Shown here one piece after another: positions 1 to 64,000 of a stretch of DNA of 64,000 bases (positions within the stretch are counted from its first letter, which is position 1; every line of letters begins with the position of its first letter). The stretch is from a virus. The position numbers and the translations under genes are program-made. The notes under the pieces were generated by a model. It was not told the DNA's origin, did no database searches, and saw nothing but the letters and a program-made list of their open reading frames with translations. The DNA lies in IMG/VR virus record IMGVR_UViG_3300008459_000008, positions 42,240 to 106,239 of that record. The stretch is one strand, 5' to 3'.

Positions 1-15
1 TAAAATTTTAGACAT

Positions 16-49
16 ATAACAATTATATGTTGATATGATTAATTGTTAT
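16..49. terminator. Inverted repeat, probable terminator
   Basis: A perfect 10-bp inverted repeat (16-25 pairs with 40-49, arm ATAACAATTA) is followed by an A/T run. It lies upstream of the first giant gene and probably ends transcription coming from outside the window. Being AT-only apart from one pair, it is a weak terminator. Confidence 0.4.
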
Positions 50-87
50 AAAAAACTAATTTTTACATTTTGTTTTTTGTGAAAACG

Positions 88-94
88 ATATATA
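88..94 (+). promoter_or_regulatory. ATATATA box, putative phage promoter element
   Basis: ATATATA lies 22 nt before the start at 117. The same box stands before about 29 genes here and resembles the T4 late -10 element TATAAATA in composition. Confidence 0.45.
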
Positions 95-116
95 AAAAAA
101 AAGAAAAAATTAAGTA

Positions 117-3100
117 ATGAAAAACATTTTATTATACCTTAGTTGTTTGTTAATTACATCCAACTTATTTTCTCAAGTAAAGATGGATGTTTGGAATAAA
201 AATCCAAACACATCTCGTACTATAGCAAAAATAAATCCATCCAAATTACCAGTGTCATTCGAATCGACTTTACCAGATGGTTCAACAGAAATTTATGATA
301 AATGGAACGTCTCTGACATTGAAGTAGAAACATCAACAAAGAAAAAATATACTTTCAAACCAAATGCTTATAAAGCAAGAAAAAATTTAAGTATTTTGAC
401 ATATACTGAAAATGGTTGGGAAGGTATGTATCAATCACCTGATGGTTCATCTTATTCAATGAATCCCACCAGTGTTACTAAAGATGATACAAGACCACAA
501 GGAACTCTAGGTGGTTGTGAAACGATGATTCCGGCAAATATTACGATAAACAAAATACCAGAGAGAACTCCACAAACATCAAATTTATTAACAAATACTC
601 AATATTATGACCCTGCTATAACAATAAATAAAAATTTAACAGTGTATGCAGAGGTGACAAATGACTTACACGTTTCACTAGGAAATAATTTAACAACAAC
701 ACAAAACTGGGTCACTAATTTGTTTCTTGCAGTTTCCAATATTTACGCTCAGGAAGGTCTGACAGTCACATTGAATAAAATTTATGTCTGGCAGTCTGTT
801 GATCCGTATGGTTATCAAACCACAACAACTTCGTCATGTATCCTAGGGGGTGGGTCCCTTTATGGATCAGCATTCTGTACCGGTTTTACTGATAATATTA
901 AAAATAATCTACCAGTCAATCCAAATAACACCACGACTAATGTGACATCTCATTTCAAACATCTATTACATGGTAGAGGTTCTTTAGGTGGTATAGCTTG
1001 GTTAGGAGGCAACTCTGATGGATACAATCCTGATACTTGGAATGTAGTCGGAACGAATTTATCAACCGCAGTGTCAGGTTTCACGAGCACGACAATCCCT
1101 TCACAAGCTACCACAGGTTATAACTGGCCAGTATATGTCACCGCACATGAGATGGGACACAATTGTGGTTCCTCACACACACAGTTTTGTAGGTGGAGAA
1201 ATGATCAAGGTGCCTATTTAGGTAGATTAGATAGCTGTTATAAAGGAGAAAATTACAATTCTACGGGATATTGTACTCAAGAAACTGTAGAACCTTGTCC
1301 TGCCAACTGTACTCAAACCACATATCTAACCACTAAACCAAATAATAATGGTACAATAATGAGTTACTGTCATTTGAATGGTTCTGTAAACTTGTCATCA
1401 AGATTTGGTAAATATCCAAGATTTGCTATGAGAAGTTCTGTGGATAGGACCCCATACATACTCAATCCAATCTCAACTTTACCAGAAGTCGCGTCCGCAA
1501 ATGTCACTTCTATAACATCTTTTACAGCTACTTGTGGAGGGAATGTGACATTTGGTGGTGGTTCAGGTGTAACCGCAAGAGGAGTATGTTGGGCCCCTTA
1601 CCCAACAGAGCCTACAACCGCCAACTCTAAAACCCTCGATGGTACAGGAACTGGATCATTCACTAGTGTTATGACTAATTTGACACCAGCGGTGACTCTT
1701 TATGTAAGAGCGTATGCAACTAATTCTGCCGGAACTTCATACGGAGGATTAAGACTTTTCACACCAGGTCCGCCAGTACCACCAGTTTTGACAACAGTGC
1801 CTATCAATACCGTAGGACAAACAACAGCAAAATCAGGTGGTACAATTTCAAGCGGTGGTGGGGGAACTATTACTAGAAAAGGTGTTGTTTGGAGTATATT
1901 CCCCATACCTGATAATACTACTATAAACTCGGAGATTGGTAATACGAATGATGGTACTGGAACTGCGAACTTTACAAGTTCAATAACAGGCCTTACTCTT
2001 GGTGTAACTTATTACGTGAGAGCATATGCAGAAAATGAGTATGGTGTCGGTTGGGGTAGTGAATTAACATTCACAACTAGTACTGCTACTACACCATCAT
2101 TAACAACCAATTCAGTTACTACATTCACAAATACAACAGCAACTATGGGTGGTAATGTAACTGCGTCCGGTGGAGCCTCAGTTTCAAGACGAGGTGTTTG
2201 TTATGCGACTACTCAAAATCCCACAATCGCTAATACTGTAGTAAATATAGGTACTGGTACTGGCACTTTTTCACAAAGTGTGACTGGATTGAGTCAAGGT
2301 GTAACCTATTATGTGAGAGCCTTTGCAGAAAACCAAGCTGGTCTTAATTATGGCACTCAAGTTAGTTTCAAAACATTGACTATCCCATCTGTGTCAACCA
2401 CCGCAGCTACTAATTTAGCAACAACATCATTTACTACAGGTGGTAATGTAACATCTGCCGGTGGTGGCAGTCTTACTGTTACTGCTAGAGGTGTTTGTTA
2501 TTCTACCTCAACTAGTCCGTCTCTGACTAATGGTACTGTGTTATCAATTGGAACCGGAACTGGCACATTCACAACAAACATCACTGCATTGACACAAGGC
2601 GTCACATACTATGTGAGAGCTTATGCAACTAATACTTATGGTACTGCTTATGGAAGTCAAATCACTGTCAAGACACTGACTGTACCAACAGTCACTACTA
2701 CGGCTTCAACAGCTCTGTCTAAGACAGGTTTCACAACTGGTGGTAATGTAACTTCAGCAGGAGGTGGTACCTTATCAGTCACTGAAAGGGGTATTGTTTA
2801 TTCAACAACGGTACAAGATCCAACTACATCCAATACAAAGGTTTTAGCAGCAACACCAACAGGTACGGGATCTTATACAATAAGTTTGACGGGTTTAACA
2901 CCTGGTACAATTTATTATGTTAGAGCTTATGCAATAAATTCAGTAGGTACTGGTTACGGTTCTCGTATAACAGTGACCACTCCAAGTGAACCAGTATTAT
3001 CAACAACTTCGATAACATCTATATCAACTACAACAGCATCATCTGGTGGAACAATTACATCAAGTTCGGGATCAACAGTTACTGCTAGGGGGGTTTGTTA

Positions 3101-4853
3101 TTCCACATCTCCAAATCCTACGACCGCAAACACAACCACAAGTAATGGGACTGGAACAGGTACATTTACAAGTAGTCTAACTGGACTATCTCCTTCTACT
3201 ACATATTATGTAAAGGCATACGCAATTAACACCACTGGTACGGGTTATGGTAATGAATTATCATTTACTACGACATCTTCTGGATCTTTTCCATCACTAA
3301 CAACTACTGCAGCAAGTGGTATATCTCAAACTACTGCATCTTCTGGTGGAAATGTGACTGCTGATGGTGGTTCAACGGTCACCGCAAGAGGAATTTGTTA
3401 CGCAACCACACAAAATCCAACCCTATCAAATACGGTAGTAAATAGTGGTTCGGGTACTGGTGTTTTTACAAGTTCATTATCTGGATTGACACCAAACACT
3501 ACTTATTATATCAGAGCCTTTGCTACAAATTCAAATGGAACAAATTTCGGAACACAAGTTTCTTTTACGACTTTATCCTCAATTACATTTCCCATTTTAA
3601 CAACAAATACAGTGACATCCATAACTTCAACATCAGCAACTTCTGGTGGTAATATTACAAGTGATGGTGGTGCTACTGTCACTGCAAGGGGGGTTTGTTA
3701 TGCCACAACACAAAATCCAACGACCTCAAATACAGTGATTACAAGTGGTTCAGGTACTGGAACATTTTCAGTGTCGATCACTGGTCTTACAAGTGGTGTA
3801 ACCTATTATGTTAGATCTTATGCTACTAATTCAGCGGGCACAAATTATGGAACCCAACAATCTTTTACAACTTTGGTCTTTCCTTCATTATCTACTACTT
3901 CCGCGACTAGTGTCACTTCTACAACTGCGACAACCGGAGGTAATGTAACTTCAGATGGTGGGGCTACAGTAACCGCTAGAGGTGTGTGTTATGCAACAAC
4001 ACAAACCCCAACCCTTTCAAATTCATTCACATCAAATGGTACCGGTGTGGGATCATTTACCAGTAGTTTAACTGGTCTAACTCAGAATACTACTTACTAT
4101 GTAAGAGCTTATGCGACTAATTCAGTTGGTACAAATTATGGTAGTCAAATCAGTTTTACGACTACTACTGGTGAGACTTTACCTACTGTAACGACTACCG
4201 CAGTGACTTCTGTGACTTCGAACAGTGCCTCTTCAGGTGGAAATGTTACAAGTTCTGGTTCACAATCTGTAACATCTAGAGGAGTAGTCTGGTCGACCTC
4301 AATAGATCCTACAGTGTCATTGACTACAAAAACTGTCAATGGTAGTGGAACAGGTACTTTCACTAGTTCAATAACATCACTATCAGCTTCTACTACTTAT
4401 TATGTAAGAGCTTATGCTACGAGTTCTGTTGGTACTGGTTATGGTAATAATGTTCAATTCACAACATCATCATCACCTACAGCATCTTGCACAGTGACTA
4501 CTTTTGCACCATACCAATTAAATGGTTTTTGGAGATTTAAATGGAATTTGAATTCGAATTGTAACAGCTACACTGTCACTGTAAGTAGATATAATTATAC
4601 GAGTTCTTCTGTCCAACCTCCAGTTGGAGCAACACCTGTTGCTACAGGTGCTAGATTGACCAACTATGTTCCCACGACCAATGAAATTTCTCAAGGATTT
4701 ATTGACCAACAAATGAATCCCCAACCTGCTACCACTGGATATTGGTACAGTTTTGATGTAAAATGTAATGCAACTTCTTGTAGTGGTTCAAACACTACTA
4801 GATCACCTTACTTCTATGTAGGTACTACTCCAGCATCGACAATCGGTAAATAA
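117..4853 (+). CDS. Secreted metzincin-like metalloprotease with 10 Fn3-like repeats
   Basis: The 1578-residue product starts with a flavobacterial signal peptide (residues 1-20, ending FSQ). After a prodomain-like stretch comes a metzincin zinc site, HEMGHNCGSSH at 344-354 (HExxHxxGxxH with catalytic Glu345), and a Met-turn-like IMSYC around Met415, as in reprolysin/M12B-type proteases. Residues about 455-1450 hold ten 90-100-residue repeats with the core RGVCYST...GTGTF...YYVRAYATN...YG...FTT, which read as fibronectin-III-like beta domains. A C-terminal domain (about 1455-1578) is shared with the next two genes. No T9SS sorting domain is visible. The protein probably acts outside the cell on proteins or glycoproteins. 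A protease with a signal peptide is very unusual in a phage. The substrate is unknown, and an adhesive role for the repeats is inference. Confidence 0.85.
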   Translation: MKNILLYLSCLLITSNLFSQVKMDVWNKNPNTSRTIAKINPSKLPVSFESTLPDGSTEIYDKWNVSDIEVETSTKKKYTFKPNAYKARKNLSILTYTENGWEGMYQSPDGSSYSMNPTSVTKDDTRPQGTLGGCETMIPANITINKIPERTPQTSNLLTNTQYYDPAITINKNLTVYAEVTNDLHVSLGNNLTTTQNWVTNLFLAVSNIYAQEGLTVTLNKIYVWQSVDPYGYQTTTTSSCILGGGSLYGSAFCTGFTDNIKNNLPVNPNNTTTNVTSHFKHLLHGRGSLGGIAWLGGNSDGYNPDTWNVVGTNLSTAVSGFTSTTIPSQATTGYNWPVYVTAHEMGHNCGSSHTQFCRWRNDQGAYLGRLDSCYKGENYNSTGYCTQETVEPCPANCTQTTYLTTKPNNNGTIMSYCHLNGSVNLSSRFGKYPRFAMRSSVDRTPYILNPISTLPEVASANVTSITSFTATCGGNVTFGGGSGVTARGVCWAPYPTEPTTANSKTLDGTGTGSFTSVMTNLTPAVTLYVRAYATNSAGTSYGGLRLFTPGPPVPPVLTTVPINTVGQTTAKSGGTISSGGGGTITRKGVVWSIFPIPDNTTINSEIGNTNDGTGTANFTSSITGLTLGVTYYVRAYAENEYGVGWGSELTFTTSTATTPSLTTNSVTTFTNTTATMGGNVTASGGASVSRRGVCYATTQNPTIANTVVNIGTGTGTFSQSVTGLSQGVTYYVRAFAENQAGLNYGTQVSFKTLTIPSVSTTAATNLATTSFTTGGNVTSAGGGSLTVTARGVCYSTSTSPSLTNGTVLSIGTGTGTFTTNITALTQGVTYYVRAYATNTYGTAYGSQITVKTLTVPTVTTTASTALSKTGFTTGGNVTSAGGGTLSVTERGIVYSTTVQDPTTSNTKVLAATPTGTGSYTISLTGLTPGTIYYVRAYAINSVGTGYGSRITVTTPSEPVLSTTSITSISTTTASSGGTITSSSGSTVTARGVCYSTSPNPTTANTTTSNGTGTGTFTSSLTGLSPSTTYYVKAYAINTTGTGYGNELSFTTTSSGSFPSLTTTAASGISQTTASSGGNVTADGGSTVTARGICYATTQNPTLSNTVVNSGSGTGVFTSSLSGLTPNTTYYIRAFATNSNGTNFGTQVSFTTLSSITFPILTTNTVTSITSTSATSGGNITSDGGATVTARGVCYATTQNPTTSNTVITSGSGTGTFSVSITGLTSGVTYYVRSYATNSAGTNYGTQQSFTTLVFPSLSTTSATSVTSTTATTGGNVTSDGGATVTARGVCYATTQTPTLSNSFTSNGTGVGSFTSSLTGLTQNTTYYVRAYATNSVGTNYGSQISFTTTTGETLPTVTTTAVTSVTSNSASSGGNVTSSGSQSVTSRGVVWSTSIDPTVSLTTKTVNGSGTGTFTSSITSLSASTTYYVRAYATSSVGTGYGNNVQFTTSSSPTASCTVTTFAPYQLNGFWRFKWNLNSNCNSYTVTVSRYNYTSSSVQPPVGATPVATGARLTNYVPTTNEISQGFIDQQMNPQPATTGYWYSFDVKCNATSCSGSNTTRSPYFYVGTTPASTIGK
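1480..4470 (+). repeat. Ten tandem Fn3-like coding repeats
   Basis: Ten units of about 280-300 bp encode domains that each begin with a P-x-[LV]-[ST]-T-type strand, then SGGN[VI]T, RGVC[YW], and end in FTT. Units share protein and DNA similarity but are not identical. Boundaries were placed by eye. Confidence 0.8.
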
Positions 4854-4878
4854 GGAATTATCCTCAAATAAAATTTGA

Positions 4879-4885
4879 ATATATA
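4879..4885 (+). promoter_or_regulatory. ATATATA box upstream of second metzincin gene
   Basis: ATATATA ends 24 nt before the start at 4910. The third metzincin gene has no such box and follows after 15 nt, so this box may drive both. Confidence 0.45.
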
Positions 4886-4909
4886 CAAAAAAAACATATC
4901 AAATACAAA

Positions 4910-7900
4910 ATGAAAAAGTTTCTGTTCTTTCTAACAAGTTTGATTTTAACGTTGAATTCGTTTGGTCAAGTGAAATTGAACGTTTGGGACAAAAATCCAA
5001 ATGTATCTAAAACAATCAATAATATAAAACCGAATAATTTACCAAAAACATTCGAGTCGTTGACACCGGATGGTGAAAAAACCATCTATGATAGATGGGA
5101 AGTTCCAGCTATAACAGTTGTGTCATCTAAAGGTAAGTCATACACAACAAAACCAGTGGCTTACAAATCAAGAAATGGATTTGGTGTCTTAACCTATTCC
5201 AAAAATGGGTGGCAGGGTTTACATTCTGGTAGGAGTGGTAAATTTTACTCAATGACACCTTCAAAGGTTAATGAGGACACATCGTCATTGAGATCAGTCG
5301 AAGAATATTGTGGAGGTGCAGGTTTACAACCAAGTAGCCAAAATATTGATCAAAAAAAAGACACAAAAAAGACTCCGTCGGTCGGTAGATTAACTAATAG
5401 TGATTTTTATAATCCATTAGTACCAATCAATAAAACTTGTAGTGTTTATGCAGAAATTGCTTTTGATCTACATACTGCGTTGGGTGGAAATCTAGCTACA
5501 ACTGAAGATTGGGTTACGAGACTTTTTCTAGGTATATCACAAATCTATTTGAATGAGGGTATAACAATATACTTGAATAAAGTTTATGTTTGGGAAGCGT
5601 TAGACCCATATGGATATACCACACAAACAGGTACACAGGATGTAGTTAGAAGTAATGTACTCAATCTATTCGGTGGAAAAATTTTAAATAATCTTCCAAC
5701 CAATCCAAATTCAAACTTTAAACATTTACTTACTAATGCTACTTATGGGGGAGTTGCTTACTACGGACCATTCACACCATCAGATGGATACACTCCCGCA
5801 AGCGATTTATTCGGTCCGACCAGTAGAGTAGGTCTATCTAGTATGAGTAACAAACTAGAGATAGCATCAACACCAACAGATTTAAGTGTTTACAACGATA
5901 GAAGATGGTGTTTACTTGTAGTTGCTCATGAGTTAGGTCATAATTTTGGTTCAAGACACACACAGTGGTGTGGTTGGAAAAGTGATGTTGGTACACTAAT
6001 TGGTAGACTAGACTCTTGTACAAATGGTGAAACTTCAAATCCACTAGGACCTAATTGTGGAGCAACTAGCTACCCATCATATAAACCGACCATAATGAGT
6101 TATTGTCAGTTCCATCAGAATGCTCCTGCTTTTTCACAATTTTTATCCAATGGTTTTGGAAAGTATCCTAGATTTAGTATAAGGACTGGATTAGCCAATT
6201 CATCAGACATACCTTATACAAATGCTTCGATACCAACACTTACCACAACCCCAATAGTTACCTATACCGCTACAACTGCTACATCGGGTGGTAACATCAC
6301 AAGTGATGGTGGTGCTAATGTAACCTCGAGAGGGGTGTGTTGGTCAACATCACCAAACCCGACAATATCGGGATCAAGAACTCTTGATGGTTCCTTTTCA
6401 GGGAGTTTTACTAGTAACATCACAGGTCTTTTAGGTGGAATAACTTATTACGTCAGAGCTTATGCAACCAATCAAGCCGGAACTGCTTATGGTAATGAAG
6501 TTAGTTTCACTACATCAGTACCCCTTGTACCAACACTATCGTCAACAACCGCCGCAACATCTATCACCAATAACAGCGCAACATCAGGTGGTAATGTGAG
6601 TGCAAATGGTGGTGGTTCAATTACCGCTAGGGGTGTTTGTTGGTCAACTTCAACAACCCCAACAATATCAAATTCGAGAACTAATGATGCTGTAGGTACA
6701 GGTACAGGCTCTTTCACAAGTAGTTTGACGGGTCTATCAGCTGGTACAACATACTATGTAAGATCTTACGCAACAAACAGTGCAGGAACGGGTTATGGAC
6801 CACAGATAACATTCTCAACATTTTCCGCATCTTCAATACTTATAAACACTACTGCTCTTACGGGATTAGCTCCCAAAAACGTGACGACGGGTGGAACAAT
6901 TACTTCAGACGGAGGTTCTGCAGTGACAGCAAGAGGGGTGTGTTGGTCAACAACAAGCCCACCAACTATATCGAATAGTAAGGTCAATACTGGAACAGGT
7001 ACAGGAACGTATACAAGTACGGTTAGTGGATTATCTCCATCTACGACATATTATTTGAGGTCATTTGCTACAAACTCTAGTGGTACAACATATGGTAATG
7101 AACTCTCCTTTACAACCACATCTGTTCCAACATTCATTAATGGTACTCCTAGTTATGTCTCACAAACATCTATAAAAACCAATTACACTATAAGTTTTCC
7201 AAATCAATCGTTTTCCAGCCATGCTTTGGGTGCTTCAACGACAAACCCACCGGATTCCTATAATCTGAATTCATCATCTTATACTTTTAATTCTGTATCA
7301 GGAACATACCAATCACTTCTCGGTAGAAAATCGACTTCACAAGGTCTTCAACCTTCAACGACATATTTTATTAGACCTATAGCAACAGACATATATGATA
7401 ATTTCTATTACGGACCAATAACACAAGCTACTACGCTTGCTCCTTCTCTACCTGTCTGTACTACGTATGTTGCAACTGAAGTTAGTACCCCGACTACAAA
7501 TGCATCGACCGCTAAATTGAGTGGTAAAGTTACATCAATAGGTGGGGCTATCACAGAAAGAGGTTTTTGTTATTCTACAACACAAAATCCAACCACATCA
7601 AATAGTAAAGTTACTACAACAACTTGTTCATCGGATGATGATTGTTTATTATCATTTACAAACACAGTGGCTAATTTTACTCCTGGTACTACCTACTATG
7701 TAAGATCCTACGCGATAAATCCAAGTGGTGTTGGTTATGGGAATCAAGTATCATTCACAACACCGATTTATGTCTATCAAGGACCACCAATAGTCGTTAT
7801 TGACTCAATCAGAAACATCTCAACTGTTGGTGCTAAACTTTATGGTCGAGTGACAAACAGAGGGGGTTCTGATTGTGTATTGAGTAGTGGATGTAGAGGT

Positions 7901-10900
7901 GTAGTTATAAGTGCAGTCACAAATAGTCCATCGAGTGGATGTGGAGTAGATGCAAACTTTGATCCTATATGTTGGTCATTTGTTGAAACTCCAAATGTTC
8001 AAAGTATAACAGGTGCTTTTGAAGTGGATTTCCAGGCAGGCAATCAATTGATGAAAGCAAATACAACTTATTATGTTAGGGCATACGCCACTAATTTTTT
8101 CGCAAATAACCAAAACAATTACGGATACTCCGCAACAAGTACATTTAAAACATTATTAACTGGAACAACACCCCTACTTTATACCAACACTACTGTGAGT
8201 ATCACAACCACGAGCGCAACAAGTGGTGGATTTATAACTTCACAGGGTGGTGCAAGTGTCACTCAAAAGGGAGTAGTGTGGTCTACATCTCCAAATCCAA
8301 CCACATCACTTTCTACAAAAACTTCTAATGGAACAGGCACTGCAGCTTATTCAAGTAATATGACAGGTCTCACACCTAATACTTTATACTATGTAAGAGC
8401 ATACGCTGTAAATAGTTTTGGAACATCTTATGGTCCTCAAGTACAATTCACTACAAATGCGAGTGCCGGACTAGCCACATTAACAACTACATCAGTCACA
8501 AATTTATCTACAACATCGGTGACATCAGGTGGTAACATTACAAACAGTGGTGGTACAAATGTTACTGCAAGAGGCGTATGTTACTCCACATCAACTAACC
8601 CAACAATAACTAACGGCACAGTTGTCGCGAGTGGTTCTGGTACAGGATCGTTCACAACAAATATCACTGGATTGATTCAAGGTAATACTTATTTTTTAAG
8701 GGCTTTTGCTACAAATACTTCCGGTACAAGTTATGGTAATCAAGTACAAATCACTACACTAACACTACCATCAATAACCACTACCGTCGCAAGTAATGTA
8801 ACCAGCACAACAGTAATTACTGGTGGTAATGTAACATCGGATGGTGGTTCGACTATTACGGAAAGAGGTGTCTGTTATGAAACAACACAGAACCCAACTA
8901 CAGGAAATTTTAAACTAGTATCAACTGGCACGACAGGTACGTTTACATCAAACATAACTGACTTGACACCAGGCACAACTTACTATGTAAGGGCATACGC
9001 TATAAATTCTGTAGGAACTCAATACGGAACTCAAATAAGTTTTACTACCACCGCAGCACAAACAGTACCCACTGTGACAACAACTAATCCAACATCTATC
9101 ACAACTAACACGGTAAGTAGTGGTGGTACTGTTAGTTCGGATGGTAATTCCACGGTTTCATCAAGAGGTGTTGTTTGGTCAACATCTTCGGGTCCAACAA
9201 TCAATCTTACAACTAAAACGGTTAATGGTAGTGGAACTGGTAGTTTCACAAGTTCAGTTGGAGGTCTTTTACCGGGTGTACTTTACTACATAAGAGCTTA
9301 TGCTACAAATTCAATTGGTACATCTTATGGTTCAGAATTCACATTCACCACTTTAACAACTACACCCACATTATCTTCTACCATTACAGCATCAAATATA
9401 ACTCAGACCTCAGCAATCTCAGGAGGAAACGTTACAAGTGATGGTGGGATAACAATTACTGAAAGGGGGGTATGTTGGTCAACATCAAGTAATCCGACTG
9501 TTAGTCTAAGTACAAAAACAATAGATGGATCTGGTGTTGGTAGTTTTGTTAGCGATCTCACAGGATTATCTGCGAGTACTACTTATTATGTTAGAGCTTA
9601 CGCTACTAATTCAAATGGTACTAGTTATGGAACACAAATATCATTTACTACTTTATCATCAACTACGGTTCCTACTGTCACAACCACAACCGCCTCATCA
9701 ATTACATTAACATCGGCCGTATCAGGTGGTAATGTGACTTCGGACGGAGGTACTGTTGTGACTGTGAGGGGGGTAGTTTGGTCTACATCTCCTTCACCGA
9801 CAGTATCTTTAACAACTAAAACTCAAGATGGTACAGGAATTGGTACGTTTACAAGCTCTATGACCGGTTTAACCGCGTCAACAATTTACTATTATAGAGC
9901 ATATGCGACTAACTCTCAAGGGACATCATATGGTAATCAACTATCATTTACCACCACTGCAAACTTACCTGTTGTGACAACAACAAACGTAAGTTCCGTC
10001 ACACTCACAGGTGCTGTTTCTGGTGGTAACGTAACATCAACTGGTGGAGCAACAGTCACAGCAAGAGGGGTATGTTGGTCAACATCACCTAATCCTACAA
10101 TATTGAACTCAAAGACAACTGATGGAAGTGGGACTGGTACATTTACAAGTACTATCTCTAATTTATCACAAAATACAACCTATTATGTCAGAGCATACGC
10201 AACTAACTCATCTGGTACCGCATATGGGACAGAATTACAATTCATCACATCAAACACATCTTTACCAACTGTTAATACAACATCTGTCACATCTATAGAT
10301 TTCACAAGTGCTATATCTGGAGGTAATGTGGTATCAGACGGTAATTCAACAGTGACATCGAGAGGTGTGGTGTGGTCTGAAACACAAAATCCAACCCTTA
10401 GTAATTCATTTACAGTAGATGATAATGGTACTGGTACATTTACAAGTAATCTCACAAATTTGACTGCCGGCGTCACATATTATGTAAGAGCGTATGCAAC
10501 AAATTCCTTAGGTACATCATATGGAAACCAAGTATCATTCGCAACAATACCTGGTCAAGCACCAGAGGTATCAACAAACATTATAAATAACGTCACATCC
10601 ACTAATGCTGAAGTTGTTTATAGTATAAACTCAATAGGTGGTGGAACATTATCATTAAAAGGTATTTGTTATTCTACATCTCCGAACCCCACAACATCTA
10701 ATCAGAAGGTAGAAGAAGTCTGTGCAATTGAGACCCCATGTGAGATCGGTCAATATACAATTACTTTCATAAATCCATTGTCTCCAAATGTGACTTATTA
10801 TGTAAGAGCCTACGCAACAAGTGAATTTGGAACCTCATATGGAGAAGAACTTTCCTTCACAACATTGATTAATTTCCCAACACTCACAACCACATCTATA

Positions 10901-12121
10901 TCTGAAATAACATCAACTACAGCTAGTAGTGGTGGTACTATAGTAGACGTGGGTGGTGGGTCTATAAGTGCGAAGGGAGTTTGTTGGTCAACTTCATCAA
11001 ATCCTACACTTAATAATTCATTCACAACTGATGGAAGTGGTCCGAATTTCTTCTCTAGTCAAATTACAGGATTATTACCTGGTGTGTTATACTATGTAAG
11101 ATCATACGCCACTAATCAAACTGGTACAAATTATGGAAATCAAGTTACGTTCACTACAATATCAGTGTCTGTACCTACACTAACAACAAATAGCGTCACT
11201 TCAATTACTAACTCATCTGCTATATCCGGTGGAAATATCACATCAGATGGGGGGTCTACTATAACAGCAAGGGGAGTTGTTTATTCCACATCACAAAATC
11301 CAACCTTATCAAATAATAGAACGTTTGACGGTTCGGGAATTGGTTCGTTTAGTTCTTCTATAACTGGTTTATCACCTGGTGTTACCTATTATGTTAGATC
11401 ATATGCGACCACATCGGGTGGTACAGGATACGGACAACAAAATATTTTTACAACTTCTGGTTCAATTCCAACTGTATCTACCACCACAATTACAAACATT
11501 AGCTCGTCAGGTGCGACGTCTGGTGGTAATGTAACATCGTCTGGCGGATCTTCAATCACTTCTAGAGGGGTTGTTTGGTCAACATCTCCAAATCCAACTG
11601 TATCTTTATCAACCAAGACATCAAATGGAACAGGAACAGGAATATTTACAAGTACAATAATCGGATTATCCCCATCAACACTTTATTATGTTAGATCTTA
11701 CGCTACAAACAGTACAGGTACTGCATATGGTACAGAGTTAACATTTACAACTTCATTGAGTGGTGGTGGAAGTTGTGCGATTGGTGGTCTAACAGTTACA
11801 AGAGTTAATAATGCTTGGAACTTTACATTTAACATAAATCCAAATTGTACAAGTTATACGGTGAACGTGTGTAGATATTCAAATACTAACCCAGCAATAC
11901 CACCAACTGCAGGTCAAACACCAGTAGCATGTGCGGTTAGAAATAACATGACTAGTTATGTACCAACTTCTTCGGAAATAAGCGCTGGTGTTATAACAAG
12001 AGTGATGAGTCCACCACCAGCCAATACCGGTGTGTGGTACAGTGTTGACGTAACTTGTAATGGTACTTGTACAGGTACCAAAACTACTAGGTCTGCATAT
12101 TTCTATAATCCAATCCCATAA
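4910..12121 (+). CDS. Giant secreted metzincin-like metalloprotease with about 18 Fn3-like repeats
   Basis: This 2403-residue paralogue of the gene at 117 has the same order: signal peptide 1-20 (ending SFGQ), prodomain-like region, zinc site HELGHNFGSRH at 340-350, Met-turn TIMSYC about 65 residues later, an array of Fn3-like repeats (about residues 435-2280), and the shared C-terminal domain. I count 18 repeats; the 4th to 6th and the 15th are divergent, lacking the SGGN or RGVC core or carrying insertions. It is the largest gene in the window. All zinc ligands and the catalytic Glu are present, so activity is expected. Role outside the cell is inferred from the signal peptide; the target is unknown. 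Confidence 0.85.
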   Translation: MKKFLFFLTSLILTLNSFGQVKLNVWDKNPNVSKTINNIKPNNLPKTFESLTPDGEKTIYDRWEVPAITVVSSKGKSYTTKPVAYKSRNGFGVLTYSKNGWQGLHSGRSGKFYSMTPSKVNEDTSSLRSVEEYCGGAGLQPSSQNIDQKKDTKKTPSVGRLTNSDFYNPLVPINKTCSVYAEIAFDLHTALGGNLATTEDWVTRLFLGISQIYLNEGITIYLNKVYVWEALDPYGYTTQTGTQDVVRSNVLNLFGGKILNNLPTNPNSNFKHLLTNATYGGVAYYGPFTPSDGYTPASDLFGPTSRVGLSSMSNKLEIASTPTDLSVYNDRRWCLLVVAHELGHNFGSRHTQWCGWKSDVGTLIGRLDSCTNGETSNPLGPNCGATSYPSYKPTIMSYCQFHQNAPAFSQFLSNGFGKYPRFSIRTGLANSSDIPYTNASIPTLTTTPIVTYTATTATSGGNITSDGGANVTSRGVCWSTSPNPTISGSRTLDGSFSGSFTSNITGLLGGITYYVRAYATNQAGTAYGNEVSFTTSVPLVPTLSSTTAATSITNNSATSGGNVSANGGGSITARGVCWSTSTTPTISNSRTNDAVGTGTGSFTSSLTGLSAGTTYYVRSYATNSAGTGYGPQITFSTFSASSILINTTALTGLAPKNVTTGGTITSDGGSAVTARGVCWSTTSPPTISNSKVNTGTGTGTYTSTVSGLSPSTTYYLRSFATNSSGTTYGNELSFTTTSVPTFINGTPSYVSQTSIKTNYTISFPNQSFSSHALGASTTNPPDSYNLNSSSYTFNSVSGTYQSLLGRKSTSQGLQPSTTYFIRPIATDIYDNFYYGPITQATTLAPSLPVCTTYVATEVSTPTTNASTAKLSGKVTSIGGAITERGFCYSTTQNPTTSNSKVTTTTCSSDDDCLLSFTNTVANFTPGTTYYVRSYAINPSGVGYGNQVSFTTPIYVYQGPPIVVIDSIRNISTVGAKLYGRVTNRGGSDCVLSSGCRGVVISAVTNSPSSGCGVDANFDPICWSFVETPNVQSITGAFEVDFQAGNQLMKANTTYYVRAYATNFFANNQNNYGYSATSTFKTLLTGTTPLLYTNTTVSITTTSATSGGFITSQGGASVTQKGVVWSTSPNPTTSLSTKTSNGTGTAAYSSNMTGLTPNTLYYVRAYAVNSFGTSYGPQVQFTTNASAGLATLTTTSVTNLSTTSVTSGGNITNSGGTNVTARGVCYSTSTNPTITNGTVVASGSGTGSFTTNITGLIQGNTYFLRAFATNTSGTSYGNQVQITTLTLPSITTTVASNVTSTTVITGGNVTSDGGSTITERGVCYETTQNPTTGNFKLVSTGTTGTFTSNITDLTPGTTYYVRAYAINSVGTQYGTQISFTTTAAQTVPTVTTTNPTSITTNTVSSGGTVSSDGNSTVSSRGVVWSTSSGPTINLTTKTVNGSGTGSFTSSVGGLLPGVLYYIRAYATNSIGTSYGSEFTFTTLTTTPTLSSTITASNITQTSAISGGNVTSDGGITITERGVCWSTSSNPTVSLSTKTIDGSGVGSFVSDLTGLSASTTYYVRAYATNSNGTSYGTQISFTTLSSTTVPTVTTTTASSITLTSAVSGGNVTSDGGTVVTVRGVVWSTSPSPTVSLTTKTQDGTGIGTFTSSMTGLTASTIYYYRAYATNSQGTSYGNQLSFTTTANLPVVTTTNVSSVTLTGAVSGGNVTSTGGATVTARGVCWSTSPNPTILNSKTTDGSGTGTFTSTISNLSQNTTYYVRAYATNSSGTAYGTELQFITSNTSLPTVNTTSVTSIDFTSAISGGNVVSDGNSTVTSRGVVWSETQNPTLSNSFTVDDNGTGTFTSNLTNLTAGVTYYVRAYATNSLGTSYGNQVSFATIPGQAPEVSTNIINNVTSTNAEVVYSINSIGGGTLSLKGICYSTSPNPTTSNQKVEEVCAIETPCEIGQYTITFINPLSPNVTYYVRAYATSEFGTSYGEELSFTTLINFPTLTTTSISEITSTTASSGGTIVDVGGGSISAKGVCWSTSSNPTLNNSFTTDGSGPNFFSSQITGLLPGVLYYVRSYATNQTGTNYGNQVTFTTISVSVPTLTTNSVTSITNSSAISGGNITSDGGSTITARGVVYSTSQNPTLSNNRTFDGSGIGSFSSSITGLSPGVTYYVRSYATTSGGTGYGQQNIFTTSGSIPTVSTTTITNISSSGATSGGNVTSSGGSSITSRGVVWSTSPNPTVSLSTKTSNGTGTGIFTSTIIGLSPSTLYYVRSYATNSTGTAYGTELTFTTSLSGGGSCAIGGLTVTRVNNAWNFTFNINPNCTSYTVNVCRYSNTNPAIPPTAGQTPVACAVRNNMTSYVPTSSEISAGVITRVMSPPPANTGVWYSVDVTCNGTCTGTKTTRSAYFYNPIP
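6215..11755 (+). repeat. About 18 tandem Fn3-like coding repeats
   Basis: About 18 units of roughly 280-330 bp. Long near-identical stretches around the RGVCWSTS and YYVRAYATN segments make the array prone to recombination with the arrays in the flanking genes. Confidence 0.8.
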
Positions 12122-12136
12122 AAAAACTAAAATTGA

Positions 12137-15100
12137 ATGAAAAAGTTTCTTCTACTAATTCTATTGACACTAACTTCCGTTCTGTCCTTTGGGCAGACGG
12201 AAGTTGATATTTGGAAAAAATCCAACAAAAAAATATTTTCTCAAAGAAAATTTACATTTCCAAAAACATTTGTTTCCAAATCACCATCAGGTAAACAATT
12301 GACTTACCAACGTGTGGAACATCCATATATCAAGATAGAAACATCTAGTGGTAAGAAATGGACAAAGAAACCAATTATTTATCAATCTACTTCAGATTTT
12401 GGTGTAATAACATATGACGGTAAAAATTGGAGTGGTATACATACAGAGGATGGATACAATGTAAGTAACTTGACGAAAGAAAAGGTTACTAATGTCAAAA
12501 TGGATGCTGAAAAATTCAGTTTTGGTGAAGGAGATGTTTTACTCGCGCCCACAAAATCAAATAAAAAGATAGGAAGGTCAATCCAAAACAATCCAAATTT
12601 TTATGATCCTTACATCAGAATTAATAAAACTTGTGGAGTTTATGTGGAAGTAACAAATGATTTATATAAATTTTGGGGTTCAGATACTGGTAGAGTAACA
12701 CAGTATGTTACAACTATACTAACAAATGTTATAGCTCTATATGACAGAGAGGGTATAAATGTCACATTGAATAAAATTTTTGTTTGGGACACACCTGATC
12801 CTTATGGAAACCCATTCGATAATACACAGTATCTAAATCAATTTACAGATAACATCAACAAAAATATACCAACTACACCAGAATCTCATTTTAAACACTT
12901 ATTACACAATAAGAATTTGGGTGGTATAGCTTGGATAAATGGTGAATCAGATGGATACATCACATCTGCAAATCTTGATCCATACTATACCTGTGCGGTC
13001 ACAGGAATTGGTTCAAATATAGTAGTTAATTCTAATGTCACTTATTCTTGGCCAGTAATGTGTTTCACACATGAAATGGGACACAATCTTGGTTCAAAAC
13101 ATACTCATTGGTGTGGATGGAAAAATGAATCCAATCAAGCCATAGGTAGAATTGACAGTTGTTACAGAGGAGAAAGCACAGATGGGCCAGATAATTGCAC
13201 GTCATCTACTTATACAGTAGTTAAATCAAACAACAGAGGCTCTGTAATGAGTTATTGTCATCTGAATGGTGCCATAAGTTTCACAACTGGATTTGGTAGA
13301 TTACCAAGATATTCAATAAGATCTAATCTAAATGATGCACCAGAGGTGCCATTTGACACACCACAAGTTCCAACAGTAACTATTGATACTGGTACTCAAA
13401 AAACAGCTACTTCTGTTTTAATGACTGGAAATATTGTAATGACTGGAGAAACTATAATTCAAGAAAGAGGTTTCGTGTGGACAAATTCACAAATCATAAT
13501 GCCTACATTGAATTTGACAACTAAAATTGCGGTCGGCTCAGGTAGTGGAACATTTCAATCACAAATTACAACATTAACTGCAGGAGGACGTTTTTGGTTT
13601 AGGGCATATGCGAAAAATGCTACTGGAGTTTACTATAGTGATACAGTAAGGGTACAATTGGTCTCAACGTCTGTACCAAGTCTGACGACAAATCCTGTAA
13701 CTCTAATTACAAATATATCGGCTCAAACTGGTGGCACATACATATCGATTGGTAATATTTCAATTCAAGAAAGAGGTATAGTGTACAGCACTTCCAATCA
13801 ACTTCCTACCGTAGATGACACTAAAGTGATCACACCATCACCAAATAACACAAACTTCGTTCAGAATTTGACGGGTCTAACTCCCAACACCACTTATTAC
13901 ATAAGGGCTTTTGCTAGAAATAGTCCGTCAATTTTTTCTTACGGAAATGTACAAACTTTTCAAACTTTACCAAATGAGTCGGTATCTTTTGGAGTACCTT
14001 TAGCTACCGTCAATAGTAGTACACAAATAACCCCTAGTGTTTTTATCACATCTACTGGTAATGGTGGGGTCATATCTGAAAGAGGTTTCTACATAGGAAC
14101 TACACCAAATCCTGAAAATAACATACTTAATAAAAGAGTTGCGGTTTTGGGACAAGCCACTACTATGGCATTAGCTATAATAAATCTAACACCCAATACA
14201 CTTTATTATATCAAAGGTTTTGCGACCACTCAATTTGGTACTTTTTATACACCCGAATTCACATCCACTACACTTAGGAGTATACTAGTGATGGATGAAG
14301 TTAGTGGAATAGAAGCTACTAAAGCTACGTTCAAATATACTATTGGTCCAACTACATCTATCATACCATCATCAGGTGTTTTGTTATCAACCAACATAAC
14401 ACCAACTAGAGCAAACAGTCAGTTCTTTTTTCAATCGACATATGTTGGACAAGGACAAGGCACAATTGTTGGACAAGACCTACTTCCAAATACGACTTAC
14501 TATGCTAGAGGGGTAATACCATTTACTTCTGGTGATTTCTTTTCAACTAATATACTACAGTTTCAAACTACGGGAGTTGTTGGTACTCCATCGGTTAGTA
14601 CTTTGGGATCACCCACAAAAACAAAAAATTCGATTGTAGTTAGAGGTGAAGTTGTGTCAACTGGATCATCACCTGTATTTAACAGGGGAATTTGTTATTC
14701 AACCGCACCAAATCCTACTATAAATAATTCAGTTATTGTATCAGGTCAGGGGATTGGTCAATATATTGTAACTATAAACAATTTAGTACCTAGTACAATA
14801 TATTATATTAGAGCGTATGCTACCAACAAGTCCGGCACTTCTTATGGTTCAGAAATTAATATTTCAACCAGTGGTGATATCCCAACAATCATAACAAACT
14901 CAATCAACAACATTTCATTAACCACTGCTAATGGAGGTGGTGAAATAACTCTTTCGGGTGGACGTGTTGTTACATCTAGGGGTGTAATTTGGTCAACCAA
15001 TCCCAATCCAACAATAAATTTGTCTACAAAAACAGTAGATGGTAGCGGAATTGGCATATTCACAAGTGCAATCACTGGATTGGTACAGAATACGAAATAT

Positions 15101-16153
15101 TATGTCAGAGCTTATGCCATAAATGATAATGGGGTTGGATATGGTAATGAAATTAATTTCACTACTTTGCCTAGTCCAACTACAGCAAATGTAATAACAA
15201 ATATTGTCACAAATATTTTACCAACATCAGCGACATCCGGTGGTAATGTTACTTATGATGGTGGAACACCTGTGGTATCCAAGGGGATTTGTTGGTCGAC
15301 TTCTCAGAACCCAACAATCGACCTTACCACAAAAACTATGGACGGTAGTGGATTGGGTCCCTTCGTTAGTCAGATATCCAACTTGACCCTCGGCAACACT
15401 TACTATGTAAGGGCTTACGCTGTTAATTCTACTGGAACTAGTTATGGTGTACAGTATTCATTTACAACTTCGTTAGGCATCCCAATCGTTTTGACTAATC
15501 CGGTAAGTGGGATTACAATAACATCAGCGAGTGTTGGAGGGAATGTAACTTCTTCTGGAAATGCACCTGTAACTCAGAGAGGAATTTGTTGGTCAATAAA
15601 TCAGAACCCAACAACAAGTGATAATATAGTACCAAGTGGAAACGGAACTGGAGTTTTTTCCGGAAATATATTAGGACTATCCTCCTCCACAACATATTTT
15701 ATCAGAGCTTATGCTACAAACTCTTTGGGAACTTCCTATGGATCACAGATTTCATTTACCACTTCACCACAATCTGGAGGTACTTGTCAAATATCTGGAC
15801 TAACATCCTATCTAAATCAAACGAACAAATGGGAATTTAATTACAATATAAATTTAAAATGTGCTACATATTCTGTAAATGTGTGTAGGTATAATTACAC
15901 AGATCCTAATAGTCAACCACCTTCAAATTTACAACCAACAAGTTGTGGAGTAAGAAATAGCATGAATGCTTATGTACCAACAATCCAAGAAACAAATAAT
16001 GGGTACATCCAAAAAGAAATGATACCTCAACCGACGGCTTCGACAAAATCTGGTTTTGGTGGATATTGGTACAGCATAGATGTCAGATGTTCATCACAAA
16101 ATTGTTTGGGATCAAATTTGACTAAATACTATTTTTATGTACCAGGTATGTAA
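12137..16153 (+). CDS. Secreted metzincin-like metalloprotease with about 8 Fn3-like repeats
   Basis: The third paralogue (1338 residues) starts 15 nt after the previous stop, so the two are probably co-transcribed. It has a signal peptide (1-20, ending SFGQ), the zinc site HEMGHNLGSKH at 312-322, a Met-turn-like VMSYC, about eight Fn3-like repeats (residues about 410-1205, the first five divergent), and the same C-terminal domain (about 1210-1338). The repeats differ more from each other than those of the two upstream genes, so this copy may be older or under other selection. It is followed by a phage tail gene on the same strand. Confidence 0.85.
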   Translation: MKKFLLLILLTLTSVLSFGQTEVDIWKKSNKKIFSQRKFTFPKTFVSKSPSGKQLTYQRVEHPYIKIETSSGKKWTKKPIIYQSTSDFGVITYDGKNWSGIHTEDGYNVSNLTKEKVTNVKMDAEKFSFGEGDVLLAPTKSNKKIGRSIQNNPNFYDPYIRINKTCGVYVEVTNDLYKFWGSDTGRVTQYVTTILTNVIALYDREGINVTLNKIFVWDTPDPYGNPFDNTQYLNQFTDNINKNIPTTPESHFKHLLHNKNLGGIAWINGESDGYITSANLDPYYTCAVTGIGSNIVVNSNVTYSWPVMCFTHEMGHNLGSKHTHWCGWKNESNQAIGRIDSCYRGESTDGPDNCTSSTYTVVKSNNRGSVMSYCHLNGAISFTTGFGRLPRYSIRSNLNDAPEVPFDTPQVPTVTIDTGTQKTATSVLMTGNIVMTGETIIQERGFVWTNSQIIMPTLNLTTKIAVGSGSGTFQSQITTLTAGGRFWFRAYAKNATGVYYSDTVRVQLVSTSVPSLTTNPVTLITNISAQTGGTYISIGNISIQERGIVYSTSNQLPTVDDTKVITPSPNNTNFVQNLTGLTPNTTYYIRAFARNSPSIFSYGNVQTFQTLPNESVSFGVPLATVNSSTQITPSVFITSTGNGGVISERGFYIGTTPNPENNILNKRVAVLGQATTMALAIINLTPNTLYYIKGFATTQFGTFYTPEFTSTTLRSILVMDEVSGIEATKATFKYTIGPTTSIIPSSGVLLSTNITPTRANSQFFFQSTYVGQGQGTIVGQDLLPNTTYYARGVIPFTSGDFFSTNILQFQTTGVVGTPSVSTLGSPTKTKNSIVVRGEVVSTGSSPVFNRGICYSTAPNPTINNSVIVSGQGIGQYIVTINNLVPSTIYYIRAYATNKSGTSYGSEINISTSGDIPTIITNSINNISLTTANGGGEITLSGGRVVTSRGVIWSTNPNPTINLSTKTVDGSGIGIFTSAITGLVQNTKYYVRAYAINDNGVGYGNEINFTTLPSPTTANVITNIVTNILPTSATSGGNVTYDGGTPVVSKGICWSTSQNPTIDLTTKTMDGSGLGPFVSQISNLTLGNTYYVRAYAVNSTGTSYGVQYSFTTSLGIPIVLTNPVSGITITSASVGGNVTSSGNAPVTQRGICWSINQNPTTSDNIVPSGNGTGVFSGNILGLSSSTTYFIRAYATNSLGTSYGSQISFTTSPQSGGTCQISGLTSYLNQTNKWEFNYNINLKCATYSVNVCRYNYTDPNSQPPSNLQPTSCGVRNSMNAYVPTIQETNNGYIQKEMIPQPTASTKSGFGGYWYSIDVRCSSQNCLGSNLTKYYFYVPGM
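13365..15765 (+). repeat. About 8 Fn3-like coding repeats, divergent
   Basis: Eight units by eye. The last three keep the RGVCWST core and the earlier ones are degenerate. Confidence 0.65.
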
Positions 16154-16212
16154 TAAAAGTTATTTTATCAAAAGAATATATAAATAGATTAATAGGAATA
16201 AAAACCGAAATA

Positions 16213-16219
16213 ATATATA
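16213..16219 (+). promoter_or_regulatory. ATATATA box upstream of tail tube gene
   Basis: Two copies occur upstream of the tail tube start: 16176-16182 (within AATATATAAATAG, close to the T4 late TATAAATA form) and 16213-16219, 36 nt before the start. Confidence 0.45.
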
Positions 16220-16255
16220 ATTAAACAAAAAGATTTAAAAAAATATAAATAAGTT

Positions 16256-16879
16256 ATGGCACTTCCACATTTTACCCAACTTCAAATGACCGGTTCACCT
16301 GGTGGACCTGGGTCTAGACCACAAGAACCAGTATATTTGAACCTGTTTGAGTGTACATTTGTCCTTCCAACAATTGTTGCAGCTCGTTATGGAACAGATG
16401 CTGGACCGGGTCTACTTTTACAACAAGCTACAAAAATAACTTTTGACGTAACTCCATCATTGGAATCAGTTGAACAGAAATTCAAATATTCTGGTAGAGC
16501 TTTTATGAAAACCCCAACAAAAACCACTACAGACTTAACTCTTGGATTCAATGTTAACGTTAATGATACTGGTAGTATGGAGACTTGGAACATTCTTAAA
16601 TCATGGTATGATTTAGTCTGGAACTCTCAAAACGGATATTTGCACTACAAAGCAGATATTGTTGGAACTATCATCGTTAACCAACATGATAAAAAGGGGG
16701 TTGTTTTAAGGAGATTAACCTTTCAGAACTGTCAAATCAAATCAATTGGTAATCCAGCCTTAACTTGGGATGGTGGTGAAATTTGGAATTTTGAATCAGC
16801 ATTTATAGCTGATTACTGGATTGATGAATACATCGATCAGAACTTCACAATTGTGCCGCCACTTGTATCAGGATATTAA
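16256..16879 (+). CDS. Tail tube protein (T4 gp19-like)
   Basis: The 207-residue product has the size and character of myovirus tail tube monomers: no cysteines in the core, alternating beta strands, and a C-terminal half with paired strands (VLRRLTFQNCQIKSIGNPAL) ending in a WNFESAF-type strand, as in gp19-like proteins. Such subunits stack into the inner tube inside the contractile sheath. It has its own upstream ATATATA boxes and ends at a strong bidirectional terminator, as expected for a very highly expressed structural gene. Family assignment is from pattern and context only. Confidence 0.75.
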   Translation: MALPHFTQLQMTGSPGGPGSRPQEPVYLNLFECTFVLPTIVAARYGTDAGPGLLLQQATKITFDVTPSLESVEQKFKYSGRAFMKTPTKTTTDLTLGFNVNVNDTGSMETWNILKSWYDLVWNSQNGYLHYKADIVGTIIVNQHDKKGVVLRRLTFQNCQIKSIGNPALTWDGGEIWNFESAFIADYWIDEYIDQNFTIVPPLVSGY

Positions 16880-16881
16880 TG

Positions 16882-16910
16882 AAAAAAGGACCTTAAAAAG
16901 GTCCTTTTTT
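16882..16910. terminator. Bidirectional intrinsic terminator
   Basis: An 11-bp stem (16882-16892 with 16900-16910, core GGACC/GGTCC) is flanked by A and T runs, so it works in both directions. It separates the tail tube gene (+) from the baseplate genes (-). The stop codon of the small minus-strand gene at 16893 falls in its loop. Confidence 0.85.
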
Positions 16911-17039
16911 ATTTAAATTGATTTCTTTTTTTCCCAATCTTTCCTCTTCTAATTGTTTTCTAGATTTTTCCTCCTCTTCAAATATTTCATTTACTATCTT
17001 AATATTTTCTTCAAACATCCAAAATGGCCACTCATCCAT
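16893..17039 (-). CDS. Small protein of unknown function next to baseplate assembly gene
   Basis: This 48-residue frame starts at an ATG 40 nt after the stop of the baseplate assembly gene and encodes MDEWPFWMFEENIKIVNEIF followed by a charged E/K-rich helix. The aromatic start and acidic/basic helix look like a folded small protein, not random frame. It ends inside the terminator loop. A longer upstream extension of the frame overlaps the neighbouring gene and is not believed. Probably a virion assembly accessory. Confidence 0.6.
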   Translation of the reverse strand: MDEWPFWMFEENIKIVNEIFEEEEKSRKQLEEERLGKKEINLNKKGPF

Positions 17040-17079
17040 CGAGGGTTCATGTGTATTGAAATTTTTTTGTAAAAGTAAT

Positions 17080-18024
17080 TTATTTTTTAATAAATTGGTC
17101 AAATGCGTTGTGAACAACGAAAATAGCTGACGGTCCGTTGGGAAATGACATAGGAGTGTGGATCTCAAGACCACACTGACAATATTTTATTAATTTTTCG
17201 ATACCGAAAGTCATCATTTCTACTGCTGAATTCAAAAACTGAAAAGATACATCATCTATCTTTTGAAACTTCTCCAACTCAGACTTAATTTCTTCTTGAG
17301 TTATTGATGTTTTTCCAATCAATGTAAAAGGGATAATTTTGAGAAAAGAAAGATTAGGTTTTCTTTTTTGAATATTTTCACGAATGACATATTCGGTAAA
17401 AGCTTTTTGAATACCTATACTTGGAGGTATCAAGTAAAATATCCTATCATTTGTTAACTCGAACCTAAATGAAGATGTACGTGTGTCGAAATATTGTATC
17501 AACTTTTCATTGATGTCATATTTTTTGAAGTGATTACGTACTAATTCTATAGAATTTTCTTCACCACAAGAACACTTCGCATTAGTAGATAATATTGTCC
17601 CCTTCTGGAAAGTTAATTCTCTTATTAAAAAAATTAAGTAATACCTATCTGGATCCTTGATTTCAAGATATGAACTGATTGTACCATCAATATGTTTCAT
17701 TCGAACACAAGATGAAAGCATGTCATTCATTTTTTCTATAATATCATAATAATTATTATCATCAACCATAGAATATGATTGAATTTCTTTTACTTGAGCA
17801 GATCTGACTTGAATTATTGTTCCTTTCGGGTAAAAATAACCACACGGAAATTCTTGTACATCAAATGAAAAATAGTGTAAATCACTTGTTTTATTTGTGT
17901 TGAAATTATTTGTATATTGTGGGGATGGTGGGATATCTAGTTTTTCAACTTTTATATTGTTGTCAAGATTTTCTAAATGAATTCTAAGATAATCCTCTTC
18001 AGTCAAAACTTTTGAGTCAGACAT
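17080..18024 (-). CDS. Baseplate assembly protein, T4 gp26/gp51-like (PF12322-type)
   Basis: The 314-residue product fits the T4 base plate protein family: an N-terminal segment with FPCGYFYPKGTIIQVR (the 'LPS.G..Y' position), a helical middle region (RYYLIFLIRELTFQKG), then a C-S-C-G pair near residue 150 and C-Q-C-G near 280 that could bind zinc together. Such proteins help assemble the baseplate hub and are found near tail tube genes. An ATATATA box lies at 18056-18062, 31 nt upstream. It is longer than T4 gp26 (about 200 residues), the extra length being mainly N-terminal. Confidence 0.6.
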   Translation of the reverse strand: MSDSKVLTEEDYLRIHLENLDNNIKVEKLDIPPSPQYTNNFNTNKTSDLHYFSFDVQEFPCGYFYPKGTIIQVRSAQVKEIQSYSMVDDNNYYDIIEKMNDMLSSCVRMKHIDGTISSYLEIKDPDRYYLIFLIRELTFQKGTILSTNAKCSCGEENSIELVRNHFKKYDINEKLIQYFDTRTSSFRFELTNDRIFYLIPPSIGIQKAFTEYVIRENIQKRKPNLSFLKIIPFTLIGKTSITQEEIKSELEKFQKIDDVSFQFLNSAVEMMTFGIEKLIKYCQCGLEIHTPMSFPNGPSAIFVVHNAFDQFIKK

Positions 18025-18055
18025 ATGATATATTTACTTTTTTTTTATAGTAAAT

Positions 18056-18062
18056 TATATAT
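18056..18062 (-). promoter_or_regulatory. ATATATA box for baseplate assembly gene
   Basis: On the minus strand ATATATA lies 31 nt before the start at 18024. Confidence 0.4.
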
Positions 18063-18086
18063 CAATAGTTCATGGGCTTCGTGAAA

Positions 18087-18779
18087 TTAACCAATGACTG
18101 TTATCCTAGCGTCGGTAAAAGTAGTATGTGATGAAACCAGTATTTGATTTGAATTTAAGATTTCAACATTCACAGTCACAAAATTATTAATTTGTCTTAC
18201 GGAATATACTATATCTTGTGTGTTCAAATTATGTGAGACGGTATAACCAGTCGGTGTGCAAACAAAAGTTTCTTTATACTTGGTGGGTACTGTAACATAA
18301 TTATATTCACCAGTTCCCGAGTAAGTACCATCAGATACAGTAGAAATTGTACCATTTATAAAATAAGCCTTACCGTCATTAACAAATGAACCAGAAGCAC
18401 CTACTGTCATATTACCCCATATCAAATATTCATAGTTTACAGGCACAGATATTGTTTCACCAGTGATGTTATATTTGACAGGTATGGCATTTGAACCGGT
18501 AAAAGATGTGAAAAATCCATACCAATTTGAAGTCATGCCAACAGACCAAGTCACACCATTACCTTCAGGTTTCAAAGCATAATATACAGCTGTATTACTT
18601 GAGGTATTTGGTATAGATACAACCATACCAGCTCTTCTTTTTTCCAGTGGTAAATCATACATCTCTTGTGTGTTTTCCAACCCACGCATTCCATCTATCC
18701 CCAACCTCGGGTCAATTACTGGATATTTATCCGTTTCATATACAGGAGTTATCAGTCCGGTTACAGGTATTTTATTCAT
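18087..18779 (-). CDS. Phage virion/fibre protein
   Basis: A 230-residue protein with an N-terminal segment GMRGLENTQEMYDLPLEKRRAGMVV that matches, in altered form, the YDTLDKRDAI...RREWGML segment of the large structural protein at 20588. The shared module is probably a virion attachment or chaperone-free folding domain found in fibre proteins. The rest is beta-rich (S/T/G/V/Y). It starts directly after the stop of the 589-residue gene (1-nt gap), so it belongs to the same transcript. Confidence 0.55.
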   Translation of the reverse strand: MNKIPVTGLITPVYETDKYPVIDPRLGIDGMRGLENTQEMYDLPLEKRRAGMVVSIPNTSSNTAVYYALKPEGNGVTWSVGMTSNWYGFFTSFTGSNAIPVKYNITGETISVPVNYEYLIWGNMTVGASGSFVNDGKAYFINGTISTVSDGTYSGTGEYNYVTVPTKYKETFVCTPTGYTVSHNLNTQDIVYSVRQINNFVTVNVEILNSNQILVSSHTTFTDARITVIG

Positions 18780-18780
18780 C

Positions 18781-20550
18781 TTAATTTGTAATATTTACAC
18801 TTAATGTACCAGAAATTTGGTTCAATGTTCTATATATTTTATACGTAGTATTTTGACTGTAAGAGTTTGTAATACTCAACGTACCAAAATTGTTACCAAA
18901 ACTATCCATAGATGTATAACTGTTTGTAGCTAAAACAACCGGTAATCCAAAATAACTAATTGACTTGAAATTATAATTAGAACTTTCCGGAAAAGCGATA
19001 TATTTATATCCTTGAGAACCACCTATATTATAAGAACCAAGTGAGTATGTTACCAATTGACTTGTCAAATTTGTCACACCACCAGCAGTCATAGTTGAAT
19101 ATGTAGATGATCCATAGTAAGATCTCCAAGTCCATTGGATCTCACCATACTTTCTTATAGTAGTATTATTTTTACGAAGTCCAGAGATTGAAAAAATTCT
19201 TTTATCTGGAACAATAGATGTTACTGACTGTGTATAAGAAAAAGTTCCCCCTAAATCAGTATAATTATAAGTCAAATTTGCTGTCATCGGAGCAGGCCAA
19301 ACATTAGTTGGACTAGATACTGGTGTCACGTCAGCTATAGTAACAGATGTGGCTCCAAAATCAGTTCCTTTATCGTAAGTCCAAGAAAATGTTAGGGTAC
19401 CAATCAATGTTCTACCCACATCAATAAATTTGTATTGATTGTCATTTGTTGAAGATATATTAGGATGAACAAAATTTAAAGAGGTAAAGTTTGCTAGTTT
19501 TTCCGGATAAAGTAAATCGGAAAACATATCCTGAAGACTAACATCATTAAATGATGAACCACGATCAATTCCACCGACAGTGTTTATTGTTGGAGTTTCA
19601 TCTTTGAAAAGTCCCGGTGTTTGATTTGGATTAGATTCAAAAAATAAAAAATATCCAGGATTTATATCCACCGCCGGATTCCAAGTCAAATAGTATAAGG
19701 GACCCGCAGTCGAACCAGTACCACCTCTAATATCACCTGAGGACAATTCGTTAAGACCGGTCAGCCCATATTTGTATATACTATTTGTACCTAAATAATC
19801 TATATTCAACTTCACTGATGATGTATTACCAAAAGCAAAATCAATCAAATATAAATGATTTACTGAATATGTAGATATAAATGGTGTAGAATTTGTTGCA
19901 TAATAAGAAAGACTTGTATCTGGACCCGTAGCCGAAACTCTAATAATTTCCGGTCCTGTTGAATCCAAGGATGATAGTCTATTTCCAATATAATAATACC
20001 CAACTACTTTTGTAGGAGCTTGGTAACCACCAACTGTTACGTTATCTTGATAAAGAATTCCCGAATTATATTGGAACACCCATTCTCTAAGATCCCCTGG
20101 TGATATTTGAGTTGTGGGATAGGTTGTATAAACTTTGACTGCGTAATCTAGACCATAACTATCTGGAACCAAATCCACAATATTATTACCCGCTGTAATA
20201 TCTTTAAGAGTTCCCTCACCATATTTGAATGGTTGGTTTGTCTTTGGGTCCTTCAAATCACCTTGTACAGACGGTGTGGATCCCCAAACTGTCTGATATG
20301 AAAGAAATTGTCCACTAGCAGCACTATCTTGTATACCAACTAAATCTGCAACTATCTGAACAGCTACTTGGTTTTGTACTGCTAGAGCAGGATCATTGGT
20401 TGGAATCTTACTACTCCAAACATTCGTTGAAGGTACGTTGAATAAATATCCATAGAATTCGTTACCAACACCAAAATTCTTTTGTACCTGAGATTTTCCA
20501 AGTAGGTTTTTAAATGCTATTTGCGATTGTCTATCAGAACTTAAAGGCAT
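18781..20550 (-). CDS. Phage virion structural protein, fibre/baseplate
   Basis: A 589-residue, beta-rich, low-cysteine protein. Around residues 335-360 it has DVSLQDMFSDLLYPEKLANF, related to a segment of the 23403 gene (MSLFTIFNKLFHDVFDP), so both carry the same type of domain followed by Ig-like strands. An ATATATA box at 20575-20581 lies 24 nt upstream. It probably forms a fibre or baseplate appendage. No enzymatic motif is visible. Confidence 0.6.
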   Translation of the reverse strand: MPLSSDRQSQIAFKNLLGKSQVQKNFGVGNEFYGYLFNVPSTNVWSSKIPTNDPALAVQNQVAVQIVADLVGIQDSAASGQFLSYQTVWGSTPSVQGDLKDPKTNQPFKYGEGTLKDITAGNNIVDLVPDSYGLDYAVKVYTTYPTTQISPGDLREWVFQYNSGILYQDNVTVGGYQAPTKVVGYYYIGNRLSSLDSTGPEIIRVSATGPDTSLSYYATNSTPFISTYSVNHLYLIDFAFGNTSSVKLNIDYLGTNSIYKYGLTGLNELSSGDIRGGTGSTAGPLYYLTWNPAVDINPGYFLFFESNPNQTPGLFKDETPTINTVGGIDRGSSFNDVSLQDMFSDLLYPEKLANFTSLNFVHPNISSTNDNQYKFIDVGRTLIGTLTFSWTYDKGTDFGATSVTIADVTPVSSPTNVWPAPMTANLTYNYTDLGGTFSYTQSVTSIVPDKRIFSISGLRKNNTTIRKYGEIQWTWRSYYGSSTYSTMTAGGVTNLTSQLVTYSLGSYNIGGSQGYKYIAFPESSNYNFKSISYFGLPVVLATNSYTSMDSFGNNFGTLSITNSYSQNTTYKIYRTLNQISGTLSVNITN

Positions 20551-20574
20551 CGTGTTTTATTTTGTTTGACTTAG

Positions 20575-20581
20575 TATATAT
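20575..20581 (-). promoter_or_regulatory. ATATATA box for fibre genes
   Basis: The box is 24 nt before the start at 20550 and probably serves both 18781 and 18087. Confidence 0.4.
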
Positions 20582-20587
20582 ATTTTT

Positions 20588-23386
20588 TTACACTGTCAGT
20601 CCAGTGCAAGTTATGTTCTGAATGTGTCCAGTCCAAGACGATGGAGCTGTAATTCTAAATAAAATATAACCTTCGGAATAACGTGTGCTCCTACCGGATC
20701 TGAAATCCACCTCAATTACTGATGGATTGACCAAACTCGGACTACCTCTGAATGCTCCACCACCATTGAATTGTTGATTATCAAAGGCTGGTTTTGATAA
20801 ATCTAACCATCCTGTAACAGCACCACCTATAAGTCCAGCTGGAGGATTAGCTCTGTTATTACTTTTTGGTAATTTTACTTCACACCAACACTCATTACCC
20901 TCCAATGTTGTATTTACCGGTACAAAAGTAGTATCTGTAAGTGTAAAACTAAATCTCAAAATAGCAAAAGTTGATGAAGCATCGACTTGAAAATATCTTG
21001 TAAATGTTCTATAATTTCCAAAAGATGTATCAGTTGTTCCAAATCCAACAGTTGTTGTATTACAAAAATCATATCTTACCGCAAGGCCAACACCTTTGTT
21101 TGGATTTGTTTCTGTAGTACCAGGATCACTATAATTAAACTTAGGGTAAACCAATTGACCATTCAATATTTGTAAAGCATTTGTATAGCCAGATGTTTGG
21201 TTCAAACTCGAAGCACTATTCCAAGCTAAGTTAGCTAATACACTTTGTATATTATCGGTAGAGAGATCATATTTACTTGATCCATTTCTTAATCTATAAT
21301 TTTCAGAAAGAAAACTCTCTGTCAATAATGATGAGGTTTCTGGATAATTATCTACAAAAACATTTGTTATTGTAGTAGATCCACTTGGATCCACACCCTG
21401 GACAGTCCTTAATACAGAAGTGGAAAATGAAACTGACTCATTTAGTCTTCTTACATTGGCATTCAGTGCATAATTCCAAGTGATTAAATGTGACGTACTA
21501 GGTGATGTAACACTTGGTATAACTTTATCATCAGGTGGTCCCATTACAGGGAGTGTAGTTGTAGTGGGTTTTGAATTTATACCATTGTTTCCACCAGGAA
21601 CCACGCTGGAAGAACTCAATGCGCTAGAAGAAGAATTATATGTGTTTCTTACATGGTTTTGTAGAGTAATTACATAATTTAAACCAAAGTTTTTCCAATA
21701 TTTAATACCTGATAAGGTTTTTGGATTACTTCCGACAACTGTATTGATTATTGGTAATGTAAACGTAGTTGCTGTTGTACTTGGATCTGCAACCCATGAA
21801 TAACTAGCCAGTGTTAAAGTTTGTGATGGTAATATATGTGATAAATCCAAGTAATTAAACCCTTGACGCAAATTCCCATCATCTCTTTTGATCAAAAACG
21901 AACCGGTTCGGTGCCAGAAAAACTCAAAAGGTACTCCAGATGGAAACTTTGATGAAGTAGCAGCGGATATAATTAAACCACTTTGAGCACCACCTGATGT
22001 AGTATTAATAGCTGATTTATTTGCTAAACTTTCATTTGATATAGTAACACCATTTAGTTTCAATACTAAAGATCCTGTAATGCCATTCCCAAAAGCATTT
22101 GTAGCATAAGCAGGTGTTGGATCACCAGGTCCTTCTTGAACACCAAAATTTAGTGTCCCCACATAATCCTTATAATAAGTATCACCAGTAGTAAGAGTTT
22201 GATTGAAAAAAGAATTTATTCCCTTTCTAAATCCACTTGGATTAAAATCCCCATTTATTCCAACGGTAGGTGAAGCTGATAGACCAGCGATTGAACTATC
22301 AAAAGATAATTTTCCACCCACAAAACTAGGACCACCCAAACTCCAAGAGTTTAAATCAGGTGCTGGTGGTGGTACAAGAGCTAATAAAATTTCATTAAAT
22401 CTATCAATAGGCACACCTATCGGAGTACTGTAGGTAAAATCAGTAAATAAACCATCCTCATACGTACCATCCTCAGCGGGTCCTATTGTCAGTGAAACGC
22501 TTCCACCCCCACCAAGATTATGAATTAAAAAATTATCAATGTTCCAACTCATATGATATTGGACATTTGGGACTAAATCTTGAGCACCTAGATCAATTAA
22601 TGAACCACCATTTAATTTTTTAATCGGATAGTATCCAAGACCGTCTATTTCCAATGTAGATGAACCTGAATTTGTAAATCCAAAATTAGCATAATAAACA
22701 CTATAGCTATATGCATCTAAGGCAACTAAGTCAGAAGAAGTTGTGAATGAATATGTCGTACCATCTGTGGATGTTGGTTGAATATATCTTATCTGTGAGA
22801 GATATTCCTTTTGCCAAAATCCACCCTCACTCCAAGTGCCAGAAAATTTATAAATTGCATTAGCAATGTTATCCACCCTAATCGTAGCTCCATTTGTAGG
22901 TGTTGTATAGACCCAATCACCTGATCCTGATAATGCTGAAGAATTCCATTCAGCAACTCTGTAGGATTGTGTAGCAAATCCAGCGAAACTCGGTGATGTG
23001 ATAAGGAACCTGTCACCATTGGTCATCCCAGTTGGAGGTGTATCCACAATTGATAAAGCTGATGGTAACCATTCTCCACTCACAGATATAGATTGGGGAG
23101 ATCCTGAGAAAACCACCCAGTTCAAATTGTCTGTAATAGAAGTACTCGATGAGTTATATACTAGTTGATATGTTCCATTTTTAGTTGGATCTGTTGTGTT
23201 ATTATAGACTGTACATAACATACCCCATTCCCTTCTTGCTTCGATTATTGCATCTCTTTTGTCAAGAGTATCATACATATGGTGACCACCTTGTATATCA
23301 ATTGCAAGAGCCGATGGAATTGGGTCATTCAAATCATTGGGCCTAACTGGGTTTGTTATTAGAGTTGCATTTTGTGGTTGTGCCAT
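20588..23386 (-). CDS. Large phage tail fibre/structural protein
   Basis: A 932-residue protein. Near the N-terminus (about residues 28-60) is GGHHMYDTLDKRDAIIEARR then REWGML, a module that recurs in structural proteins of Bacteroidota phages. A second landmark, TPIGVPIDRFNEILLALVPP near residue 320, precedes a long beta-rich region. No signal peptide or catalytic motif is present. No ATATATA box precedes it, and it starts 16 nt after the stop of the 23403 gene, so it is probably in that transcript. A receptor-binding or fibre role is likely from size and composition. Confidence 0.65.
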   Translation of the reverse strand: MAQPQNATLITNPVRPNDLNDPIPSALAIDIQGGHHMYDTLDKRDAIIEARREWGMLCTVYNNTTDPTKNGTYQLVYNSSSTSITDNLNWVVFSGSPQSISVSGEWLPSALSIVDTPPTGMTNGDRFLITSPSFAGFATQSYRVAEWNSSALSGSGDWVYTTPTNGATIRVDNIANAIYKFSGTWSEGGFWQKEYLSQIRYIQPTSTDGTTYSFTTSSDLVALDAYSYSVYYANFGFTNSGSSTLEIDGLGYYPIKKLNGGSLIDLGAQDLVPNVQYHMSWNIDNFLIHNLGGGGSVSLTIGPAEDGTYEDGLFTDFTYSTPIGVPIDRFNEILLALVPPPAPDLNSWSLGGPSFVGGKLSFDSSIAGLSASPTVGINGDFNPSGFRKGINSFFNQTLTTGDTYYKDYVGTLNFGVQEGPGDPTPAYATNAFGNGITGSLVLKLNGVTISNESLANKSAINTTSGGAQSGLIISAATSSKFPSGVPFEFFWHRTGSFLIKRDDGNLRQGFNYLDLSHILPSQTLTLASYSWVADPSTTATTFTLPIINTVVGSNPKTLSGIKYWKNFGLNYVITLQNHVRNTYNSSSSALSSSSVVPGGNNGINSKPTTTTLPVMGPPDDKVIPSVTSPSTSHLITWNYALNANVRRLNESVSFSTSVLRTVQGVDPSGSTTITNVFVDNYPETSSLLTESFLSENYRLRNGSSKYDLSTDNIQSVLANLAWNSASSLNQTSGYTNALQILNGQLVYPKFNYSDPGTTETNPNKGVGLAVRYDFCNTTTVGFGTTDTSFGNYRTFTRYFQVDASSTFAILRFSFTLTDTTFVPVNTTLEGNECWCEVKLPKSNNRANPPAGLIGGAVTGWLDLSKPAFDNQQFNGGGAFRGSPSLVNPSVIEVDFRSGRSTRYSEGYILFRITAPSSWTGHIQNITCTGLTV

Positions 23387-23402
23387 TTCTTATTATATTG
23401 AT

Positions 23403-24404
23403 TTAATAAAGATTCAATTCGGCTATAGGTGAAGCAGATGTTGAGAAAGTTACCCAAACATCATAATCATGTTCATAACCATAAATATTTTTATATTTAA
23501 AATTCGATTGAATTTTTTGAGCTATAGTGACAATACCAGTCGCAGTTCTAAACACAGGATTTCCAAAACTACTAGGCCAAGCCCAACAAAGATATTGTCC
23601 TTCACCATCAATGTTTGGAAATGATAATTTAATACCTTGGGTAGTGTTACCAGTAAAAGTGAGTGATCGATGTAAACCATTTCCTAAAACATCAGCACCA
23701 TCAAGTAACCTTATCTCAGCAGATGTTAGGTCTGACCTATTTAATCTCCTACCCCAATAAACTCTATGTCCATAGGAAACAGAAATCTCTGCAGATGTAG
23801 CAGGTTTTCCCTTATCATCTGTACATTTGAAAGTGTAAGAGTTAGTAACATTCAATATTGGTTTAATCGTCGGTGTTTTTTCACTTCCACCACCAGCAGG
23901 AACCGGTACTGTATATAATATAGTAGATGGTAAAGGTGCTGTCCTAGTGATTGTTCCAGTAGGTTGGAAATCGTAAGTACCTTTAGTAGCAGTCCATTCC
24001 AATTGATATGATACCAATTCATCAAAACCAGTATCGTATGGATAGTCTATTGGTGTATTTGGTTGTTTGTAATCCAAAGTGACTTGAGATGGTACAAATT
24101 TGAGACTAGCGGATGGATCAAAAACATCATGAAACAATTTATTGAAAATTGTGAAAAGTGACATACTAGCAAAATTCTGACCTTTTGGGACACCACCCAC
24201 TTTTAAATTTGAAGGGGTGTCGGTATAAACAAACTCAGAAAAACTTGCACCTTGAATATCATCATATAGAGTAAGGACTACATTCCGCATATCCTGAGCC
24301 GAAATTTCATTAAGTGTGTTATCTGGTAACACATCCATCATCTCGGATATACCTGAGAGTGTTACAGCATATGTAGCTGATCCATATAGTCCTAATTCTG
24401 CCAA
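23403..24404 (-). CDS. Phage virion structural protein with Ig-like region
   Basis: I place the start at the TTG at 24404. The open frame extends to another TTG at 24449, but the ATATATA box at 24425-24431 then lies inside the coding region, while a start at 24404 gives the usual spacing (20 nt). The first in-frame ATG pair is about 20 codons further in. The product has a helical N-terminal segment (SGISEMMDVLPDNTLNEISA), then a domain shared with the 18781 product and Ig-like strands with PAGGGSEKTPTIKP linkers. Probable baseplate or fibre component. Confidence 0.6.
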   Translation of the reverse strand: MAELGLYGSATYAVTLSGISEMMDVLPDNTLNEISAQDMRNVVLTLYDDIQGASFSEFVYTDTPSNLKVGGVPKGQNFASMSLFTIFNKLFHDVFDPSASLKFVPSQVTLDYKQPNTPIDYPYDTGFDELVSYQLEWTATKGTYDFQPTGTITRTAPLPSTILYTVPVPAGGGSEKTPTIKPILNVTNSYTFKCTDDKGKPATSAEISVSYGHRVYWGRRLNRSDLTSAEIRLLDGADVLGNGLHRSLTFTGNTTQGIKLSFPNIDGEGQYLCWAWPSSFGNPVFRTATGIVTIAQKIQSNFKYKNIYGYEHDYDVWVTFSTSASPIAELNLY

Positions 24405-24424
24405 AACTTCAAATAATTTTAAGG

Positions 24425-24431
24425 TATATAT
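24425..24431 (-). promoter_or_regulatory. ATATATA box that decides the 24404 start
   Basis: The box sits within the longer open frame and 20 nt before the preferred TTG start. Confidence 0.4.
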
Positions 24432-24479
24432 AAAATTCCAAAGTCCCAAGAGTAATATGATATCATGATGTTACATGAC

Positions 24480-25202
24480 TTATACCTCCCAAATGTAATA
24501 ACCTTTATAAATTTCCTTCATCTTTACATTTGATGCATTGCCAACATCTAACATCGAATTTGGAATTAATGTGGTGATCATTTTGATCAACAAACCATCA
24601 TCCAATTTTGAATTTATATTTTCTTTTAATAAATCTGGTGAAACAATTGACTTAAGTAAAAAATCCATTTTTGTATCTAGAATTTGTCCATATAGTGAGT
24701 TTAATTCAACTTCTTTTTCCATAATCTCATCAGAAATCTTTTGTTGAATTTTATTTTTCAGTAATCCAATTTCTTCAATTGAAAAAATTATAGATTTTTT
24801 TATATTATCAAAATCCCTTATTTCATATAGGTGCAAATCTGGTTCTAAAATGTTGATGTGACCAAGACTTGTATTGTAATAGTCTGATAAAACTTTTTCG
24901 TGATCAATTCCACTTGGAGTTAAAGATATAAGTGATTCATTGAGACCGTTAGAAAATTGTTCAAACTTGAAAATTTTATCTCGTTCCATATTTTTACGAT
25001 GTTCAACAACGTCCTTCACTACAATTTGAATATTTTCTATATCACTAATTCCGATATTTTCCAAAAATCTACTCATATTTTTATTTATATAACGATATAT
25101 TTCACTAGGAGTGACATTATAAGACTTAATATATTCATCGATATGTTTATTTATTTTACCATAGTATTGATTGAGTTCCGATGAATTTGTAATTTTTCTC
25201 AT
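24480..25202 (-). CDS. Unknown protein, probably virion-associated
   Basis: The frame opens at an ATG at 25256, but I prefer the ATG at 25202 (240 residues, MRKITNSSELNQYY) because an ATATATA box at 25207-25213 precedes it by 4 nt, the spacing seen in eight other genes. The product is mostly helical and charged, with likely coiled-coil stretches (about residues 130-190). No recognisable domain. It lies at the head of the minus-strand structural gene block. Confidence 0.55.
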   Translation of the reverse strand: MRKITNSSELNQYYGKINKHIDEYIKSYNVTPSEIYRYINKNMSRFLENIGISDIENIQIVVKDVVEHRKNMERDKIFKFEQFSNGLNESLISLTPSGIDHEKVLSDYYNTSLGHINILEPDLHLYEIRDFDNIKKSIIFSIEEIGLLKNKIQQKISDEIMEKEVELNSLYGQILDTKMDFLLKSIVSPDLLKENINSKLDDGLLIKMITTLIPNSMLDVGNASNVKMKEIYKGYYIWEV

Positions 25203-25254
25203 ACCGTATATATATTTTTTTTCAAAACTGACTAAACTTTGATTTTTAAATTTC

Positions 25255-25261
25255 ATATATA
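25255..25261 (+). promoter_or_regulatory. ATATATA box for small lipoprotein gene
   Basis: The box lies 24 nt before the ATG at 25286. Confidence 0.45.
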
Positions 25262-25285
25262 AAAAGAAACAAAAAAAAATATACT

Positions 25286-25465
25286 ATGAAAAAATTATTC
25301 GTAATGTTTGCAGTATCAGCTCTTCTAGTATCTTGTGGTGAAGCTACAAAGTCTGGAGAAGCGTGTGATTCTACAAAAGCTTGTTGCAAAGACTCTACAA
25401 AATGTGACACTACCAAGGTTTGTACTGATACTACTGCAGTTGACACTTCAAAAGTAAGTCATTAA
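25286..25465 (+). CDS. Small Cys-rich lipoprotein
   Basis: This 59-residue gene starts MKKLFVMFAVSALLVSCGEA: a positively charged start, a hydrophobic stretch and a lipobox LVSC with the acylated Cys at residue 17. The mature part is only about 43 residues, with five further cysteines and repeats of the type DSTK/DTTK, as in small flavobacterial lipoproteins. An ATATATA box lies 24 nt upstream and a two-hairpin 3' region follows. It would be anchored in the inner or outer membrane. By analogy with small phage lipoproteins such as T5 Llp it could block receptors against superinfection, but that is inference. Confidence 0.8.
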   Translation: MKKLFVMFAVSALLVSCGEATKSGEACDSTKACCKDSTKCDTTKVCTDTTAVDTSKVSH

Positions 25466-25477
25466 AATTTTAAGTTT

Positions 25478-25499
25478 ACTTGTTTTTCTTAAAACAAGT
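25478..25499 (+). other. Hairpin in 3' region of lipoprotein gene
   Basis: ACTTGTTTT (25478-25486) pairs perfectly with AAAACAAGT (25491-25499) around a 4-nt loop. It lies 12 nt after the lipoprotein stop and may stabilise the mRNA or act as a weak terminator. Confidence 0.5.
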
Positions 25500-25533
25500 T
25501 GGTGGAACAATGACCAAATCGGTCGACCTCTTG

Positions 25534-25569
25534 AGCCAGACGCAAATTGTGTCTGGCTTTTACTTTTTT
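25534..25569 (+). terminator. Intrinsic terminator
   Basis: AGCCAGAC (25534-25541) pairs with GTCTGGCT (25551-25558), followed by TTTACTTTTTT. The T run merges with the ATATATA box of the next gene (25570-25576). Confidence 0.85.
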
Positions 25570-25580
25570 ATATATACTGT

Positions 25581-26483
25581 ATGAATTTAAAAGAACTTAG
25601 AGCCTTTTATAACACAAAACCTGTTGAATTCGTAGTAAGAAGAAAACACGAATTGAATGAAGATAATTCATATGTACCAAGATTCAATCTAAGAGACACT
25701 ACACAGATTGTTGGTGTACCAATCAATGAACCAATAAAGCCAACACAAGAACTTTTAGTAAAGGCTATAAAATATGGTATGATTTTTCTTATCAACTATA
25801 AAGGTGAAGAAGATACTCACTTTGCTGGTCATGAACGTGTAATATATCCAATGGTATTGGGTAGATCATCAAAGGGTAAATTTTTGATAAGAGGATATCA
25901 CTTAAACGGTTGGTCAGTTTCTTCCAATAGACACGTAAATAAAATTTGGAGGATGTTTAGATTTGACAGAATTCTATCGATGACATTTACTGGTTCATTT
26001 TATAGATTACCACCACAAGGTTATAACATGAATGATAAAGGTATGAGAGGTGGGATTATTGCTAAAGCTGACTTCAATGAAATTAGAAAAAATCAACAAT
26101 CCCTTCTAAAAACACAAGAAATTCAAAATAAGGAAGAAATTACTCTAGCTGAAGAAAATAAAAGTATGGTTTCAATAAAAGTGAAACCAACAGAAACTAA
26201 GATTGATTTGAACAATCCACTAGATAACGCTTATGTTAATAATATGAAAGACATAGCTAATATTAGAATATCTTTTTTGAAGAGTTTATACGGAAATAGA
26301 TATATTGCTGTTGTTGGTGCACTTGGTCAACCAGGCAACACTGTTAAAGTTATGACTGATAAAGGATCTAATCTTGGCATCTATAAGGTTTTAGATTCGA
26401 TATCCGGTGACACTTTGAAAAAAATAAAACGTGTCAAAGGAAATACTATATTTGAAGTATTTTTATTTGATTCCAAAATTTAA
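25581..26483 (+). CDS. WYL-like domain protein
   Basis: A 300-residue protein whose region about 65-160 resembles WYL domains: MIFLINYKG, then ERVIYPMVLG, a strand KFLIRGYHLNGWS, and WRMFRFDRILSMTFTG, matching the 'I.Y.....R.I.P......W.L.....FRLDRI' order. This is followed by LPPQGYNMNDKGMRGG. WYL domains sense ligands or nucleic acid in regulators and in phage proteins, but no helix-turn-helix is seen here. The C-terminal part (about 220-300) is a separate small domain. An ATATATA box precedes the ATG by only 4 nt, suggesting a leaderless message. Confidence 0.5.
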   Translation: MNLKELRAFYNTKPVEFVVRRKHELNEDNSYVPRFNLRDTTQIVGVPINEPIKPTQELLVKAIKYGMIFLINYKGEEDTHFAGHERVIYPMVLGRSSKGKFLIRGYHLNGWSVSSNRHVNKIWRMFRFDRILSMTFTGSFYRLPPQGYNMNDKGMRGGIIAKADFNEIRKNQQSLLKTQEIQNKEEITLAEENKSMVSIKVKPTETKIDLNNPLDNAYVNNMKDIANIRISFLKSLYGNRYIAVVGALGQPGNTVKVMTDKGSNLGIYKVLDSISGDTLKKIKRVKGNTIFEVFLFDSKI

Positions 26484-27431
26484 TATTTCCTCCACAATTT
26501 GATCTGTAGGATCTTTCCAATAAATATTTTTTTGTGTTCTAGGTAAATTAATAAGTGTATTTATATCTTGCATACTACCAACTTTTACACCTAACCCTTT
26601 CAAAGACTCAGCATTACAAATTTGTTCGTATTGGTTATTAATAGGTATTACTATCAATTCTTTATTCAAGAAAAGTGTTTCAGCACAAGTCTGAAAACCA
26701 CCAGCAGTGATGACACCCATACAGTTTTTCAAGCTTTCATCAAACAAAGATTTATCTATTGGTTTCAGAAAACAATTGCCATATCTGATTGGTCTTTTGA
26801 TGTCTGTAAAAATTTCAAATTTATATTGTATTGGTTTTAGAAACTTCAAAATGTTTGTACTGTTCCAATTTGACAAGTAAACAGTATAATGACCTCTATT
26901 TTCAACATTAAAATTATAAATATTGTCTCTCAAAATAGGAGTTTTAATAAAATTATCATACTCTTCAAAGTGAATTCCTATAGGATGTTTTACAGGTGCC
27001 ATCCATTTAAGTAAAAATTCCCCTAAAAAACTCCTGTCAGTTGGTCTCGGTGTGTTTTTTGACAAAAAAGAATATTGATTACTAATTCCAACAGATACTT
27101 TATCTTGAAATTCAGCGGCCCAAGCACTTATTGGTTCAAAATCACTAATAATTAAATCATATGATGAGATGTCCAACTTTACATCCCCCATCAACTGTAA
27201 TAATCTCAATTCTTTGAAAGTTTTCCAATAATCAATTTGACCTTCACCATCATAATAAAATGTAAGACCTTTGAAGTTGTATTTTATTGGAAATGGAAAA
27301 TTCACTTTAGAATTATTTCCTGAAGTTATTATATCAACCCTACAACCAGATTTGGATAGTCTCTGTACAATTTTCGAAGATCTTGTAATATGTCCATTAC
27401 CAGTAGATTGTACACCATATAAAATCTTCAT
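26463..27431 (-). CDS. Glycosyltransferase, MurG-like fold (TIGR00661-type)
   Basis: The 322-residue product starts MKILYGVQSTGNGHITRSSK, the N-terminal G-x-G-H loop of GT-B enzymes of the GT28/MJ1255 type. Near residue 240 is GVITAGGFQTCAETLFLNKE and then IPINNQYEQICNAESL, the donor-binding 'GG..T..E' and 'EQ..NA' motifs. It probably transfers a sugar from a nucleotide-sugar donor onto a lipid or envelope glycan. Its start overlaps the stop of the LpxH-like gene by 4 nt, so the two are translated together. Joint action on the host envelope is inference. Confidence 0.75.
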   Translation of the reverse strand: MKILYGVQSTGNGHITRSSKIVQRLSKSGCRVDIITSGNNSKVNFPFPIKYNFKGLTFYYDGEGQIDYWKTFKELRLLQLMGDVKLDISSYDLIISDFEPISAWAAEFQDKVSVGISNQYSFLSKNTPRPTDRSFLGEFLLKWMAPVKHPIGIHFEEYDNFIKTPILRDNIYNFNVENRGHYTVYLSNWNSTNILKFLKPIQYKFEIFTDIKRPIRYGNCFLKPIDKSLFDESLKNCMGVITAGGFQTCAETLFLNKELIVIPINNQYEQICNAESLKGLGVKVGSMQDINTLINLPRTQKNIYWKDPTDQIVEEILNFGIK

Positions 27432-28156
27432 TTTACAAACTTTAATTCGATATTACCATCCAAATCTTCGATGATATAAGAACAACTTTCACAAAAATCA
27501 CCAGTGTTGTAATATTTACCCTCAATTATTTCTGGACTATGTGTGTGGCCTATCATAATTGAATCACATCCTTTTTCATTAATTGTTGCTTCTGATATTT
27601 TTTTATATTCTGATAAAAATTTTATGGCTGATTTAACCCTCGATTTCATATAGGCAGAAAATGACCAATATTCCAATTTGAATAATCGTCTGAACCAGTT
27701 ATAAACCTTATTGATTGAAATTGATAATTCATAAGAAACATCACCAAGCCAGTATAACCAAGGACTAATTCTCACAAAACCATCAAAACAATCACCATGT
27801 GTTAAAAAAATAACTTCTCCTTTCAAAGAAGTATACATGTATTCATTACAAATCAGTATCTTACCAAAGTGTACATCCTCTTCATCAATTACTGTTCTTA
27901 TATAGAAATCGTGGTTACCTACTATATACACGACATTGCAATCTTTTCTTGATAATCTCAAAACCTTCTGTATAACCGTTGAATGATCTTGATTCCAGTA
28001 AAATTTACGTTTCAAATAAGTCATATCGATAAAATCACCTATGATAAATAAATTATCAAAATCATATTCCTTTAAAATTTTTAATAATTTATCAGCTTGA
28101 GAATTTGGATTACCAAGATGAATATCACTAATGAAAAGTGTTTTAATTTTGTTCAT
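27428..28156 (-). CDS. Metallophosphoesterase, LpxH-like
   Basis: The 242-residue product carries the calcineurin-type metal motifs in order: SDIHLG (10-15), GDFID (about 40), GNHD (about 80), HGD (about 120) and GHTH (about 205). Length and spacing fit the UDP-2,3-diacylglucosamine diphosphatase (LpxH) family, which cleaves the lipid A precursor; other family members act on other pyrophosphates. It is co-translated with the glycosyltransferase. A palindromic ATATATA box at 28174-28181 serves this gene (17 nt) and probably the divergent gene at 28201. An envelope-modification role is likely but the substrate is not shown. Confidence 0.75.
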   Translation of the reverse strand: MNKIKTLFISDIHLGNPNSQADKLLKILKEYDFDNLFIIGDFIDMTYLKRKFYWNQDHSTVIQKVLRLSRKDCNVVYIVGNHDFYIRTVIDEEDVHFGKILICNEYMYTSLKGEVIFLTHGDCFDGFVRISPWLYWLGDVSYELSISINKVYNWFRRLFKLEYWSFSAYMKSRVKSAIKFLSEYKKISEATINEKGCDSIMIGHTHSPEIIEGKYYNTGDFCESCSYIIEDLDGNIELKFVK

Positions 28157-28173
28157 AACTTCGTCTATATACC

Positions 28174-28181
28174 TATATATA
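28174..28181. promoter_or_regulatory. Shared ATATATA box between divergent genes
   Basis: TATATATA reads the same on both strands and lies 17 nt from the start at 28156 (-) and 19 nt from the start at 28201 (+), so one element could serve both. Confidence 0.4.
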
Positions 28182-28200
28182 ATTAGAAATTTGGAATTTT

Positions 28201-28695
28201 ATGAACGCTTATACCCAAGAGGAAATTGATAGGATTAATAAAGTCAAAGAAACTAATGATAAATTAGAAGAATATTTCCTTCAACGAAGAGAAGAATGGA
28301 ATAATAATCTTTCACCACTTTTTGATGTTATAAAAATGAGTTTAACTACCGAAAATTCTCAGAAAATTTTGGAAGTTCAATCACTTGCATTAAGCTATAG
28401 ACAAGCTTTGAACGAACAAATTTCATTCTTTTTAAATAAAAGAAGTAAAGAAGAAGTAAAAAATAAAAAAATCAGACAAGATAAGTTTGTTTTCTATGCA
28501 ACCGGATTTGGATTGAAAACAAACACTGGTGAAAAATCAATTTTGATAGATGCTCACCTTGCAGAAAATGATAGAAATATATTACTAATCGAAAACCATA
28601 TTGAGTTTTTGAGAAACAGTTCAAAAAATCTTGAAAGTCTTGGATATACTATCAAGAACATTATTGAATTGATGAATTATTTAGGAGGACGATAA
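28201..28695 (+). CDS. Unknown helical protein
   Basis: A 164-residue, strongly helical and charged protein (NAYTQEEIDRINKVKETNDK at the start) with likely coiled coils at both ends and a less helical middle (FVFYATGFGLKTNTGEKSIL). No domain recognised. Its end overlaps the end of the convergent gene at 28681 by 15 nt. Confidence 0.7.
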   Translation: MNAYTQEEIDRINKVKETNDKLEEYFLQRREEWNNNLSPLFDVIKMSLTTENSQKILEVQSLALSYRQALNEQISFFLNKRSKEEVKNKKIRQDKFVFYATGFGLKTNTGEKSILIDAHLAENDRNILLIENHIEFLRNSSKNLESLGYTIKNIIELMNYLGGR

Positions 28696-29823
28696 GTGTT
28701 CTAAGGCTTTTTCAACCAAATCTCTATAACCTTGATAATCATTATCATTGAGTATGTCATTTAACATAGCCTTCAACAACGTCCTTCTACTTTCAAAACC
28801 AGGATCATAAATGTCTCCACTGGTCGAGGTTAACTCTATACAATTCTTACCTGGTGCATTATGCAATTTACCGTTTTTTTCATTCAATAAAGCTAATGTA
28901 TCCACAAATGGATAAAAGGCAAAATTCCACTTAGTTAATTGAACATTTATGTGTGACAAATAAACCTTGTCATTGTAATTGAAAAATAGTGATTCCAAAC
29001 CATCTGAAACATTTTTATTTTTCATCACCCAACCTTTATCTTTTGCGTAATTTTTGAACTTTATCATATCACTGTCATTTGCACAATATATCCTATCCAT
29101 AAAATATTCAGCAGGACATCCATCTACCTTTTTATCAAGTTTCCATATAAGAGCTCTACCTAAAACTTTATTATCTTGATTTACATAAGCTAATAATTGA
29201 CATACTTCTGGATTCTCTTTATAAATTCCGAAGTATCTCTGACAAACTGTATACCTCATACAAGAAGCACCCAACTGACCTTTATCAGGATAAGCATAAT
29301 TCATAAAATCATAATAGTAAGGAATTTCATCACCACTTATCAATTTGAATTCATTAGAAACTACAACAAATTCTGATTTGTATAAATTTACAAAATCTTC
29401 ATAATCCTTCTGAGTTAATCCTTGAATATGATCTTCGACAAAAGACAAATCTAAATCTTCAATTACATTGGGGTCACTTAGTAATGCTTGAGCAAATCTA
29501 CCAATCCTAATTTGGCCTCTGCCTGAAACATCATAATATTTTGAATTATCTTCATCCCACTGCATGGGTGTTCTTTTAGCTCTTTGATCGGATAAAAATG
29601 AAACCATTTCTGGTTCATTTGTAACATCAATCCAGTTTTGTGGAAGGTCTTTTACAATATAATATTCTTCACCAAAAAGAACATATAATATTTCAGCTAC
29701 TTTACTTTTATCTCTTATCTTATTTAATCTTGATAAAAATTCAGGTGATGCATTCAAATCGTTTTCTAGTATCAAAGAAATGACTTGTTTTTCAAGAATA
29801 AACCCATCAAAATTATTTATCAT
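28681..29823 (-). CDS. SCMR-family protein A (unknown function)
   Basis: I take the ATG at 29823 (380 residues); an ATATATA box at 29831-29837 precedes it by 7 nt, and the longer frame back to 29886 would contain the box. The product has a core GASCMRYTVCQRYFGIY ... GRALIWKL ... DRIYCANDSD ... FKNYAKDKGW shared with the genes at 31972 and 56095, so the phage has three paralogues. The conserved Cys pair, Arg/Tyr residues and GRAL motif look like an active or binding site of a globular domain, but I do not recognise a family. The N-terminus MINNFDGFILEKQ fits a motif seen in several genes here. Confidence 0.7.
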   Translation of the reverse strand: MINNFDGFILEKQVISLILENDLNASPEFLSRLNKIRDKSKVAEILYVLFGEEYYIVKDLPQNWIDVTNEPEMVSFLSDQRAKRTPMQWDEDNSKYYDVSGRGQIRIGRFAQALLSDPNVIEDLDLSFVEDHIQGLTQKDYEDFVNLYKSEFVVVSNEFKLISGDEIPYYYDFMNYAYPDKGQLGASCMRYTVCQRYFGIYKENPEVCQLLAYVNQDNKVLGRALIWKLDKKVDGCPAEYFMDRIYCANDSDMIKFKNYAKDKGWVMKNKNVSDGLESLFFNYNDKVYLSHINVQLTKWNFAFYPFVDTLALLNEKNGKLHNAPGKNCIELTSTSGDIYDPGFESRRTLLKAMLNDILNDNDYQGYRDLVEKALEHLSSS

Positions 29824-29845
29824 AAGTTTATATATATTTTTTGTT

Positions 29846-29870
29846 ATATTGAATAATATTCTTACATTTG
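29846..29870 (+). promoter_or_regulatory. Host-type (Bacteroidota sigma-A) promoter
   Basis: A TTG at about 29841-29843 is followed after 19 nt by TACATTTG (29863-29870), a match to the Bacteroidota -33/-7 consensus TTG ... TAnnTTTG. The ATG of the T9SS-cargo gene is 3 nt downstream, so the message is leaderless or nearly so. Confidence 0.65.
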
Positions 29871-29873
29871 TAT

Positions 29874-30803
29874 ATGGTAAAATCAATCTTTCTGATAGTT
29901 ATATTATTTGTCACCACAAATTCAAATTGTCAAACTTTTATCCAACCCAACAGCCACTGGCACCGTATGTGGGACTTCGTATCTTGTCCAGGTTTAGGGT
30001 ATGATCACCACAGGTATGTAGGAGACACTCTATTCAACAATAATTCCTATTCCAAAATAGAAAATAAACAATATTCTGTATACTTGGACCAAATGAATGG
30101 GACACAAAATTATTATATTCATCAAAAAAAATCAACTTACTTGAGACAAAGCTTTGACACAATTTTTATTTTTGATGAAGAGTATTCTGAGGATAGATTT
30201 GGGTGGTCTCAAAACCCAAGTGTTGGTGAATTATATTATCTTGGTAAGGTCAAAAATTTTATCTCTCAAAACGATATTAAAGTTTATTCGAGGGTAGATT
30301 CTATTTCAACCGAAATCATACAAGGGCAGGAAACTAAATGGATTTATTCAACTACGAATTTAGATTCTTTAGGCAATCCAATAAATTATTATACCACAAA
30401 ATTTAATTATATTATCAAATTAAACACTTTGATGGGTCCAATAACTGAATGGATAATTCCAAGTACAACTTCTCTTTCTTGTTTTGAGTCATCAATCACC
30501 ACCAAGATAAATTATTCTGGTCTAGATTGTAATGCTGGACTTGATTTTGATTGTGAGACTACAACTCATAGTCACGAAAATAAACTGAATGATATAAAAA
30601 TATATCCAAATCCGATTATTGATTATTTTACAATCACGAATTGCAAAAATAAAATTATTAGTTTGAGAAACACTGATGGTAAACAATTATCTAAGACAAC
30701 GATTATATCTGACAATCATAAGATAGATCTGAAATTTTATCCCAATGGAACGTATTTTATTTTTTTGGATGAAAAATTTTTACAAAGAATTGTAAAAATT
30801 TAA
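29874..30803 (+). CDS. Secreted protein with T9SS type A sorting domain
   Basis: The start is the ATG at 29874 (309 residues), giving a signal peptide MVKSIFLIVILFVTTNSNCQ. The C-terminal 75 residues (IKIYPNPIIDYFTITNC ... GKQLSK ... LKFYPNGTYFIFLDE ... RIVKI) show the hallmarks of a type IX sorting domain: YPNP start, a central N/D-G-K turn, a [Y/F]xxGxYF strand and a basic end. Such domains take proteins across the outer membrane of Bacteroidota. The middle part is beta-rich, without known motifs. A host-type promoter lies directly upstream. The protein depends on the host T9SS, so it should be exported during infection or lysogeny-like carriage. Confidence 0.8.
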   Translation: MVKSIFLIVILFVTTNSNCQTFIQPNSHWHRMWDFVSCPGLGYDHHRYVGDTLFNNNSYSKIENKQYSVYLDQMNGTQNYYIHQKKSTYLRQSFDTIFIFDEEYSEDRFGWSQNPSVGELYYLGKVKNFISQNDIKVYSRVDSISTEIIQGQETKWIYSTTNLDSLGNPINYYTTKFNYIIKLNTLMGPITEWIIPSTTSLSCFESSITTKINYSGLDCNAGLDFDCETTTHSHENKLNDIKIYPNPIIDYFTITNCKNKIISLRNTDGKQLSKTTIISDNHKIDLKFYPNGTYFIFLDEKFLQRIVKI

Positions 30804-30840
30804 ACTTTGGTTATTCTACTTATTATAACTCTTGTCGATT

Positions 30841-30990
30841 GAAGTAGTGTAATATAGTTCTCGGAAACTAACGGAATATAAAAAGCACAGACCGCCTGAC
30901 CCTGGCAATAGATCTTACATCATGCTTGTAAGAACGGTAAAGTTGAGGTGAATGCCGTTAATCCTCAGAATTCAATTGAGCCCCGACCCT
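30841..30990 (+). ncRNA. Candidate structured RNA of unknown family
   Basis: The 270-nt gap between coding genes has more G+C than its surroundings and ends in a strong terminator. By hand it folds as a rod: 30856-30861 pairs with 30967-30972, 30869-30874 (TAACGG) with 30955-30960, and a 7-bp apical hairpin is 30913-30919 with 30927-30933. Between the last two is a large internal bubble, a layout reminiscent of 6S RNA. A competing stem (30945-30948 with 30963-30966) is possible. The 5' end and promoter are not clear. I cannot assign a family. Confidence 0.5.
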
Positions 30991-30992
30991 CT

Positions 30993-31024
30993 AAAAAAGT
31001 CCGAATTTTTTCGGACTTTTTTTT
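30993..31024 (+). terminator. Strong intrinsic terminator
   Basis: A 13-bp stem (30993-31005 with 31010-31022, core GTCCGAA/TTCGGAC) is followed by a T run. It ends the candidate RNA and insulates the next gene. Confidence 0.9.
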
Positions 31025-31052
31025 GTTTTAGTATAAAATTGTTATATCTTTG
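31023..31052 (+). promoter_or_regulatory. Host-type promoter
   Basis: TTG (31023-31025), a 19-nt spacer, and TATCTTTG (31045-31052) match the Bacteroidota consensus. The ATG at 31075 is 22 nt downstream. Confidence 0.7.
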
Positions 31053-31074
31053 TAACACTAAATCAAAATACAAT

Positions 31075-31950
31075 ATGTCAACATTCCTATTCTCTCGTGG
31101 TTATAAAAAGTATAACAAAGTAGATCTGTTCAAAAAAATTGATGCAGTTGAAATCTTTCGTGAAGGCAGCCAAATCATCACTAAATATTTCAATCGTGTA
31201 GTGAATAATACACCGGTTTCTGACCGTTATGAGGTATTTGACATTCGTTCCTTTATGAAATCTAAAATTGAATTGTTGGAGGCAAATTTCAACATCAGTT
31301 TCTATAATTTCCGTATGAAAGGAGGTATCCAAGAACTCATTCTTCTCTCAGATGAAGTAGAAATCGCTGGTTCTAATTACTATAAAGCTTTCTTTATTCT
31401 TAATTCATCAGACAAATCTCGTCGTCTCAATATGAACCTCGGTCTTTATCAAGCTGATAATGGTGTTTACCTTGTCAATTCCATTAAGAATTTTTCACTT
31501 ACTACCAAACACCTCAAGGGTATTACCGATAAAGCTGAAGTTGCTTCCACACACATTGATGTTGAAACTTTTGACGAACAAATCCAATCCATCCGTTCAT
31601 TGGTAGGGGAAAGAGTGATGATGTCCCAAGTTAGAAATATCATCATCGATAAAGACCAAAAGGTAAACCATAATAAGTTTGACGCACTTAAGAATGTGCT
31701 ACGTTGGAACTATTCTAAAAGTTTTACTAAAGAACAAATTGGTATAATTTTAACACCTAGTGAGAAATTAACTATCAATACATCTAATGACTTCTCTATT
31801 GATGCTTTCACTGTGTTTCTAGCTTATATGAACGTGTTCCGAAACCAAGATTCGTATGTTGTTAGGAAAGAAACTGAGAAGATTTTGAAAATCACACAGT
31901 GCTTCATTCGTGAAGAAAAGTTAGCACAGCTTTTGGATATGTTGGATTAA
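31075..31950 (+). CDS. Unknown protein with atypical codon use
   Basis: The 291-residue frame is taken from the ATG at 31075, since the upstream extension crosses the terminator. The product (MSTFLFSRGYKKYNKVDLFK ...) has a mixed alpha/beta look with no motif I can name. It uses CGT for 11 of 15 arginines, one CGA and only three AGA/AGG, whereas its neighbours use AGA almost exclusively. This, with its host-type promoter, suggests recent acquisition from a different genome or selection for high expression by host tRNAs. Confidence 0.8.
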   Translation: MSTFLFSRGYKKYNKVDLFKKIDAVEIFREGSQIITKYFNRVVNNTPVSDRYEVFDIRSFMKSKIELLEANFNISFYNFRMKGGIQELILLSDEVEIAGSNYYKAFFILNSSDKSRRLNMNLGLYQADNGVYLVNSIKNFSLTTKHLKGITDKAEVASTHIDVETFDEQIQSIRSLVGERVMMSQVRNIIIDKDQKVNHNKFDALKNVLRWNYSKSFTKEQIGIILTPSEKLTINTSNDFSIDAFTVFLAYMNVFRNQDSYVVRKETEKILKITQCFIREEKLAQLLDMLD

Positions 31951-31963
31951 AATTGTACCTTTG
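31933..31963 (+). promoter_or_regulatory. Host-type promoter inside the end of the previous gene
   Basis: TTG (31933-31935 by count), about 20 nt, then TACCTTTG (31956-31963) match the consensus. The ATG at 31972 is 8 nt downstream, so the leader is very short. Confidence 0.6.
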
Positions 31964-31971
31964 TAAGACTT

Positions 31972-33219
31972 ATGGCATACACAAGAAAAACATCTGATAT
32001 AATTACCTCACACGATTTGGATTATATCCTTCATCAAATGAAGGATAAATCTGAAGTTGCTAGACTACTTATTAAGCAAAGACACCCGATTGAAAATTTA
32101 GTTGATGATCACATTAATTATATTTCGATATCAAGTTCTGATTGTACTAAAATTTCTTACTTAACATCAGAGAGAATTGATGCCCTATTATCCAATGGTG
32201 AAGATCTTTGGACATCTAGTAAAAGATTTCATATCAAACCAGGTGCCTTTATTGGTAAAATATTTAAAAATATCCCACCACGCGAGGTAGAATTATTTTC
32301 TACTTTATTCAGAAATATTCAAACTAAAATAGAAATGGAATTCCGTGTGGTGAGTGGATCGTATATTTACCCCTACTATCATCATTCATCCTACCTAAAT
32401 GAAAATGGTTCATTAGGTGCCTCTTGTATGAAGTATGACCAATGTCAAGACTACTTAGACTTATATACACTGAATTCCAATACGGTTAGTCTTTTAGTTC
32501 TGTTGAATAATAGAAATAAACTCATAGGCAGAGCCTTACTCTGGTCAATTGGAGACACTAAAATTATGGATAGAATTTATACAGTCAATGATGAAAACTA
32601 TCAATACCACTTTAAAAAGTGGGCTGATGATAACGGTTATTGGTATAAAAAAGAACAAAGATGGAATAACACACTTTATTTCGAGCAGAAGGGAAAAGTA
32701 GACTATAAAGAACTTGAAATACAACTTAAGAATTTTGATTTTGAATATTACCCATATATGGATACTTTCAAATTTGTCGATTTGAAGAATGGTGTATTAT
32801 ACAACTATCAGCCAAATGGTGTAAAATTCAATACTATTTCCTCAGCAGAAGGTAAAGTTCAATCAGATAGTATTTATTCAATGTGTGAAAAAACAAAAAC
32901 TTTCCATTCAAGTGATTATATTAATTATGTACCAAATAGAGGAATAAGAGTTTGTGCTGATTTGACTGTTTATTCGGATATCTATGACATTTATATTCTG
33001 AGAGAAGATGCTAGATATGATCAAGATTTGGGTGATTGGATTTATCAAGATGACGATTTAAACAATGATATTTTAATTGAAAAGAAAAAATCTGAAGTTA
33101 AGTCAAACTCACGTTGGGTAGATTTATCAAACGTTCCAATTGAATATCATCTGATTTCGGAGGAAGACAACGAAGAGGTTCCTCCTCCACCACCACAAGA
33201 GGAATATTCACCCTTTTAA
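31972..33219 (+). CDS. SCMR-family protein B (unknown function)
   Basis: A 415-residue paralogue of the products at 28681 and 56095, with GASCMKYDQCQDYLDLY, IGRALLWS, DRIYTVNDEN and FKKWADDNGY around residues 140-225, then NFDFEYYPYMDTFKFVD as in the longest copy. The C-terminal part includes a stretch like VYSDIYDIYILREDARYDQD that resembles the Tyr/Asp-rich repeats of the 56095 product, and it ends in a proline-rich tail (EEVPPPPPQEEYSPF). It has a host-type promoter, unlike its two paralogues, which have ATATATA boxes. Confidence 0.75.
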   Translation: MAYTRKTSDIITSHDLDYILHQMKDKSEVARLLIKQRHPIENLVDDHINYISISSSDCTKISYLTSERIDALLSNGEDLWTSSKRFHIKPGAFIGKIFKNIPPREVELFSTLFRNIQTKIEMEFRVVSGSYIYPYYHHSSYLNENGSLGASCMKYDQCQDYLDLYTLNSNTVSLLVLLNNRNKLIGRALLWSIGDTKIMDRIYTVNDENYQYHFKKWADDNGYWYKKEQRWNNTLYFEQKGKVDYKELEIQLKNFDFEYYPYMDTFKFVDLKNGVLYNYQPNGVKFNTISSAEGKVQSDSIYSMCEKTKTFHSSDYINYVPNRGIRVCADLTVYSDIYDIYILREDARYDQDLGDWIYQDDDLNNDILIEKKKSEVKSNSRWVDLSNVPIEYHLISEEDNEEVPPPPPQEEYSPF

Positions 33220-33227
33220 ACAAAATT

Positions 33228-33267
33228 AAAATCCCTCATATAAATTTGATATGAGGGATTTTGTTTT
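33228..33267 (+). terminator. Terminator overlapping the next start codon
   Basis: A 14-bp stem (33228-33241 with 33249-33262) around a 7-nt loop is followed by GTTTT. The ATG of the nuclease gene (33251) lies within the downstream arm. Confidence 0.8.
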
Positions 33268-33979
33268 AAATAAGTTGGAAGTTTTCAATGATTCAAAATT
33301 CATATTTGATCCAAAGTGGCATAAATACACTTACGATGGTAAACAGTTTGAATCTGTAACTAAATTTATACAGAGATTTCATAAACCATTTGATCAAGAT
33401 TATTGGTCAAAGAAGAAGGCTGAGAAAACAGGTGTTGAACAATCGGAAATTCTAGAACAGTGGAAAATAATAAATGAAAGGGCTAATTTCATAGGAACAT
33501 CAACACATAATTGGATAGAAAACTATTTCAATAAAATACATCAAGATATACCAAGTGACTTAGATGTCGTTGATAGAATAAACAAATTCAATCTAATTTA
33601 TGCTAAACATTTATACAAATTGGAACCAATTAAATTCGAACAGCGAGTATTTTCCGTAGATTGGGGATTAGCTGGGACATTTGACGCATTGTTTGTTTAT
33701 AAAGATAAATTAGTAATTTTAGATTGGAAAACCAATAAAAATTTTGCCACCTCAAATTCTTATGGTGAGAAATTACTAGAACCATTTCAGGATTATGATA
33801 AATGTCATCTTAACGAATATTCAATCCAAATATCAATGTATAGTCTCATTCTAAGTAAAATTGGATTAGATGTAAAGGTTGGATATATTCTATACATCGG
33901 ACCAGAGGGAGATCCACAAATTCATAAATGTCATGATTTTAAGGATTTACTTGAAGAATATCTCAAAAATCAAGCATAA
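33251..33979 (+). CDS. PD-(D/E)XK nuclease, RecB/Cas4-like exonuclease
   Basis: The 242-residue product has the motif order of RecB-like nucleases: GTSTHNWIE (about 84-92), a Glu strand EQRVFSVDWG (about 135), AGTFDALF (Asp about 147), LDWKTNK (about 162-168) and a Q-rich helix YSIQISMYS (about 195). It would degrade or process DNA, in replication, recombination or host DNA breakdown. The start codon lies inside the terminator hairpin of the upstream gene, so its expression may depend on read-through. No later in-frame ATG is suitable. Confidence 0.8.
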   Translation: MRDFVLNKLEVFNDSKFIFDPKWHKYTYDGKQFESVTKFIQRFHKPFDQDYWSKKKAEKTGVEQSEILEQWKIINERANFIGTSTHNWIENYFNKIHQDIPSDLDVVDRINKFNLIYAKHLYKLEPIKFEQRVFSVDWGLAGTFDALFVYKDKLVILDWKTNKNFATSNSYGEKLLEPFQDYDKCHLNEYSIQISMYSLILSKIGLDVKVGYILYIGPEGDPQIHKCHDFKDLLEEYLKNQA

Positions 33980-35220
33980 ATTCCAGCGGCCCCCAAAACT
34001 TGAACCCAATCATTATTAGACCTCAATATATTAAATGTGAATGCGGTTACAGTTGTTGGTAACGTAGTCGGTGGTGTCCCACCTATCCATCTGATTACTT
34101 TTGGTACACCATCTATCTCAAAACCTATTATTGTAAAATTCGTAATACCTTGATCTACAAAAACAGTAATATTTATAGCTCTTGAGTCGACAAGTGGTAA
34201 ATTAATAATATTAAGGGTGAAATCATTAGATGGTGACGATACGTAAAACACTGAACCAAGATTGAAATCAAAATTAACCGTAGCGTTTGTAACAAGGATT
34301 GAGTCAACCAAGACAGTTGTTATATTCTGTAATGTTGTATCACCTTGTAAAATTGCATAATTTAACGTAGGGGTGTCGATACTAGGAGATTTTATTATTG
34401 GTTGATCGAGAGATCCGAATATTTTTACATCACCAAGTATAGAAAATGTTAATCCATCGTAAGTTAAATCATCTTGACCAATTAGTCCATTTTCGGTTCC
34501 ATCGCTAAGTACAAATTTATTTTGACCAAAGTTATTTATAATGTAACTAGGACCAGTCGAACCTTGAGGACCATCATTTCCAGCCGGACCAGAAGGACCA
34601 GTCACACCAGGACCAAAATTTACCTGTTTCCACTCACCACCAATTCTAACATTCAGAGTTGGTTGTCCCAAATTATTCGGATTCCAATTCACACCATCTG
34701 AAAAGGCTATACAACCATCATTATCAACAGGTTCGATGGTATTATATGGTAAAATAACACCACCTTGGTAAAATTTATAATCAAATTCTACACCGGATTG
34801 TGTTCCACTTGTCCAATCAAATGATTTAAAAGACAAGGAACTTTTTTCAAGATCTTCCATAATGAAAGATATTTGTGCTCTTTCATTATACACAACTTCT
34901 TCATTTTGGTATGGAGTTGCTGGGGCTGAAGATGGACCATCCCAATCCCAAGCTCTGAAGAGATAATTAGGACCCCCCTCATTTACGTGATTAGTAAATC
35001 TTATGGTATATGGACCATCTATATACAGGTGGTGACTATTGAATTTTACTTCTTTTGTAGTATTCCATCTGTCCAAATTATCTATAACAAGAGGTTTGTT
35101 TTGTAATTGAACATAATCTCTGAGTTGGGATGTAGCGAGACCTTCTAGGTAAGTCAAATTACCATCCATTTCCTCTATCGAAAGTTTACTACCTTTGAGT
35201 GTTCTTGTTATAAGTGGCAT
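33970..35220 (-). CDS. Tail fibre protein with collagen-like segment
   Basis: A 416-residue protein with a short collagen-like Gly-X-Y run (GVTGPSGPAGNDGPQGSTGP, about residue 205) between beta-rich domains, a common build for trimeric phage fibres. The N-terminus MPLITRTLKGSKLSIEEMDG NLTYLEGL resembles the attachment part of such proteins. It follows the 35237 gene by 16 nt in one transcript. It is a candidate receptor-binding fibre. Confidence 0.7.
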   Translation of the reverse strand: MPLITRTLKGSKLSIEEMDGNLTYLEGLATSQLRDYVQLQNKPLVIDNLDRWNTTKEVKFNSHHLYIDGPYTIRFTNHVNEGGPNYLFRAWDWDGPSSAPATPYQNEEVVYNERAQISFIMEDLEKSSLSFKSFDWTSGTQSGVEFDYKFYQGGVILPYNTIEPVDNDGCIAFSDGVNWNPNNLGQPTLNVRIGGEWKQVNFGPGVTGPSGPAGNDGPQGSTGPSYIINNFGQNKFVLSDGTENGLIGQDDLTYDGLTFSILGDVKIFGSLDQPIIKSPSIDTPTLNYAILQGDTTLQNITTVLVDSILVTNATVNFDFNLGSVFYVSSPSNDFTLNIINLPLVDSRAINITVFVDQGITNFTIIGFEIDGVPKVIRWIGGTPPTTLPTTVTAFTFNILRSNNDWVQVLGAAGIYA

Positions 35221-35236
35221 CTATAAAACTTCTTTT

Positions 35237-35968
35237 TTATTCGAAATATTCATCAATATAGTTTGGTTCAGTGTAATTATTACTTGAATATTCAATAAAG
35301 TAATATTCACGTAGTATATCTATTGATGTTGAATATCTATCTATCAAACTTATATTTTGGTTATCTACTGTATGAAAAGATGCGGTTCCTGGATAAACTC
35401 CAACCCAATAATTCGAAAAAGTAGGAGTAATTCTATTTTCTTTACTCCAAGTATACTCTTTGACACATTGAAATAATTTATCACCATAGTAAACGATAGA
35501 ATCTTTTTTGTATACCAAAGTCATAAGTGGACTTGAGATAAATTTAGGTATAGCAACTCTTAGATACTCGGGATAAAATGTAATTACATCAAGAATATCC
35601 GATGTGGTGGATGTGTTATATTGTTTGATATCACCTAAATATTTAGTTGATGTCAAATCAAAAAATTGGGTCCCAAGTGTATAAACACCTTTGGATAAAA
35701 ATAAAGATTGTAAATTTTTATTAGCTTGTGATTCTGTGAAATTTGATATTTTTTTGAAAGTTGTTTTCTTTAGATCATCAATAGATTTGTAGGTTCTTGT
35801 GTCGATTTTGAATTTGGTGTACATCACATCTTGTAACATTCCAGATTTACCATATTCAATTACCTCATCTATCAAATCATAATAATTTTGTAAGTAAGAT
35901 TCTCCCTTACTCACAATTTTAATGATTCTTTCATATAATTTTTCAATATCTTTTCTATATTGATTCAC
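35237..35968 (-). CDS. Putative virion protein, baseplate/fibre block
   Basis: A 243-residue protein with a helical first half (KDIEKLYERIIKIVSKGESY) and a second half with a carbohydrate-binding-like segment (SIVYYGDKLFQCVKEYTWSK ... PTFSNYWVG). The W/Y-rich 'VYYKDKLFQC...N' pattern resembles small modules in tail proteins. It lies between a small protein (35990) and the collagen-like fibre gene, in one operon. Function inferred from context only. Confidence 0.5.
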   Translation of the reverse strand: MNQYRKDIEKLYERIIKIVSKGESYLQNYYDLIDEVIEYGKSGMLQDVMYTKFKIDTRTYKSIDDLKKTTFKKISNFTESQANKNLQSLFLSKGVYTLGTQFFDLTSTKYLGDIKQYNTSTTSDILDVITFYPEYLRVAIPKFISSPLMTLVYKKDSIVYYGDKLFQCVKEYTWSKENRITPTFSNYWVGVYPGTASFHTVDNQNISLIDRYSTSIDILREYYFIEYSSNNYTEPNYIDEYFE

Positions 35969-35989
35969 AAAAACTAATTATTTTTTTGT

Positions 35990-36316
35990 TTATTTGGTCT
36001 CATCTGTCTCAACATCCCCTACTATCTCATCTTTTGTTTTTTTGATTGTAGGATTTCCATCTTTATCTAAAAAGAAATAGTTATTTCCTTCTATTTTTTC
36101 TATTGGTTTTATACCAATAACCTCAGAAGCTGGTTTTTTGTCTGGACTTGACTTTTCATCATCACTTAATCCATTCCAATCTTCGATAGTTTTACCCTTT
36201 CTGAGATAAATTACTGTGTTACCAATTTCAAATTTTTTTTCTTGTTTTTTATCCTCAAAAAATAAATTTTCGTTAGTTATAAATTCCAAATAACTTACTA
36301 TCTTTTGAAATCTCAT
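35990..36316 (-). CDS. Small protein of unknown function
   Basis: A 108-residue hydrophilic protein. The N-terminus MRFQKIVSYLEFITNENLFF fits the recurring short N-terminal motif of this phage, followed by an SH3-like stretch (IGNTVIYLRKGKTIEDWNGL). An ATATATA box at 36334-36340 lies 17 nt upstream and probably drives this gene and the two structural genes after it. Confidence 0.65.
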   Translation of the reverse strand: MRFQKIVSYLEFITNENLFFEDKKQEKKFEIGNTVIYLRKGKTIEDWNGLSDDEKSSPDKKPASEVIGIKPIEKIEGNNYFFLDKDGNPTIKKTKDEIVGDVETDETK

Positions 36317-36390
36317 AGAGATAAATTTTATTTTATATATTAAAAATCAATTTTATAAACTTGAAACAAACGTTTCCATATAAAACTATT

Positions 36391-36936
36391 ATGAATTGGA
36401 ACGAATATAAAGAATTATCAGAAAAAACTCTATCTACTGAATTCCACTGCGGTAAACAAGTAGAAAATTTATTACATGGAGTTATTGGTGTACTAACTGA
36501 ATTAGAAGAATTGATCGGTTGGAATGATGAAATCAATAAAAAAGAAGAAGTCGCGGATATTTTTTGGTATATCGCTCTTTTGGATAGAGAATTGGATTTA
36601 AATCTTGAAATAAAAAAGTTCGATAAAGGTATCTATCAATTGACAAATGAAACTTTGATAATGCAATCATTTAAAACAACTTGTTTACTATTAGATTATC
36701 TTAAGAAGAAAATTTATTACAACAAACAAATATCAATTGAAGATTTTTCAACACAAACTTTAAACCTTTTTGAGACAGTCTGTCTTTTTTGTGAAGCTAA
36801 TTCAATAGAAATAGAACATATTTTGGATACTAATATATCAAAATTAAAAGCCAGATACGGTGATAAATTTTCAACAGACAAAGCCATCAACAGGAATTTA
36901 GATTTAGAACGGACTATACTTGAACATAGTAAATAA
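36391..36936 (+). CDS. MazG-like nucleotide pyrophosphohydrolase
   Basis: Start taken at the ATG at 36391 (181 residues); a TTG 30 nt upstream is possible. The segment LTELEELIGW then KKEEVADIFWYIALLDREL gives the EExxE ... ExxD metal-binding helices of the all-alpha NTP-PPase (MazG-like) superfamily. These enzymes hydrolyse (d)NTPs to monophosphates or cleave (p)ppGpp-like nucleotides; phages often carry them to adjust nucleotide pools or host starvation signals. The first motif is slightly reduced. A small inverted repeat (GAAAC-AAAC-GTTTC, 36363-36376) lies upstream. Confidence 0.65.
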   Translation: MNWNEYKELSEKTLSTEFHCGKQVENLLHGVIGVLTELEELIGWNDEINKKEEVADIFWYIALLDRELDLNLEIKKFDKGIYQLTNETLIMQSFKTTCLLLDYLKKKIYYNKQISIEDFSTQTLNLFETVCLFCEANSIEIEHILDTNISKLKARYGDKFSTDKAINRNLDLERTILEHSK

Positions 36937-36980
36937 ACATACTAAATTCATTAGACTATAATAAAAAATAAAAACAATTA

Positions 36981-38141
36981 ATGAAAAAAACGTACAGATT
37001 AGCAATCTCACAGATTGTAAAAAATGAAGCCCACGTAATTGAAAGAATGTTGAATTCAATAAAAACTATCATAGATTGTGCTGTATTTGTTGACACAGGT
37101 TCTACCGATGGTACACAAGATGTCATTAAAAATTGGGGTGAGAAAAATAATATACCTGTCTTTGTATATGATAGACCATTCGATAATTTTGAAAATTCAC
37201 GAAATTATGCAATGCAAATGGTTAAAGATAAATCGGATTATGCATTCTGGTTGGATGCTGATGAAACAATAGATATAGATCCTAATTTCGATAAACACAA
37301 ATTAGATAAAGACCTTTATATGTTTAATACTTATATCGGTAATATGAAATATACTAGGAACGAATGTTGGAACACAAATAAAGCATTTAGATGGTACGGA
37401 CCAGTACATGAATTTATTGTTTGTGATGATAGAGATATTACATCAGGTCTCATGGATGGTATCACAGTGAGAGTTAAAATGGATGGTGGATCTTGGAAAG
37501 GCAATATTCCAGATAAGTATAAAAAGCACTCTATGATTTTAGAGGACTATATCGATAATAAAGATAGAAACGCTAGATGGGTATTCTACACAGCACAATC
37601 TTATCACGATTCTGCTACTATACCAGATAACAAATTTGAAAATGATGAGCGTCTTAGAAGGTCATTGAAATACTATAAAGAGAGAGTAAGCAGGACCGAT
37701 GGATATGAGGAAGAAAGATTTTATTCACAATTCCGTATTGGTACAATAATGAGAGCTCTAGAAGAACCTTGGTACATTGTTCAACAAGAGTTATTGAAAT
37801 CTTATAGTATGGACACATTAAGAGCAGAACCAATAAAAGTTATTGTTGACCATTACTTAAGTGTTGGTGAGTGGAATTTAGCCTATCTTTATTCAACCTT
37901 TGCTATTAACAGTTTACACGGTAAAAATCCATACCCAACTAGACTACTTTTCGTTGATGAGTCTCTATACGTTTGGAGGTTCTTAGAAGTCCACGCAGCT
38001 GCTTGTTTTTATACAAATCGTAAAGATGAAGGTAAGAAAGCGTATCAAGAACTTCTTGAAAAAATCAAAACACATCCTCAATATTTCACTCAAGAGGATA
38101 TCAATAAAATTCAACAAAATGCACCTTTTTTCGCTAACTAA
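36981..38141 (+). CDS. Family 2 glycosyltransferase
   Basis: The 386-residue product opens with a GT-A nucleotide-sugar domain: RLAISQIVKNEAHVIERML, FVDTGSTDGTQDVIK and WLDADETIDID (the DxD metal site near residue 94). The C-terminal 200 residues are helical and TPR-like, as in many GT2 enzymes that modify peptides or cell-surface glycans. The 3-nt spacing to the kinase gene downstream suggests one operon. It could glycosylate phage or host surface components; acceptor unknown. Confidence 0.75.
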   Translation: MKKTYRLAISQIVKNEAHVIERMLNSIKTIIDCAVFVDTGSTDGTQDVIKNWGEKNNIPVFVYDRPFDNFENSRNYAMQMVKDKSDYAFWLDADETIDIDPNFDKHKLDKDLYMFNTYIGNMKYTRNECWNTNKAFRWYGPVHEFIVCDDRDITSGLMDGITVRVKMDGGSWKGNIPDKYKKHSMILEDYIDNKDRNARWVFYTAQSYHDSATIPDNKFENDERLRRSLKYYKERVSRTDGYEEERFYSQFRIGTIMRALEEPWYIVQQELLKSYSMDTLRAEPIKVIVDHYLSVGEWNLAYLYSTFAINSLHGKNPYPTRLLFVDESLYVWRFLEVHAAACFYTNRKDEGKKAYQELLEKIKTHPQYFTQEDINKIQQNAPFFAN

Positions 38142-38143
38142 TC

Positions 38144-38695
38144 ATGTCGAAATTGGTGAGTTTGATTGGAGCACCTGCTAGTGGTAAGTCAACTTTAGCT
38201 AGTTCGGTTCACACCGAACTTAAAAAAATGGGGAAGAACTCCATATTCATAAGTGAAGTAGCAACAGACTACATTGCAGAATATGGAGTTCCCAATACCC
38301 CGCAAGACCAAATAGTCATATTTTATAAACAATGGAATCGTGAGAAGATGTTCATAGGTTCCAAAGACTACATTATTTGTGATTCTTCTGGTATACTCAA
38401 TTACTTTTATTTCAGGGGTTTATTTGACCATAAGTTATCTAATAAGGATATTGCTATTATAAACCATTTACAAAAAGAAATTCTCAAAACCATTAATCAG
38501 TGGGATTTTCTTTTTTACATACCACCAATTCTTGATAATGTTGAAGATGGTATAAGATATCAAGATAAAAATCAAATATTATCACTTGATAGAAAAATTA
38601 AATCTTATTTAGAGCTTGAAAATATACATCATTACGATTTGAGTGATGTATCATTACAAAAAAGGACTGATTATATAATTGATAGAATAGTTTAG
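38144..38695 (+). CDS. P-loop kinase, NadR-like/AAA_28-type
   Basis: The 183-residue product has a Walker A motif GAPASGKST (8-16), EVATDY (about 40) and a Walker B-like YIICDSSG strand (about 80). The layout matches small ATP-dependent kinases of the NadR ribosylnicotinamide-kinase/AAA_28 group, so it may phosphorylate a nucleoside or nicotinamide riboside. Substrate not determinable from the sequence. Confidence 0.6.
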   Translation: MSKLVSLIGAPASGKSTLASSVHTELKKMGKNSIFISEVATDYIAEYGVPNTPQDQIVIFYKQWNREKMFIGSKDYIICDSSGILNYFYFRGLFDHKLSNKDIAIINHLQKEILKTINQWDFLFYIPPILDNVEDGIRYQDKNQILSLDRKIKSYLELENIHHYDLSDVSLQKRTDYIIDRIV

Positions 38696-38696
38696 A

Positions 38697-39293
38697 TTAT
38701 TTACTCAACAACCTTACTAAATCTTCAGTGATTTTAGAAATCATTTTTCTACCATCAACCTCAATCATGGGTATATTCTTAATCCAAGAATATTTATCAT
38801 TACCATCTACTTGAATATTTTCAATTAATCTGATAACATCTTTATTATTCTTATACTTTGTTATGTAATAAGATTTTAAATCTGATACAAATTGACCAAG
38901 ATCTACACCTTTTTTGTAATTATACTTAACCATTTGTAATTCATTCTCTTGTTTTTCAATCATCAAATACCAGATTGAAGACTTAGAAACTTTAACATTT
39001 TCTAGAAAATTATAAGCTTTAGACGCCTTAATTCCTTTAGGTAGTTTTGCTATTTTACCAATAAATTCGACACTTGATTCCAAAATATTTAGAGGATTAT
39101 CTACCAATTCACCTTTTTCCGGTTTCATGTAATCCGTGCTCATACCGTTCTGAACTCTGTTCGGTTTCTCAGTGGGTAAATTTGGAACGTACGGTGGTTC
39201 ACTTTGAGGCATCACTGGTAGTTGCGCATCATCCTCTTTTTTGAGTTTCGACTTTTTAGAAAGTTCAGAAAATTTTTCAAACGATTTTAGCAT
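38697..39293 (-). CDS. Unknown protein, possibly virion-associated
   Basis: A 198-residue protein with a short N-terminal motif (MLKSFEKFSELSKKSKL), a proline-rich linker (PVMPQSEPPYVPNLPTEKP) and a folded C-terminal half. An ATATATA box at 39312-39318 lies 18 nt upstream. It is the last gene of the minus-strand gp6 block. No family recognised. Confidence 0.6.
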   Translation of the reverse strand: MLKSFEKFSELSKKSKLKKEDDAQLPVMPQSEPPYVPNLPTEKPNRVQNGMSTDYMKPEKGELVDNPLNILESSVEFIGKIAKLPKGIKASKAYNFLENVKVSKSSIWYLMIEKQENELQMVKYNYKKGVDLGQFVSDLKSYYITKYKNNKDVIRLIENIQVDGNDKYSWIKNIPMIEVDGRKMISKITEDLVRLLSK

Positions 39294-39340
39294 TTATTGA
39301 AATATTTTTTTTATATATTAATTTTAGATAATCAAATTAT

Positions 39341-39595
39341 TTAGTTTTTGTGTTTGTAGTAATATTTGTCTACGTTATAATTTTTAAAATTTTTAATTAT
39401 ATTAACATTGTCAAATAATATGGCTACAAGCCTTTGCAATTTGGATAAGAAATGAAACATTCTATCATTTTCAAATAATTTGGGACTTAGAGTTCTATTC
39501 AATATGTCTTTTTCATAATCCACAAACTTATTATCATCATCGTGACGATGTTTTAATTGGTAGAGTTCATCTAAGTGTTGTTCTTTATAATACAT
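39341..39595 (-). CDS. Small protein next to baseplate wedge gene
   Basis: An 84-residue basic protein (MYYKEQHLDELYQLKHRHDD at the start) beginning 4 nt after the gp6-like gene, so co-transcribed with it. No motif seen. A small baseplate component or assembly factor is plausible from position. Confidence 0.6.
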   Translation of the reverse strand: MYYKEQHLDELYQLKHRHDDDNKFVDYEKDILNRTLSPKLFENDRMFHFLSKLQRLVAILFDNVNIIKNFKNYNVDKYYYKHKN

Positions 39596-39599
39596 ATAA

Positions 39600-41324
39600 T
39601 CAAATAGTTTGTCTATACTTTACGTCTATAGTACCTTTCTTTATTATATTTATTGATTTGAGACTACCATCATCAATGTGGTTGGAAAAATAAGTGTTAT
39701 TTCTATCATACCAACCTCCTCTGATCACAGGTATCTCGTTAGGTTCAAAGACTATATCCCCCAATAATGGGTCCAAACCAGTATAAATCATAGGATTATA
39801 ATCAAGATCTACATTCACAGTTTCGGTTCCAGAAAAAGTATTGTTATTATTGCTAGCTCTATTCTGTTGTTGAAGTAGGGCTTGTTTATGAAAATCTTCA
39901 TTTTTTTTCGAAATAAAACTTATTTCTACAGAATGGATTTCTTTAATTGTGGATATTTGACTGACCAAATCACTTTTTGGTATACGGTCCAATCTATTGA
40001 AATTCAAAAAATACTCTGATACTTTGTCATATATTTGTGATGTTACAGCATCATCCATAGCATCAGTATAAGTCATAATGAATACATTCATTATATAAAG
40101 TGAAATTTTAGGTGAGGTGATAACATATCTTTTTGTCAATTGTATATTTCCAGCAATCCTCAAATATTGATCTATTTTGGATTTTTCATCATCATCTAAC
40201 TCAAAAGCACCGAGGTCAACACTGAAGTAGTCTGCATTTGTACTTTTAAATAATTTGATATTTGGTGTTGCGACAATATAAATTACTCCACCATCATCTG
40301 TATAAGCATTCACATGAGAAAATACACCCAACCTCTTGATTTGATAAGCATATTGTTGTGGAAGTCCTATCACAAAATTATTACTCACTATTGGTAGTAT
40401 ATTCTTTGTGAAATCTAATTTTTCTCTATCAGCTCCAAAATTGATATCTGATACTATTGTGAGGTCAAAAACTCTTGTTGGATCAATTGTATTACCTTGA
40501 CCATCTTGAGGTAGGTCATTGAATGTCCAATCATTCGGTGTTCTACGAAATATTGAACCACTAGAACCATCACTAGTCAAGTAATTGATTTCGATTGGTG
40601 CACCAAGTGTTGGTACCGCTCCAAATCCACTATTCCCAAAAATAACATCTATACCACCATTAAATCCAGTTCTGACAACACAGGCTTGTTCATCCGGTAA
40701 AAGATCATATAGATGTTTTTTTACAGTCCAAAATTCACCATTCACAGTGACTTCATAGTTAAAGTTTTCAACATCTCTTTGATTGTTTCTAAGGTTTACT
40801 TGGAAAGTTTGGTTTTCATTACCATCACTTGTAAATGTTGTTTTCTCCCATTTTCCTTGAATGATGGGTATAAAAAATTGTGTTGAAGAATTAATCTTGA
40901 AGGTTTGTACATCTGTTCCAAAATTCAAACTATATTCCAAACCATTTGTTTTATTTTTCAAAGCAGCCTTATTAAAAAAAGTAATTCTTCCACCAGGTAT
41001 ATCACTTTCAACATCAGATGATGTCTTTACAGTGAATTTAATAGTACCGGTCGCACTTATGTTTCTACTCGGTAAATGCCCCACATAAATTGCAGCATTT
41101 CTAATTACTCTAGCATTTGCAGAATTAGCCTCAGATAAATCGAATTGTCTTATCGAATTCTTTAAGTATAATATTGATAATTGATATAAATTTTCTACCA
41201 CCAATAGAATTTGTCCATATGGACTAGCAGCGGAAAATAAAATACCAGCTTTTGAATATTCTTGTTTTAAATAAAGCTCGATTTCAGCTTTTACTTTATC
41301 AAAACTTATTTCGGTTAAGTTCAT
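39600..41324 (-). CDS. Baseplate wedge protein, T4 gp6/J-like
   Basis: The 574-residue product matches the gp6-like/baseplate J pattern: a helical N-terminus (SPYGQILLVVENLYQLSILY), a middle part with GGIDVIFGNSGFGAVPTLGA and then PIEINYLTSDGSSGS ('fGn...g..P..G..i.v.Y..t.G'), and a C-terminal half with DYF-type strands and a helical ending. In T4, gp6 dimers form the core of the wedge around the hub. An ATATATA box at 41346-41352 lies 21 nt upstream. This is the best single marker for a contractile-tail phage in the window. Confidence 0.8.
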   Translation of the reverse strand: MNLTEISFDKVKAEIELYLKQEYSKAGILFSAASPYGQILLVVENLYQLSILYLKNSIRQFDLSEANSANARVIRNAAIYVGHLPSRNISATGTIKFTVKTSSDVESDIPGGRITFFNKAALKNKTNGLEYSLNFGTDVQTFKINSSTQFFIPIIQGKWEKTTFTSDGNENQTFQVNLRNNQRDVENFNYEVTVNGEFWTVKKHLYDLLPDEQACVVRTGFNGGIDVIFGNSGFGAVPTLGAPIEINYLTSDGSSGSIFRRTPNDWTFNDLPQDGQGNTIDPTRVFDLTIVSDINFGADREKLDFTKNILPIVSNNFVIGLPQQYAYQIKRLGVFSHVNAYTDDGGVIYIVATPNIKLFKSTNADYFSVDLGAFELDDDEKSKIDQYLRIAGNIQLTKRYVITSPKISLYIMNVFIMTYTDAMDDAVTSQIYDKVSEYFLNFNRLDRIPKSDLVSQISTIKEIHSVEISFISKKNEDFHKQALLQQQNRASNNNNTFSGTETVNVDLDYNPMIYTGLDPLLGDIVFEPNEIPVIRGGWYDRNNTYFSNHIDDGSLKSINIIKKGTIDVKYRQTI

Positions 41325-41419
41325 TTTGTAAAATAATTTGTATTTTATATATTAATTATATAATTATCTGTAATGTTTTTATGGGTTTATATTTATATAT
41401 ACTAAAATTGGTAATATTA

Positions 41420-42145
41420 ATGAATTTTGAACACATTTTTGGTTTACTCGCCGATCATAGTTTACAAGGTATAATTTTTGCTCTTGGTGCGATAATTTTT
41501 TGGATAATTGACTCGACATTTGGTCTTCCTAAAATTTTAAGTAGGATTTTTTACTCTATAATTGAGGTAGTTATCAAAAGAAAAGTCACTGATGATGGAA
41601 TTGAACCACATATGAAACACATAAGTGAATCTGACATCAATAACCACGATATATTTAACTACCTTAATTTTTGGATCTATTCAAAAATACCAACACTAGA
41701 ATTTTCTTCTGAATTCAGAACTGTTGTTTTTAGAAAATATTTGACTATATACCTAAAAAAACATAAAGAGTGTTTCAGAAAATTTATCGAAGATAAAAGA
41801 TTTACTGAAATGGATGATACTCAATTGTGGAACTGCTTACTTTCATTGATTAATGAAATAATTTTTGATTATGAAACTGAGATGACTGCCAGTGGAATAC
41901 CTAGAATTATCATAGAAAAAATGAAAGCTAGAAACAATGATAGGATATCACTAACGATAGATCTAATAGAGGGTATATGTAACAGTTCTTTTTATAACTC
42001 AGAAAAAAATTATCTTAAAGTATATTCTATACTGAATATTTATTTAGCCATTTTAGAAAATACAATAGCAGGTTCAGTAAAAGTTTGTGATTCAATAAAT
42101 GGACAATTAAAAGGTATGTCTATGGATGGTAAAACAGAGAATTAA
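41420..42145 (+). CDS. Unknown protein with N-terminal membrane segment
   Basis: Start taken at the ATG at 41420 (241 residues); the longer frame overlaps the baseplate gene. One transmembrane helix is evident (SLQGIIFALGAIIFWIIDST, about 13-32), followed by a mostly helical soluble domain. It could be an inner-membrane anchored protein. No box or RBS is convincing. Its stop overlaps the convergent kinase gene by 4 nt. Confidence 0.6.
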   Translation: MNFEHIFGLLADHSLQGIIFALGAIIFWIIDSTFGLPKILSRIFYSIIEVVIKRKVTDDGIEPHMKHISESDINNHDIFNYLNFWIYSKIPTLEFSSEFRTVVFRKYLTIYLKKHKECFRKFIEDKRFTEMDDTQLWNCLLSLINEIIFDYETEMTASGIPRIIIEKMKARNNDRISLTIDLIEGICNSSFYNSEKNYLKVYSILNIYLAILENTIAGSVKVCDSINGQLKGMSMDGKTEN

Positions 42146-42675
42146 TACATCAAATCGTAAACCATTTGAGGTTCAAACTCATGGTCAGTTAAACAAAGAT
42201 CATAATCACAAAATTCATTGAAATCTTTTTCATCAGATTCCACTCTCCTTATTATTGAATCATTATAATCCCTTCTCTCAGATAACCTTTGTGTTCTGAT
42301 TTCTTTATCTATATTGAGATAAACTACAAAACACTTATTTCTATCCTCCATACTTATCTGTTTTAATTCTTCAGTTGTCATTATAAAAACTTGGTTATTA
42401 TCCCAATTTTCTTTTGTTATTCCATAATACCAATTGACTCCGTTTATTACAAAACATTCCGATGTTTTAATTTTACCTTGTTGATGTAACAAACTATAAA
42501 GATTATGATCTATAAAATCATAATCCTCACCATCAATTTCATTAGTTCTTTTTGGTCTGGTGGTAAATTTTGGTACATATTTTAGACCAAAATTTGTCAA
42601 TTCTCGTCTGAGATAATCTTTACCACTCCCAGATTTTCCCAAAATTATAATTTTTTCTTGTTTTTCACTCATCAA
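42142..42675 (-). CDS. Guanylate kinase-like P-loop nucleotide kinase
   Basis: The 177-residue product has a Walker A GKSGSGKD (about 13-20), FTTRPKRTNEIDGEDYDFI (the GMP-binding 'TTR...R..E..G..Y.F' motif of guanylate kinases) near residue 37-55, and a basic helix with RTQRLSERRDY. It probably phosphorylates (d)GMP or another dNMP, giving dNTPs for phage DNA synthesis, similar in role to T4 gene 1. Confidence 0.7.
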   Translation of the reverse strand: MMSEKQEKIIILGKSGSGKDYLRRELTNFGLKYVPKFTTRPKRTNEIDGEDYDFIDHNLYSLLHQQGKIKTSECFVINGVNWYYGITKENWDNNQVFIMTTEELKQISMEDRNKCFVVYLNIDKEIRTQRLSERRDYNDSIIRRVESDEKDFNEFCDYDLCLTDHEFEPQMVYDLMY

Positions 42676-42696
42676 ATATTTATATTGATAAGTTTA

Positions 42697-43254
42697 TTAT
42701 TGTTTAACTTTGGTGACTTGTGATAATTTTTCTTTATCAAACTGATCGAAACTCATCACCTTAGACTTTTGTACACTACCTTGATTGGAAGTATAATCTT
42801 GTTTCTGTGAGAAAATATTTTTTAAACCCCTCAAAATTTTATTTTTTCTCCTTTTATTTGTACCTCTCCTATCAGATAGGGGCGCTGGCAATTTTTGAAA
42901 AACTTTTTTCTTACCACCAGGATTATAAGGGACACTTATATCACCTGATCCAACTGTACCACCACCAGCGGTAAAAGAAGAACCACTTGTTGAACCTGCA
43001 TATGCCGAAGGTTGAGCAGAAACCACTGAACCCATACCACCAATCGATGCATTTGCGTATCCTACACCACCCCCACCAACACCAATACTAGCAGCAGCCG
43101 CTGCGCCACCTGGTCCATCTTCCAGTATAGAATTAACATAAAATTCTTCCTCTAAGAGTATAAGTTCGGATAATTTATCCACGTTCAATCCCTCATTCAA
43201 TAGAGTACCACGTAATTCAAATAGATCTTCCAAACTCATTTTATTTTTATTCAT
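42697..43254 (-). CDS. Gly/Ala/Ser-rich low-complexity protein
   Basis: A 185-residue protein. A helical acidic N-terminus (EDLFELRGTLLNEGLNVDKL) is followed by about 60 residues of Gly/Ala/Ser-rich disordered sequence and a basic C-terminal part (KRRKNKILRGLKNIF). It looks like a scaffold, linker or virion protein; no domain recognised. An ATATATA box precedes the start by 4 nt. Confidence 0.6.
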   Translation of the reverse strand: MNKNKMSLEDLFELRGTLLNEGLNVDKLSELILLEEEFYVNSILEDGPGGAAAAASIGVGGGGVGYANASIGGMGSVVSAQPSAYAGSTSGSSFTAGGGTVGSGDISVPYNPGGKKKVFQKLPAPLSDRRGTNKRRKNKILRGLKNIFSQKQDYTSNQGSVQKSKVMSFDQFDKEKLSQVTKVKQ

Positions 43255-43307
43255 ACAATATATATCTTTTTTTTAGGACGAAAAATATCTATTCGATATA
43301 TAATTCA

Positions 43308-43907
43308 ATGGACTTTTTCTTGAAATTAGAATTCAATCGTTTGATAAAAGAATTAGATTTTATTGATTCGGATCTGGTTTATAAATCAACCTTGTTGAAG
43401 GTAGCTGATGAACACTTCATCAAAAATGTAAATGATGTCCTAGAAACTTTTCCCCAACTTAAACAGATAGTAGATGATAGGACAAATCAAAGATACAATT
43501 TGATTAATGATGATCCTATTATCATCACACCAATAGACGAGGTAGATGAGACCGAAATTGTCTTTGAGACAAAAGACCAAAGATTAAAAACATTATATAG
43601 ACAAATAGCCAGATCTACACACCCAGATGTGGCATCTCAATCAAATCTACAAGAAGTTTATCTGGAAGCTCAGAAGGCTTATGATTCCAACGACCTAGTT
43701 CAAATAATGTCAATTTGTGAAAAACTAAAAATAGATTATGAGATCACAAATGAAGAATTTCAACTTATTAAAGATGAAATAAACACAAAAAAACAACGTA
43801 TAAAATTCTTAGAATCAACATATACATGGAAATGGTATCAAGTTTCCAGTACCGAGGAAAAAAATAAAATTATTTTGAACTATTTAGAGACTCAAGTATC
43901 TAAATAA
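43308..43907 (+). CDS. J-domain (DnaJ-like) protein
   Basis: The 199-residue protein contains RLKTLYRQIARSTHPDV (about residues 90-110) with the HPD motif of J-domains between two helices, then EVYLEAQKAYDSND. J-domain proteins deliver substrates to Hsp70 (DnaK) and stimulate its ATPase. The N- and C-terminal parts are helical and specific. A phage copy may recruit host DnaK for virion assembly or replication. The start lies 5 nt after an ATATATA box. Confidence 0.75.
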   Translation: MDFFLKLEFNRLIKELDFIDSDLVYKSTLLKVADEHFIKNVNDVLETFPQLKQIVDDRTNQRYNLINDDPIIITPIDEVDETEIVFETKDQRLKTLYRQIARSTHPDVASQSNLQEVYLEAQKAYDSNDLVQIMSICEKLKIDYEITNEEFQLIKDEINTKKQRIKFLESTYTWKWYQVSSTEEKNKIILNYLETQVSK

Positions 43908-44532
43908 TATTAATCGTTACTTTACGATCATTCAATAAATTTTGAAAATCATCCTTCCTGAAGTATTTCTGATAAACATCAGTTTCACTTTCTTGATTTT
44001 GTAAAAACCATTCGTTTCCATTCGTAGTAGAGTAAATGTAATTTTGTCCACCATCCTCTACTTCAATTACCTTTGATGATAATTTATCATAGAATTTTTT
44101 AATATCACCATTTACTTTGAACATCCTAAGAGTTTCCCATTTTGAAAGACTATCATTCCAAGATTGAAACAGAATAAAATCCGGATTTTCTAATTCACTA
44201 GAATCAACTTTATGGATCAACATAAATCTACAAGGTTTATTAAGAAATGTTTCAAAATCTTCACTATTAGTAACATTTGATTTTCTAAAACCCATACTAG
44301 ATAGTCTTTGAATAAAATCCGAATTTGAAGTTAAGGTATCTAAATTCAATTTGTCTTGGAATTCTTTTTTTGATAAATCAAATATATTGAAGAAGTTTAC
44401 CTCCTCTGCTCCAATAGATTTCATTATACTATCATAAAATAAACCCAAAGATTCATTGATGTCTATCTCAATTAATCTAATGTCAATTTGTATGGATTCT
44501 TGGAATGATCTATATTGTTTAACGAATTTCAT
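43900..44532 (-). CDS. Unknown protein
   Basis: A 210-residue protein beginning MKFVKQYRSFQESIQID, one of the clearest examples of the recurring N-terminal motif. The rest is mixed alpha/beta (RFMLIHKVDSSELENPDFIL) with no known motif. A shared ATATATA box (44563-44570) lies 31 nt upstream, between it and the divergent 44592 gene. It overlaps the convergent J-domain gene end by 8 nt. Confidence 0.65.
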   Translation of the reverse strand: MKFVKQYRSFQESIQIDIRLIEIDINESLGLFYDSIMKSIGAEEVNFFNIFDLSKKEFQDKLNLDTLTSNSDFIQRLSSMGFRKSNVTNSEDFETFLNKPCRFMLIHKVDSSELENPDFILFQSWNDSLSKWETLRMFKVNGDIKKFYDKLSSKVIEVEDGGQNYIYSTTNGNEWFLQNQESETDVYQKYFRKDDFQNLLNDRKVTINII

Positions 44533-44562
44533 CTTGAACTATAAAATACTAACAGAATTTTA

Positions 44563-44570
44563 ATATATAT
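44563..44570. promoter_or_regulatory. Shared ATATATA box between divergent genes
   Basis: The box lies 31 nt from the start at 44532 (-) and 22 nt from the start at 44592 (+). Confidence 0.4.
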
Positions 44571-44591
44571 TAAAAATAGAAAACATTTTGA

Positions 44592-46022
44592 ATGAAGTGG
44601 TTACGTCCATATGAAATATTTTTAGAGCAACAAAATCAATTTTTACCACAAAGTCAAATTGAAATCAAATCACCCATCAAATACAATCCAAAAAATTTGA
44701 TTGGAGAAATTTGTGTCGGAATGTTATTATTGAATAATAATTTTTTGGATGATTTATTAGATAGGGGTCTCAAAGCTAGATATTCTGAAAACTCACAAGT
44801 TTTTTTGAATGATTTGAAAACCATGTTAATCAATAAAAACAGATTACAACTTGGAAAATTTGATGGTGGGACCTGTGTTCAAGACGATGATACATCAAAA
44901 TTTACTAACATTTTTGATAATATTGATTTTGAAATAGAAAAAGATTGGAATGTATTAATTGACTCAAGGATTACATCAAGAAACATTTGTGATAAAATAC
45001 TACAAGAGGAAAAACTGACACCAGAAATGGTAAAGTGTGTATATTGGGTTGGTATCACTGATGATAAATTGTATCCAGAAGACCTTGTAATTGAGCTTCA
45101 AAATGGTAAACAACTTGGCATAGTACTTAATAAAGGGTTATCTACACAAAAAACCTCTTCATTCAATACCTTTGGGGATGAAATTTTAGGAGTTGATTTG
45201 GACCAACTGTACAAAGAAGAGTATAGTAGTAAATGGGATAAATTAATTCAGAATTGGGTTAAAATTACATATGAAAATGCAAATAAAAATATTCAAATTC
45301 ATATTGAAAAATTTATAGATCCACAAAGAATAGATAGTTTGGGGTACTTCGAATATTTCGATTTAAAACACAAAGACATCAGGTTTAAAAACATTGGTGA
45401 ACACATCAAAGAATTCAACAAAAACATATTAACATTTTCCGATTTACTGAATGAAGTTTGGAAGAATAAGGAAACTTGTTTTATAGATCCCAAAAGAGTT
45501 CAAAAGGACTGGATGGAGAAAAAAATATTTATTTTAAATTCCAGAATTTTGGAGCATTTATTTACCGAATCGTTATTAAAAAATTATTCTGGTCAAATTA
45601 CCAAACAGGAGGACGGTCTAAAGAAAACTGATGGTGACATCAAAATGAGAATTATGAAAGTAATAGTTCAAAAAATGGGGTGTCTTGAAAGACCATTATA
45701 TTTTTTCTCCAATAAAGGTAATAATATGGATTTTATACCAAGTAGAGATTTGTTCCGTAGGACATATGATGATTTCGAAGTTTTATTTAATTATCATGTT
45801 AAGATGGTTGTTGATAATTCTGAAGATGATGATGTAAATGATTTCAAGATAAACGTTTTTGTAAATCTTGATGGGAAAAAATTACTAGACCTAATAATCT
45901 CAATTGATTTTACTGGAGGTGAAATGTCTAGTAGATTATCATCAAAGTTTAAATTCATTCCCGTGGCAGATTTTAATTTGATTTTAACCAATAAAATGAG
46001 GGAAACAATAAATGAGGATTAA
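44592..46022 (+). CDS. Unknown large protein with N-terminal motif
   Basis: A 476-residue protein starting MKWLRPYEIFLEQQNQ. A segment near residues 160-190 (DKLYPEDLVIELQNGKQLGI) looks like the 'D.V.....G...GI' strands of phage nuclease-like proteins, but no catalytic set can be shown. It overlaps the next gene by 11 nt, so the two are translated together. Confidence 0.65.
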   Translation: MKWLRPYEIFLEQQNQFLPQSQIEIKSPIKYNPKNLIGEICVGMLLLNNNFLDDLLDRGLKARYSENSQVFLNDLKTMLINKNRLQLGKFDGGTCVQDDDTSKFTNIFDNIDFEIEKDWNVLIDSRITSRNICDKILQEEKLTPEMVKCVYWVGITDDKLYPEDLVIELQNGKQLGIVLNKGLSTQKTSSFNTFGDEILGVDLDQLYKEEYSSKWDKLIQNWVKITYENANKNIQIHIEKFIDPQRIDSLGYFEYFDLKHKDIRFKNIGEHIKEFNKNILTFSDLLNEVWKNKETCFIDPKRVQKDWMEKKIFILNSRILEHLFTESLLKNYSGQITKQEDGLKKTDGDIKMRIMKVIVQKMGCLERPLYFFSNKGNNMDFIPSRDLFRRTYDDFEVLFNYHVKMVVDNSEDDDVNDFKINVFVNLDGKKLLDLIISIDFTGGEMSSRLSSKFKFIPVADFNLILTNKMRETINED

Positions 46023-46323
46023 AAAATTCAACGAGATGTTGAAAGATAGATTTGATTATGATAAGATAATCAAATTAATGAAGACATATGGTTGGGGATT
46101 GGGTGTGGTGACTTCAATTGATGAATTTGAAGAAAATACGGAGTATTTTTTAAATCCTCAAAATGAGGATGATTATATTGAACAATTTCACATTTTTTTG
46201 ACTGACAAATCATCGAATAGATTAAGAGGACAATTCAGAAATGATCATAGTCTAAGGTTGGGTAAATGGAAATTGGGTATCCAAGTAGATAAACCCACAT
46301 CTATTTACAATAAATTAACTTGA
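46012..46323 (+). CDS. Small unknown protein
   Basis: A 103-residue protein starting MRIKKFNEMLKDRFD, with the recurring N-terminal motif. It overlaps the upstream gene by 11 nt and its end overlaps the convergent 46315 gene by 9 nt. No domain seen. Confidence 0.65.
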   Translation: MRIKKFNEMLKDRFDYDKIIKLMKTYGWGLGVVTSIDEFEENTEYFLNPQNEDDYIEQFHIFLTDKSSNRLRGQFRNDHSLRLGKWKLGIQVDKPTSIYNKLT

Positions 46324-47766
46324 ACCAGCAGCTCCTTGTATTGCTTGGGATACGGCATTAACATATTTCAAAATATAATTTTGTTTGTAAAACTCCACAC
46401 CCTCTTCAGTTATATTTTGAATGATCGTTCCATCAGGTAATTCAATATCATAAATAAAACCATCATCAGATTCAGTTTCCACCTCAACTTCAACTTGTGG
46501 TAGTTTTTCGAATTGGTCAGCTATGGATTCAAAATCGAAACTTTCAAAATCCAAATCTTCTCCTAGTCCTAATAGTGATGCTTTCGCTAGGTCAGTTGCA
46601 TCTTGTGATGGTTTCCTTCTGTAAGCCACAACCCTATTTGATGGTCCTCCCTCAAACCCAACTATGAATGTATCCAATAAACCTTGTATCTCATCAACAT
46701 CTTCTTCTTCGAAAGCATAACAAGGATATTCTCTTTCAGAATTTGATGGGTAGAAATCGCCTCTTAAACTACCAGGAAAAAAAGGTTGTGGTATTTCAAT
46801 TCCAACTATACTTATTTTACCTTTCATTTGAGGATGTAATAACCAAGTCTTATATAAGTGACCCAATTTCTTTAATTGTTTTGTAGCTTTTCTAAAAATG
46901 CCTGGCTTCCTTTTATTCAAAAAATCTTGTATCCATTTTAACAATTTTAAGATCAATTCGTTGAATTTTTTGATAGGTATGAAAAAAGCACGTAAACCAA
47001 CTATGATAGGATTAAAAATAGTAGAAATAACTTTTAATTTTTCTTTTGCAATAAAAGTTGGCATTATATCAAATATTCTAAAATAAGGATTTAAATCTTG
47101 TATTGATTTGATTATGTTCAAATAACATTCTATAATTTTCATCGTTTGTGTGATGGCATTGGCCACGTTCCAAGGTGGGGCTACAATAATTTGTATAATA
47201 CCAGCTATGCCTGAAGCTGTGGTCACAATTGCGGTAATTAATCTTTTAACAATATCAATAAAACCTGTAAAAATAGCTAATAATGAATCTTTAATTGCTT
47301 TTAATTGTTCTCTGGCATATTTTTTCCACTCTTCAATTTTTTGATCGTATATCTTTTTATATTCTTTAATTTTTCGCCTACGCTCCTCTCTTCTTTTAGC
47401 TCTTCTTTTGTCCCGTTCTTCCCTTCTTTTTTGTTTTTCAGCTTCAGATATAGCCTCTTGTTGTTCTTTTGGTAAAGCTTTGAATTCTTCTTTTTCTCTT
47501 CTCTTTTTTTCCTTCTCTTCATCTTTTGCCTCTATCTCCTTTTCAGAATCAAATATTAAATCTGCTTGGTCTTTTGTGATCTCTGGATTTTTTTGTCTTA
47601 ACATTTGTTTAGCAGCGTCTTTCAAACTAGGAAAAAAACTTGCTGTGCCTCCTTTTAAATCAATTGGCAATGGGGGTATAGCATCGAAATTTATACCCGA
47701 TGTAGCTAGATCTTGTCTGAGACCTTCTAATTGTTTTTGAAATTTATCATAGGTTACTGATGCCAT
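46315..47766 (-). CDS. Virion-like protein with long basic coiled coil
   Basis: A 483-residue protein: a low-complexity K/R/E helix (about residues 80-155, EKEKKRREKEEFKALP onward) forming a coiled coil, then a hydrophobic helical region (LLAIFTGFIDIVKRLITAIV ... ASGIAGIIQIIVAPPW) that could insert into a membrane or pack in a tail, then a C-terminal domain (about 300-400) with RGDFYPSNSEREYPCYAF. It resembles tail-associated or membrane-perturbing virion proteins. An ATATATA box ends 4 nt before the start. Confidence 0.6.
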   Translation of the reverse strand: MASVTYDKFQKQLEGLRQDLATSGINFDAIPPLPIDLKGGTASFFPSLKDAAKQMLRQKNPEITKDQADLIFDSEKEIEAKDEEKEKKRREKEEFKALPKEQQEAISEAEKQKRREERDKRRAKRREERRRKIKEYKKIYDQKIEEWKKYAREQLKAIKDSLLAIFTGFIDIVKRLITAIVTTASGIAGIIQIIVAPPWNVANAITQTMKIIECYLNIIKSIQDLNPYFRIFDIMPTFIAKEKLKVISTIFNPIIVGLRAFFIPIKKFNELILKLLKWIQDFLNKRKPGIFRKATKQLKKLGHLYKTWLLHPQMKGKISIVGIEIPQPFFPGSLRGDFYPSNSEREYPCYAFEEEDVDEIQGLLDTFIVGFEGGPSNRVVAYRRKPSQDATDLAKASLLGLGEDLDFESFDFESIADQFEKLPQVEVEVETESDDGFIYDIELPDGTIIQNITEEGVEFYKQNYILKYVNAVSQAIQGAAGSS

Positions 47767-47843
47767 GATTTATATATTATAAATTACTTATTTCTCAATA
47801 ACTTTTGAAATAGGTCTAATATAATAAAAAAACAAAATGGATT

Positions 47844-48086
47844 ATGGGAAAAAAAGCAAAAGAACACAGAAAAAAAGTCGCTAAACGAAATAGGATAATT
47901 CAACAAGAACGTAAAAGATTTGAAAAACAATCACAAGAATTGTTCAACCAAATTTATAATGAACAAATGGGTTCTACAAAACCACTAGAAAGTTCATTCA
48001 ACTTTCCAAATATGAATGGACCCCTTATTGTTCCTCAAACAGAACCAATCATCAACTCGACAATACTGAACGGCCCGCAAATATAA
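47844..48086 (+). CDS. Small basic protein
   Basis: An 80-residue protein with a lysine/arginine-rich helix (GKKAKEHRKKVAKRNRIIQQ) and a Pro/Asn-rich tail. The N-terminus is typical of small phage proteins that bind nucleic acid. Function unknown. Confidence 0.6.
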   Translation: MGKKAKEHRKKVAKRNRIIQQERKRFEKQSQELFNQIYNEQMGSTKPLESSFNFPNMNGPLIVPQTEPIINSTILNGPQI

Positions 48087-48258
48087 ATCCAAGTACCCAA
48101 AATAATAAGTTGGGTTTTGATTTATTTGTTATTACAGAATTTATTTTTGATTCTATAATTTTTCTAATAAAAAAACAATATTCGTGATCATTTTTTTTCA
48201 GAACTAATAGTTTGTTCATCTCTAAAATAGAATTAATATCTTTCCTTTCCATATTCAT
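48052..48258 (-). CDS. Possible small membrane protein
   Basis: A 68-residue frame from the ATG at 48258, helical and basic, ending with a hydrophobic segment (PNLLFWVLGFIFAGRSVLSS) that could be a C-terminal membrane anchor. It fills an otherwise empty 218-nt gap. No box or convincing RBS precedes it. It may be a chance frame. Confidence 0.35.
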   Translation of the reverse strand: MNMERKDINSILEMNKLLVLKKNDHEYCFFIRKIIESKINSVITNKSKPNLLFWVLGFIFAGRSVLSS

Positions 48259-48304
48259 TTTTAAATTAAAACTATTTCTATATATAATTTTTTTTTCAAT
48301 TTTT

Positions 48305-49384
48305 ATGATCAAGCAAAATAAAATCAATATCAACATAAATAAAGACGACCAGAATATAAATGATTTTCTATTAGTTTGGTCTGAAATTGGATTCAGACCG
48401 TCCAAAATTGTAATTTACAAAAATTTTGAAGCGAATAATTTTTTGAATTATATAAATCCAATCATAATTGAAAAAGCTATTCAAAAAGATATAATACCAT
48501 TCGATGCTGTTGATATGGTAAATGAAAGGAATTTTTGTAAGATAGGAGATAATATTTGGATTAGTTTTGCTACTTATGATGTTTTGAATGAAGAATCTTT
48601 CATAGGAGAAGTTGTATTCTATTATGATTTGAAATCTGATGTGGAAGTACAATCACATATAGAATTAATCTGTGAGTTTGAGGTAAAGGATGATTTAAAA
48701 AACAACCCTACTTCAAATCTTTATACTGTTTTTGTAGGACAATCTGGTTTTGAATTGGAACCGGTATCCATAGATAATGATAAATATGAAAATTACGATT
48801 TATTCTATAATGATCAAGTTTTAAAAAAAGTAGATAAATTATCAAAAAAAATAACAAAATCAAAGAAAGGACTATCAGTAATTTTTGGTGAAAGAGGAAC
48901 TGGCAAAACATCTCTAATTAAATATATTTGTAATAAAATCACGTCCAAAGATTTTATATTCATACCTACTACTTTATTTGATTCAAGTATTAATAATTCA
49001 GAATTTAGAAATTTTATAAAAAAATATAAAAATTCAGTAATAGTTTTAGATGATTGTGAGATATATTTCAGTGATCTTTATTCGAAATCTAATATATTTA
49101 CAAACAACCTCTTACAATTAGTCGATGGTTTGGATTCTGACGAATTATGTTTGAATTTAATTCTTGTTTTGAATTGTGATAATGAAAACGATATAGACTC
49201 ACATTTGATGGAATCAAATAATTTGTTAGATGTAATTCACATAGATTACTTGAAAAAGGAAAAAATATCTGAGTTATCAAAACATTTGGAAAAGAAAACA
49301 AAATTCAAATCTCCAACCAAATTGATAGATGTTCTCAAAAATAAACCCACATCTGGAAATAATTCTGATTTAGGATTTAATTGA
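48305..49384 (+). CDS. AAA+ ATPase
   Basis: Start taken at the ATG at 48305 (359 residues), 18 nt after an ATATATA box (48280-48286). The N-terminal half (about 1-175) is an unknown domain. The C-terminal part has Walker A GERGTGKTS (about 198-206) and Walker B VIVLDDCE (about 243-250), with a likely sensor-1 Asn (LVLNCDNEND), so it is an AAA+ ATPase that remodels a protein or nucleic-acid target. It is followed 1 nt later by a coiled-coil gene that may be its partner. Confidence 0.7.
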   Translation: MIKQNKINININKDDQNINDFLLVWSEIGFRPSKIVIYKNFEANNFLNYINPIIIEKAIQKDIIPFDAVDMVNERNFCKIGDNIWISFATYDVLNEESFIGEVVFYYDLKSDVEVQSHIELICEFEVKDDLKNNPTSNLYTVFVGQSGFELEPVSIDNDKYENYDLFYNDQVLKKVDKLSKKITKSKKGLSVIFGERGTGKTSLIKYICNKITSKDFIFIPTTLFDSSINNSEFRNFIKKYKNSVIVLDDCEIYFSDLYSKSNIFTNNLLQLVDGLDSDELCLNLILVLNCDNENDIDSHLMESNNLLDVIHIDYLKKEKISELSKHLEKKTKFKSPTKLIDVLKNKPTSGNNSDLGFN

Positions 49385-49385
49385 A

Positions 49386-49718
49386 ATGAAAAATTGGACC
49401 AACGACGACTTTTTAGAATATTTAATGACTTCTGATTATGAGGATAATCTATCACCAGAAGATTACAAAACTCTGTTATCAAAATTTAGAACTTTTTACC
49501 GTATTGTGTCTTCAAGATCAACTAATATAGAAATAGAAAAAAAGAAATTCAATTTTGAGATCGAACAATTAAATACAAAATATACACAAGATTTACAACA
49601 TCTAAATGACCAAATTCAACTGATTACAATCAAATATCAATCTCTGGTTACTAGAAAACTTTCTTTCAAAGAAAGATTGTTAGGTAAAATATCATTGAAT
49701 AAAAATGAAGAAATTTAA
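49386..49718 (+). CDS. Coiled-coil protein, possible AAA+ partner
   Basis: A 110-residue protein. The N-terminus MKNWTNDDFLEYLMTSDY fits the recurring motif; residues about 45-95 form a coiled coil (NIEIEKKKFNFEIEQLNTKY). It starts 1 nt after the AAA+ gene stop, so co-transcription is near certain. Function unknown. Confidence 0.65.
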   Translation: MKNWTNDDFLEYLMTSDYEDNLSPEDYKTLLSKFRTFYRIVSSRSTNIEIEKKKFNFEIEQLNTKYTQDLQHLNDQIQLITIKYQSLVTRKLSFKERLLGKISLNKNEEI

Positions 49719-49792
49719 CCAAAATTCTCCAAAATTTCAAAAAAAGGGGGGAATGGTGGGTTCGATATATAATTAAAAATAAATTTCTGATC

Positions 49793-50023
49793 ATGGAAAA
49801 AGAAAATATGGATTACTCTGATAAGTACGATTACTTATTAAAAGTATTGACCGAAGTGATTGAAATTGATGGAAAAAAAACAACTCTCAAAGATGATTTT
49901 GATAAGTTTTTTATAAAGTCAAATAAAACTGCTGGCGTAAGAATTAGGAAAGTTATGCAAATCCTCAGAAGATCGGCAGAGGAAATCCGAAATGATGTAC
50001 AGAACTACAAAAGAAATTTCTGA
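49793..50023 (+). CDS. Histone H1-like (Hc1) DNA-binding protein
   Basis: The 76-residue protein matches the Bacteroidota Hc1-type histone pattern over its second half: DDFDKFFIKSNKTAGVRIRK then MQILRRSAEEIRNDVQNYKR, i.e. 'F.KFY.K.NK.AG.R.RK.MQ.LK..A..IR..VQ'. Such proteins bind DNA without sequence specificity and help compact the nucleoid. A phage copy might pack phage DNA or alter host DNA. It has an ATATATA box 21 nt upstream and a terminator downstream. Confidence 0.8.
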   Translation: MEKENMDYSDKYDYLLKVLTEVIEIDGKKTTLKDDFDKFFIKSNKTAGVRIRKVMQILRRSAEEIRNDVQNYKRNF

Positions 50024-50030
50024 AAATTAA

Positions 50031-50058
50031 AACTTCACTTTTAGTGGAGTTTTTTTTT
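50031..50058 (+). terminator. Intrinsic terminator
   Basis: AACTTCAC (50031-50038) pairs with GTGGAGTT (50044-50051), followed by a T run that runs into the ATATATA box of the next gene (50059-50065). Confidence 0.8.
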
Positions 50059-50088
50059 ATATATACAACAAATACTTTTATATGAAAA

Positions 50089-50709
50089 ATGAACAAATTT
50101 AGTAAAATTTCGGGTCAGAAAGTTAGTGATTTACCCAAATTGATTAAATCACCTGAAGAGATGGAAATCGAACAATTAAAATTTGGTCTACTCAAATTAA
50201 TGGATAGTTGTTTGACTATTAGGTCATATGGATCAGCTAGAAGAAATATTCTGGAAGATACAGTGAAAATAGCAGGTAAAGAAATGTTTATTGAGGCTCT
50301 GATTGATTTTATGGCTGATAAATCATACAAAGAACAAATTGTACTTTTGGAATCAATGAAATCTGACACAAAAGATTGGAAATCGATTGATAATAAAATC
50401 AATGAAGTAAACGAAAAAATTCAAAATGTTAGAAATTTGACTGTAAATAAAAATCAAGTAAAGAAAATCAAAATGTTTTTGGAAACATATGGTGAAGATG
50501 AAAGGTTTGAAACACTATTGGAAAACTATGTTGCAAAATTAGATGATGGTAAAATGGCTTATTCAAGCTCTTTACTAGTGAGAGAAATGATGAGAAATAC
50601 TAAATTTTCTATTTACCCTAAAAAACAACTTGAAAATATTGCTAGGCAATACTTGATTAGGGCTACTCAACTTGGATATAACCCAAATGGAACAGACATT
50701 AACATTTGA
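50089..50709 (+). CDS. Unknown helical protein
   Basis: A 206-residue helical, basic protein starting MNKFSKISGQKVSDLPKLI. An ATATATA box lies 23 nt upstream. An ATG 7 nt upstream in another frame gives only a 5-codon peptide. It overlaps the next gene by 38 nt. No family recognised. Confidence 0.65.
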   Translation: MNKFSKISGQKVSDLPKLIKSPEEMEIEQLKFGLLKLMDSCLTIRSYGSARRNILEDTVKIAGKEMFIEALIDFMADKSYKEQIVLLESMKSDTKDWKSIDNKINEVNEKIQNVRNLTVNKNQVKKIKMFLETYGEDERFETLLENYVAKLDDGKMAYSSSLLVREMMRNTKFSIYPKKQLENIARQYLIRATQLGYNPNGTDINI

Positions 50710-51430
50710 AGAAACCCTAATTAGTAGAATATCAAAGATGACTATCTTTGATCAATTTGCTCAAACTATTTTTGTAGACCACAATCATGGAGTAATTGAG
50801 GTTGAAAATTCATTCAGAGAAATGAATACAATCAAATTTATCAGAACTGAAATTGCATATGAATTAAAAGGTCATAGAGTAATATCGAAGAAAATGAAAT
50901 TTAATGACATCGTAATTTCAGACTTGATGGAGGGGTCAACAATATCAGTTGATAAATCAATTTGTAAATGTGTTTCTTCGGATTTGAACAAATTGTTCAT
51001 TCAAGAATTAAATCGTTTTGAAAAAACAGAACAACATAAATTTAGATTATTTGACCAAAATTTTATTCAAAAGATTTTTATACCTAATAAAAATGTAGAT
51101 TTAATTCAAAAATTTTTAGAGGTTAGTAATGGTATGAGTTGGGCAATAATACCATATAAGTTGTCGAATATTTTTTACCAATCAGAAAAATTGGAATTGA
51201 ATAAGGACGAAAATGAAAAATTGATTTATCATCTAGGAAAAATAGAAAACACCAATATCTATATCAACCCAGATGATCAATCCGGAAAAATTTTCTTTGG
51301 TAATTTTGATTCTATGATAATTTTGGCAAAAAATGATATGAATATCTTTGACAACGATCAAGGAAGAAATTATAATTTCGAGTATTTATTCATTGAACAG
51401 TCACCGATAAAGTCGTTAGATGTCATTTAA
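50672..51430 (+). CDS. Unknown protein
   Basis: A 252-residue protein; the start may also be the ATG at 50687. It is mixed alpha/beta with no known motif. Overlap with the 50089 gene suggests translational coupling. Its stop overlaps the convergent 51416 gene by 15 nt. Confidence 0.65.
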   Translation: MDITQMEQTLTFEETLISRISKMTIFDQFAQTIFVDHNHGVIEVENSFREMNTIKFIRTEIAYELKGHRVISKKMKFNDIVISDLMEGSTISVDKSICKCVSSDLNKLFIQELNRFEKTEQHKFRLFDQNFIQKIFIPNKNVDLIQKFLEVSNGMSWAIIPYKLSNIFYQSEKLELNKDENEKLIYHLGKIENTNIYINPDDQSGKIFFGNFDSMIILAKNDMNIFDNDQGRNYNFEYLFIEQSPIKSLDVI

Positions 51431-52297
51431 TAGTTCATCCAAAGCAGAATTTCTTAGATTACTGACTGTTTCGAATATCCTATAAGGATACGATCTTGTA
51501 AACCCTAAGTCATTTTCAATCTGAACATTTAACCTACCAGAGCTAATTTCTTTTGATTTAACAGTATAGACCTTGTTGTGGGTTAATCCACTATAATAAT
51601 CTGTTGTCTCTATCAATTTAACAGATTCTCCTTCTTCAATCGTTTTCATTTTCCTTTCAATTTCATACTGAATGAATTTGGTGATATTTTCAACATTAAT
51701 TTTTCTGAAGTCATAATCTTGTTTTGATAAAGATGTAAACATAAATCCCACCAAATCATTAGTTAATTCTATTTCTTTTCTAACACTATTATCAATTGGA
51801 TAAAGTGGCGTACGATAATAATCTGAAATTCTTGAACTATCTTCTATTTCAATTTCATTCTGAATACAAAAATTAGCAATTATAGCAGCAGAATTAACAA
51901 AATTGTCATTGTATCTCACACCACCTCTTCGGCGTCTATTACCGGAGTATAAATCCCATCTTTGGGAATTGATAAATTTTTCAAATGAGACTTTACCTTT
52001 GGATTTCAAAATTTTCTTGACCGACTCATCTGTCGCATTTTTTATGAGAACTTCTTTAAAGTCCTTCAACTTAATTTTTTTGTTATAAAAAACTTGTTGA
52101 TTGATTTTTTCTGTGTGTCTGATGAAATCTATGAAAATAAGATAACTTATTAATCCATAATTTCTTCCTTCGGAATACATCTGACGTAATTTATCATTAT
52201 CAGTTTCTTTAGAATAGTCATCAAGTATTTTGAATTCCTTTTTCAAGGTTTCCAATTTATCGATATTATTCTGAATTATCTCCGAGGTCAGTTTCAT
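51416..52297 (-). CDS. Unknown protein with C-terminal SH3-like segment
   Basis: A 293-residue helical protein. Near the C-terminus is SVKLIETTDYYSGLTHNKVY then TVKSKE, like small SH3/KOW-type folds ('V......YY.GL...K.Y.V'), a pattern also visible in the short genes at 63600 and 63799. No ATATATA box upstream. Function unknown. Confidence 0.6.
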   Translation of the reverse strand: MKLTSEIIQNNIDKLETLKKEFKILDDYSKETDNDKLRQMYSEGRNYGLISYLIFIDFIRHTEKINQQVFYNKKIKLKDFKEVLIKNATDESVKKILKSKGKVSFEKFINSQRWDLYSGNRRRRGGVRYNDNFVNSAAIIANFCIQNEIEIEDSSRISDYYRTPLYPIDNSVRKEIELTNDLVGFMFTSLSKQDYDFRKINVENITKFIQYEIERKMKTIEEGESVKLIETTDYYSGLTHNKVYTVKSKEISSGRLNVQIENDLGFTRSYPYRIFETVSNLRNSALDELLNDI

Positions 52298-52361
52298 AAG
52301 TACAAATATAATAAAAACTTCTAAAATAATATATACAATATTATAAATAAAATTTTAAATT

Positions 52362-52700
52362 ATGCAAAAATTTACTAGAATTGATGAAGCGAAACGATTT
52401 ATGCCAGATCCGAGTTTATTAAAACGATATGCTTCATTCATAATGCCTCTTTATATAAATGGTAATCTAAAATTGGACGAAGCTTTGTTAGATGAATATC
52501 TTGAAATGTTCAAAAAAACAAATAAATACCAAACTTCAAACGTCGTTTGTGATGCGGAAATCGAGGCAGTAAAAAACATTCTAGAAAATCCAACCACAAT
52601 AAATGGTTTTAACCAATTGAAAAAAGAAATTGAAGATGGTTGTCCCAAACTTCAATTATTTTTGAAAAAATTTGTCCAAAATAAGGATACATTCAAATGA
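52362..52700 (+). CDS. Unknown helical protein upstream of amidoligase-like gene
   Basis: A 112-residue helical protein (MQKFTRIDEAKRFM at the start), 26 nt after an ATATATA box, overlapping the next start by 4 nt. It is probably a partner or coupled protein of the 52697 product. No motif. Confidence 0.65.
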   Translation: MQKFTRIDEAKRFMPDPSLLKRYASFIMPLYINGNLKLDEALLDEYLEMFKKTNKYQTSNVVCDAEIEAVKNILENPTTINGFNQLKKEIEDGCPKLQLFLKKFVQNKDTFK

Positions 52701-54085
52701 GAAAATACTCTGAAAAGTTTTTAAATGATACTGAGTTTTTAAAATTTGCTCGTATAGGATTTGAATTTGAATTCTATATGAAAGATTTATCTTTTTATAA
52801 AACTCTGGAATTGCTAAATCAATATTTATCACCAGTTAAAGTTTGGGGGTTTAGGAAATATCACTCAGATATGACACCAGATTCGAAAAATTTCAAAATT
52901 GAACCAGATTTATCAGGTGGTGCTAACATGGTTGAATTAGTAACTGGTCCACTTGATTATTTTGAGGCTAAATTTCATCTCAATAAACTTCTGAAATTCA
53001 TTCAGACCTATGGATACACTAATGATAAATGCTCAATCCATTTTAACGTTTCTTTTAATCAAGAATCCGATAAAAATTTGAATGATTTGAATGTATTAAA
53101 GTTGATTTTGACTATGGATGAGGATGAAATTTATTATGTATATCCAATGAGGAAAAATAATGTATATGCTAAAAGTGTCAAAAACATTATTCCTTACAAA
53201 GATTATGATTTCAATAATGTTCCTATAGAAATTATCAAAAACAATTTGATGTTGCCAGATGACAAGTATTATGGTATAAATTTTCTCCATGTTAATAATC
53301 CAAGAGAAACACAAAGACTAGAATTTAGATATATCGGTGGTAAGGACTATGAGAAAAACATAGGGGATATAAGTTATTTTTTAGATTTGTTTATCAAAAA
53401 TGTTTACAATTCAATCGATGCTGGTTTTAATACTGAGGATATCGAAAAAATCGAAACATACTTAGAAGATAATATTACTAATTTTAAGAATTTTTCAAAG
53501 TATGATAATTTCCTAATAGAATTTCCAACAATTACTCTACAAGTTGACCAAACCTATGATTATAACACCATAAATGCTTATTATGATAGAATGTATACAA
53601 AACTATTTGAAATAGTTCACTGTATAGACTCTTTAGGAGATTGTATAATAAATTTCGTTACCGAAACACAAAGATTTGAATTAATTGATGCTCAGTTCAA
53701 AGCAATTAAAAATATAAAAGGTATAGATTTTATTAATTGTACTACCACAGAGGCCATTTTTCAAGAGTGTGGAATCATTAACTCTAATCTAACTAATTGT
53801 CAAGCAATAAAATCAAGTATATGGGGCTCTGAATTGACAAGTTCTAAGGTGTTGAACTCATCAGTGGAATCCTCCGAATTACATAACTGTTATTTTATGG
53901 GTGGGTATATGAATGGTGATATGATTGGTGGTGTGTTGAGAAGTGGTAAACTTGGACCATACGCAAATGTTAGTTCAGAGACTAAAATAATTTCGGAAAC
54001 CGATAATTTCTTCGATACATCATTTGACGAAGATAGACCTTCAGGTGGAAAAAAGATGTTAGATTTGAAATCTTTTAAGAAATAA
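52697..54085 (+). CDS. Amidoligase-like enzyme with pentapeptide-like tail
   Basis: The 462-residue product shows the amidoligase/GCS-like pattern: IGFEFEF near residue 20, EPDLSGGANMVELVTGPLDY near 75-95, and a metal/nucleotide-site-like CSIHFNVSF near 115. Enzymes of the Amidoligase_2 group use ATP to join a carboxylate to an amine, so it could modify a protein, peptide or peptidoglycan part. Residues about 330-440 (IDFINCTTTEAIFQECGIIN ...) are a repetitive right-handed-helix-like stretch, as in pentapeptide repeats, which could bind DNA or protein. Fusion of the two is unusual. Confidence 0.6.
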   Translation: MRKYSEKFLNDTEFLKFARIGFEFEFYMKDLSFYKTLELLNQYLSPVKVWGFRKYHSDMTPDSKNFKIEPDLSGGANMVELVTGPLDYFEAKFHLNKLLKFIQTYGYTNDKCSIHFNVSFNQESDKNLNDLNVLKLILTMDEDEIYYVYPMRKNNVYAKSVKNIIPYKDYDFNNVPIEIIKNNLMLPDDKYYGINFLHVNNPRETQRLEFRYIGGKDYEKNIGDISYFLDLFIKNVYNSIDAGFNTEDIEKIETYLEDNITNFKNFSKYDNFLIEFPTITLQVDQTYDYNTINAYYDRMYTKLFEIVHCIDSLGDCIINFVTETQRFELIDAQFKAIKNIKGIDFINCTTTEAIFQECGIINSNLTNCQAIKSSIWGSELTSSKVLNSSVESSELHNCYFMGGYMNGDMIGGVLRSGKLGPYANVSSETKIISETDNFFDTSFDEDRPSGGKKMLDLKSFKK

Positions 54086-55790
54086 ATTGATTGAATTTCA
54101 AGACAAAATTCTCATTTGTATCTTGTCCTAACAATTCTACACCTTTAGTATCATATTCAATTGGTCCACCTTGATTAGCTATGTCAATCTTCTCCTTGAG
54201 ATTGTTCACAAAGTCTTTAGCTAACATTTTCAAAACATTCACATACTTATCAGTATTGAAAGCCATTTCCAAGGCTGGTTTATTATATTTCAAAAAATTC
54301 AGACCAGATATATTGGTAATGGATGGGTGACCACCAGAATTTCTTATAATTAATTCCCAAGCTGGTACTTTGATATTACTCAAAAATCCTTTTTGTTCAT
54401 CACTCAAGTCACCGTGTAGTGTGTCCATTGACGATTTCAACTTAGGTTCACTAATATCAACACTCACTATTTTACCGTCTTTCTTTGTGTATAAACAATC
54501 TTTGTAGAAAGCCTCCAAGTCACTAAATCTGAAACCAACACCCTCATAATCTTCACCTTCAGCTTTAGCCATAGCCTTCCAGTCTTGTGAAGTTTCAAAT
54601 TCATTTTTGATTGATTCCAAAGAAACAAAAAACTTCTTCAACGTTGGTTCATATTTAGCTAAAACTTCTTTAGCAATTTCACCAAGATTGATTGATTTTA
54701 ATTTCTTTTCTTTGAATGGATTGCAAGACACTTGGAGTAAACCCATTGGCCAAGCTATACAATTGAAATCAGCTTCTGGGTTGTTTTTAAATACCACATA
54801 TCTGTCATAGGATCCAGGTTTAATCATTGAACCACCACCATATTGAGTTACAATTTTATAATCTTCATCAAAATTAACACCTTTACCAATTTGTGAACCA
54901 GCAGCTAACATCTTCTTATGTCTCCAATTACTGGGATCAAATTCTGATACATCACCAGTCTCAGGATCTTCAATAAAACTATAATTTTTCATTCTATCGA
55001 TATAGGCATTCAAATTATCAGTAATTTCTTGTGGTGTAGCTAACCTACCAAGTTTATCTGTGGTTTTACCGTTATTGATATAATGTTTCAAATTACTAAA
55101 CATTGAATATAAACTAGGTGAGGAATCCAAGACTAAGCACTCTAGGATATTTCTATTGTTATGAGTTCTTTTACCATCTAAAGACTTACAGGAAATTCGT
55201 TTATTTTTGTAAGCTAATAGTAGTCTATTAACCACAAATCCCATCATAAATCTATTCTTGACACCTGATACATCTTTTGATACTGAGAAAATTGAATTCT
55301 GAACATCCTCAGGTTTGATGTTATGTGTCAAAAAGTTAGCTGAGTCAACCGTTTTGATAAGTTCGATATCTTGTGGAGTAAAAATGTCAGAATAGGCAAT
55401 TTCACCAGAAATAATTTCAACATTGGACCTAGCAGATTTGAAATATGTAGATTCAGTATCTTCTGCACCAACTTGTTTATCGTGGTGATCAGACTGAATT
55501 TGGAACATTGGTTTTCCGTGTGCAAAATCAACCAGTACACATAAGTTTTCGGGTTGATGGTGTTTGATTGCGTACTCTAATCCACCGTATTGAATGATGT
55601 GACAATCCACACACTCAATTTGATAGTAAGTTTTTAGAAAACCTTTCATGGCTAGTGCTGATGTCACACCATCCAAGTCTTTGTGAAAATAAATTTCACA
55701 AGTTTTATGTAATTTAGCAAATTTAGCTATATTTCTTAAACCAACTTCCTCGTTAGTCTTGCTCCAGTTATTGAATTTTGAAATTTCCAT
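54075..55790 (-). CDS. DHH-family phosphoesterase (RecJ-like)
   Basis: The 571-residue product has the DHH superfamily motifs: FHKDLDGVTSA (DxD, about 35-45), LVDFAHG (about 86-92), SDHHD (about 99-103), a later metal Asp region around TVDSANF, and near the C-terminus NSGGHPSITN, matching the DHHA1 'GGH' substrate site. It could be a 5'-3' exonuclease or nano-RNase acting on short oligonucleotides or cyclic dinucleotides. The N-terminus MEISKFNNWSKTNEEVG fits the recurring motif. An ATATATA box precedes the start by 4 nt. Confidence 0.75.
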   Translation of the reverse strand: MEISKFNNWSKTNEEVGLRNIAKFAKLHKTCEIYFHKDLDGVTSALAMKGFLKTYYQIECVDCHIIQYGGLEYAIKHHQPENLCVLVDFAHGKPMFQIQSDHHDKQVGAEDTESTYFKSARSNVEIISGEIAYSDIFTPQDIELIKTVDSANFLTHNIKPEDVQNSIFSVSKDVSGVKNRFMMGFVVNRLLLAYKNKRISCKSLDGKRTHNNRNILECLVLDSSPSLYSMFSNLKHYINNGKTTDKLGRLATPQEITDNLNAYIDRMKNYSFIEDPETGDVSEFDPSNWRHKKMLAAGSQIGKGVNFDEDYKIVTQYGGGSMIKPGSYDRYVVFKNNPEADFNCIAWPMGLLQVSCNPFKEKKLKSINLGEIAKEVLAKYEPTLKKFFVSLESIKNEFETSQDWKAMAKAEGEDYEGVGFRFSDLEAFYKDCLYTKKDGKIVSVDISEPKLKSSMDTLHGDLSDEQKGFLSNIKVPAWELIIRNSGGHPSITNISGLNFLKYNKPALEMAFNTDKYVNVLKMLAKDFVNNLKEKIDIANQGGPIEYDTKGVELLGQDTNENFVLKFNQFIS

Positions 55791-55880
55791 AAACTATATA
55801 TTAATTCATGGACTCATTTATTTAAATGGTTATTTGTCACATTATTTTAGTTTAATATATAATAATAAATATTCTTTATT

Positions 55881-56105
55881 ATGAATTTGGGTGGTCCGAA
55901 AATATATGTATTAGCAACTGGTGAAGTTTATCAAAAGTTAAAAGATAAAAAGATTATAGTAGGTTTGAAAGGTATTGATATGACTAATACCTATGGAATT
56001 GGCGGACCATTAGACCATTGCGCGACAACTCGTTTTGTGGGTACAGATGAGTGGCAATGTTTTGACACATTAGAAGAAGCTAGGGAAGCTGCTTCTAAGT
56101 TGTAG
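55881..56105 (+). CDS. Small unknown protein
   Basis: A 74-residue protein (MNLGGPKIYVLATGEVYQKL at the start) with a likely beta-beta-alpha fold and WQCFDTLEEAREAASKL ending. An ATATATA box lies 19 nt upstream. No family recognised. Its end overlaps the convergent 56095 gene by 11 nt. Confidence 0.65.
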   Translation: MNLGGPKIYVLATGEVYQKLKDKKIIVGLKGIDMTNTYGIGGPLDHCATTRFVGTDEWQCFDTLEEAREAASKL

Positions 56106-58068
56106 ATTTTAACATTATAATCTGAGCCAAGAAGTTTTTATCAGAAATAAGATTACTTAATTGAGCATCTACAAGTTCAAACATTAGTTCAACTGTGGAA
56201 TTTGATAGGGGTTCAATTTTATATTTATCAATAAATTGATTAACTAAGGATTGGTTATCATTAAGATGTTGTGGTCTATTCTTCCTTCTTGGTTTACCAA
56301 ATTCATTTCTCTCAGATTCTTTATATGAGAAATAGATTAACATTTTCATTAATTCTCCAATAGTTTCATTTGTATTGTCCCCAAAGAATCTTCTAAGGTC
56401 ACTTCTAAATCCACCCCTTAATGATACAATGTCTTTGAATCTATTTATTTGTGTATCAGCAAAATTAAACTCTTTTAATTTAGTAAGTAAGTCTTCTTGT
56501 GTAATTTTTTCAACCTTAGACATATACTCATCTAAATCAACATAAAAAGAGTCACCTAATTTGTTGATATCATAGTCCTGTTCATCTGCTTCTTGTTCTG
56601 TTACCATAGATCCATCTTCTAATTTGTAAACTAAAAGTGTTCCATTTCTGAATAGATATTCATTAGCAAATGGACTTTTGAACACACAAGCAGATAAACA
56701 TATCTTATTTTTATATTCAATAAAGTATTCATCAGCTAAACCCCTTGTCATAAAGTTATCAGGTACCCAAGTTTGATCCTCAGAACTATAATATACTTCC
56801 ATAGCATCATTTGCATATACCCAATCACCTAAGTAATCAGAGTTTACCGCATCTTCTTCTAAATAATAGTTACTGTCATATTCAGAATAAACTACATCAG
56901 CTTCATTACTTACATACTCGTCTTTGTATTCCAAGTAATAAGCATCATCTGAATGTATATAAGACTGCAAATCTTCAGCAAAAACAGCGTATTCTTCATC
57001 AATATATTCACCAAGGTATTCCGAATAGATGCCAGTTTGTGCTTCTTCATAATCACCACCAGTGCTTTCTAATCTAATCCAATCTTGATTGTTATCATCA
57101 AATTCATTTGAATCAGTGCTTAATACTTTCAAATCTCTGTTTAGATATTTGAATGTATCCATATAAGGATAGTACTGGAAATTAGATTTATCCAAAGTAA
57201 CTTGCTTATGTTGATAACTATCTCCATAAACCATATAACCTTTATCTTTACCCCACTGCTTGAAAAGATTAACATCTTCATCATTATTAGCATAAGGTCT
57301 ATCTAAATAAGTTGAACCGTTATCTAATTTCCAAATAAGCGCTCTACCAATGATTTTATCAGGATCTGTTCCTTTCATAATAACCATAGATACCTGGTTT
57401 GTGTTTTCTGTATAAATGTTTAGATATCTCTGACATCTATCATAACGCATACAAGAATTAGCTAAGTGGTACTGAGGGTCTTCATAATTATTTTCATCAT
57501 ACCACTTTCTAATATCTTCCCCTTGAACTACCTCGAACTTATCTTTTTTAGTTGTTTGGAAATCTCTATAAGCTTTGAACTTATCAACAAAAGCATTTAT
57601 ATCATTTTGATCTATCTTAATTAGGGCATCAGTTGTTTTCTGAAGGACTTTTGTAACAAACCTACCAATTTGAAGTTCGGTTCTTTGTTGATTCCAAACA
57701 GCGTTAGTTTGACTGTTTTTTAATCTGTACATTTTATTCAAGTAGTCTTCTGGTAATTGTCCTTTTAATTGACCTTGGTTTTTAGATTCAGGATCTCCTG
57801 CTTCTTTATCTAACATTCTTAAGACACGATTGACTTGGATAAATGTAACCTTATCATTACCAGTACCTAAATCAACATAAGTCATATCTGTTTTATACTC
57901 ATCACTTTGTTCAGCGTAGTATAAAACCTTAGCTACTTTATCACCCTTATTGGATAAAGCATATAAAGTGTCTTTAAAAGCTTTTGAATAGTAAAGTGGT
58001 GCGTCTAATTTCAAATATTCCTCTAGTAATAACTCTAGAAAATCACTGTATTTACTTGCAAATTTCAT
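56095..58068 (-). CDS. SCMR-family protein C with Tyr/Asp-rich repeats
   Basis: Start taken at the ATG at 58068 (657 residues), 5 nt after an ATATATA box; the N-terminus is MKFASKYSDFLELLLEEYL. The core LANSCMRYDRCQRYLNIY, IIGRALIWKLDNG, DRPYANNDED and FKQWGKDKGY (about 215-300) makes it a third paralogue of the 28681 and 31972 products. Unlike them it has a long Tyr/Asp-rich region (about 370-470) of repeats of about 17-20 residues, each like YS.Y...Y...[DE]DAV, then a helical C-terminal domain. Function unknown; the repeats may bind metal or protein. Confidence 0.75.
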   Translation of the reverse strand: MKFASKYSDFLELLLEEYLKLDAPLYYSKAFKDTLYALSNKGDKVAKVLYYAEQSDEYKTDMTYVDLGTGNDKVTFIQVNRVLRMLDKEAGDPESKNQGQLKGQLPEDYLNKMYRLKNSQTNAVWNQQRTELQIGRFVTKVLQKTTDALIKIDQNDINAFVDKFKAYRDFQTTKKDKFEVVQGEDIRKWYDENNYEDPQYHLANSCMRYDRCQRYLNIYTENTNQVSMVIMKGTDPDKIIGRALIWKLDNGSTYLDRPYANNDEDVNLFKQWGKDKGYMVYGDSYQHKQVTLDKSNFQYYPYMDTFKYLNRDLKVLSTDSNEFDDNNQDWIRLESTGGDYEEAQTGIYSEYLGEYIDEEYAVFAEDLQSYIHSDDAYYLEYKDEYVSNEADVVYSEYDSNYYLEEDAVNSDYLGDWVYANDAMEVYYSSEDQTWVPDNFMTRGLADEYFIEYKNKICLSACVFKSPFANEYLFRNGTLLVYKLEDGSMVTEQEADEQDYDINKLGDSFYVDLDEYMSKVEKITQEDLLTKLKEFNFADTQINRFKDIVSLRGGFRSDLRRFFGDNTNETIGELMKMLIYFSYKESERNEFGKPRRKNRPQHLNDNQSLVNQFIDKYKIEPLSNSTVELMFELVDAQLSNLISDKNFLAQIIMLKSTT

Positions 58069-58090
58069 ATTATTATATATAAAAAAAATA

Positions 58091-58107
58091 GGGGTTAAAA
58101 TAACCCC
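58091..58107 (-). terminator. Intrinsic terminator
   Basis: GGGGTTA (58091-58097) pairs with TAACCCC (58101-58107); on the minus strand it is followed by a T run, ending the adhesin gene. Confidence 0.85.
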
Positions 58108-58113
58108 CACTTT

Positions 58114-60366
58114 TTATTCGAGTATTAAAACTTTTTCACATTCAAACTCGTTTCTTCTAATTAAAAATTTATTTTTTTCTAAAGTATTTAATTTCTTACC
58201 GTTTAAATCATAATATCTAAATTCAGATTTACTTGGTTCAAATCCCATTTCATTTACAACATAAATCGGATTACTAATTGTATTATTTGAAACAATTCTA
58301 TAATAACTTATTCCCTTATAAGGATTTGTATCAAACCAAACATTATTTTCAGTCTGACCAACCACTTCCCATACTCCGTTGATATATTTTTGAATTTTAA
58401 CTTGACCCCAATCACTTAAAGTCCATTCCAATCTATTTTGTGAACCAAATGTTTTACCTTTGAATGAAATGATATTTAAAGGAAGAGGAATATCTAAACT
58501 ACCAAACATCGTAAAGTTATCAACTCTTGAAGTGCCAGCAGTTTGAATAGTACCACCCAATAAAGCATCTGTGGATGTATTTGTGACTCTGAAATAAACC
58601 GCAGGTTGGTCATTTATTTCAGTTACACCAGTCAAATCAAAAGAAATTGTGGATTCAGATTGATTGGATGTTGAAGACCAAGAATAAGCAGTATTGGATG
58701 TATTATTAAATGGAACGGAGTAATTTGATATATCTGTGAAATCTACACCATTTATACTCCATTGTAATTTGAAATTCTTTGGACCAGTTCCACTGGATGT
58801 TTGGTCGAAAGTTAATTTGATGATAGTAGTATATTGAGTATTAACTTGAAATTGAAAATAATCTCCTACTCCCCAATGAGTTGAACCGATGGATTTAGTA
58901 CTACCATTACCAACTAATGACGACCATACTGTTGATGATGAATTGTGAAATCCACTAATAGATGTATTTGTTGTTTGTTCACCTAGATCTGCTTGAGAAT
59001 TTGTCACTGTTGGTGTTTGACCAGTACCAGAAAAACTCAAAGCCTCAAATGACCATCTTGATACAGGATCATCAACCATCAAATCCTTTGAAATACTTAC
59101 AGCGGCATTGAAATTACCATCACCGTTTTGTATAGCAGTTATTGTAGTAATTCCTATACCTACTATATGAATATTCCCATTAACTATTGTAGCCACATTC
59201 ACATCAGAACTCGTATAAGTTACTGGTAGACCAGAACTTGAATATCCCTCTGGTAGAAAATCCAAATCATAAATTGACTTATAAGGTAAATCATCAAAAG
59301 TTATAGTTTGATTTGCCTTAGATACGAAATTACCTGAAGAAGGTGTTGTAATATTAACATTAGACGCGCCAGTTGAACTTAAAACAATATTCACATTATT
59401 GTAGTTTCCTGACACGTTTGCGGTTGATGACAACCTAATTCTAAGTGTGCCGGAAGCAGATCCACTTGACTGTGTGAAAGTTGCGGTATTACCATAATTA
59501 TTACCATCACTTGAAACCTCAAACCCAATTGGTGCAGTTGCTGTAATATTAGCATTGAGATTTGATCCAGATATAGAAAAACTTTGGATTGATGATGGTG
59601 TCCCATATGTAGTTGTGAATGGTTGTGTAGTTGCAGATCCAGTAATGACTGGTGATGGATACGTAGCAGTAACAGAAATATCATCAATTCCGATTGCTTG
59701 TGAATTAGATCCATTAGCCGCCCCAACAGTTAATTGCCATCTAAGATAGATTGAAGAGTTTTGAGGAATATTCAGACTACTAATATTAAAAGCTGATTTT
59801 TGAATTATTCCACAATTTGTAGAGTTTGGATTACCTGTTGGATTGAAACTATAAGTAGAAGAACCTGTTGGTAACAAAGATGATGAAATGTCACCTGATG
59901 TAAAGGCAGTCCAAGTGGAACCGTTTGTAGAATAAAAGAATTGTACAGAGGCCGCGGTTGATTGTATTCTATATCTTTCTAGATTATAGGAGATTGATAA
60001 AGAAATAATATTTTTTGTATTAGTATTCCTATACATCCCCATAAGACTAAAAGGACCAGTCAGGCTTGTAGAAGACATAGCGCCAGGACATCTTTCACTA
60101 CTTGAAGAACCAAAGTTGTATGTACCACCAGTTGTCGGTGAACCAGAAGAGGATTGTACATTTACAGATCTTGTACCACCTGAAAAAGTTGGTGTTGTAC
60201 TTCTTTGAACTCTCCAGTTTGTAGATAATGCATTCGAAGTCAAAGTAGACATCGAATTAAAATTTTCAACCACGGGAGTTGAATTAGCAAGGTTTATCTG
60301 TGAATAACTTTGCGTGAACAAAAGACTTAAAATGAATGTGAAAATAGATTTTAACAAGTTTTTCAT
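58114..60366 (-). CDS. Secreted adhesin-like protein, T9SS-type architecture
   Basis: The 750-residue product has a signal peptide (about 1-22, ending SYSQ), an N-terminal jelly-roll-like domain with IYLRWQLTVGAANGSNSQAI (about 215), an Ig-like domain with SISGSNLNANITATAPIGFE and GYNVNI-type strands, an MBG-like domain (TYTSSDVNVATIVNGNIHIV), a further jelly-roll, and near the C-terminus LNIISFKGKTFGSQNRLEWT and YKGISYYRIVSNN, the module that typically precedes a T9SS tail. The final 45 residues (YYDLNGKKLNTLEKNKFLI) fit a sorting domain. It is probably a surface or secreted adhesin. ATATATA box 24 nt upstream. Confidence 0.75.
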   Translation of the reverse strand: MKNLLKSIFTFILSLLFTQSYSQINLANSTPVVENFNSMSTLTSNALSTNWRVQRSTTPTFSGGTRSVNVQSSSGSPTTGGTYNFGSSSSERCPGAMSSTSLTGPFSLMGMYRNTNTKNIISLSISYNLERYRIQSTAASVQFFYSTNGSTWTAFTSGDISSSLLPTGSSTYSFNPTGNPNSTNCGIIQKSAFNISSLNIPQNSSIYLRWQLTVGAANGSNSQAIGIDDISVTATYPSPVITGSATTQPFTTTYGTPSSIQSFSISGSNLNANITATAPIGFEVSSDGNNYGNTATFTQSSGSASGTLRIRLSSTANVSGNYNNVNIVLSSTGASNVNITTPSSGNFVSKANQTITFDDLPYKSIYDLDFLPEGYSSSGLPVTYTSSDVNVATIVNGNIHIVGIGITTITAIQNGDGNFNAAVSISKDLMVDDPVSRWSFEALSFSGTGQTPTVTNSQADLGEQTTNTSISGFHNSSSTVWSSLVGNGSTKSIGSTHWGVGDYFQFQVNTQYTTIIKLTFDQTSSGTGPKNFKLQWSINGVDFTDISNYSVPFNNTSNTAYSWSSTSNQSESTISFDLTGVTEINDQPAVYFRVTNTSTDALLGGTIQTAGTSRVDNFTMFGSLDIPLPLNIISFKGKTFGSQNRLEWTLSDWGQVKIQKYINGVWEVVGQTENNVWFDTNPYKGISYYRIVSNNTISNPIYVVNEMGFEPSKSEFRYYDLNGKKLNTLEKNKFLIRRNEFECEKVLILE

Positions 60367-60390
60367 ATGATTATTTTTATGTTTTTATTT

Positions 60391-60397
60391 TATATAT
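60391..60397 (-). promoter_or_regulatory. ATATATA box for adhesin gene
   Basis: The box lies 24 nt before the start at 60366. Confidence 0.4.
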
Positions 60398-60451
60398 CAA
60401 AATAAAAACATAAGTTTAATCTTACAAAAATATTAAAATAATACAATTTTA

Positions 60452-60916
60452 TTAATTTTTTTGATTAAATGGGTCATTCTTTAGACTATCAACTATTTTT
60501 CTGATCCTTTCTTTCATGGTATTGCCATATTCTTTAGGTAATTTTTTTTGAAAAATAATTTCATATTCGTGGCAAAGTAGATCCCTTTCCTTTTGATTTA
60601 GTTGTTGAGCCACTTCATCAAGTCTCAATTTATAGGATTCTCTTACAATTGTTGATGCTAAAAGATTAATAGATGGGGCACCAACAGTCCTCAAAGGTAT
60701 GTTGATAATACCATCATCGGATTTTGGGATGGTATCAGCAGAAATCAAAATTTTATCACAATAATCACTCACAAGCACGAAAGATGTAGCATCAGATTCT
60801 TTGATCAAATCAATCGCAGCTTGAATTTTCAAAGAAAACGTTTCATCGACTATAACTTTAAACTGAGCATTTGAGATATTTACTAGAAAGATAAAGGGTA
60901 GAAATAATTTTTTCAT
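60452..60916 (-). CDS. Small secreted protein of unknown function
   Basis: Start taken at the ATG at 60916 (154 residues), giving a signal peptide MKKLFLPFIFLVNISNAQ. A segment LLASTIVRESYKLRLDE followed by LLCHEYEI looks like a zinc peptidase helix (V-H-E-x-x-H ... E) whose ligands have been replaced (RESYK), so it is probably inactive as such; this reading is tentative. A host-type promoter lies upstream. Confidence 0.6.
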   Translation of the reverse strand: MKKLFLPFIFLVNISNAQFKVIVDETFSLKIQAAIDLIKESDATSFVLVSDYCDKILISADTIPKSDDGIINIPLRTVGAPSINLLASTIVRESYKLRLDEVAQQLNQKERDLLCHEYEIIFQKKLPKEYGNTMKERIRKIVDSLKNDPFNQKN

Positions 60917-60949
60917 AATAAGTTTATGTATAAATCTAGGATAAGTCCA

Positions 60950-60979
60950 CAAATGTAAAAATATTATTTTGATATACAA
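60950..60979 (-). promoter_or_regulatory. Host-type promoter
   Basis: On the minus strand TTG (60979-60977), a 19-nt spacer and TACATTTG (60957-60950) match the Bacteroidota consensus. The start at 60916 is 33 nt downstream. Confidence 0.7.
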
Positions 60980-60992
60980 ATAAATATCAAAA

Positions 60993-61154
60993 TTAATTAC
61001 AATGAAAAAGGTCACCATCGGTGACCTTTTTATCTTTTTTTCGACAATATTTCTTTTTTGAAACAACAACCCTCGTTGTGAAACGAGCATCATTACCCGT
61101 ATCCCTAATCAAAAGGTCTCGTTTTATTTTTTTGAAATTAATTGTCTGTTTCAT
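60993..61154 (-). CDS. Small basic protein containing a terminator
   Basis: A 53-residue frame starting at the ATG at 61154, overlapping the upstream gene by 17 nt (translational coupling). It contains RDTGNDARFTTRVVVSKKKY and CRKKDKK, the 'aRF..RVV..KK.Y.RK' pattern of small phage proteins. Its last 13 codons lie across a perfect intrinsic terminator (61005-61031), so many messages would end inside the gene. Confidence 0.5.
   Translation of the reverse strand: MKQTINFKKIKRDLLIRDTGNDARFTTRVVVSKKKYCRKKDKKVTDGDLFHCN
61005..61031. terminator. Bidirectional intrinsic terminator
   Basis: AAAAAGGTCACC (61005-61016) pairs with GGTGACCTTTTT (61020-61031) around a 3-nt loop. It works in both directions. 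Confidence 0.9.
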
Positions 61155-61323
61155 TTTTTGATTTGTTAATTTTCTGCCCCACTTTTTCGAAAGAATCCTC
61201 AAGAATGTAGAGGCACAACATAGTTGTGACCATATCAGTAACACCAAGAAGATAGTACATAAAAGCCCCAATCAGCCATACAAAGTGACCGTAAATTTTA
61301 ATAAAGTTTAGTATATTTTTCAT
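61138..61323 (-). CDS. Small membrane protein
   Basis: A 61-residue protein with two likely membrane stretches (FVWLIGAFMYYLLGVTDMVT and TMLCLYILEDSF) after a basic start MKNILNFIKIYGH. A host-type promoter ends 4 nt before the ATG, so the message is leaderless. It overlaps the next gene by 17 nt. It could be a small inner-membrane protein, for example for lysis or superinfection exclusion; this is inference. Confidence 0.6.
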   Translation of the reverse strand: MKNILNFIKIYGHFVWLIGAFMYYLLGVTDMVTTMLCLYILEDSFEKVGQKINKSKNETDN

Positions 61324-61327
61324 AATA

Positions 61328-61360
61328 CAAATATACGACTTTTTTTGATAATGGTTACAA
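61328..61360 (-). promoter_or_regulatory. Host-type promoter
   Basis: On the minus strand TTG, a 22-nt spacer and TATATTTG (61335-61328) match the consensus. The ATG at 61323 follows after 4 nt. Confidence 0.55.
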
Positions 61361-61365
61361 AAAAT

Positions 61366-61839
61366 TTAATATTTCCATTCAATTTTTTGAAGAGACTTAA
61401 ATGGTTTTTTAGTAACTCTTTCTAAAATGGCTATTCCATAACAACCTTTGACTACTCTTTTCTCTTCGTCGAGAACTTGTTTTGTTTCAATCATTAAAAA
61501 GTAATTTTCAGTCCTTTTCATAGGCTGATATCTTAACATATAATCATCCTTTGTTATTAGTTTTTTTGTTAAAACGTGTCTATTTAAAGTGATCAAAGAA
61601 ACTTTCAAGGTATCTCCTAAATCTTTTGATTGAAATAAAAACGCTAATTTGGTTTTGTAACTAACATCGTTTAATTTGACGTAAGTCGTTTGACCAGATT
61701 TTACTTGAAAAACTACTTTGTCATATAAAACATAAGGGATTATATCAATACTATCCAATTTATTAGATAGTAAATCAAAACACTGTGAGTATAAGGTGTT
61801 TGTAATTAAAAATAATGTTAAAAATAAAAAAACCCTCAT
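61366..61839 (-). CDS. Small secreted protein of unknown function
   Basis: A 157-residue product with signal peptide MRVFLFLTLFLITNTLYSQ and a beta-rich mature part. The start codon and the first codons of the signal peptide overlap the hairpin and T run of the tRNA terminator (61825-61863), so read-through is needed to make the message. No family recognised. Confidence 0.65.
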   Translation of the reverse strand: MRVFLFLTLFLITNTLYSQCFDLLSNKLDSIDIIPYVLYDKVVFQVKSGQTTYVKLNDVSYKTKLAFLFQSKDLGDTLKVSLITLNRHVLTKKLITKDDYMLRYQPMKRTENYFLMIETKQVLDEEKRVVKGCYGIAILERVTKKPFKSLQKIEWKY

Positions 61840-61863
61840 AATCTATTTATTAAATTATGAGGG
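61825..61863 (-). terminator. tRNA terminator overlapping a start codon
   Basis: On the minus strand CCCTCATAAT (61863-61854) pairs with ATTATGAGGG (61842-61833), followed by TTTTTTTATTTTT. The ATG of the 61366 gene (61839-61837) is in the second arm. Confidence 0.75.
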
Positions 61864-61878
61864 TGGGATTTTGGTGTG

Positions 61879-61984
61879 TGGGCCCTGTTGGATTCGAACC
61901 AACTACCTGCGGTTTATTTCTTCCAAGTGAATAAATACTATTCAAAAATGAGACCGCTGCTCTGACCGATTGAGCTAAGAGCCC
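61879..61984 (-). tRNA. tRNA with a 39-nt anticodon loop, CAT anticodon possible
   Basis: On the minus strand the acceptor stem (61984-61978 with 61886-61880), D arm (61975-61959, AGCTC/GAGC type), anticodon stem GCGGT/ACCGC (61957-61953 with 61913-61909), variable loop and T arm (61903-61887, TTCGAA loop) are all canonical. The anticodon loop, however, is 39 nt long (61952-61914). It begins CTCAT and ends AA, so removing 32 nt would leave CTCATAA with anticodon CAT (Met/Ile2-type). The insert contains a small hairpin (GAATA/TATTC). CCA is not encoded. Confidence 0.8.
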
Positions 61985-62020
61985 TTTATTTTGTTATATT
62001 TAAAATTAAATGATTGTTTC

Positions 62021-62059
62021 GAACTTGCGTTTTTAATACATAAAAATAAATGCGAGTTC
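62021..62059 (+). promoter_or_regulatory. Hairpin just before homing-nuclease start
   Basis: GAACTTGCGT (62021-62030) pairs with ATGCGAGTTC (62050-62059), 10 bp with two G-T pairs, ending 1 nt before the ATG. It could hide the ribosome entry site, as leader hairpins do for T4 homing nucleases. Confidence 0.55.
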
Positions 62060-62060
62060 A

Positions 62061-62702
62061 ATGTTTTATACTGTTTACAAAATTACAAACAAAATAAATA
62101 ATAAAATTTATATTGGTGTTCATAAAACAAAGAATTTGGATGATAATTATATGGGATCCGGTAATAAAATTAAATTAGCAATAAAAAAATACGGAGTTGA
62201 AAATTTTGTCAAAGAATATCTCGCAATATTTGATAATCCTGAAGATATGTTTGATATGGAATCCAAAATTGTGAACGAAGAATTTATTTCTAATAAAGAA
62301 ACTTATAATATGACTATTGGTGGAAATGGATCCTGGGATTATGTAAATAATAACTTATCGATGGAAGAAAAAATAAATCACGGCAAGTGGTTGAGTGATA
62401 ATTATGCATCAAAGGGAGGTTCTTGGAAGAATTATGAAAAAAGAATTAAGGTTTGGAGTGTAGTTCCACTCGAGATTAGGCAGGAAAATGCCAGAAAAAT
62501 GGGTTACAAATTTGGTGGACAAAACAAATTCGAAAAAATAGAAATAGACAAAAGATTGGGATTGATTAAGGATATTGATCTGACAGAATTTGGTTGGGTC
62601 AAAAAGGTTGCAGATATTCTTCAAATATCACATACACAAGCCAAAAGATTTATAAAGAAGTATTATAAGGGGGAATATTATCAACGCAAAAGTCCAAGTT
62701 GA
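62061..62702 (+). CDS. GIY-YIG homing endonuclease
   Basis: The 213-residue product has YTVYKITNKINNKIYIGVHK (the GIY...YIG strands), LDDNYMGSG and AIKKYGVENFVKEYL, then a Glu (MESKIVNEEF) and an NUMOD-like linker; a helix-turn-helix (VADILQISHTQAKRFI) at the C-terminus probably reads the target. It would cut and spread itself into intron-less or insert-less alleles. It lies between two tRNA-type elements, on the opposite strand to both, a free-standing homing gene. Confidence 0.8.
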   Translation: MFYTVYKITNKINNKIYIGVHKTKNLDDNYMGSGNKIKLAIKKYGVENFVKEYLAIFDNPEDMFDMESKIVNEEFISNKETYNMTIGGNGSWDYVNNNLSMEEKINHGKWLSDNYASKGGSWKNYEKRIKVWSVVPLEIRQENARKMGYKFGGQNKFEKIEIDKRLGLIKDIDLTEFGWVKKVADILQISHTQAKRFIKKYYKGEYYQRKSPS

Positions 62703-62709
62703 TATTGTG

Positions 62710-62785
62710 TCGGCAAGATGGGGATCGAACCCATATGCACCTATTACCCTTTCGACACTTTATAAGAGTGAGGGGATACTCGCCG
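62710..62785 (-). tRNA. tRNA-like element with degenerate D/anticodon region
   Basis: On the minus strand the acceptor stem (CGGCGAG/CTTGCCG, 62785-62779 with 62717-62711) and T arm (62734-62718, ATGGG TTCGATC CCCAT) are perfect and the total length is 76 nt. No ordinary D arm is found. A hairpin CACT-CTTATAA-AGTG could be an anticodon arm (TAT anticodon) but sits too near the 5' end. Either a D-arm-less or altered tRNA, or a pseudogene. Confidence 0.55.
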
Positions 62786-62837
62786 AAGTGATTTGTTATA
62801 CAAAGATAATACAAAAATGTTTAGTTACAAAGAAAAA

Positions 62838-63587
62838 TTAACTTTTTCTCCTACCAAAACTATCTACACTCCCATCGTGTTTAAAAGAACCATCCATATT
62901 ATACATAGTTCCAAAGTGATAACCCTTATCATCAAATAGATCCCATGATACATCATTTCCAATTTTTCTATATCCATACATTAGAGTTCTGTACTCATTT
63001 GTTTTTTTACCAACTAGCAAAGCCCTTTTGTTTCTGGAATAATCATTAATTTCGTATTTTAGTAAGTCATAGTTATTACTCTCGTTTATAGGACTTGAGT
63101 TAACCCAATCAGTAAAACCATCCCAACCATCTATAAACCAGTTAATACTTTTTAAAAAAATATCATTATCTTTCATTGGATATCTTACCTCAAATGCTTT
63201 CCTTGGAGTATTACCACTTACTGGAACCCCATCAGATTTTATGAAAAAGTAATCATCTTCATACTTTGTTACTGTTACATCAAATCTCATTTCGTTGGGA
63301 TATTCCAATTTCCAATTTACCCTACACATTATATCTTTTGGGTCTAATCTACCAAGTGAGTAAACACTCCTATATTTTAATTCAACACCAGTAAGTTCCG
63401 GTTTAAAATATTTGAGTAATAATCTTTCTATTTTTGGGTAATCACTTTCAGTAAGTGCTGATGGACCAGGATATTTAGCCAAATCATCTAATAGGTTCCA
63501 AGTATCACCTGGATCAAACTCTTGAAATGACTGACCTTCAAGGTAATCTTCAATATGAGATTCGTTAAATCTTTTCAAGTATTTCAT
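62838..63587 (-). CDS. Unknown protein with N-terminal FNES motif
   Basis: A 249-residue protein starting MKYLKRFNESHIEDYLEGQS, the clearest case of the recurring N-terminal motif. The rest is mixed alpha/beta (RFDVTVTKYEDDYFFIKSDG, FIDGWDGFTDWVN). An ATATATA box ends 6 nt before the start. No family recognised. Confidence 0.65.
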   Translation of the reverse strand: MKYLKRFNESHIEDYLEGQSFQEFDPGDTWNLLDDLAKYPGPSALTESDYPKIERLLLKYFKPELTGVELKYRSVYSLGRLDPKDIMCRVNWKLEYPNEMRFDVTVTKYEDDYFFIKSDGVPVSGNTPRKAFEVRYPMKDNDIFLKSINWFIDGWDGFTDWVNSSPINESNNYDLLKYEINDYSRNKRALLVGKKTNEYRTLMYGYRKIGNDVSWDLFDDKGYHFGTMYNMDGSFKHDGSVDSFGRRKS

Positions 63588-63599
63588 AGATACTATATA

Positions 63600-63821
63600 T
63601 TAAGTATCTAAAATAGTATCTATTTTCTCATCCCTAACCACAGATTGAGCTAAAACAGCACCATCTTCAAGTAAAGTATTTAAGTATAACCTTGAATCGT
63701 GTTCACCATTTATAAACCACCTTTGACAACCCATAACACCCGTTTCAGTAAGGACTTCATATTCCTTACCTTGAATCAAAGAATGATTATACCTTTTATT
63801 ACTCACACAAACTACTTTCAT
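63600..63821 (-). CDS. Small SH3-like protein
   Basis: A 73-residue protein with MKVVCVSNKRYNHSLIQGKE then YEVLTETG, the pattern of small beta-barrel (SH3-like) domains. It overlaps the upstream partial gene by 23 nt, so the two are coupled. Function unknown. Confidence 0.65.
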   Translation of the reverse strand: MKVVCVSNKRYNHSLIQGKEYEVLTETGVMGCQRWFINGEHDSRLYLNTLLEDGAVLAQSVVRDEKIDTILDT

Positions 63822-64000
63822 ATAGTAATTGATTTAAGATTTCTTCTCTACGTTCATAAAGTGGTTTAAACAACTTCATAGGATAATGTCCAATTCTTTT
63901 TTCATCATGGAAAACCAAACACCATTTATCATTGTCATAAGAGTCTAATTCATATACTTTACCAATAGTAAAAGGTGTTACTCTGTCTTCATCTAATGGA
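63799..64000 (-). CDS. Partial gene, SH3-like protein (5' end outside window)
   Basis: The 3' 202 nt of a minus-strand gene ending with TAA at 63799-63801. It encodes PFTIGKVYELDSYDNDKWCL then VFHDEKRIGHYPMKLFKPLY, a beta-rich segment similar in style to the neighbouring gene at 63600. The start lies beyond the right edge. Confidence 0.7.
   Translation of the reverse strand, partial: PLDEDRVTPFTIGKVYELDSYDNDKWCLVFHDEKRIGHYPMKLFKPLYERREEILNQLLYESSLCE

What the first reader, a model, noticed from the sequence alone, without database searches (positions are those of the whole stretch)
117..16153. Three tandem giant secreted metzincin proteases in a phage genome
Three paralogues of 1578, 2403 and 1338 residues each have a signal peptide, an intact HExxHxxGxxH zinc site with a Met-turn-like MSYC, an Fn3-like repeat array and a shared C-terminal domain, directly before a tail tube gene. 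Phages very rarely encode exported proteases, and I know of none with this architecture. They may be released by infected cells to degrade surface proteins, biofilm or competitors, or help spread. Phage origin is inferred from the adjacent tail genes.
Basis: partly seen in the sequence, partly recalled or inferred. Interest (0 to 1): 0.85.

Follow-up and report, generated by a model that had tools for sequence, protein, structure and literature searches.

The report
Exported giant metalloproteases in huge phage
A very large virus of Bacteroidota bacteria carries three side-by-side genes for giant protein-cutting enzymes that appear built to leave the infected cell, inserted at a junction where its relatives have almost nothing, which suggests that such phages act on the world outside the cell they are killing.

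Summary
Three ORFs (1578, 2403 and 1338 aa) each carry a signal peptide, HExxHxxGxxH, MSYC, an Fn3-like array and a shared ~115-aa C-terminal domain ("CTD-X"). Pfam scores and an AlphaFold/Foldseek match make them adamalysin/reprolysin-type metzincins with a probable prodomain.

The contig is a genuine phage: a 106-kb piece of a huge T4-like phage close to the 634–642-kb Mahaphages (portal 74–79% identical). Misassembly is very unlikely. The flanking genes, a gp47/SbcD-like nuclease and the tail tube, lie within 143–1624 bp of each other in that order in 49 of 80 related loci, and none of the 80 carries a protease. The 16-kb cassette is therefore an accessory insertion. It has phage-type GC3 and phage promoter motifs.

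Relatives occur in more than 20 IMG/VR contigs, but tblastn with four family members found none in 50,697 GenBank phage records. Most have signal peptides; a minority lack one and sit in large putative virion proteins. Bacterial relatives are Bacteroidota proteins, and 65 of 76 end in a T9SS sorting domain. A, B and C do not, although the same phage encodes another protein that does.

Most likely they are Sec-exported effectors acting outside the cytoplasm. Substrate and release route are unknown.

The parts
1..15 (-). 5' end of gp47/SbcD-like nuclease gene (G000:41127-42254, 375 aa), conserved left neighbour
   Evidence: ORF in L006; 50% identical homologues adjacent to the tail tube in LR756502 and LR745206
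87..94 (+). phage promoter-type motif GATATATA upstream of protease A
   Evidence: 39 of 48 [AG]ATATATA occurrences lie in the 60 bp upstream of genes, 1.15 expected; position
117..4853 (+). protease A, 1578 aa: signal peptide, probable prodomain, reprolysin-like catalytic domain (zinc site 1146-1178, MSYC 1359-1370), about 10 Fn3-like repeats, CTD-X
4476..4832 (+). CTD-X of protease A
   Evidence: profile A3, residues 1454-1572, E 1e-39
4878..4885 (+). phage promoter-type motif AATATATA upstream of protease B (position approximate)
4910..12121 (+). protease B, 2403 aa (zinc site 5927-5959, MSYC 6095-6106), about 18 Fn3-like repeats, CTD-X
11762..12109 (+). CTD-X of protease B
   Evidence: residues 2285-2400, E 2e-43
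12137..16153 (+). protease C, 1338 aa (zinc site 13070-13102, MSYC 13247-13258), about 8 Fn3-like repeats, CTD-X; 15 bp after B, no motif of its own, probably co-transcribed
   Evidence: AF2 model of residues 21-405 matches snake-venom/ADAM metalloproteases
15773..16141 (+). CTD-X of protease C; AF2 model beta-sandwich, pLDDT 86
16256..16879 (+). tail tube gene, conserved right neighbour; TATAAATA motifs at 16179 and 16244
   Evidence: phrog_45 5.7e-13; 67% and 61% identical homologues in LR756502 and LR745206; motifs
29868..30803 (+). separate phage-encoded secreted protein (311 aa) with a T9SS type A sorting domain
   Evidence: TIGR04183 26.4/23 bits, PF18962 34/27 bits

Best explanation
The three genes are an accessory cassette of phage-encoded, Sec-exported zymogen metalloproteases (adamalysin/reprolysin type), carried by a huge T4-like phage of Bacteroidota. 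Proposed working: transcribed in the phage programme from AATATATA-type promoters (motif shown; timing inferred), exported through the host Sec system (signal peptides by hydropathy; export inferred), and activated by loss of the N-terminal beta-rich prodomain through the disordered linker (modelled; inferred). The Fn3-like array acts as a reach/spacer and CTD-X as a binding or retention module (inferred). They then cut proteins of the cell envelope or surrounding matrix of the host and its neighbours, at the surface or after release at lysis, which would help progeny leave and spread. The catalytic family was taken from Bacteroidota, where it is normally a T9SS-secreted protease (supported by the tree and C-terminus survey). 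The phage trio lacks the T9SS tail, so crossing of the outer membrane before lysis is open.
For: Intact catalytic and Met-turn motifs in all three. Pfam over cut-off. AF2 pTM 0.86 with prodomain, disordered linker and catalytic domain; Foldseek to snake-venom/ADAM metalloproteases down to 2e-11. Signal-peptide-like starts in 28 of 35 phage copies including A, B and C. Cassette sits between gp47 and tail tube, neighbours in related phages. Phage-like GC3 and promoter motif. dN/dS 0.09-0.27 between close phage copies of relatives, so functional there. Phage-only clade (8 rows, SH-aLRT 97) nested beside freshwater Cytophagaceae sequences. T9SS tail in 65 of 76 bacterial relatives. In small phages the gene lies close to an N-acetylmuramoyl-L-alanine amidase-like gene (L009, L013). 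Mahaphages over 634 kb are predicted to infect Bacteroidetes (PMC7162821).
Against: No experiment shows expression, export, activity or a substrate. Signal peptides were judged by hydropathy. No A/B/C match to PF18962, TIGR04183 (C only tested) or CHU_C, so no known route across the outer membrane. Some relatives (L050, L051, L053, L056) lack a signal peptide and look virion-borne. The cassette is absent from 80 related loci and from five huge-phage records searched whole, so it is dispensable and may serve a host- or niche-specific role other than spread.
Confidence: 0.6

Rival explanations
1. They are virion proteins (tail fibre or adhesin with a protease head) that digest surface layers during adsorption; the N-terminal hydrophobic stretch is not a functional signal peptide.
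For: They lie next to the tail tube. Relatives inside probable tail-fibre (L053/L146, L050) or crAss-like structural (L056) proteins exist. Fn3 arrays and beta-sandwich tips are common in tail fibres; CTD-X has weak matches to tail proteins among many others.
Against: Those virion-type relatives lack a signal peptide, while A, B, C and 25 other copies have one. In all 49 same-order relatives the tube gene is present without the proteases, so they are not part of the core tail. Bacterial relatives are secreted enzymes.
Confidence: 0.15
2. They act on the infected cell itself: exported proteases shave surface proteins (phage receptors, gliding adhesins) and so exclude superinfecting phages.
For: Surface-localised proteins of huge phages have been proposed to alter susceptibility to other phages (PMC7162821), and T9SS cargo of Cryophage likewise (PMC7468147). 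Three diverged copies could cover several receptors. CTD-X could tether the enzymes to the cell.
Against: No T9SS tail to place them on the surface before lysis. No receptor or substrate information.
Confidence: 0.2
3. Host DNA misassembled onto a phage contig, or a recently captured, decaying host gene cluster with no phage function.
For: Family is mainly cellular in Bacteroidota; cassette absent from 80 related loci.
Against: Phage genes on both sides in the order of relatives; no stop codons in 5,319 codons; GC3 equal to the phage; phage promoter motifs before A and B; nearest relatives are phage copies; catalytic residues intact in all three.
Confidence: 0.03

Closest known systems
Bacteroidota reprolysin-like secreted metallopeptidases (Pfam PF13688/PF13582/PF13583, M12-type)
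   Same: Same catalytic family and motif; N-terminal signal peptide; large multidomain secreted proteins; nearest to freshwater Cytophagaceae
   Different: 65 of 76 bacterial relatives end in a T9SS sorting domain; the phage trio has CTD-X instead, which only 3 of 83 bacterial relatives in the tree carry
Adamalysins: snake-venom metalloproteinases and ADAMs (M12B)
   Same: Catalytic fold, HExxHxxGxxH and Met-turn; prodomain before the catalytic domain
   Different: About 14-20% identity; no disintegrin/cysteine-rich domains found; Fn3 array and CTD-X instead
Cryophage T9SS cargo proteins (PMC7468147)
   Same: Phage-encoded secreted enzymes in a Bacteroidota phage, proposed to work outside the cell
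   Different: Those are an endoglucanase, a GH39 and a PA14 protein with T9SS tails; A-C are metalloproteases without one
Zinc metallopeptidase of Maribacter phage Molly (PMC8776804)
   Same: Exported (lipoprotein) zinc peptidase of a flavobacterial phage, proposed to degrade matrix
   Different: 199 aa, single copy; tblastn with four members of this family found nothing in the GenBank phage collection
Mahaphage huge phages LR756502, LR745206 (PMC7162821)
   Same: Portal 79/74% and tail tube 67/61% identical; same gp47-tube neighbourhood
   Different: No metzincin of this family with a catalytic domain in five huge-phage records searched whole

Membership tests
Adamalysin/reprolysin-type (M12B-like) metzincins | HExxHxxGxxH zinc site and a downstream Met-turn | tested here: met
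   All three; near-invariant across 63 relatives
Adamalysin/reprolysin-type (M12B-like) metzincins | Curated profile score | tested here: met
   Reprolysin_3 or _5 over cut-off in A, B, C
Adamalysin/reprolysin-type (M12B-like) metzincins | Metzincin fold closest to adamalysins | tested here: met
   AF2 of C (pTM 0.86); best PDB hits snake-venom/ADAM, E 2e-11
Adamalysin/reprolysin-type (M12B-like) metzincins | Zn-dependent proteolysis | not testable with these tools
   Needs expressed protein
T9SS cargo | Sec signal peptide | tested here: met
   Hydropathy and pattern only
T9SS cargo | C-terminal sorting domain type A or B (PF18962/TIGR04183, PF13585) | tested here: not met
   A, B, C without a Pfam match; C also without a TIGR04183 match; 65 of 76 bacterial relatives match PF18962
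Virion tail-fibre proteins | No signal peptide; part of the conserved tail gene set | tested here: not met
   Signal peptides present; genes absent from 80 related tail loci
Mahaphage-related huge phages | Close structural genes and gene order | tested here: met
Mahaphage-related huge phages | Genome of several hundred kb; clade placement by phylogeny | not tested
   Record is a 106-kb linear fragment; no marker-gene tree built

The most novel reading that the evidence does not exclude
CTD-X is a phage-enriched addressing domain: a common C-terminal tag that some Bacteroidota phages put on several exported effectors (three proteases here; a protease plus four proteins without an HExxH site in tandem on the 91-kb contig) to hold them at the infected cell surface or on debris and progeny, in place of the host T9SS tail. 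These phages would then run their own secretome.
Probability: 0.2. Interest if true: 0.8.

Novelty: new variant of a known kind. Interest (0 to 1): 0.62.

Why it matters
Lytic phages are usually thought to act inside the cell they kill. A huge phage spending 16 kb on three giant exported proteases, in a family found recurrently in metagenomic Bacteroidota phages but not in the GenBank phage collection, suggests that phages act on the extracellular world (envelope, matrix, neighbours, rival phages). It gives concrete targets: an assayable enzyme, an undescribed C-terminal domain, and a natural comparison between exported and apparently virion-borne versions of one protease.

Tried and rejected
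Host-DNA misassembly: rejected on gene order, GC3 and promoter motif. CTD-X as a phage-only domain: rejected, since three Cytophagaceae MAG contigs with chromosomal neighbour genes have one copy each. CTD-X as a general host sorting signal: disfavoured, 1 of 395 Bacteroidia genomes (that search scored only about the first 11 candidates per genome, so it is a lower bound). CTD-X fold: only Fn3/Ig-like matches at E about 0.01 (PDB) and 0.002 (viral), no function. Degenerate-pattern searches with CTD-X alignments or a single CTD-X gave nothing usable. The four G004 proteins without HExxH that share CTD-X have no Pfam match. Papers: no hit for the phrase 'phage-encoded metalloprotease' and nothing on this architecture in the held library; most subscription papers are not in it. 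Weak A2 hits in LR745206 and G436 cover only signal peptide and prodomain columns in ORFs without HExxH.

Full report
WHAT IS THERE. The window is bases 42240-106239 of a 106,239-base IMG/VR record. The three ORFs are as described. All three have a lysine-starting hydrophobic N-terminus ending in a typical Bacteroidota cleavage context (..SFGQ/..LFSQ), intact HExxHxxGxxH and MSYC, Pfam reprolysin matches over cut-off, long Fn3-like arrays with a ~100-residue period (27 copies of the core 75-nt motif in the three genes), and a shared C-terminal domain, here called CTD-X. The first 460 residues of A are 46% and 38% identical to those of B and C.

FOLD. AF2 on residues 21-405 of C with 63 sequences gives pLDDT 82 and pTM 0.86: a beta-rich N-terminal domain, a low-confidence linker (about 87-130 of the model) and a metzincin catalytic domain. 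Best PDB matches are snake-venom metalloproteinases and ADAMs (E 2e-11); profragilysin also matches. The prodomain role is inferred from position. CTD-X is a confident beta-sandwich (pLDDT 86) with only weak Fn3/Ig-like matches.

IT IS A PHAGE. The same record carries head maturation protease, portal, terminase, clamp loader, tail sheath, tail tube and baseplate wedge genes. The portal is 79% and 74%, and the tail tube 67% and 61%, identical to LR756502 (642 kb) and LR745206 (635 kb). The four largest curated genomes of that study are 634, 636, 642 and 735 kb; the genomes over 634 kb were placed in the Mahaphage clade with predicted Bacteroidetes hosts (PMC7162821). The window's phage is therefore probably a fragment of a genome of several hundred kb.

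THE CASSETTE IS AN INSERTION. Left of A is a gp47/SbcD-like nuclease gene, right of C the tail tube. In LR756502 and LR745206 the homologues are neighbours with 810 and 158 bp between them; the LR756502 gap holds a 218-aa ORF and the LR745206 gap is empty. Of the 80 best tail-tube relatives in IMG/VR, 49 have gp47 directly upstream (gap 143-1624 bp), 20 have it just downstream, 11 show none, and no protease or CTD-X profile hit occurs in any (loci hold up to 10 kb per side, several less). Searched whole, five huge-phage records and 17 further contigs give no member of the family with a catalytic domain. The three genes thus occupy an otherwise nearly empty junction. Their GC3 (0.215-0.229) equals that of the phage (0.233 +/- 0.032), and A and B carry the [AG]ATATATA motif, 39 of 48 copies of which lie in the 60 bp upstream of genes (1.15 expected). 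C follows B by 15 bp.

RELATIVES IN PHAGES. Profile searches found 11, then 37, IMG/VR loci (with overlap), many on contigs with phage markers, including a 464-kb contig with the same sheath and portal families. tblastn of four family members against 50,697 GenBank phage records found nothing. Of 35 phage copies used in the tree, 28 start with a signal peptide or lipobox-like sequence. Those without one (L050, L051, three tandem copies in L053, L055, L056) include copies in large tail-fibre-like or crAss-like structural genes (these module names are my reading of gene context and sequence, not profile hits). L055 may simply be start-truncated. Close pairs show dN/dS 0.09-0.27, so the enzymes are maintained in those phages. 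In L009 and L013 the gene is near an amidase-like gene.

RELATIVES IN BACTERIA. The one genome scan gave 207 relatives, with the 79 loci kept nearly all from Bacteroidota. 65 of 76 complete C-termini match the T9SS sorting domain; 3 of 26 phage C-termini do, and A, B, C do not. CTD-X occurs in 3 of 83 bacterial relatives in the tree, on contigs with chromosomal genes, and in 1 of 395 Bacteroidia genomes (reduced sensitivity). In the quick tree, A, B, C, two copies of a 178-kb phage and three more phage copies form a phage-only clade (SH-aLRT 97) near freshwater Cytophagaceae sequences; the phage label needs 6 changes (long branches, midpoint root).

T9SS. The same phage encodes a different 311-aa secreted protein with a T9SS type A tail over cut-off (window 29868-30803). 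All four Mahaphage genomes of 634-735 kb have at least one such tail over cut-off, while none of 14 control genomes does. So the host very probably has a T9SS and the phages use it, yet the proteases lack its known signal.

CTD-X. On the 91-kb contig G004 five tandem exported proteins share CTD-X; one is a protease, and the other four have no HExxH. Together with its rarity in bacteria this points to a binding or retention module used by phages. That is inference.

MECHANISM. Shown from sequence: family, intact site, phage context, insertion, conservation in relatives. Inferred: export, activation, location, substrate. I favour envelope or matrix degradation aiding exit and spread; superinfection exclusion and virion use are rivals. 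Nothing here discriminates spread from exclusion.

NOVELTY. Exported enzymes encoded by Bacteroidota phages are known in principle: Cryophage T9SS cargo (PMC7468147), T9SS-domain proteins in crAss-like phages (PMC6949934), and the Molly lipoprotein zinc peptidase (PMC8776804). New as far as the held library shows: adamalysin-type giant proteases in tandem, in a huge phage, with CTD-X instead of the T9SS tail.

Noticed in passing
window 61879-61984 (-): tRNA-like gene (Rfam tRNA 57.9 bits), 106 nt, CAU-type anticodon loop apparently interrupted by a ~32-nt insert; ARAGORN does not call it.
   Followed up: partly
window 29868-30803 (+): Phage-encoded secreted protein with a T9SS type A sorting domain over cut-off.
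   Followed up: yes
window 58114-60366 (-): 750-aa protein with a signal-peptide-like start and a C-terminus resembling, but not matching, a T9SS tail.
   Followed up: no
LR756502, LR745206, LR756504, LR756501 (loci L140-L143): All four Mahaphage genomes of 634-735 kb encode at least one protein with a T9SS sorting domain over cut-off.
   Followed up: partly
L146:10080-19001: 173-kb phage contig with three tandem metzincins without signal peptide amid large same-strand genes; the preceding 1097-aa protein and the first two metzincins share a C-terminal motif (YYVEA.GFS.CA).
   Followed up: partly
L056:690-9629: 2979-aa ORF, probably crAss-like structural, with an embedded HELGHNIGSSH metzincin site; the first 1103 residues have no Pfam match.
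   Followed up: partly
L019:2157-14462: Tandem exported proteins on a 91-kb contig sharing CTD-X without HExxH (835, 2491, 418, 372 aa), next to a protease.
   Followed up: partly
G010:C1:269827-278295 (L021): 464-kb phage contig with two tandem tail sheath genes of 1404 and 1380 aa with nearly identical ends.
   Followed up: no

Follow-up and report, generated by a model that had tools for sequence, protein, structure and literature searches.

The window analysed here, 64,000 nucleotides spanning positions 42,240 to 106,239 of the IMG/VR virus record IMGVR_UViG_3300008459_000008, contains a gene (29874-30803, plus strand) whose product, P0001, carries a sorting domain of the type IX secretion system (T9SS). 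The gene is intact, its sorting domain scored above curated cut-offs, it lies in phage context as a clean insertion, and the body of its product has kin among bacterial T9SS-tagged proteins. The best explanation, to which we assign a probability of about 0.8, is that a T4-type phage of the Mahaphage lineage, with a Bacteroidota host, acquired a Bacteroidota family gene together with its export signals, and that the product is exported by the type IX machine of the host.

The whole record, a virus contig of 106,239 bases, represents a fragment (106 kb) of a huge phage of the T4 type; its genes include those for a T4-type terminase, portal protein, clamp loader and baseplate wedge. Comparison of terminase identities placed it in the Mahaphage lineage, the most similar terminases being those of known members: LR756502 (642 kb) and LR745206 (634 kb), both with 64% identity, LR756504 (636 kb, 44%) and LR756501 (735 kb, 42%). 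The next distinct record outside this group was Tenacibaculum phage PTm1 (33%). The largest genomes reported by Al-Shayeb et al. (PMC7162821) belong to the Mahaphage clade, and the five largest were predicted to have Bacteroidetes hosts. Because the terminase is nearest to those of the 634-735 kb phages, for which this host prediction was made, the host of the present phage is probably also a member of the Bacteroidota. The Bacteroidota -7 promoter box (TAnnTTTG) was rejected as host evidence; one copy lies just upstream of the P0001 gene, and the motif was not enriched upstream of the open reading frames (ORFs) of this genome. No tRNAs were found in the stretches searched. Separately, the plus strand at 117-16153 encodes three very large proteins in a row (1578, 2403 and 1338 aa), which resemble one another at their C-termini and have signal-like N-termini. 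The first of them showed a match to a reprolysin-like metallopeptidase and fn3 domains, and none had a T9SS tag recognised in the PF18962 search of the record.

The P0001 coding sequence runs from the ATG at 29874 to the TAA at 30801-30803 with an intact frame of 309 aa, and its base composition is already phage-like. The N-terminus, MVKSIFLIVILFVTTNSNC|QT, is basic at its start and hydrophobic in its core, with a plausible cleavage site; a good match to the lipobox consensus was not found in it. Residues 1-19 (29874-29930, plus strand) were thus read from the sequence as a predicted Sec-type signal sequence, with putative cleavage between C19 and Q20, in agreement with the signal peptide proposed in the original prediction; the assignment was made by eye and passed a crude signal-peptide rule.

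The type A C-terminal sorting domain (CTD) occupies residues 243-309 (30600-30800, plus strand). The hallmarks named earlier were all located as claimed, with YPNP at residues 244-247 and a DGK turn and an NGTYF strand also present. Furthermore, the profile search that had been suggested as a check indeed gave scores above the curated cut-offs for both families: 26.4 bits for TIGR04183 (E 5e-6, residues 243-296; cut-off 23 bits) and 34.0 bits for PF18962 (E 3.7e-8, residues 243-300; cut-off 27 bits). P0001 was the sole match to the sorting-domain search in the entire 106-kb record, for PF18962 even at E <= 10. A CTD profile built from bacterial proteins gave P0001 59.7 bits, whereas 5000 shuffled versions of these residues reached 14.7 bits at best; since the seeds of this profile had been fetched with P0001, the Pfam and NCBIfam profiles are the independent tests. 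The original prediction had also ascribed a T9SS-type C-terminal architecture to the adhesin at 58114-60366, and this claim received no support: its tail was recognised neither by TIGR04183 or PF18962 nor by hhalign against the phage CTDs. In this protein, the N-terminus is signal-like, and a stretch of the C-terminal part resembles the domain preceding the CTDs in bacterial proteins.

The AlphaFold model of the P0001 CTD is an all-beta sandwich with a pLDDT of 81. The solved T9SS CTDs 8glk_D, 8qb1_A and 5ag8_A were among its fold matches, with E values of 0.02-0.13, none of them significant. The top fold match, also non-significant, was a contractile injection system cap protein. Phage particles often carry Ig-like domains, and this fact and the top fold match would both fit a CTD that is a small Ig-like beta-sandwich for the virion or for attachment rather than an export signal. 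We consider this very unlikely, because the CTD occurs together with a signal sequence, as it does in nearly all phage CTD proteins examined here, Sec export is not required for virion proteins, and the body of P0001 matches bacterial secreted proteins.

Searches with the whole protein found no PHROGs family and no close relative in the viral, plasmid and bacterial collections searched. Bacterial matches to whole P0001 were rejected as relatives, since they had essentially the CTD alone in common with it, and weak matches to Cas8f/Csy1 (E 0.007-0.03) were attributed to chance. When the body (residues 20-238; 29931-30587, plus strand) was searched directly against 396 Bacteroidota genomes, a single match (E 1.3e-4) emerged, which was also judged to be chance. 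The family assignment of the body comes from a family of Bacteroidota T9SS-tagged proteins of about 300 aa, whose layout is similar to that of P0001. A consensus written for this family led to real members in 9 of 297 genomes, and a profile was built from these without P0001. This profile matched the body with 27.7 bits (E 3.4e-7), against 13.3 bits for the best of 2000 shuffles, and P0001 stood apart from unrelated ORFs. Moreover, P0001 and the family (L119-L132) are collinear from the signal sequence through the GDT..N..Y.K, VDSI and L.C motifs to the CTD. The body therefore matches this family, and on these profile and alignment results P0001 is probably a member of it. Unlike P0001, the family members are cellular proteins, likewise with type A sorting domains, and some genomes carry several paralogues; the identity between P0001 and the best-compared member is about 25%. 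A Pfam scan of one member found no domain over the body, and no family members were confirmed among viral contigs.

Comparison of the flanks with three related phages (contigs L145, L146 and L151) placed the insertion at 29845-30803, the left edge being approximate. To its left lies a phage gene on the minus strand (28681-29823; matched stretch 28681-29886), which is 75-83% identical in the three relatives and directly adjoins the right flank there. The gene to the right (31075-31950, plus strand; 78-83% identity in L145 and L146) starts with MSTFLFSRGY at 31075 rather than with the longer ORF from 30952, and its homologues in L145 and L146 begin at the equivalent methionine. These two contigs (95 and 465 kb, respectively) are syntenic, and in both of them the flanking genes, 78-83% identical, are directly adjacent, separated by about 280 bases that contain no gene. 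L151 shows the same junction, with a left gene of 75% identity, and lacks the P0001 gene. The DNA on either side of the P0001 gene could be aligned to the uninterrupted junction of the relatives, and the gene therefore accounts for a clean length difference of about 0.95 kb. Because P0001 is missing from all three relatives and its own relatives are bacterial, an insertion appears more likely than three losses; absence from the three syntenic relatives also means that P0001 is not conserved in the lineage.

For a metagenome record in which both the body and the tag of P0001 are bacterial in kind, contamination with bacterial DNA or a chimeric assembly would be conceivable. The clean junction counts against this: the foreign part is limited to a single gene, and to the left and right of it the conserved phage backbone continues, a conserved intergenic stretch included. 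In addition, CTD proteins occur independently in other phage records, and we regard this explanation as extremely improbable.

The conserved intergenic stretch (30850-31030, plus strand) comprises about 180 bases with a terminator-like hairpin at its end and is a candidate phage noncoding RNA. It has counterparts at L145:6885-7065, L146:6870-7065 and L151:9370-9590. Two positions of the hairpin stem are changed on both sides in this small set of four genomes, although the overall covariation term was not favourable, and no Rfam family matched the stretch at the gathering score. Around the insertion site, the genes at 28681-29886 (minus strand) and 31972-33219 (plus strand) are mutual paralogues with about 28% identity across the relatives; no Pfam or PADLOC family matched this pair with a meaningful score.

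Judged by profile matches, T9SS tags are frequent among these giant phages. PF18962 scored above its cut-off in six of 50 related records, including fragments down to 22 kb, and also in LR756502 and LR756504. At least one tag above the cut-off is present in each of the four checked genomes of 634-735 kb (LR756502, LR745206, LR756504 and LR756501). The bodies of the tagged proteins differ, being cohesin-like, F5/8 type C, Fib_succ_major or of no recognised type, and BLAST of P0001 against the 50 related records found no relative, with the CTDs alone in common. The crude signal-peptide rule was passed by 9 of 11 CTD proteins in the fetched loci and by 16 of 181 other ORFs (Fisher p 1e-7, a value that is too small because the proteins are related and the loci were chosen); the two CTD proteins that failed the rule look signal sequence-like by eye. 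LR756502 and LR745206 share a protein with a signal sequence and a CTD, encoded next to a DnaJ-like gene and the gene of a large protein, and its presence in the same place at 31% identity indicates that some phage CTD cargo has long been kept. A 465-kb related phage has four sorting-domain matches within 45 kb (G039:C1:397792-442545), two of them over the cut-off, which possibly represent a cargo cluster. In LR756501, the protein at L104:5379-6719 carries its sorting domain in mid-protein (residues 84-154), with a Fib_succ_major domain after it, an unusual arrangement since the tag is normally terminal.

No T9SS tag was found in T4, phiKZ, Bacillus phage G, Sphingomonas phage PAU or Stenotrophomonas phage Moby, in the huge uncultured phages LR745208, LR756508 and LR756511, or in six cultured Bacteroidota phages (crAss001, phi14:2, FCL-2, PTm1, MA9V-2 and MaF61). 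Prevotella phage Lak-C1, counted as a Mahaphage (PMC7162821), also gave no match, so the tag is not universal in the clade. Many huge-phage records, often fragments, gave no sorting-domain match. A tblastn search with a generic CTD consensus found only three phage records and a generic CTD pattern scan of viral contigs confirmed nothing; both are too insensitive for estimating prevalence.

P0001 could also be a passenger, a gene recently picked up from a host with a real T9SS tag, of no benefit to the phage and heading for loss, in which case any export would be immaterial. Its absence from the same site in the three relatives and the lack of a close relative in any phage searched are consistent with this possibility. 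However, the frame is intact and the base composition is phage-like. The lineage also repeatedly carries other proteins with a T9SS tag, one of which is encoded at a conserved position; we therefore consider a passenger unlikely. A broader reading, quite possible though short of probable, is that huge phages of the Mahaphage lineage keep a changing set of type IX-addressed proteins and may thereby reshape the infected Bacteroidota cell's surface from the inside, the P0001 gene being one interchangeable item of this set.

In the favoured explanation, acquisition of a Bacteroidota gene for a type IX-exported protein, we infer host identity, expression, export, surface location and function as follows. 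A huge phage of the Mahaphage lineage with a Bacteroidota host would have gained a Bacteroidota family gene complete with its export signals. P0001 would be made in the cytoplasm during infection, cross the inner membrane via Sec and fold in the periplasm, where its type A CTD could be recognised by the type IX machine of the host. The protein would then be passed through the outer membrane and be either anchored on the cell surface or released. Our leading guess at its function, a tentative one, is that P0001 changes the surface of the infected cell and so hinders a second phage. The original prediction of a phage-encoded cargo of the host T9SS is borne out in its computable parts, namely the profile matches, the phage contig, the lineage with predicted Bacteroidetes hosts and the independent tagged proteins in related huge phages. 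If P0001 is indeed exported, phages use a bacterial surface-display machine during infection, which would offer a route to superinfection exclusion or to a change of the Bacteroidota surface. For giant phages seen only in metagenomes, the tag could also be of help in indicating the host phylum.

A literature search, conducted mostly outside subscription papers, found none linking T9SS to Mahaphages, and as far as this search shows, the tag pattern (4/4 of the 634-735 kb genomes, 0/6 of the cultured Bacteroidota phages) is undescribed. The four Mahaphages with terminases 42-64% identical to that of the contig are each tagged, and P0001 had no whole-protein BLAST relative among the Mahaphages tested, sharing the CTDs alone. 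Phage-encoded T9SS cargo as such is already published (PMC7468147, PMC6949934), and P0001 adds to it. Bellas et al. (2020; PMC7468147) described cryophage genes with T9SS type A sorting domains, as in P0001, and proposed that the phages hijack the host system. The bodies of the cryophage cargo are an endoglucanase, a GH39 protein and a PA14 protein, all encoded by variable genes, whereas P0001 has a different, non-enzymatic-looking body and belongs to a huge-phage lineage. Similarly, de Jonge et al. (2019; PMC6949934) reported gut-phage ORFs with T9SS sorting domains, one of them fused to a BACON-containing ORF; these and P0001 are alike in being phage ORFs with sorting domains but differ in both the phages and the bodies.
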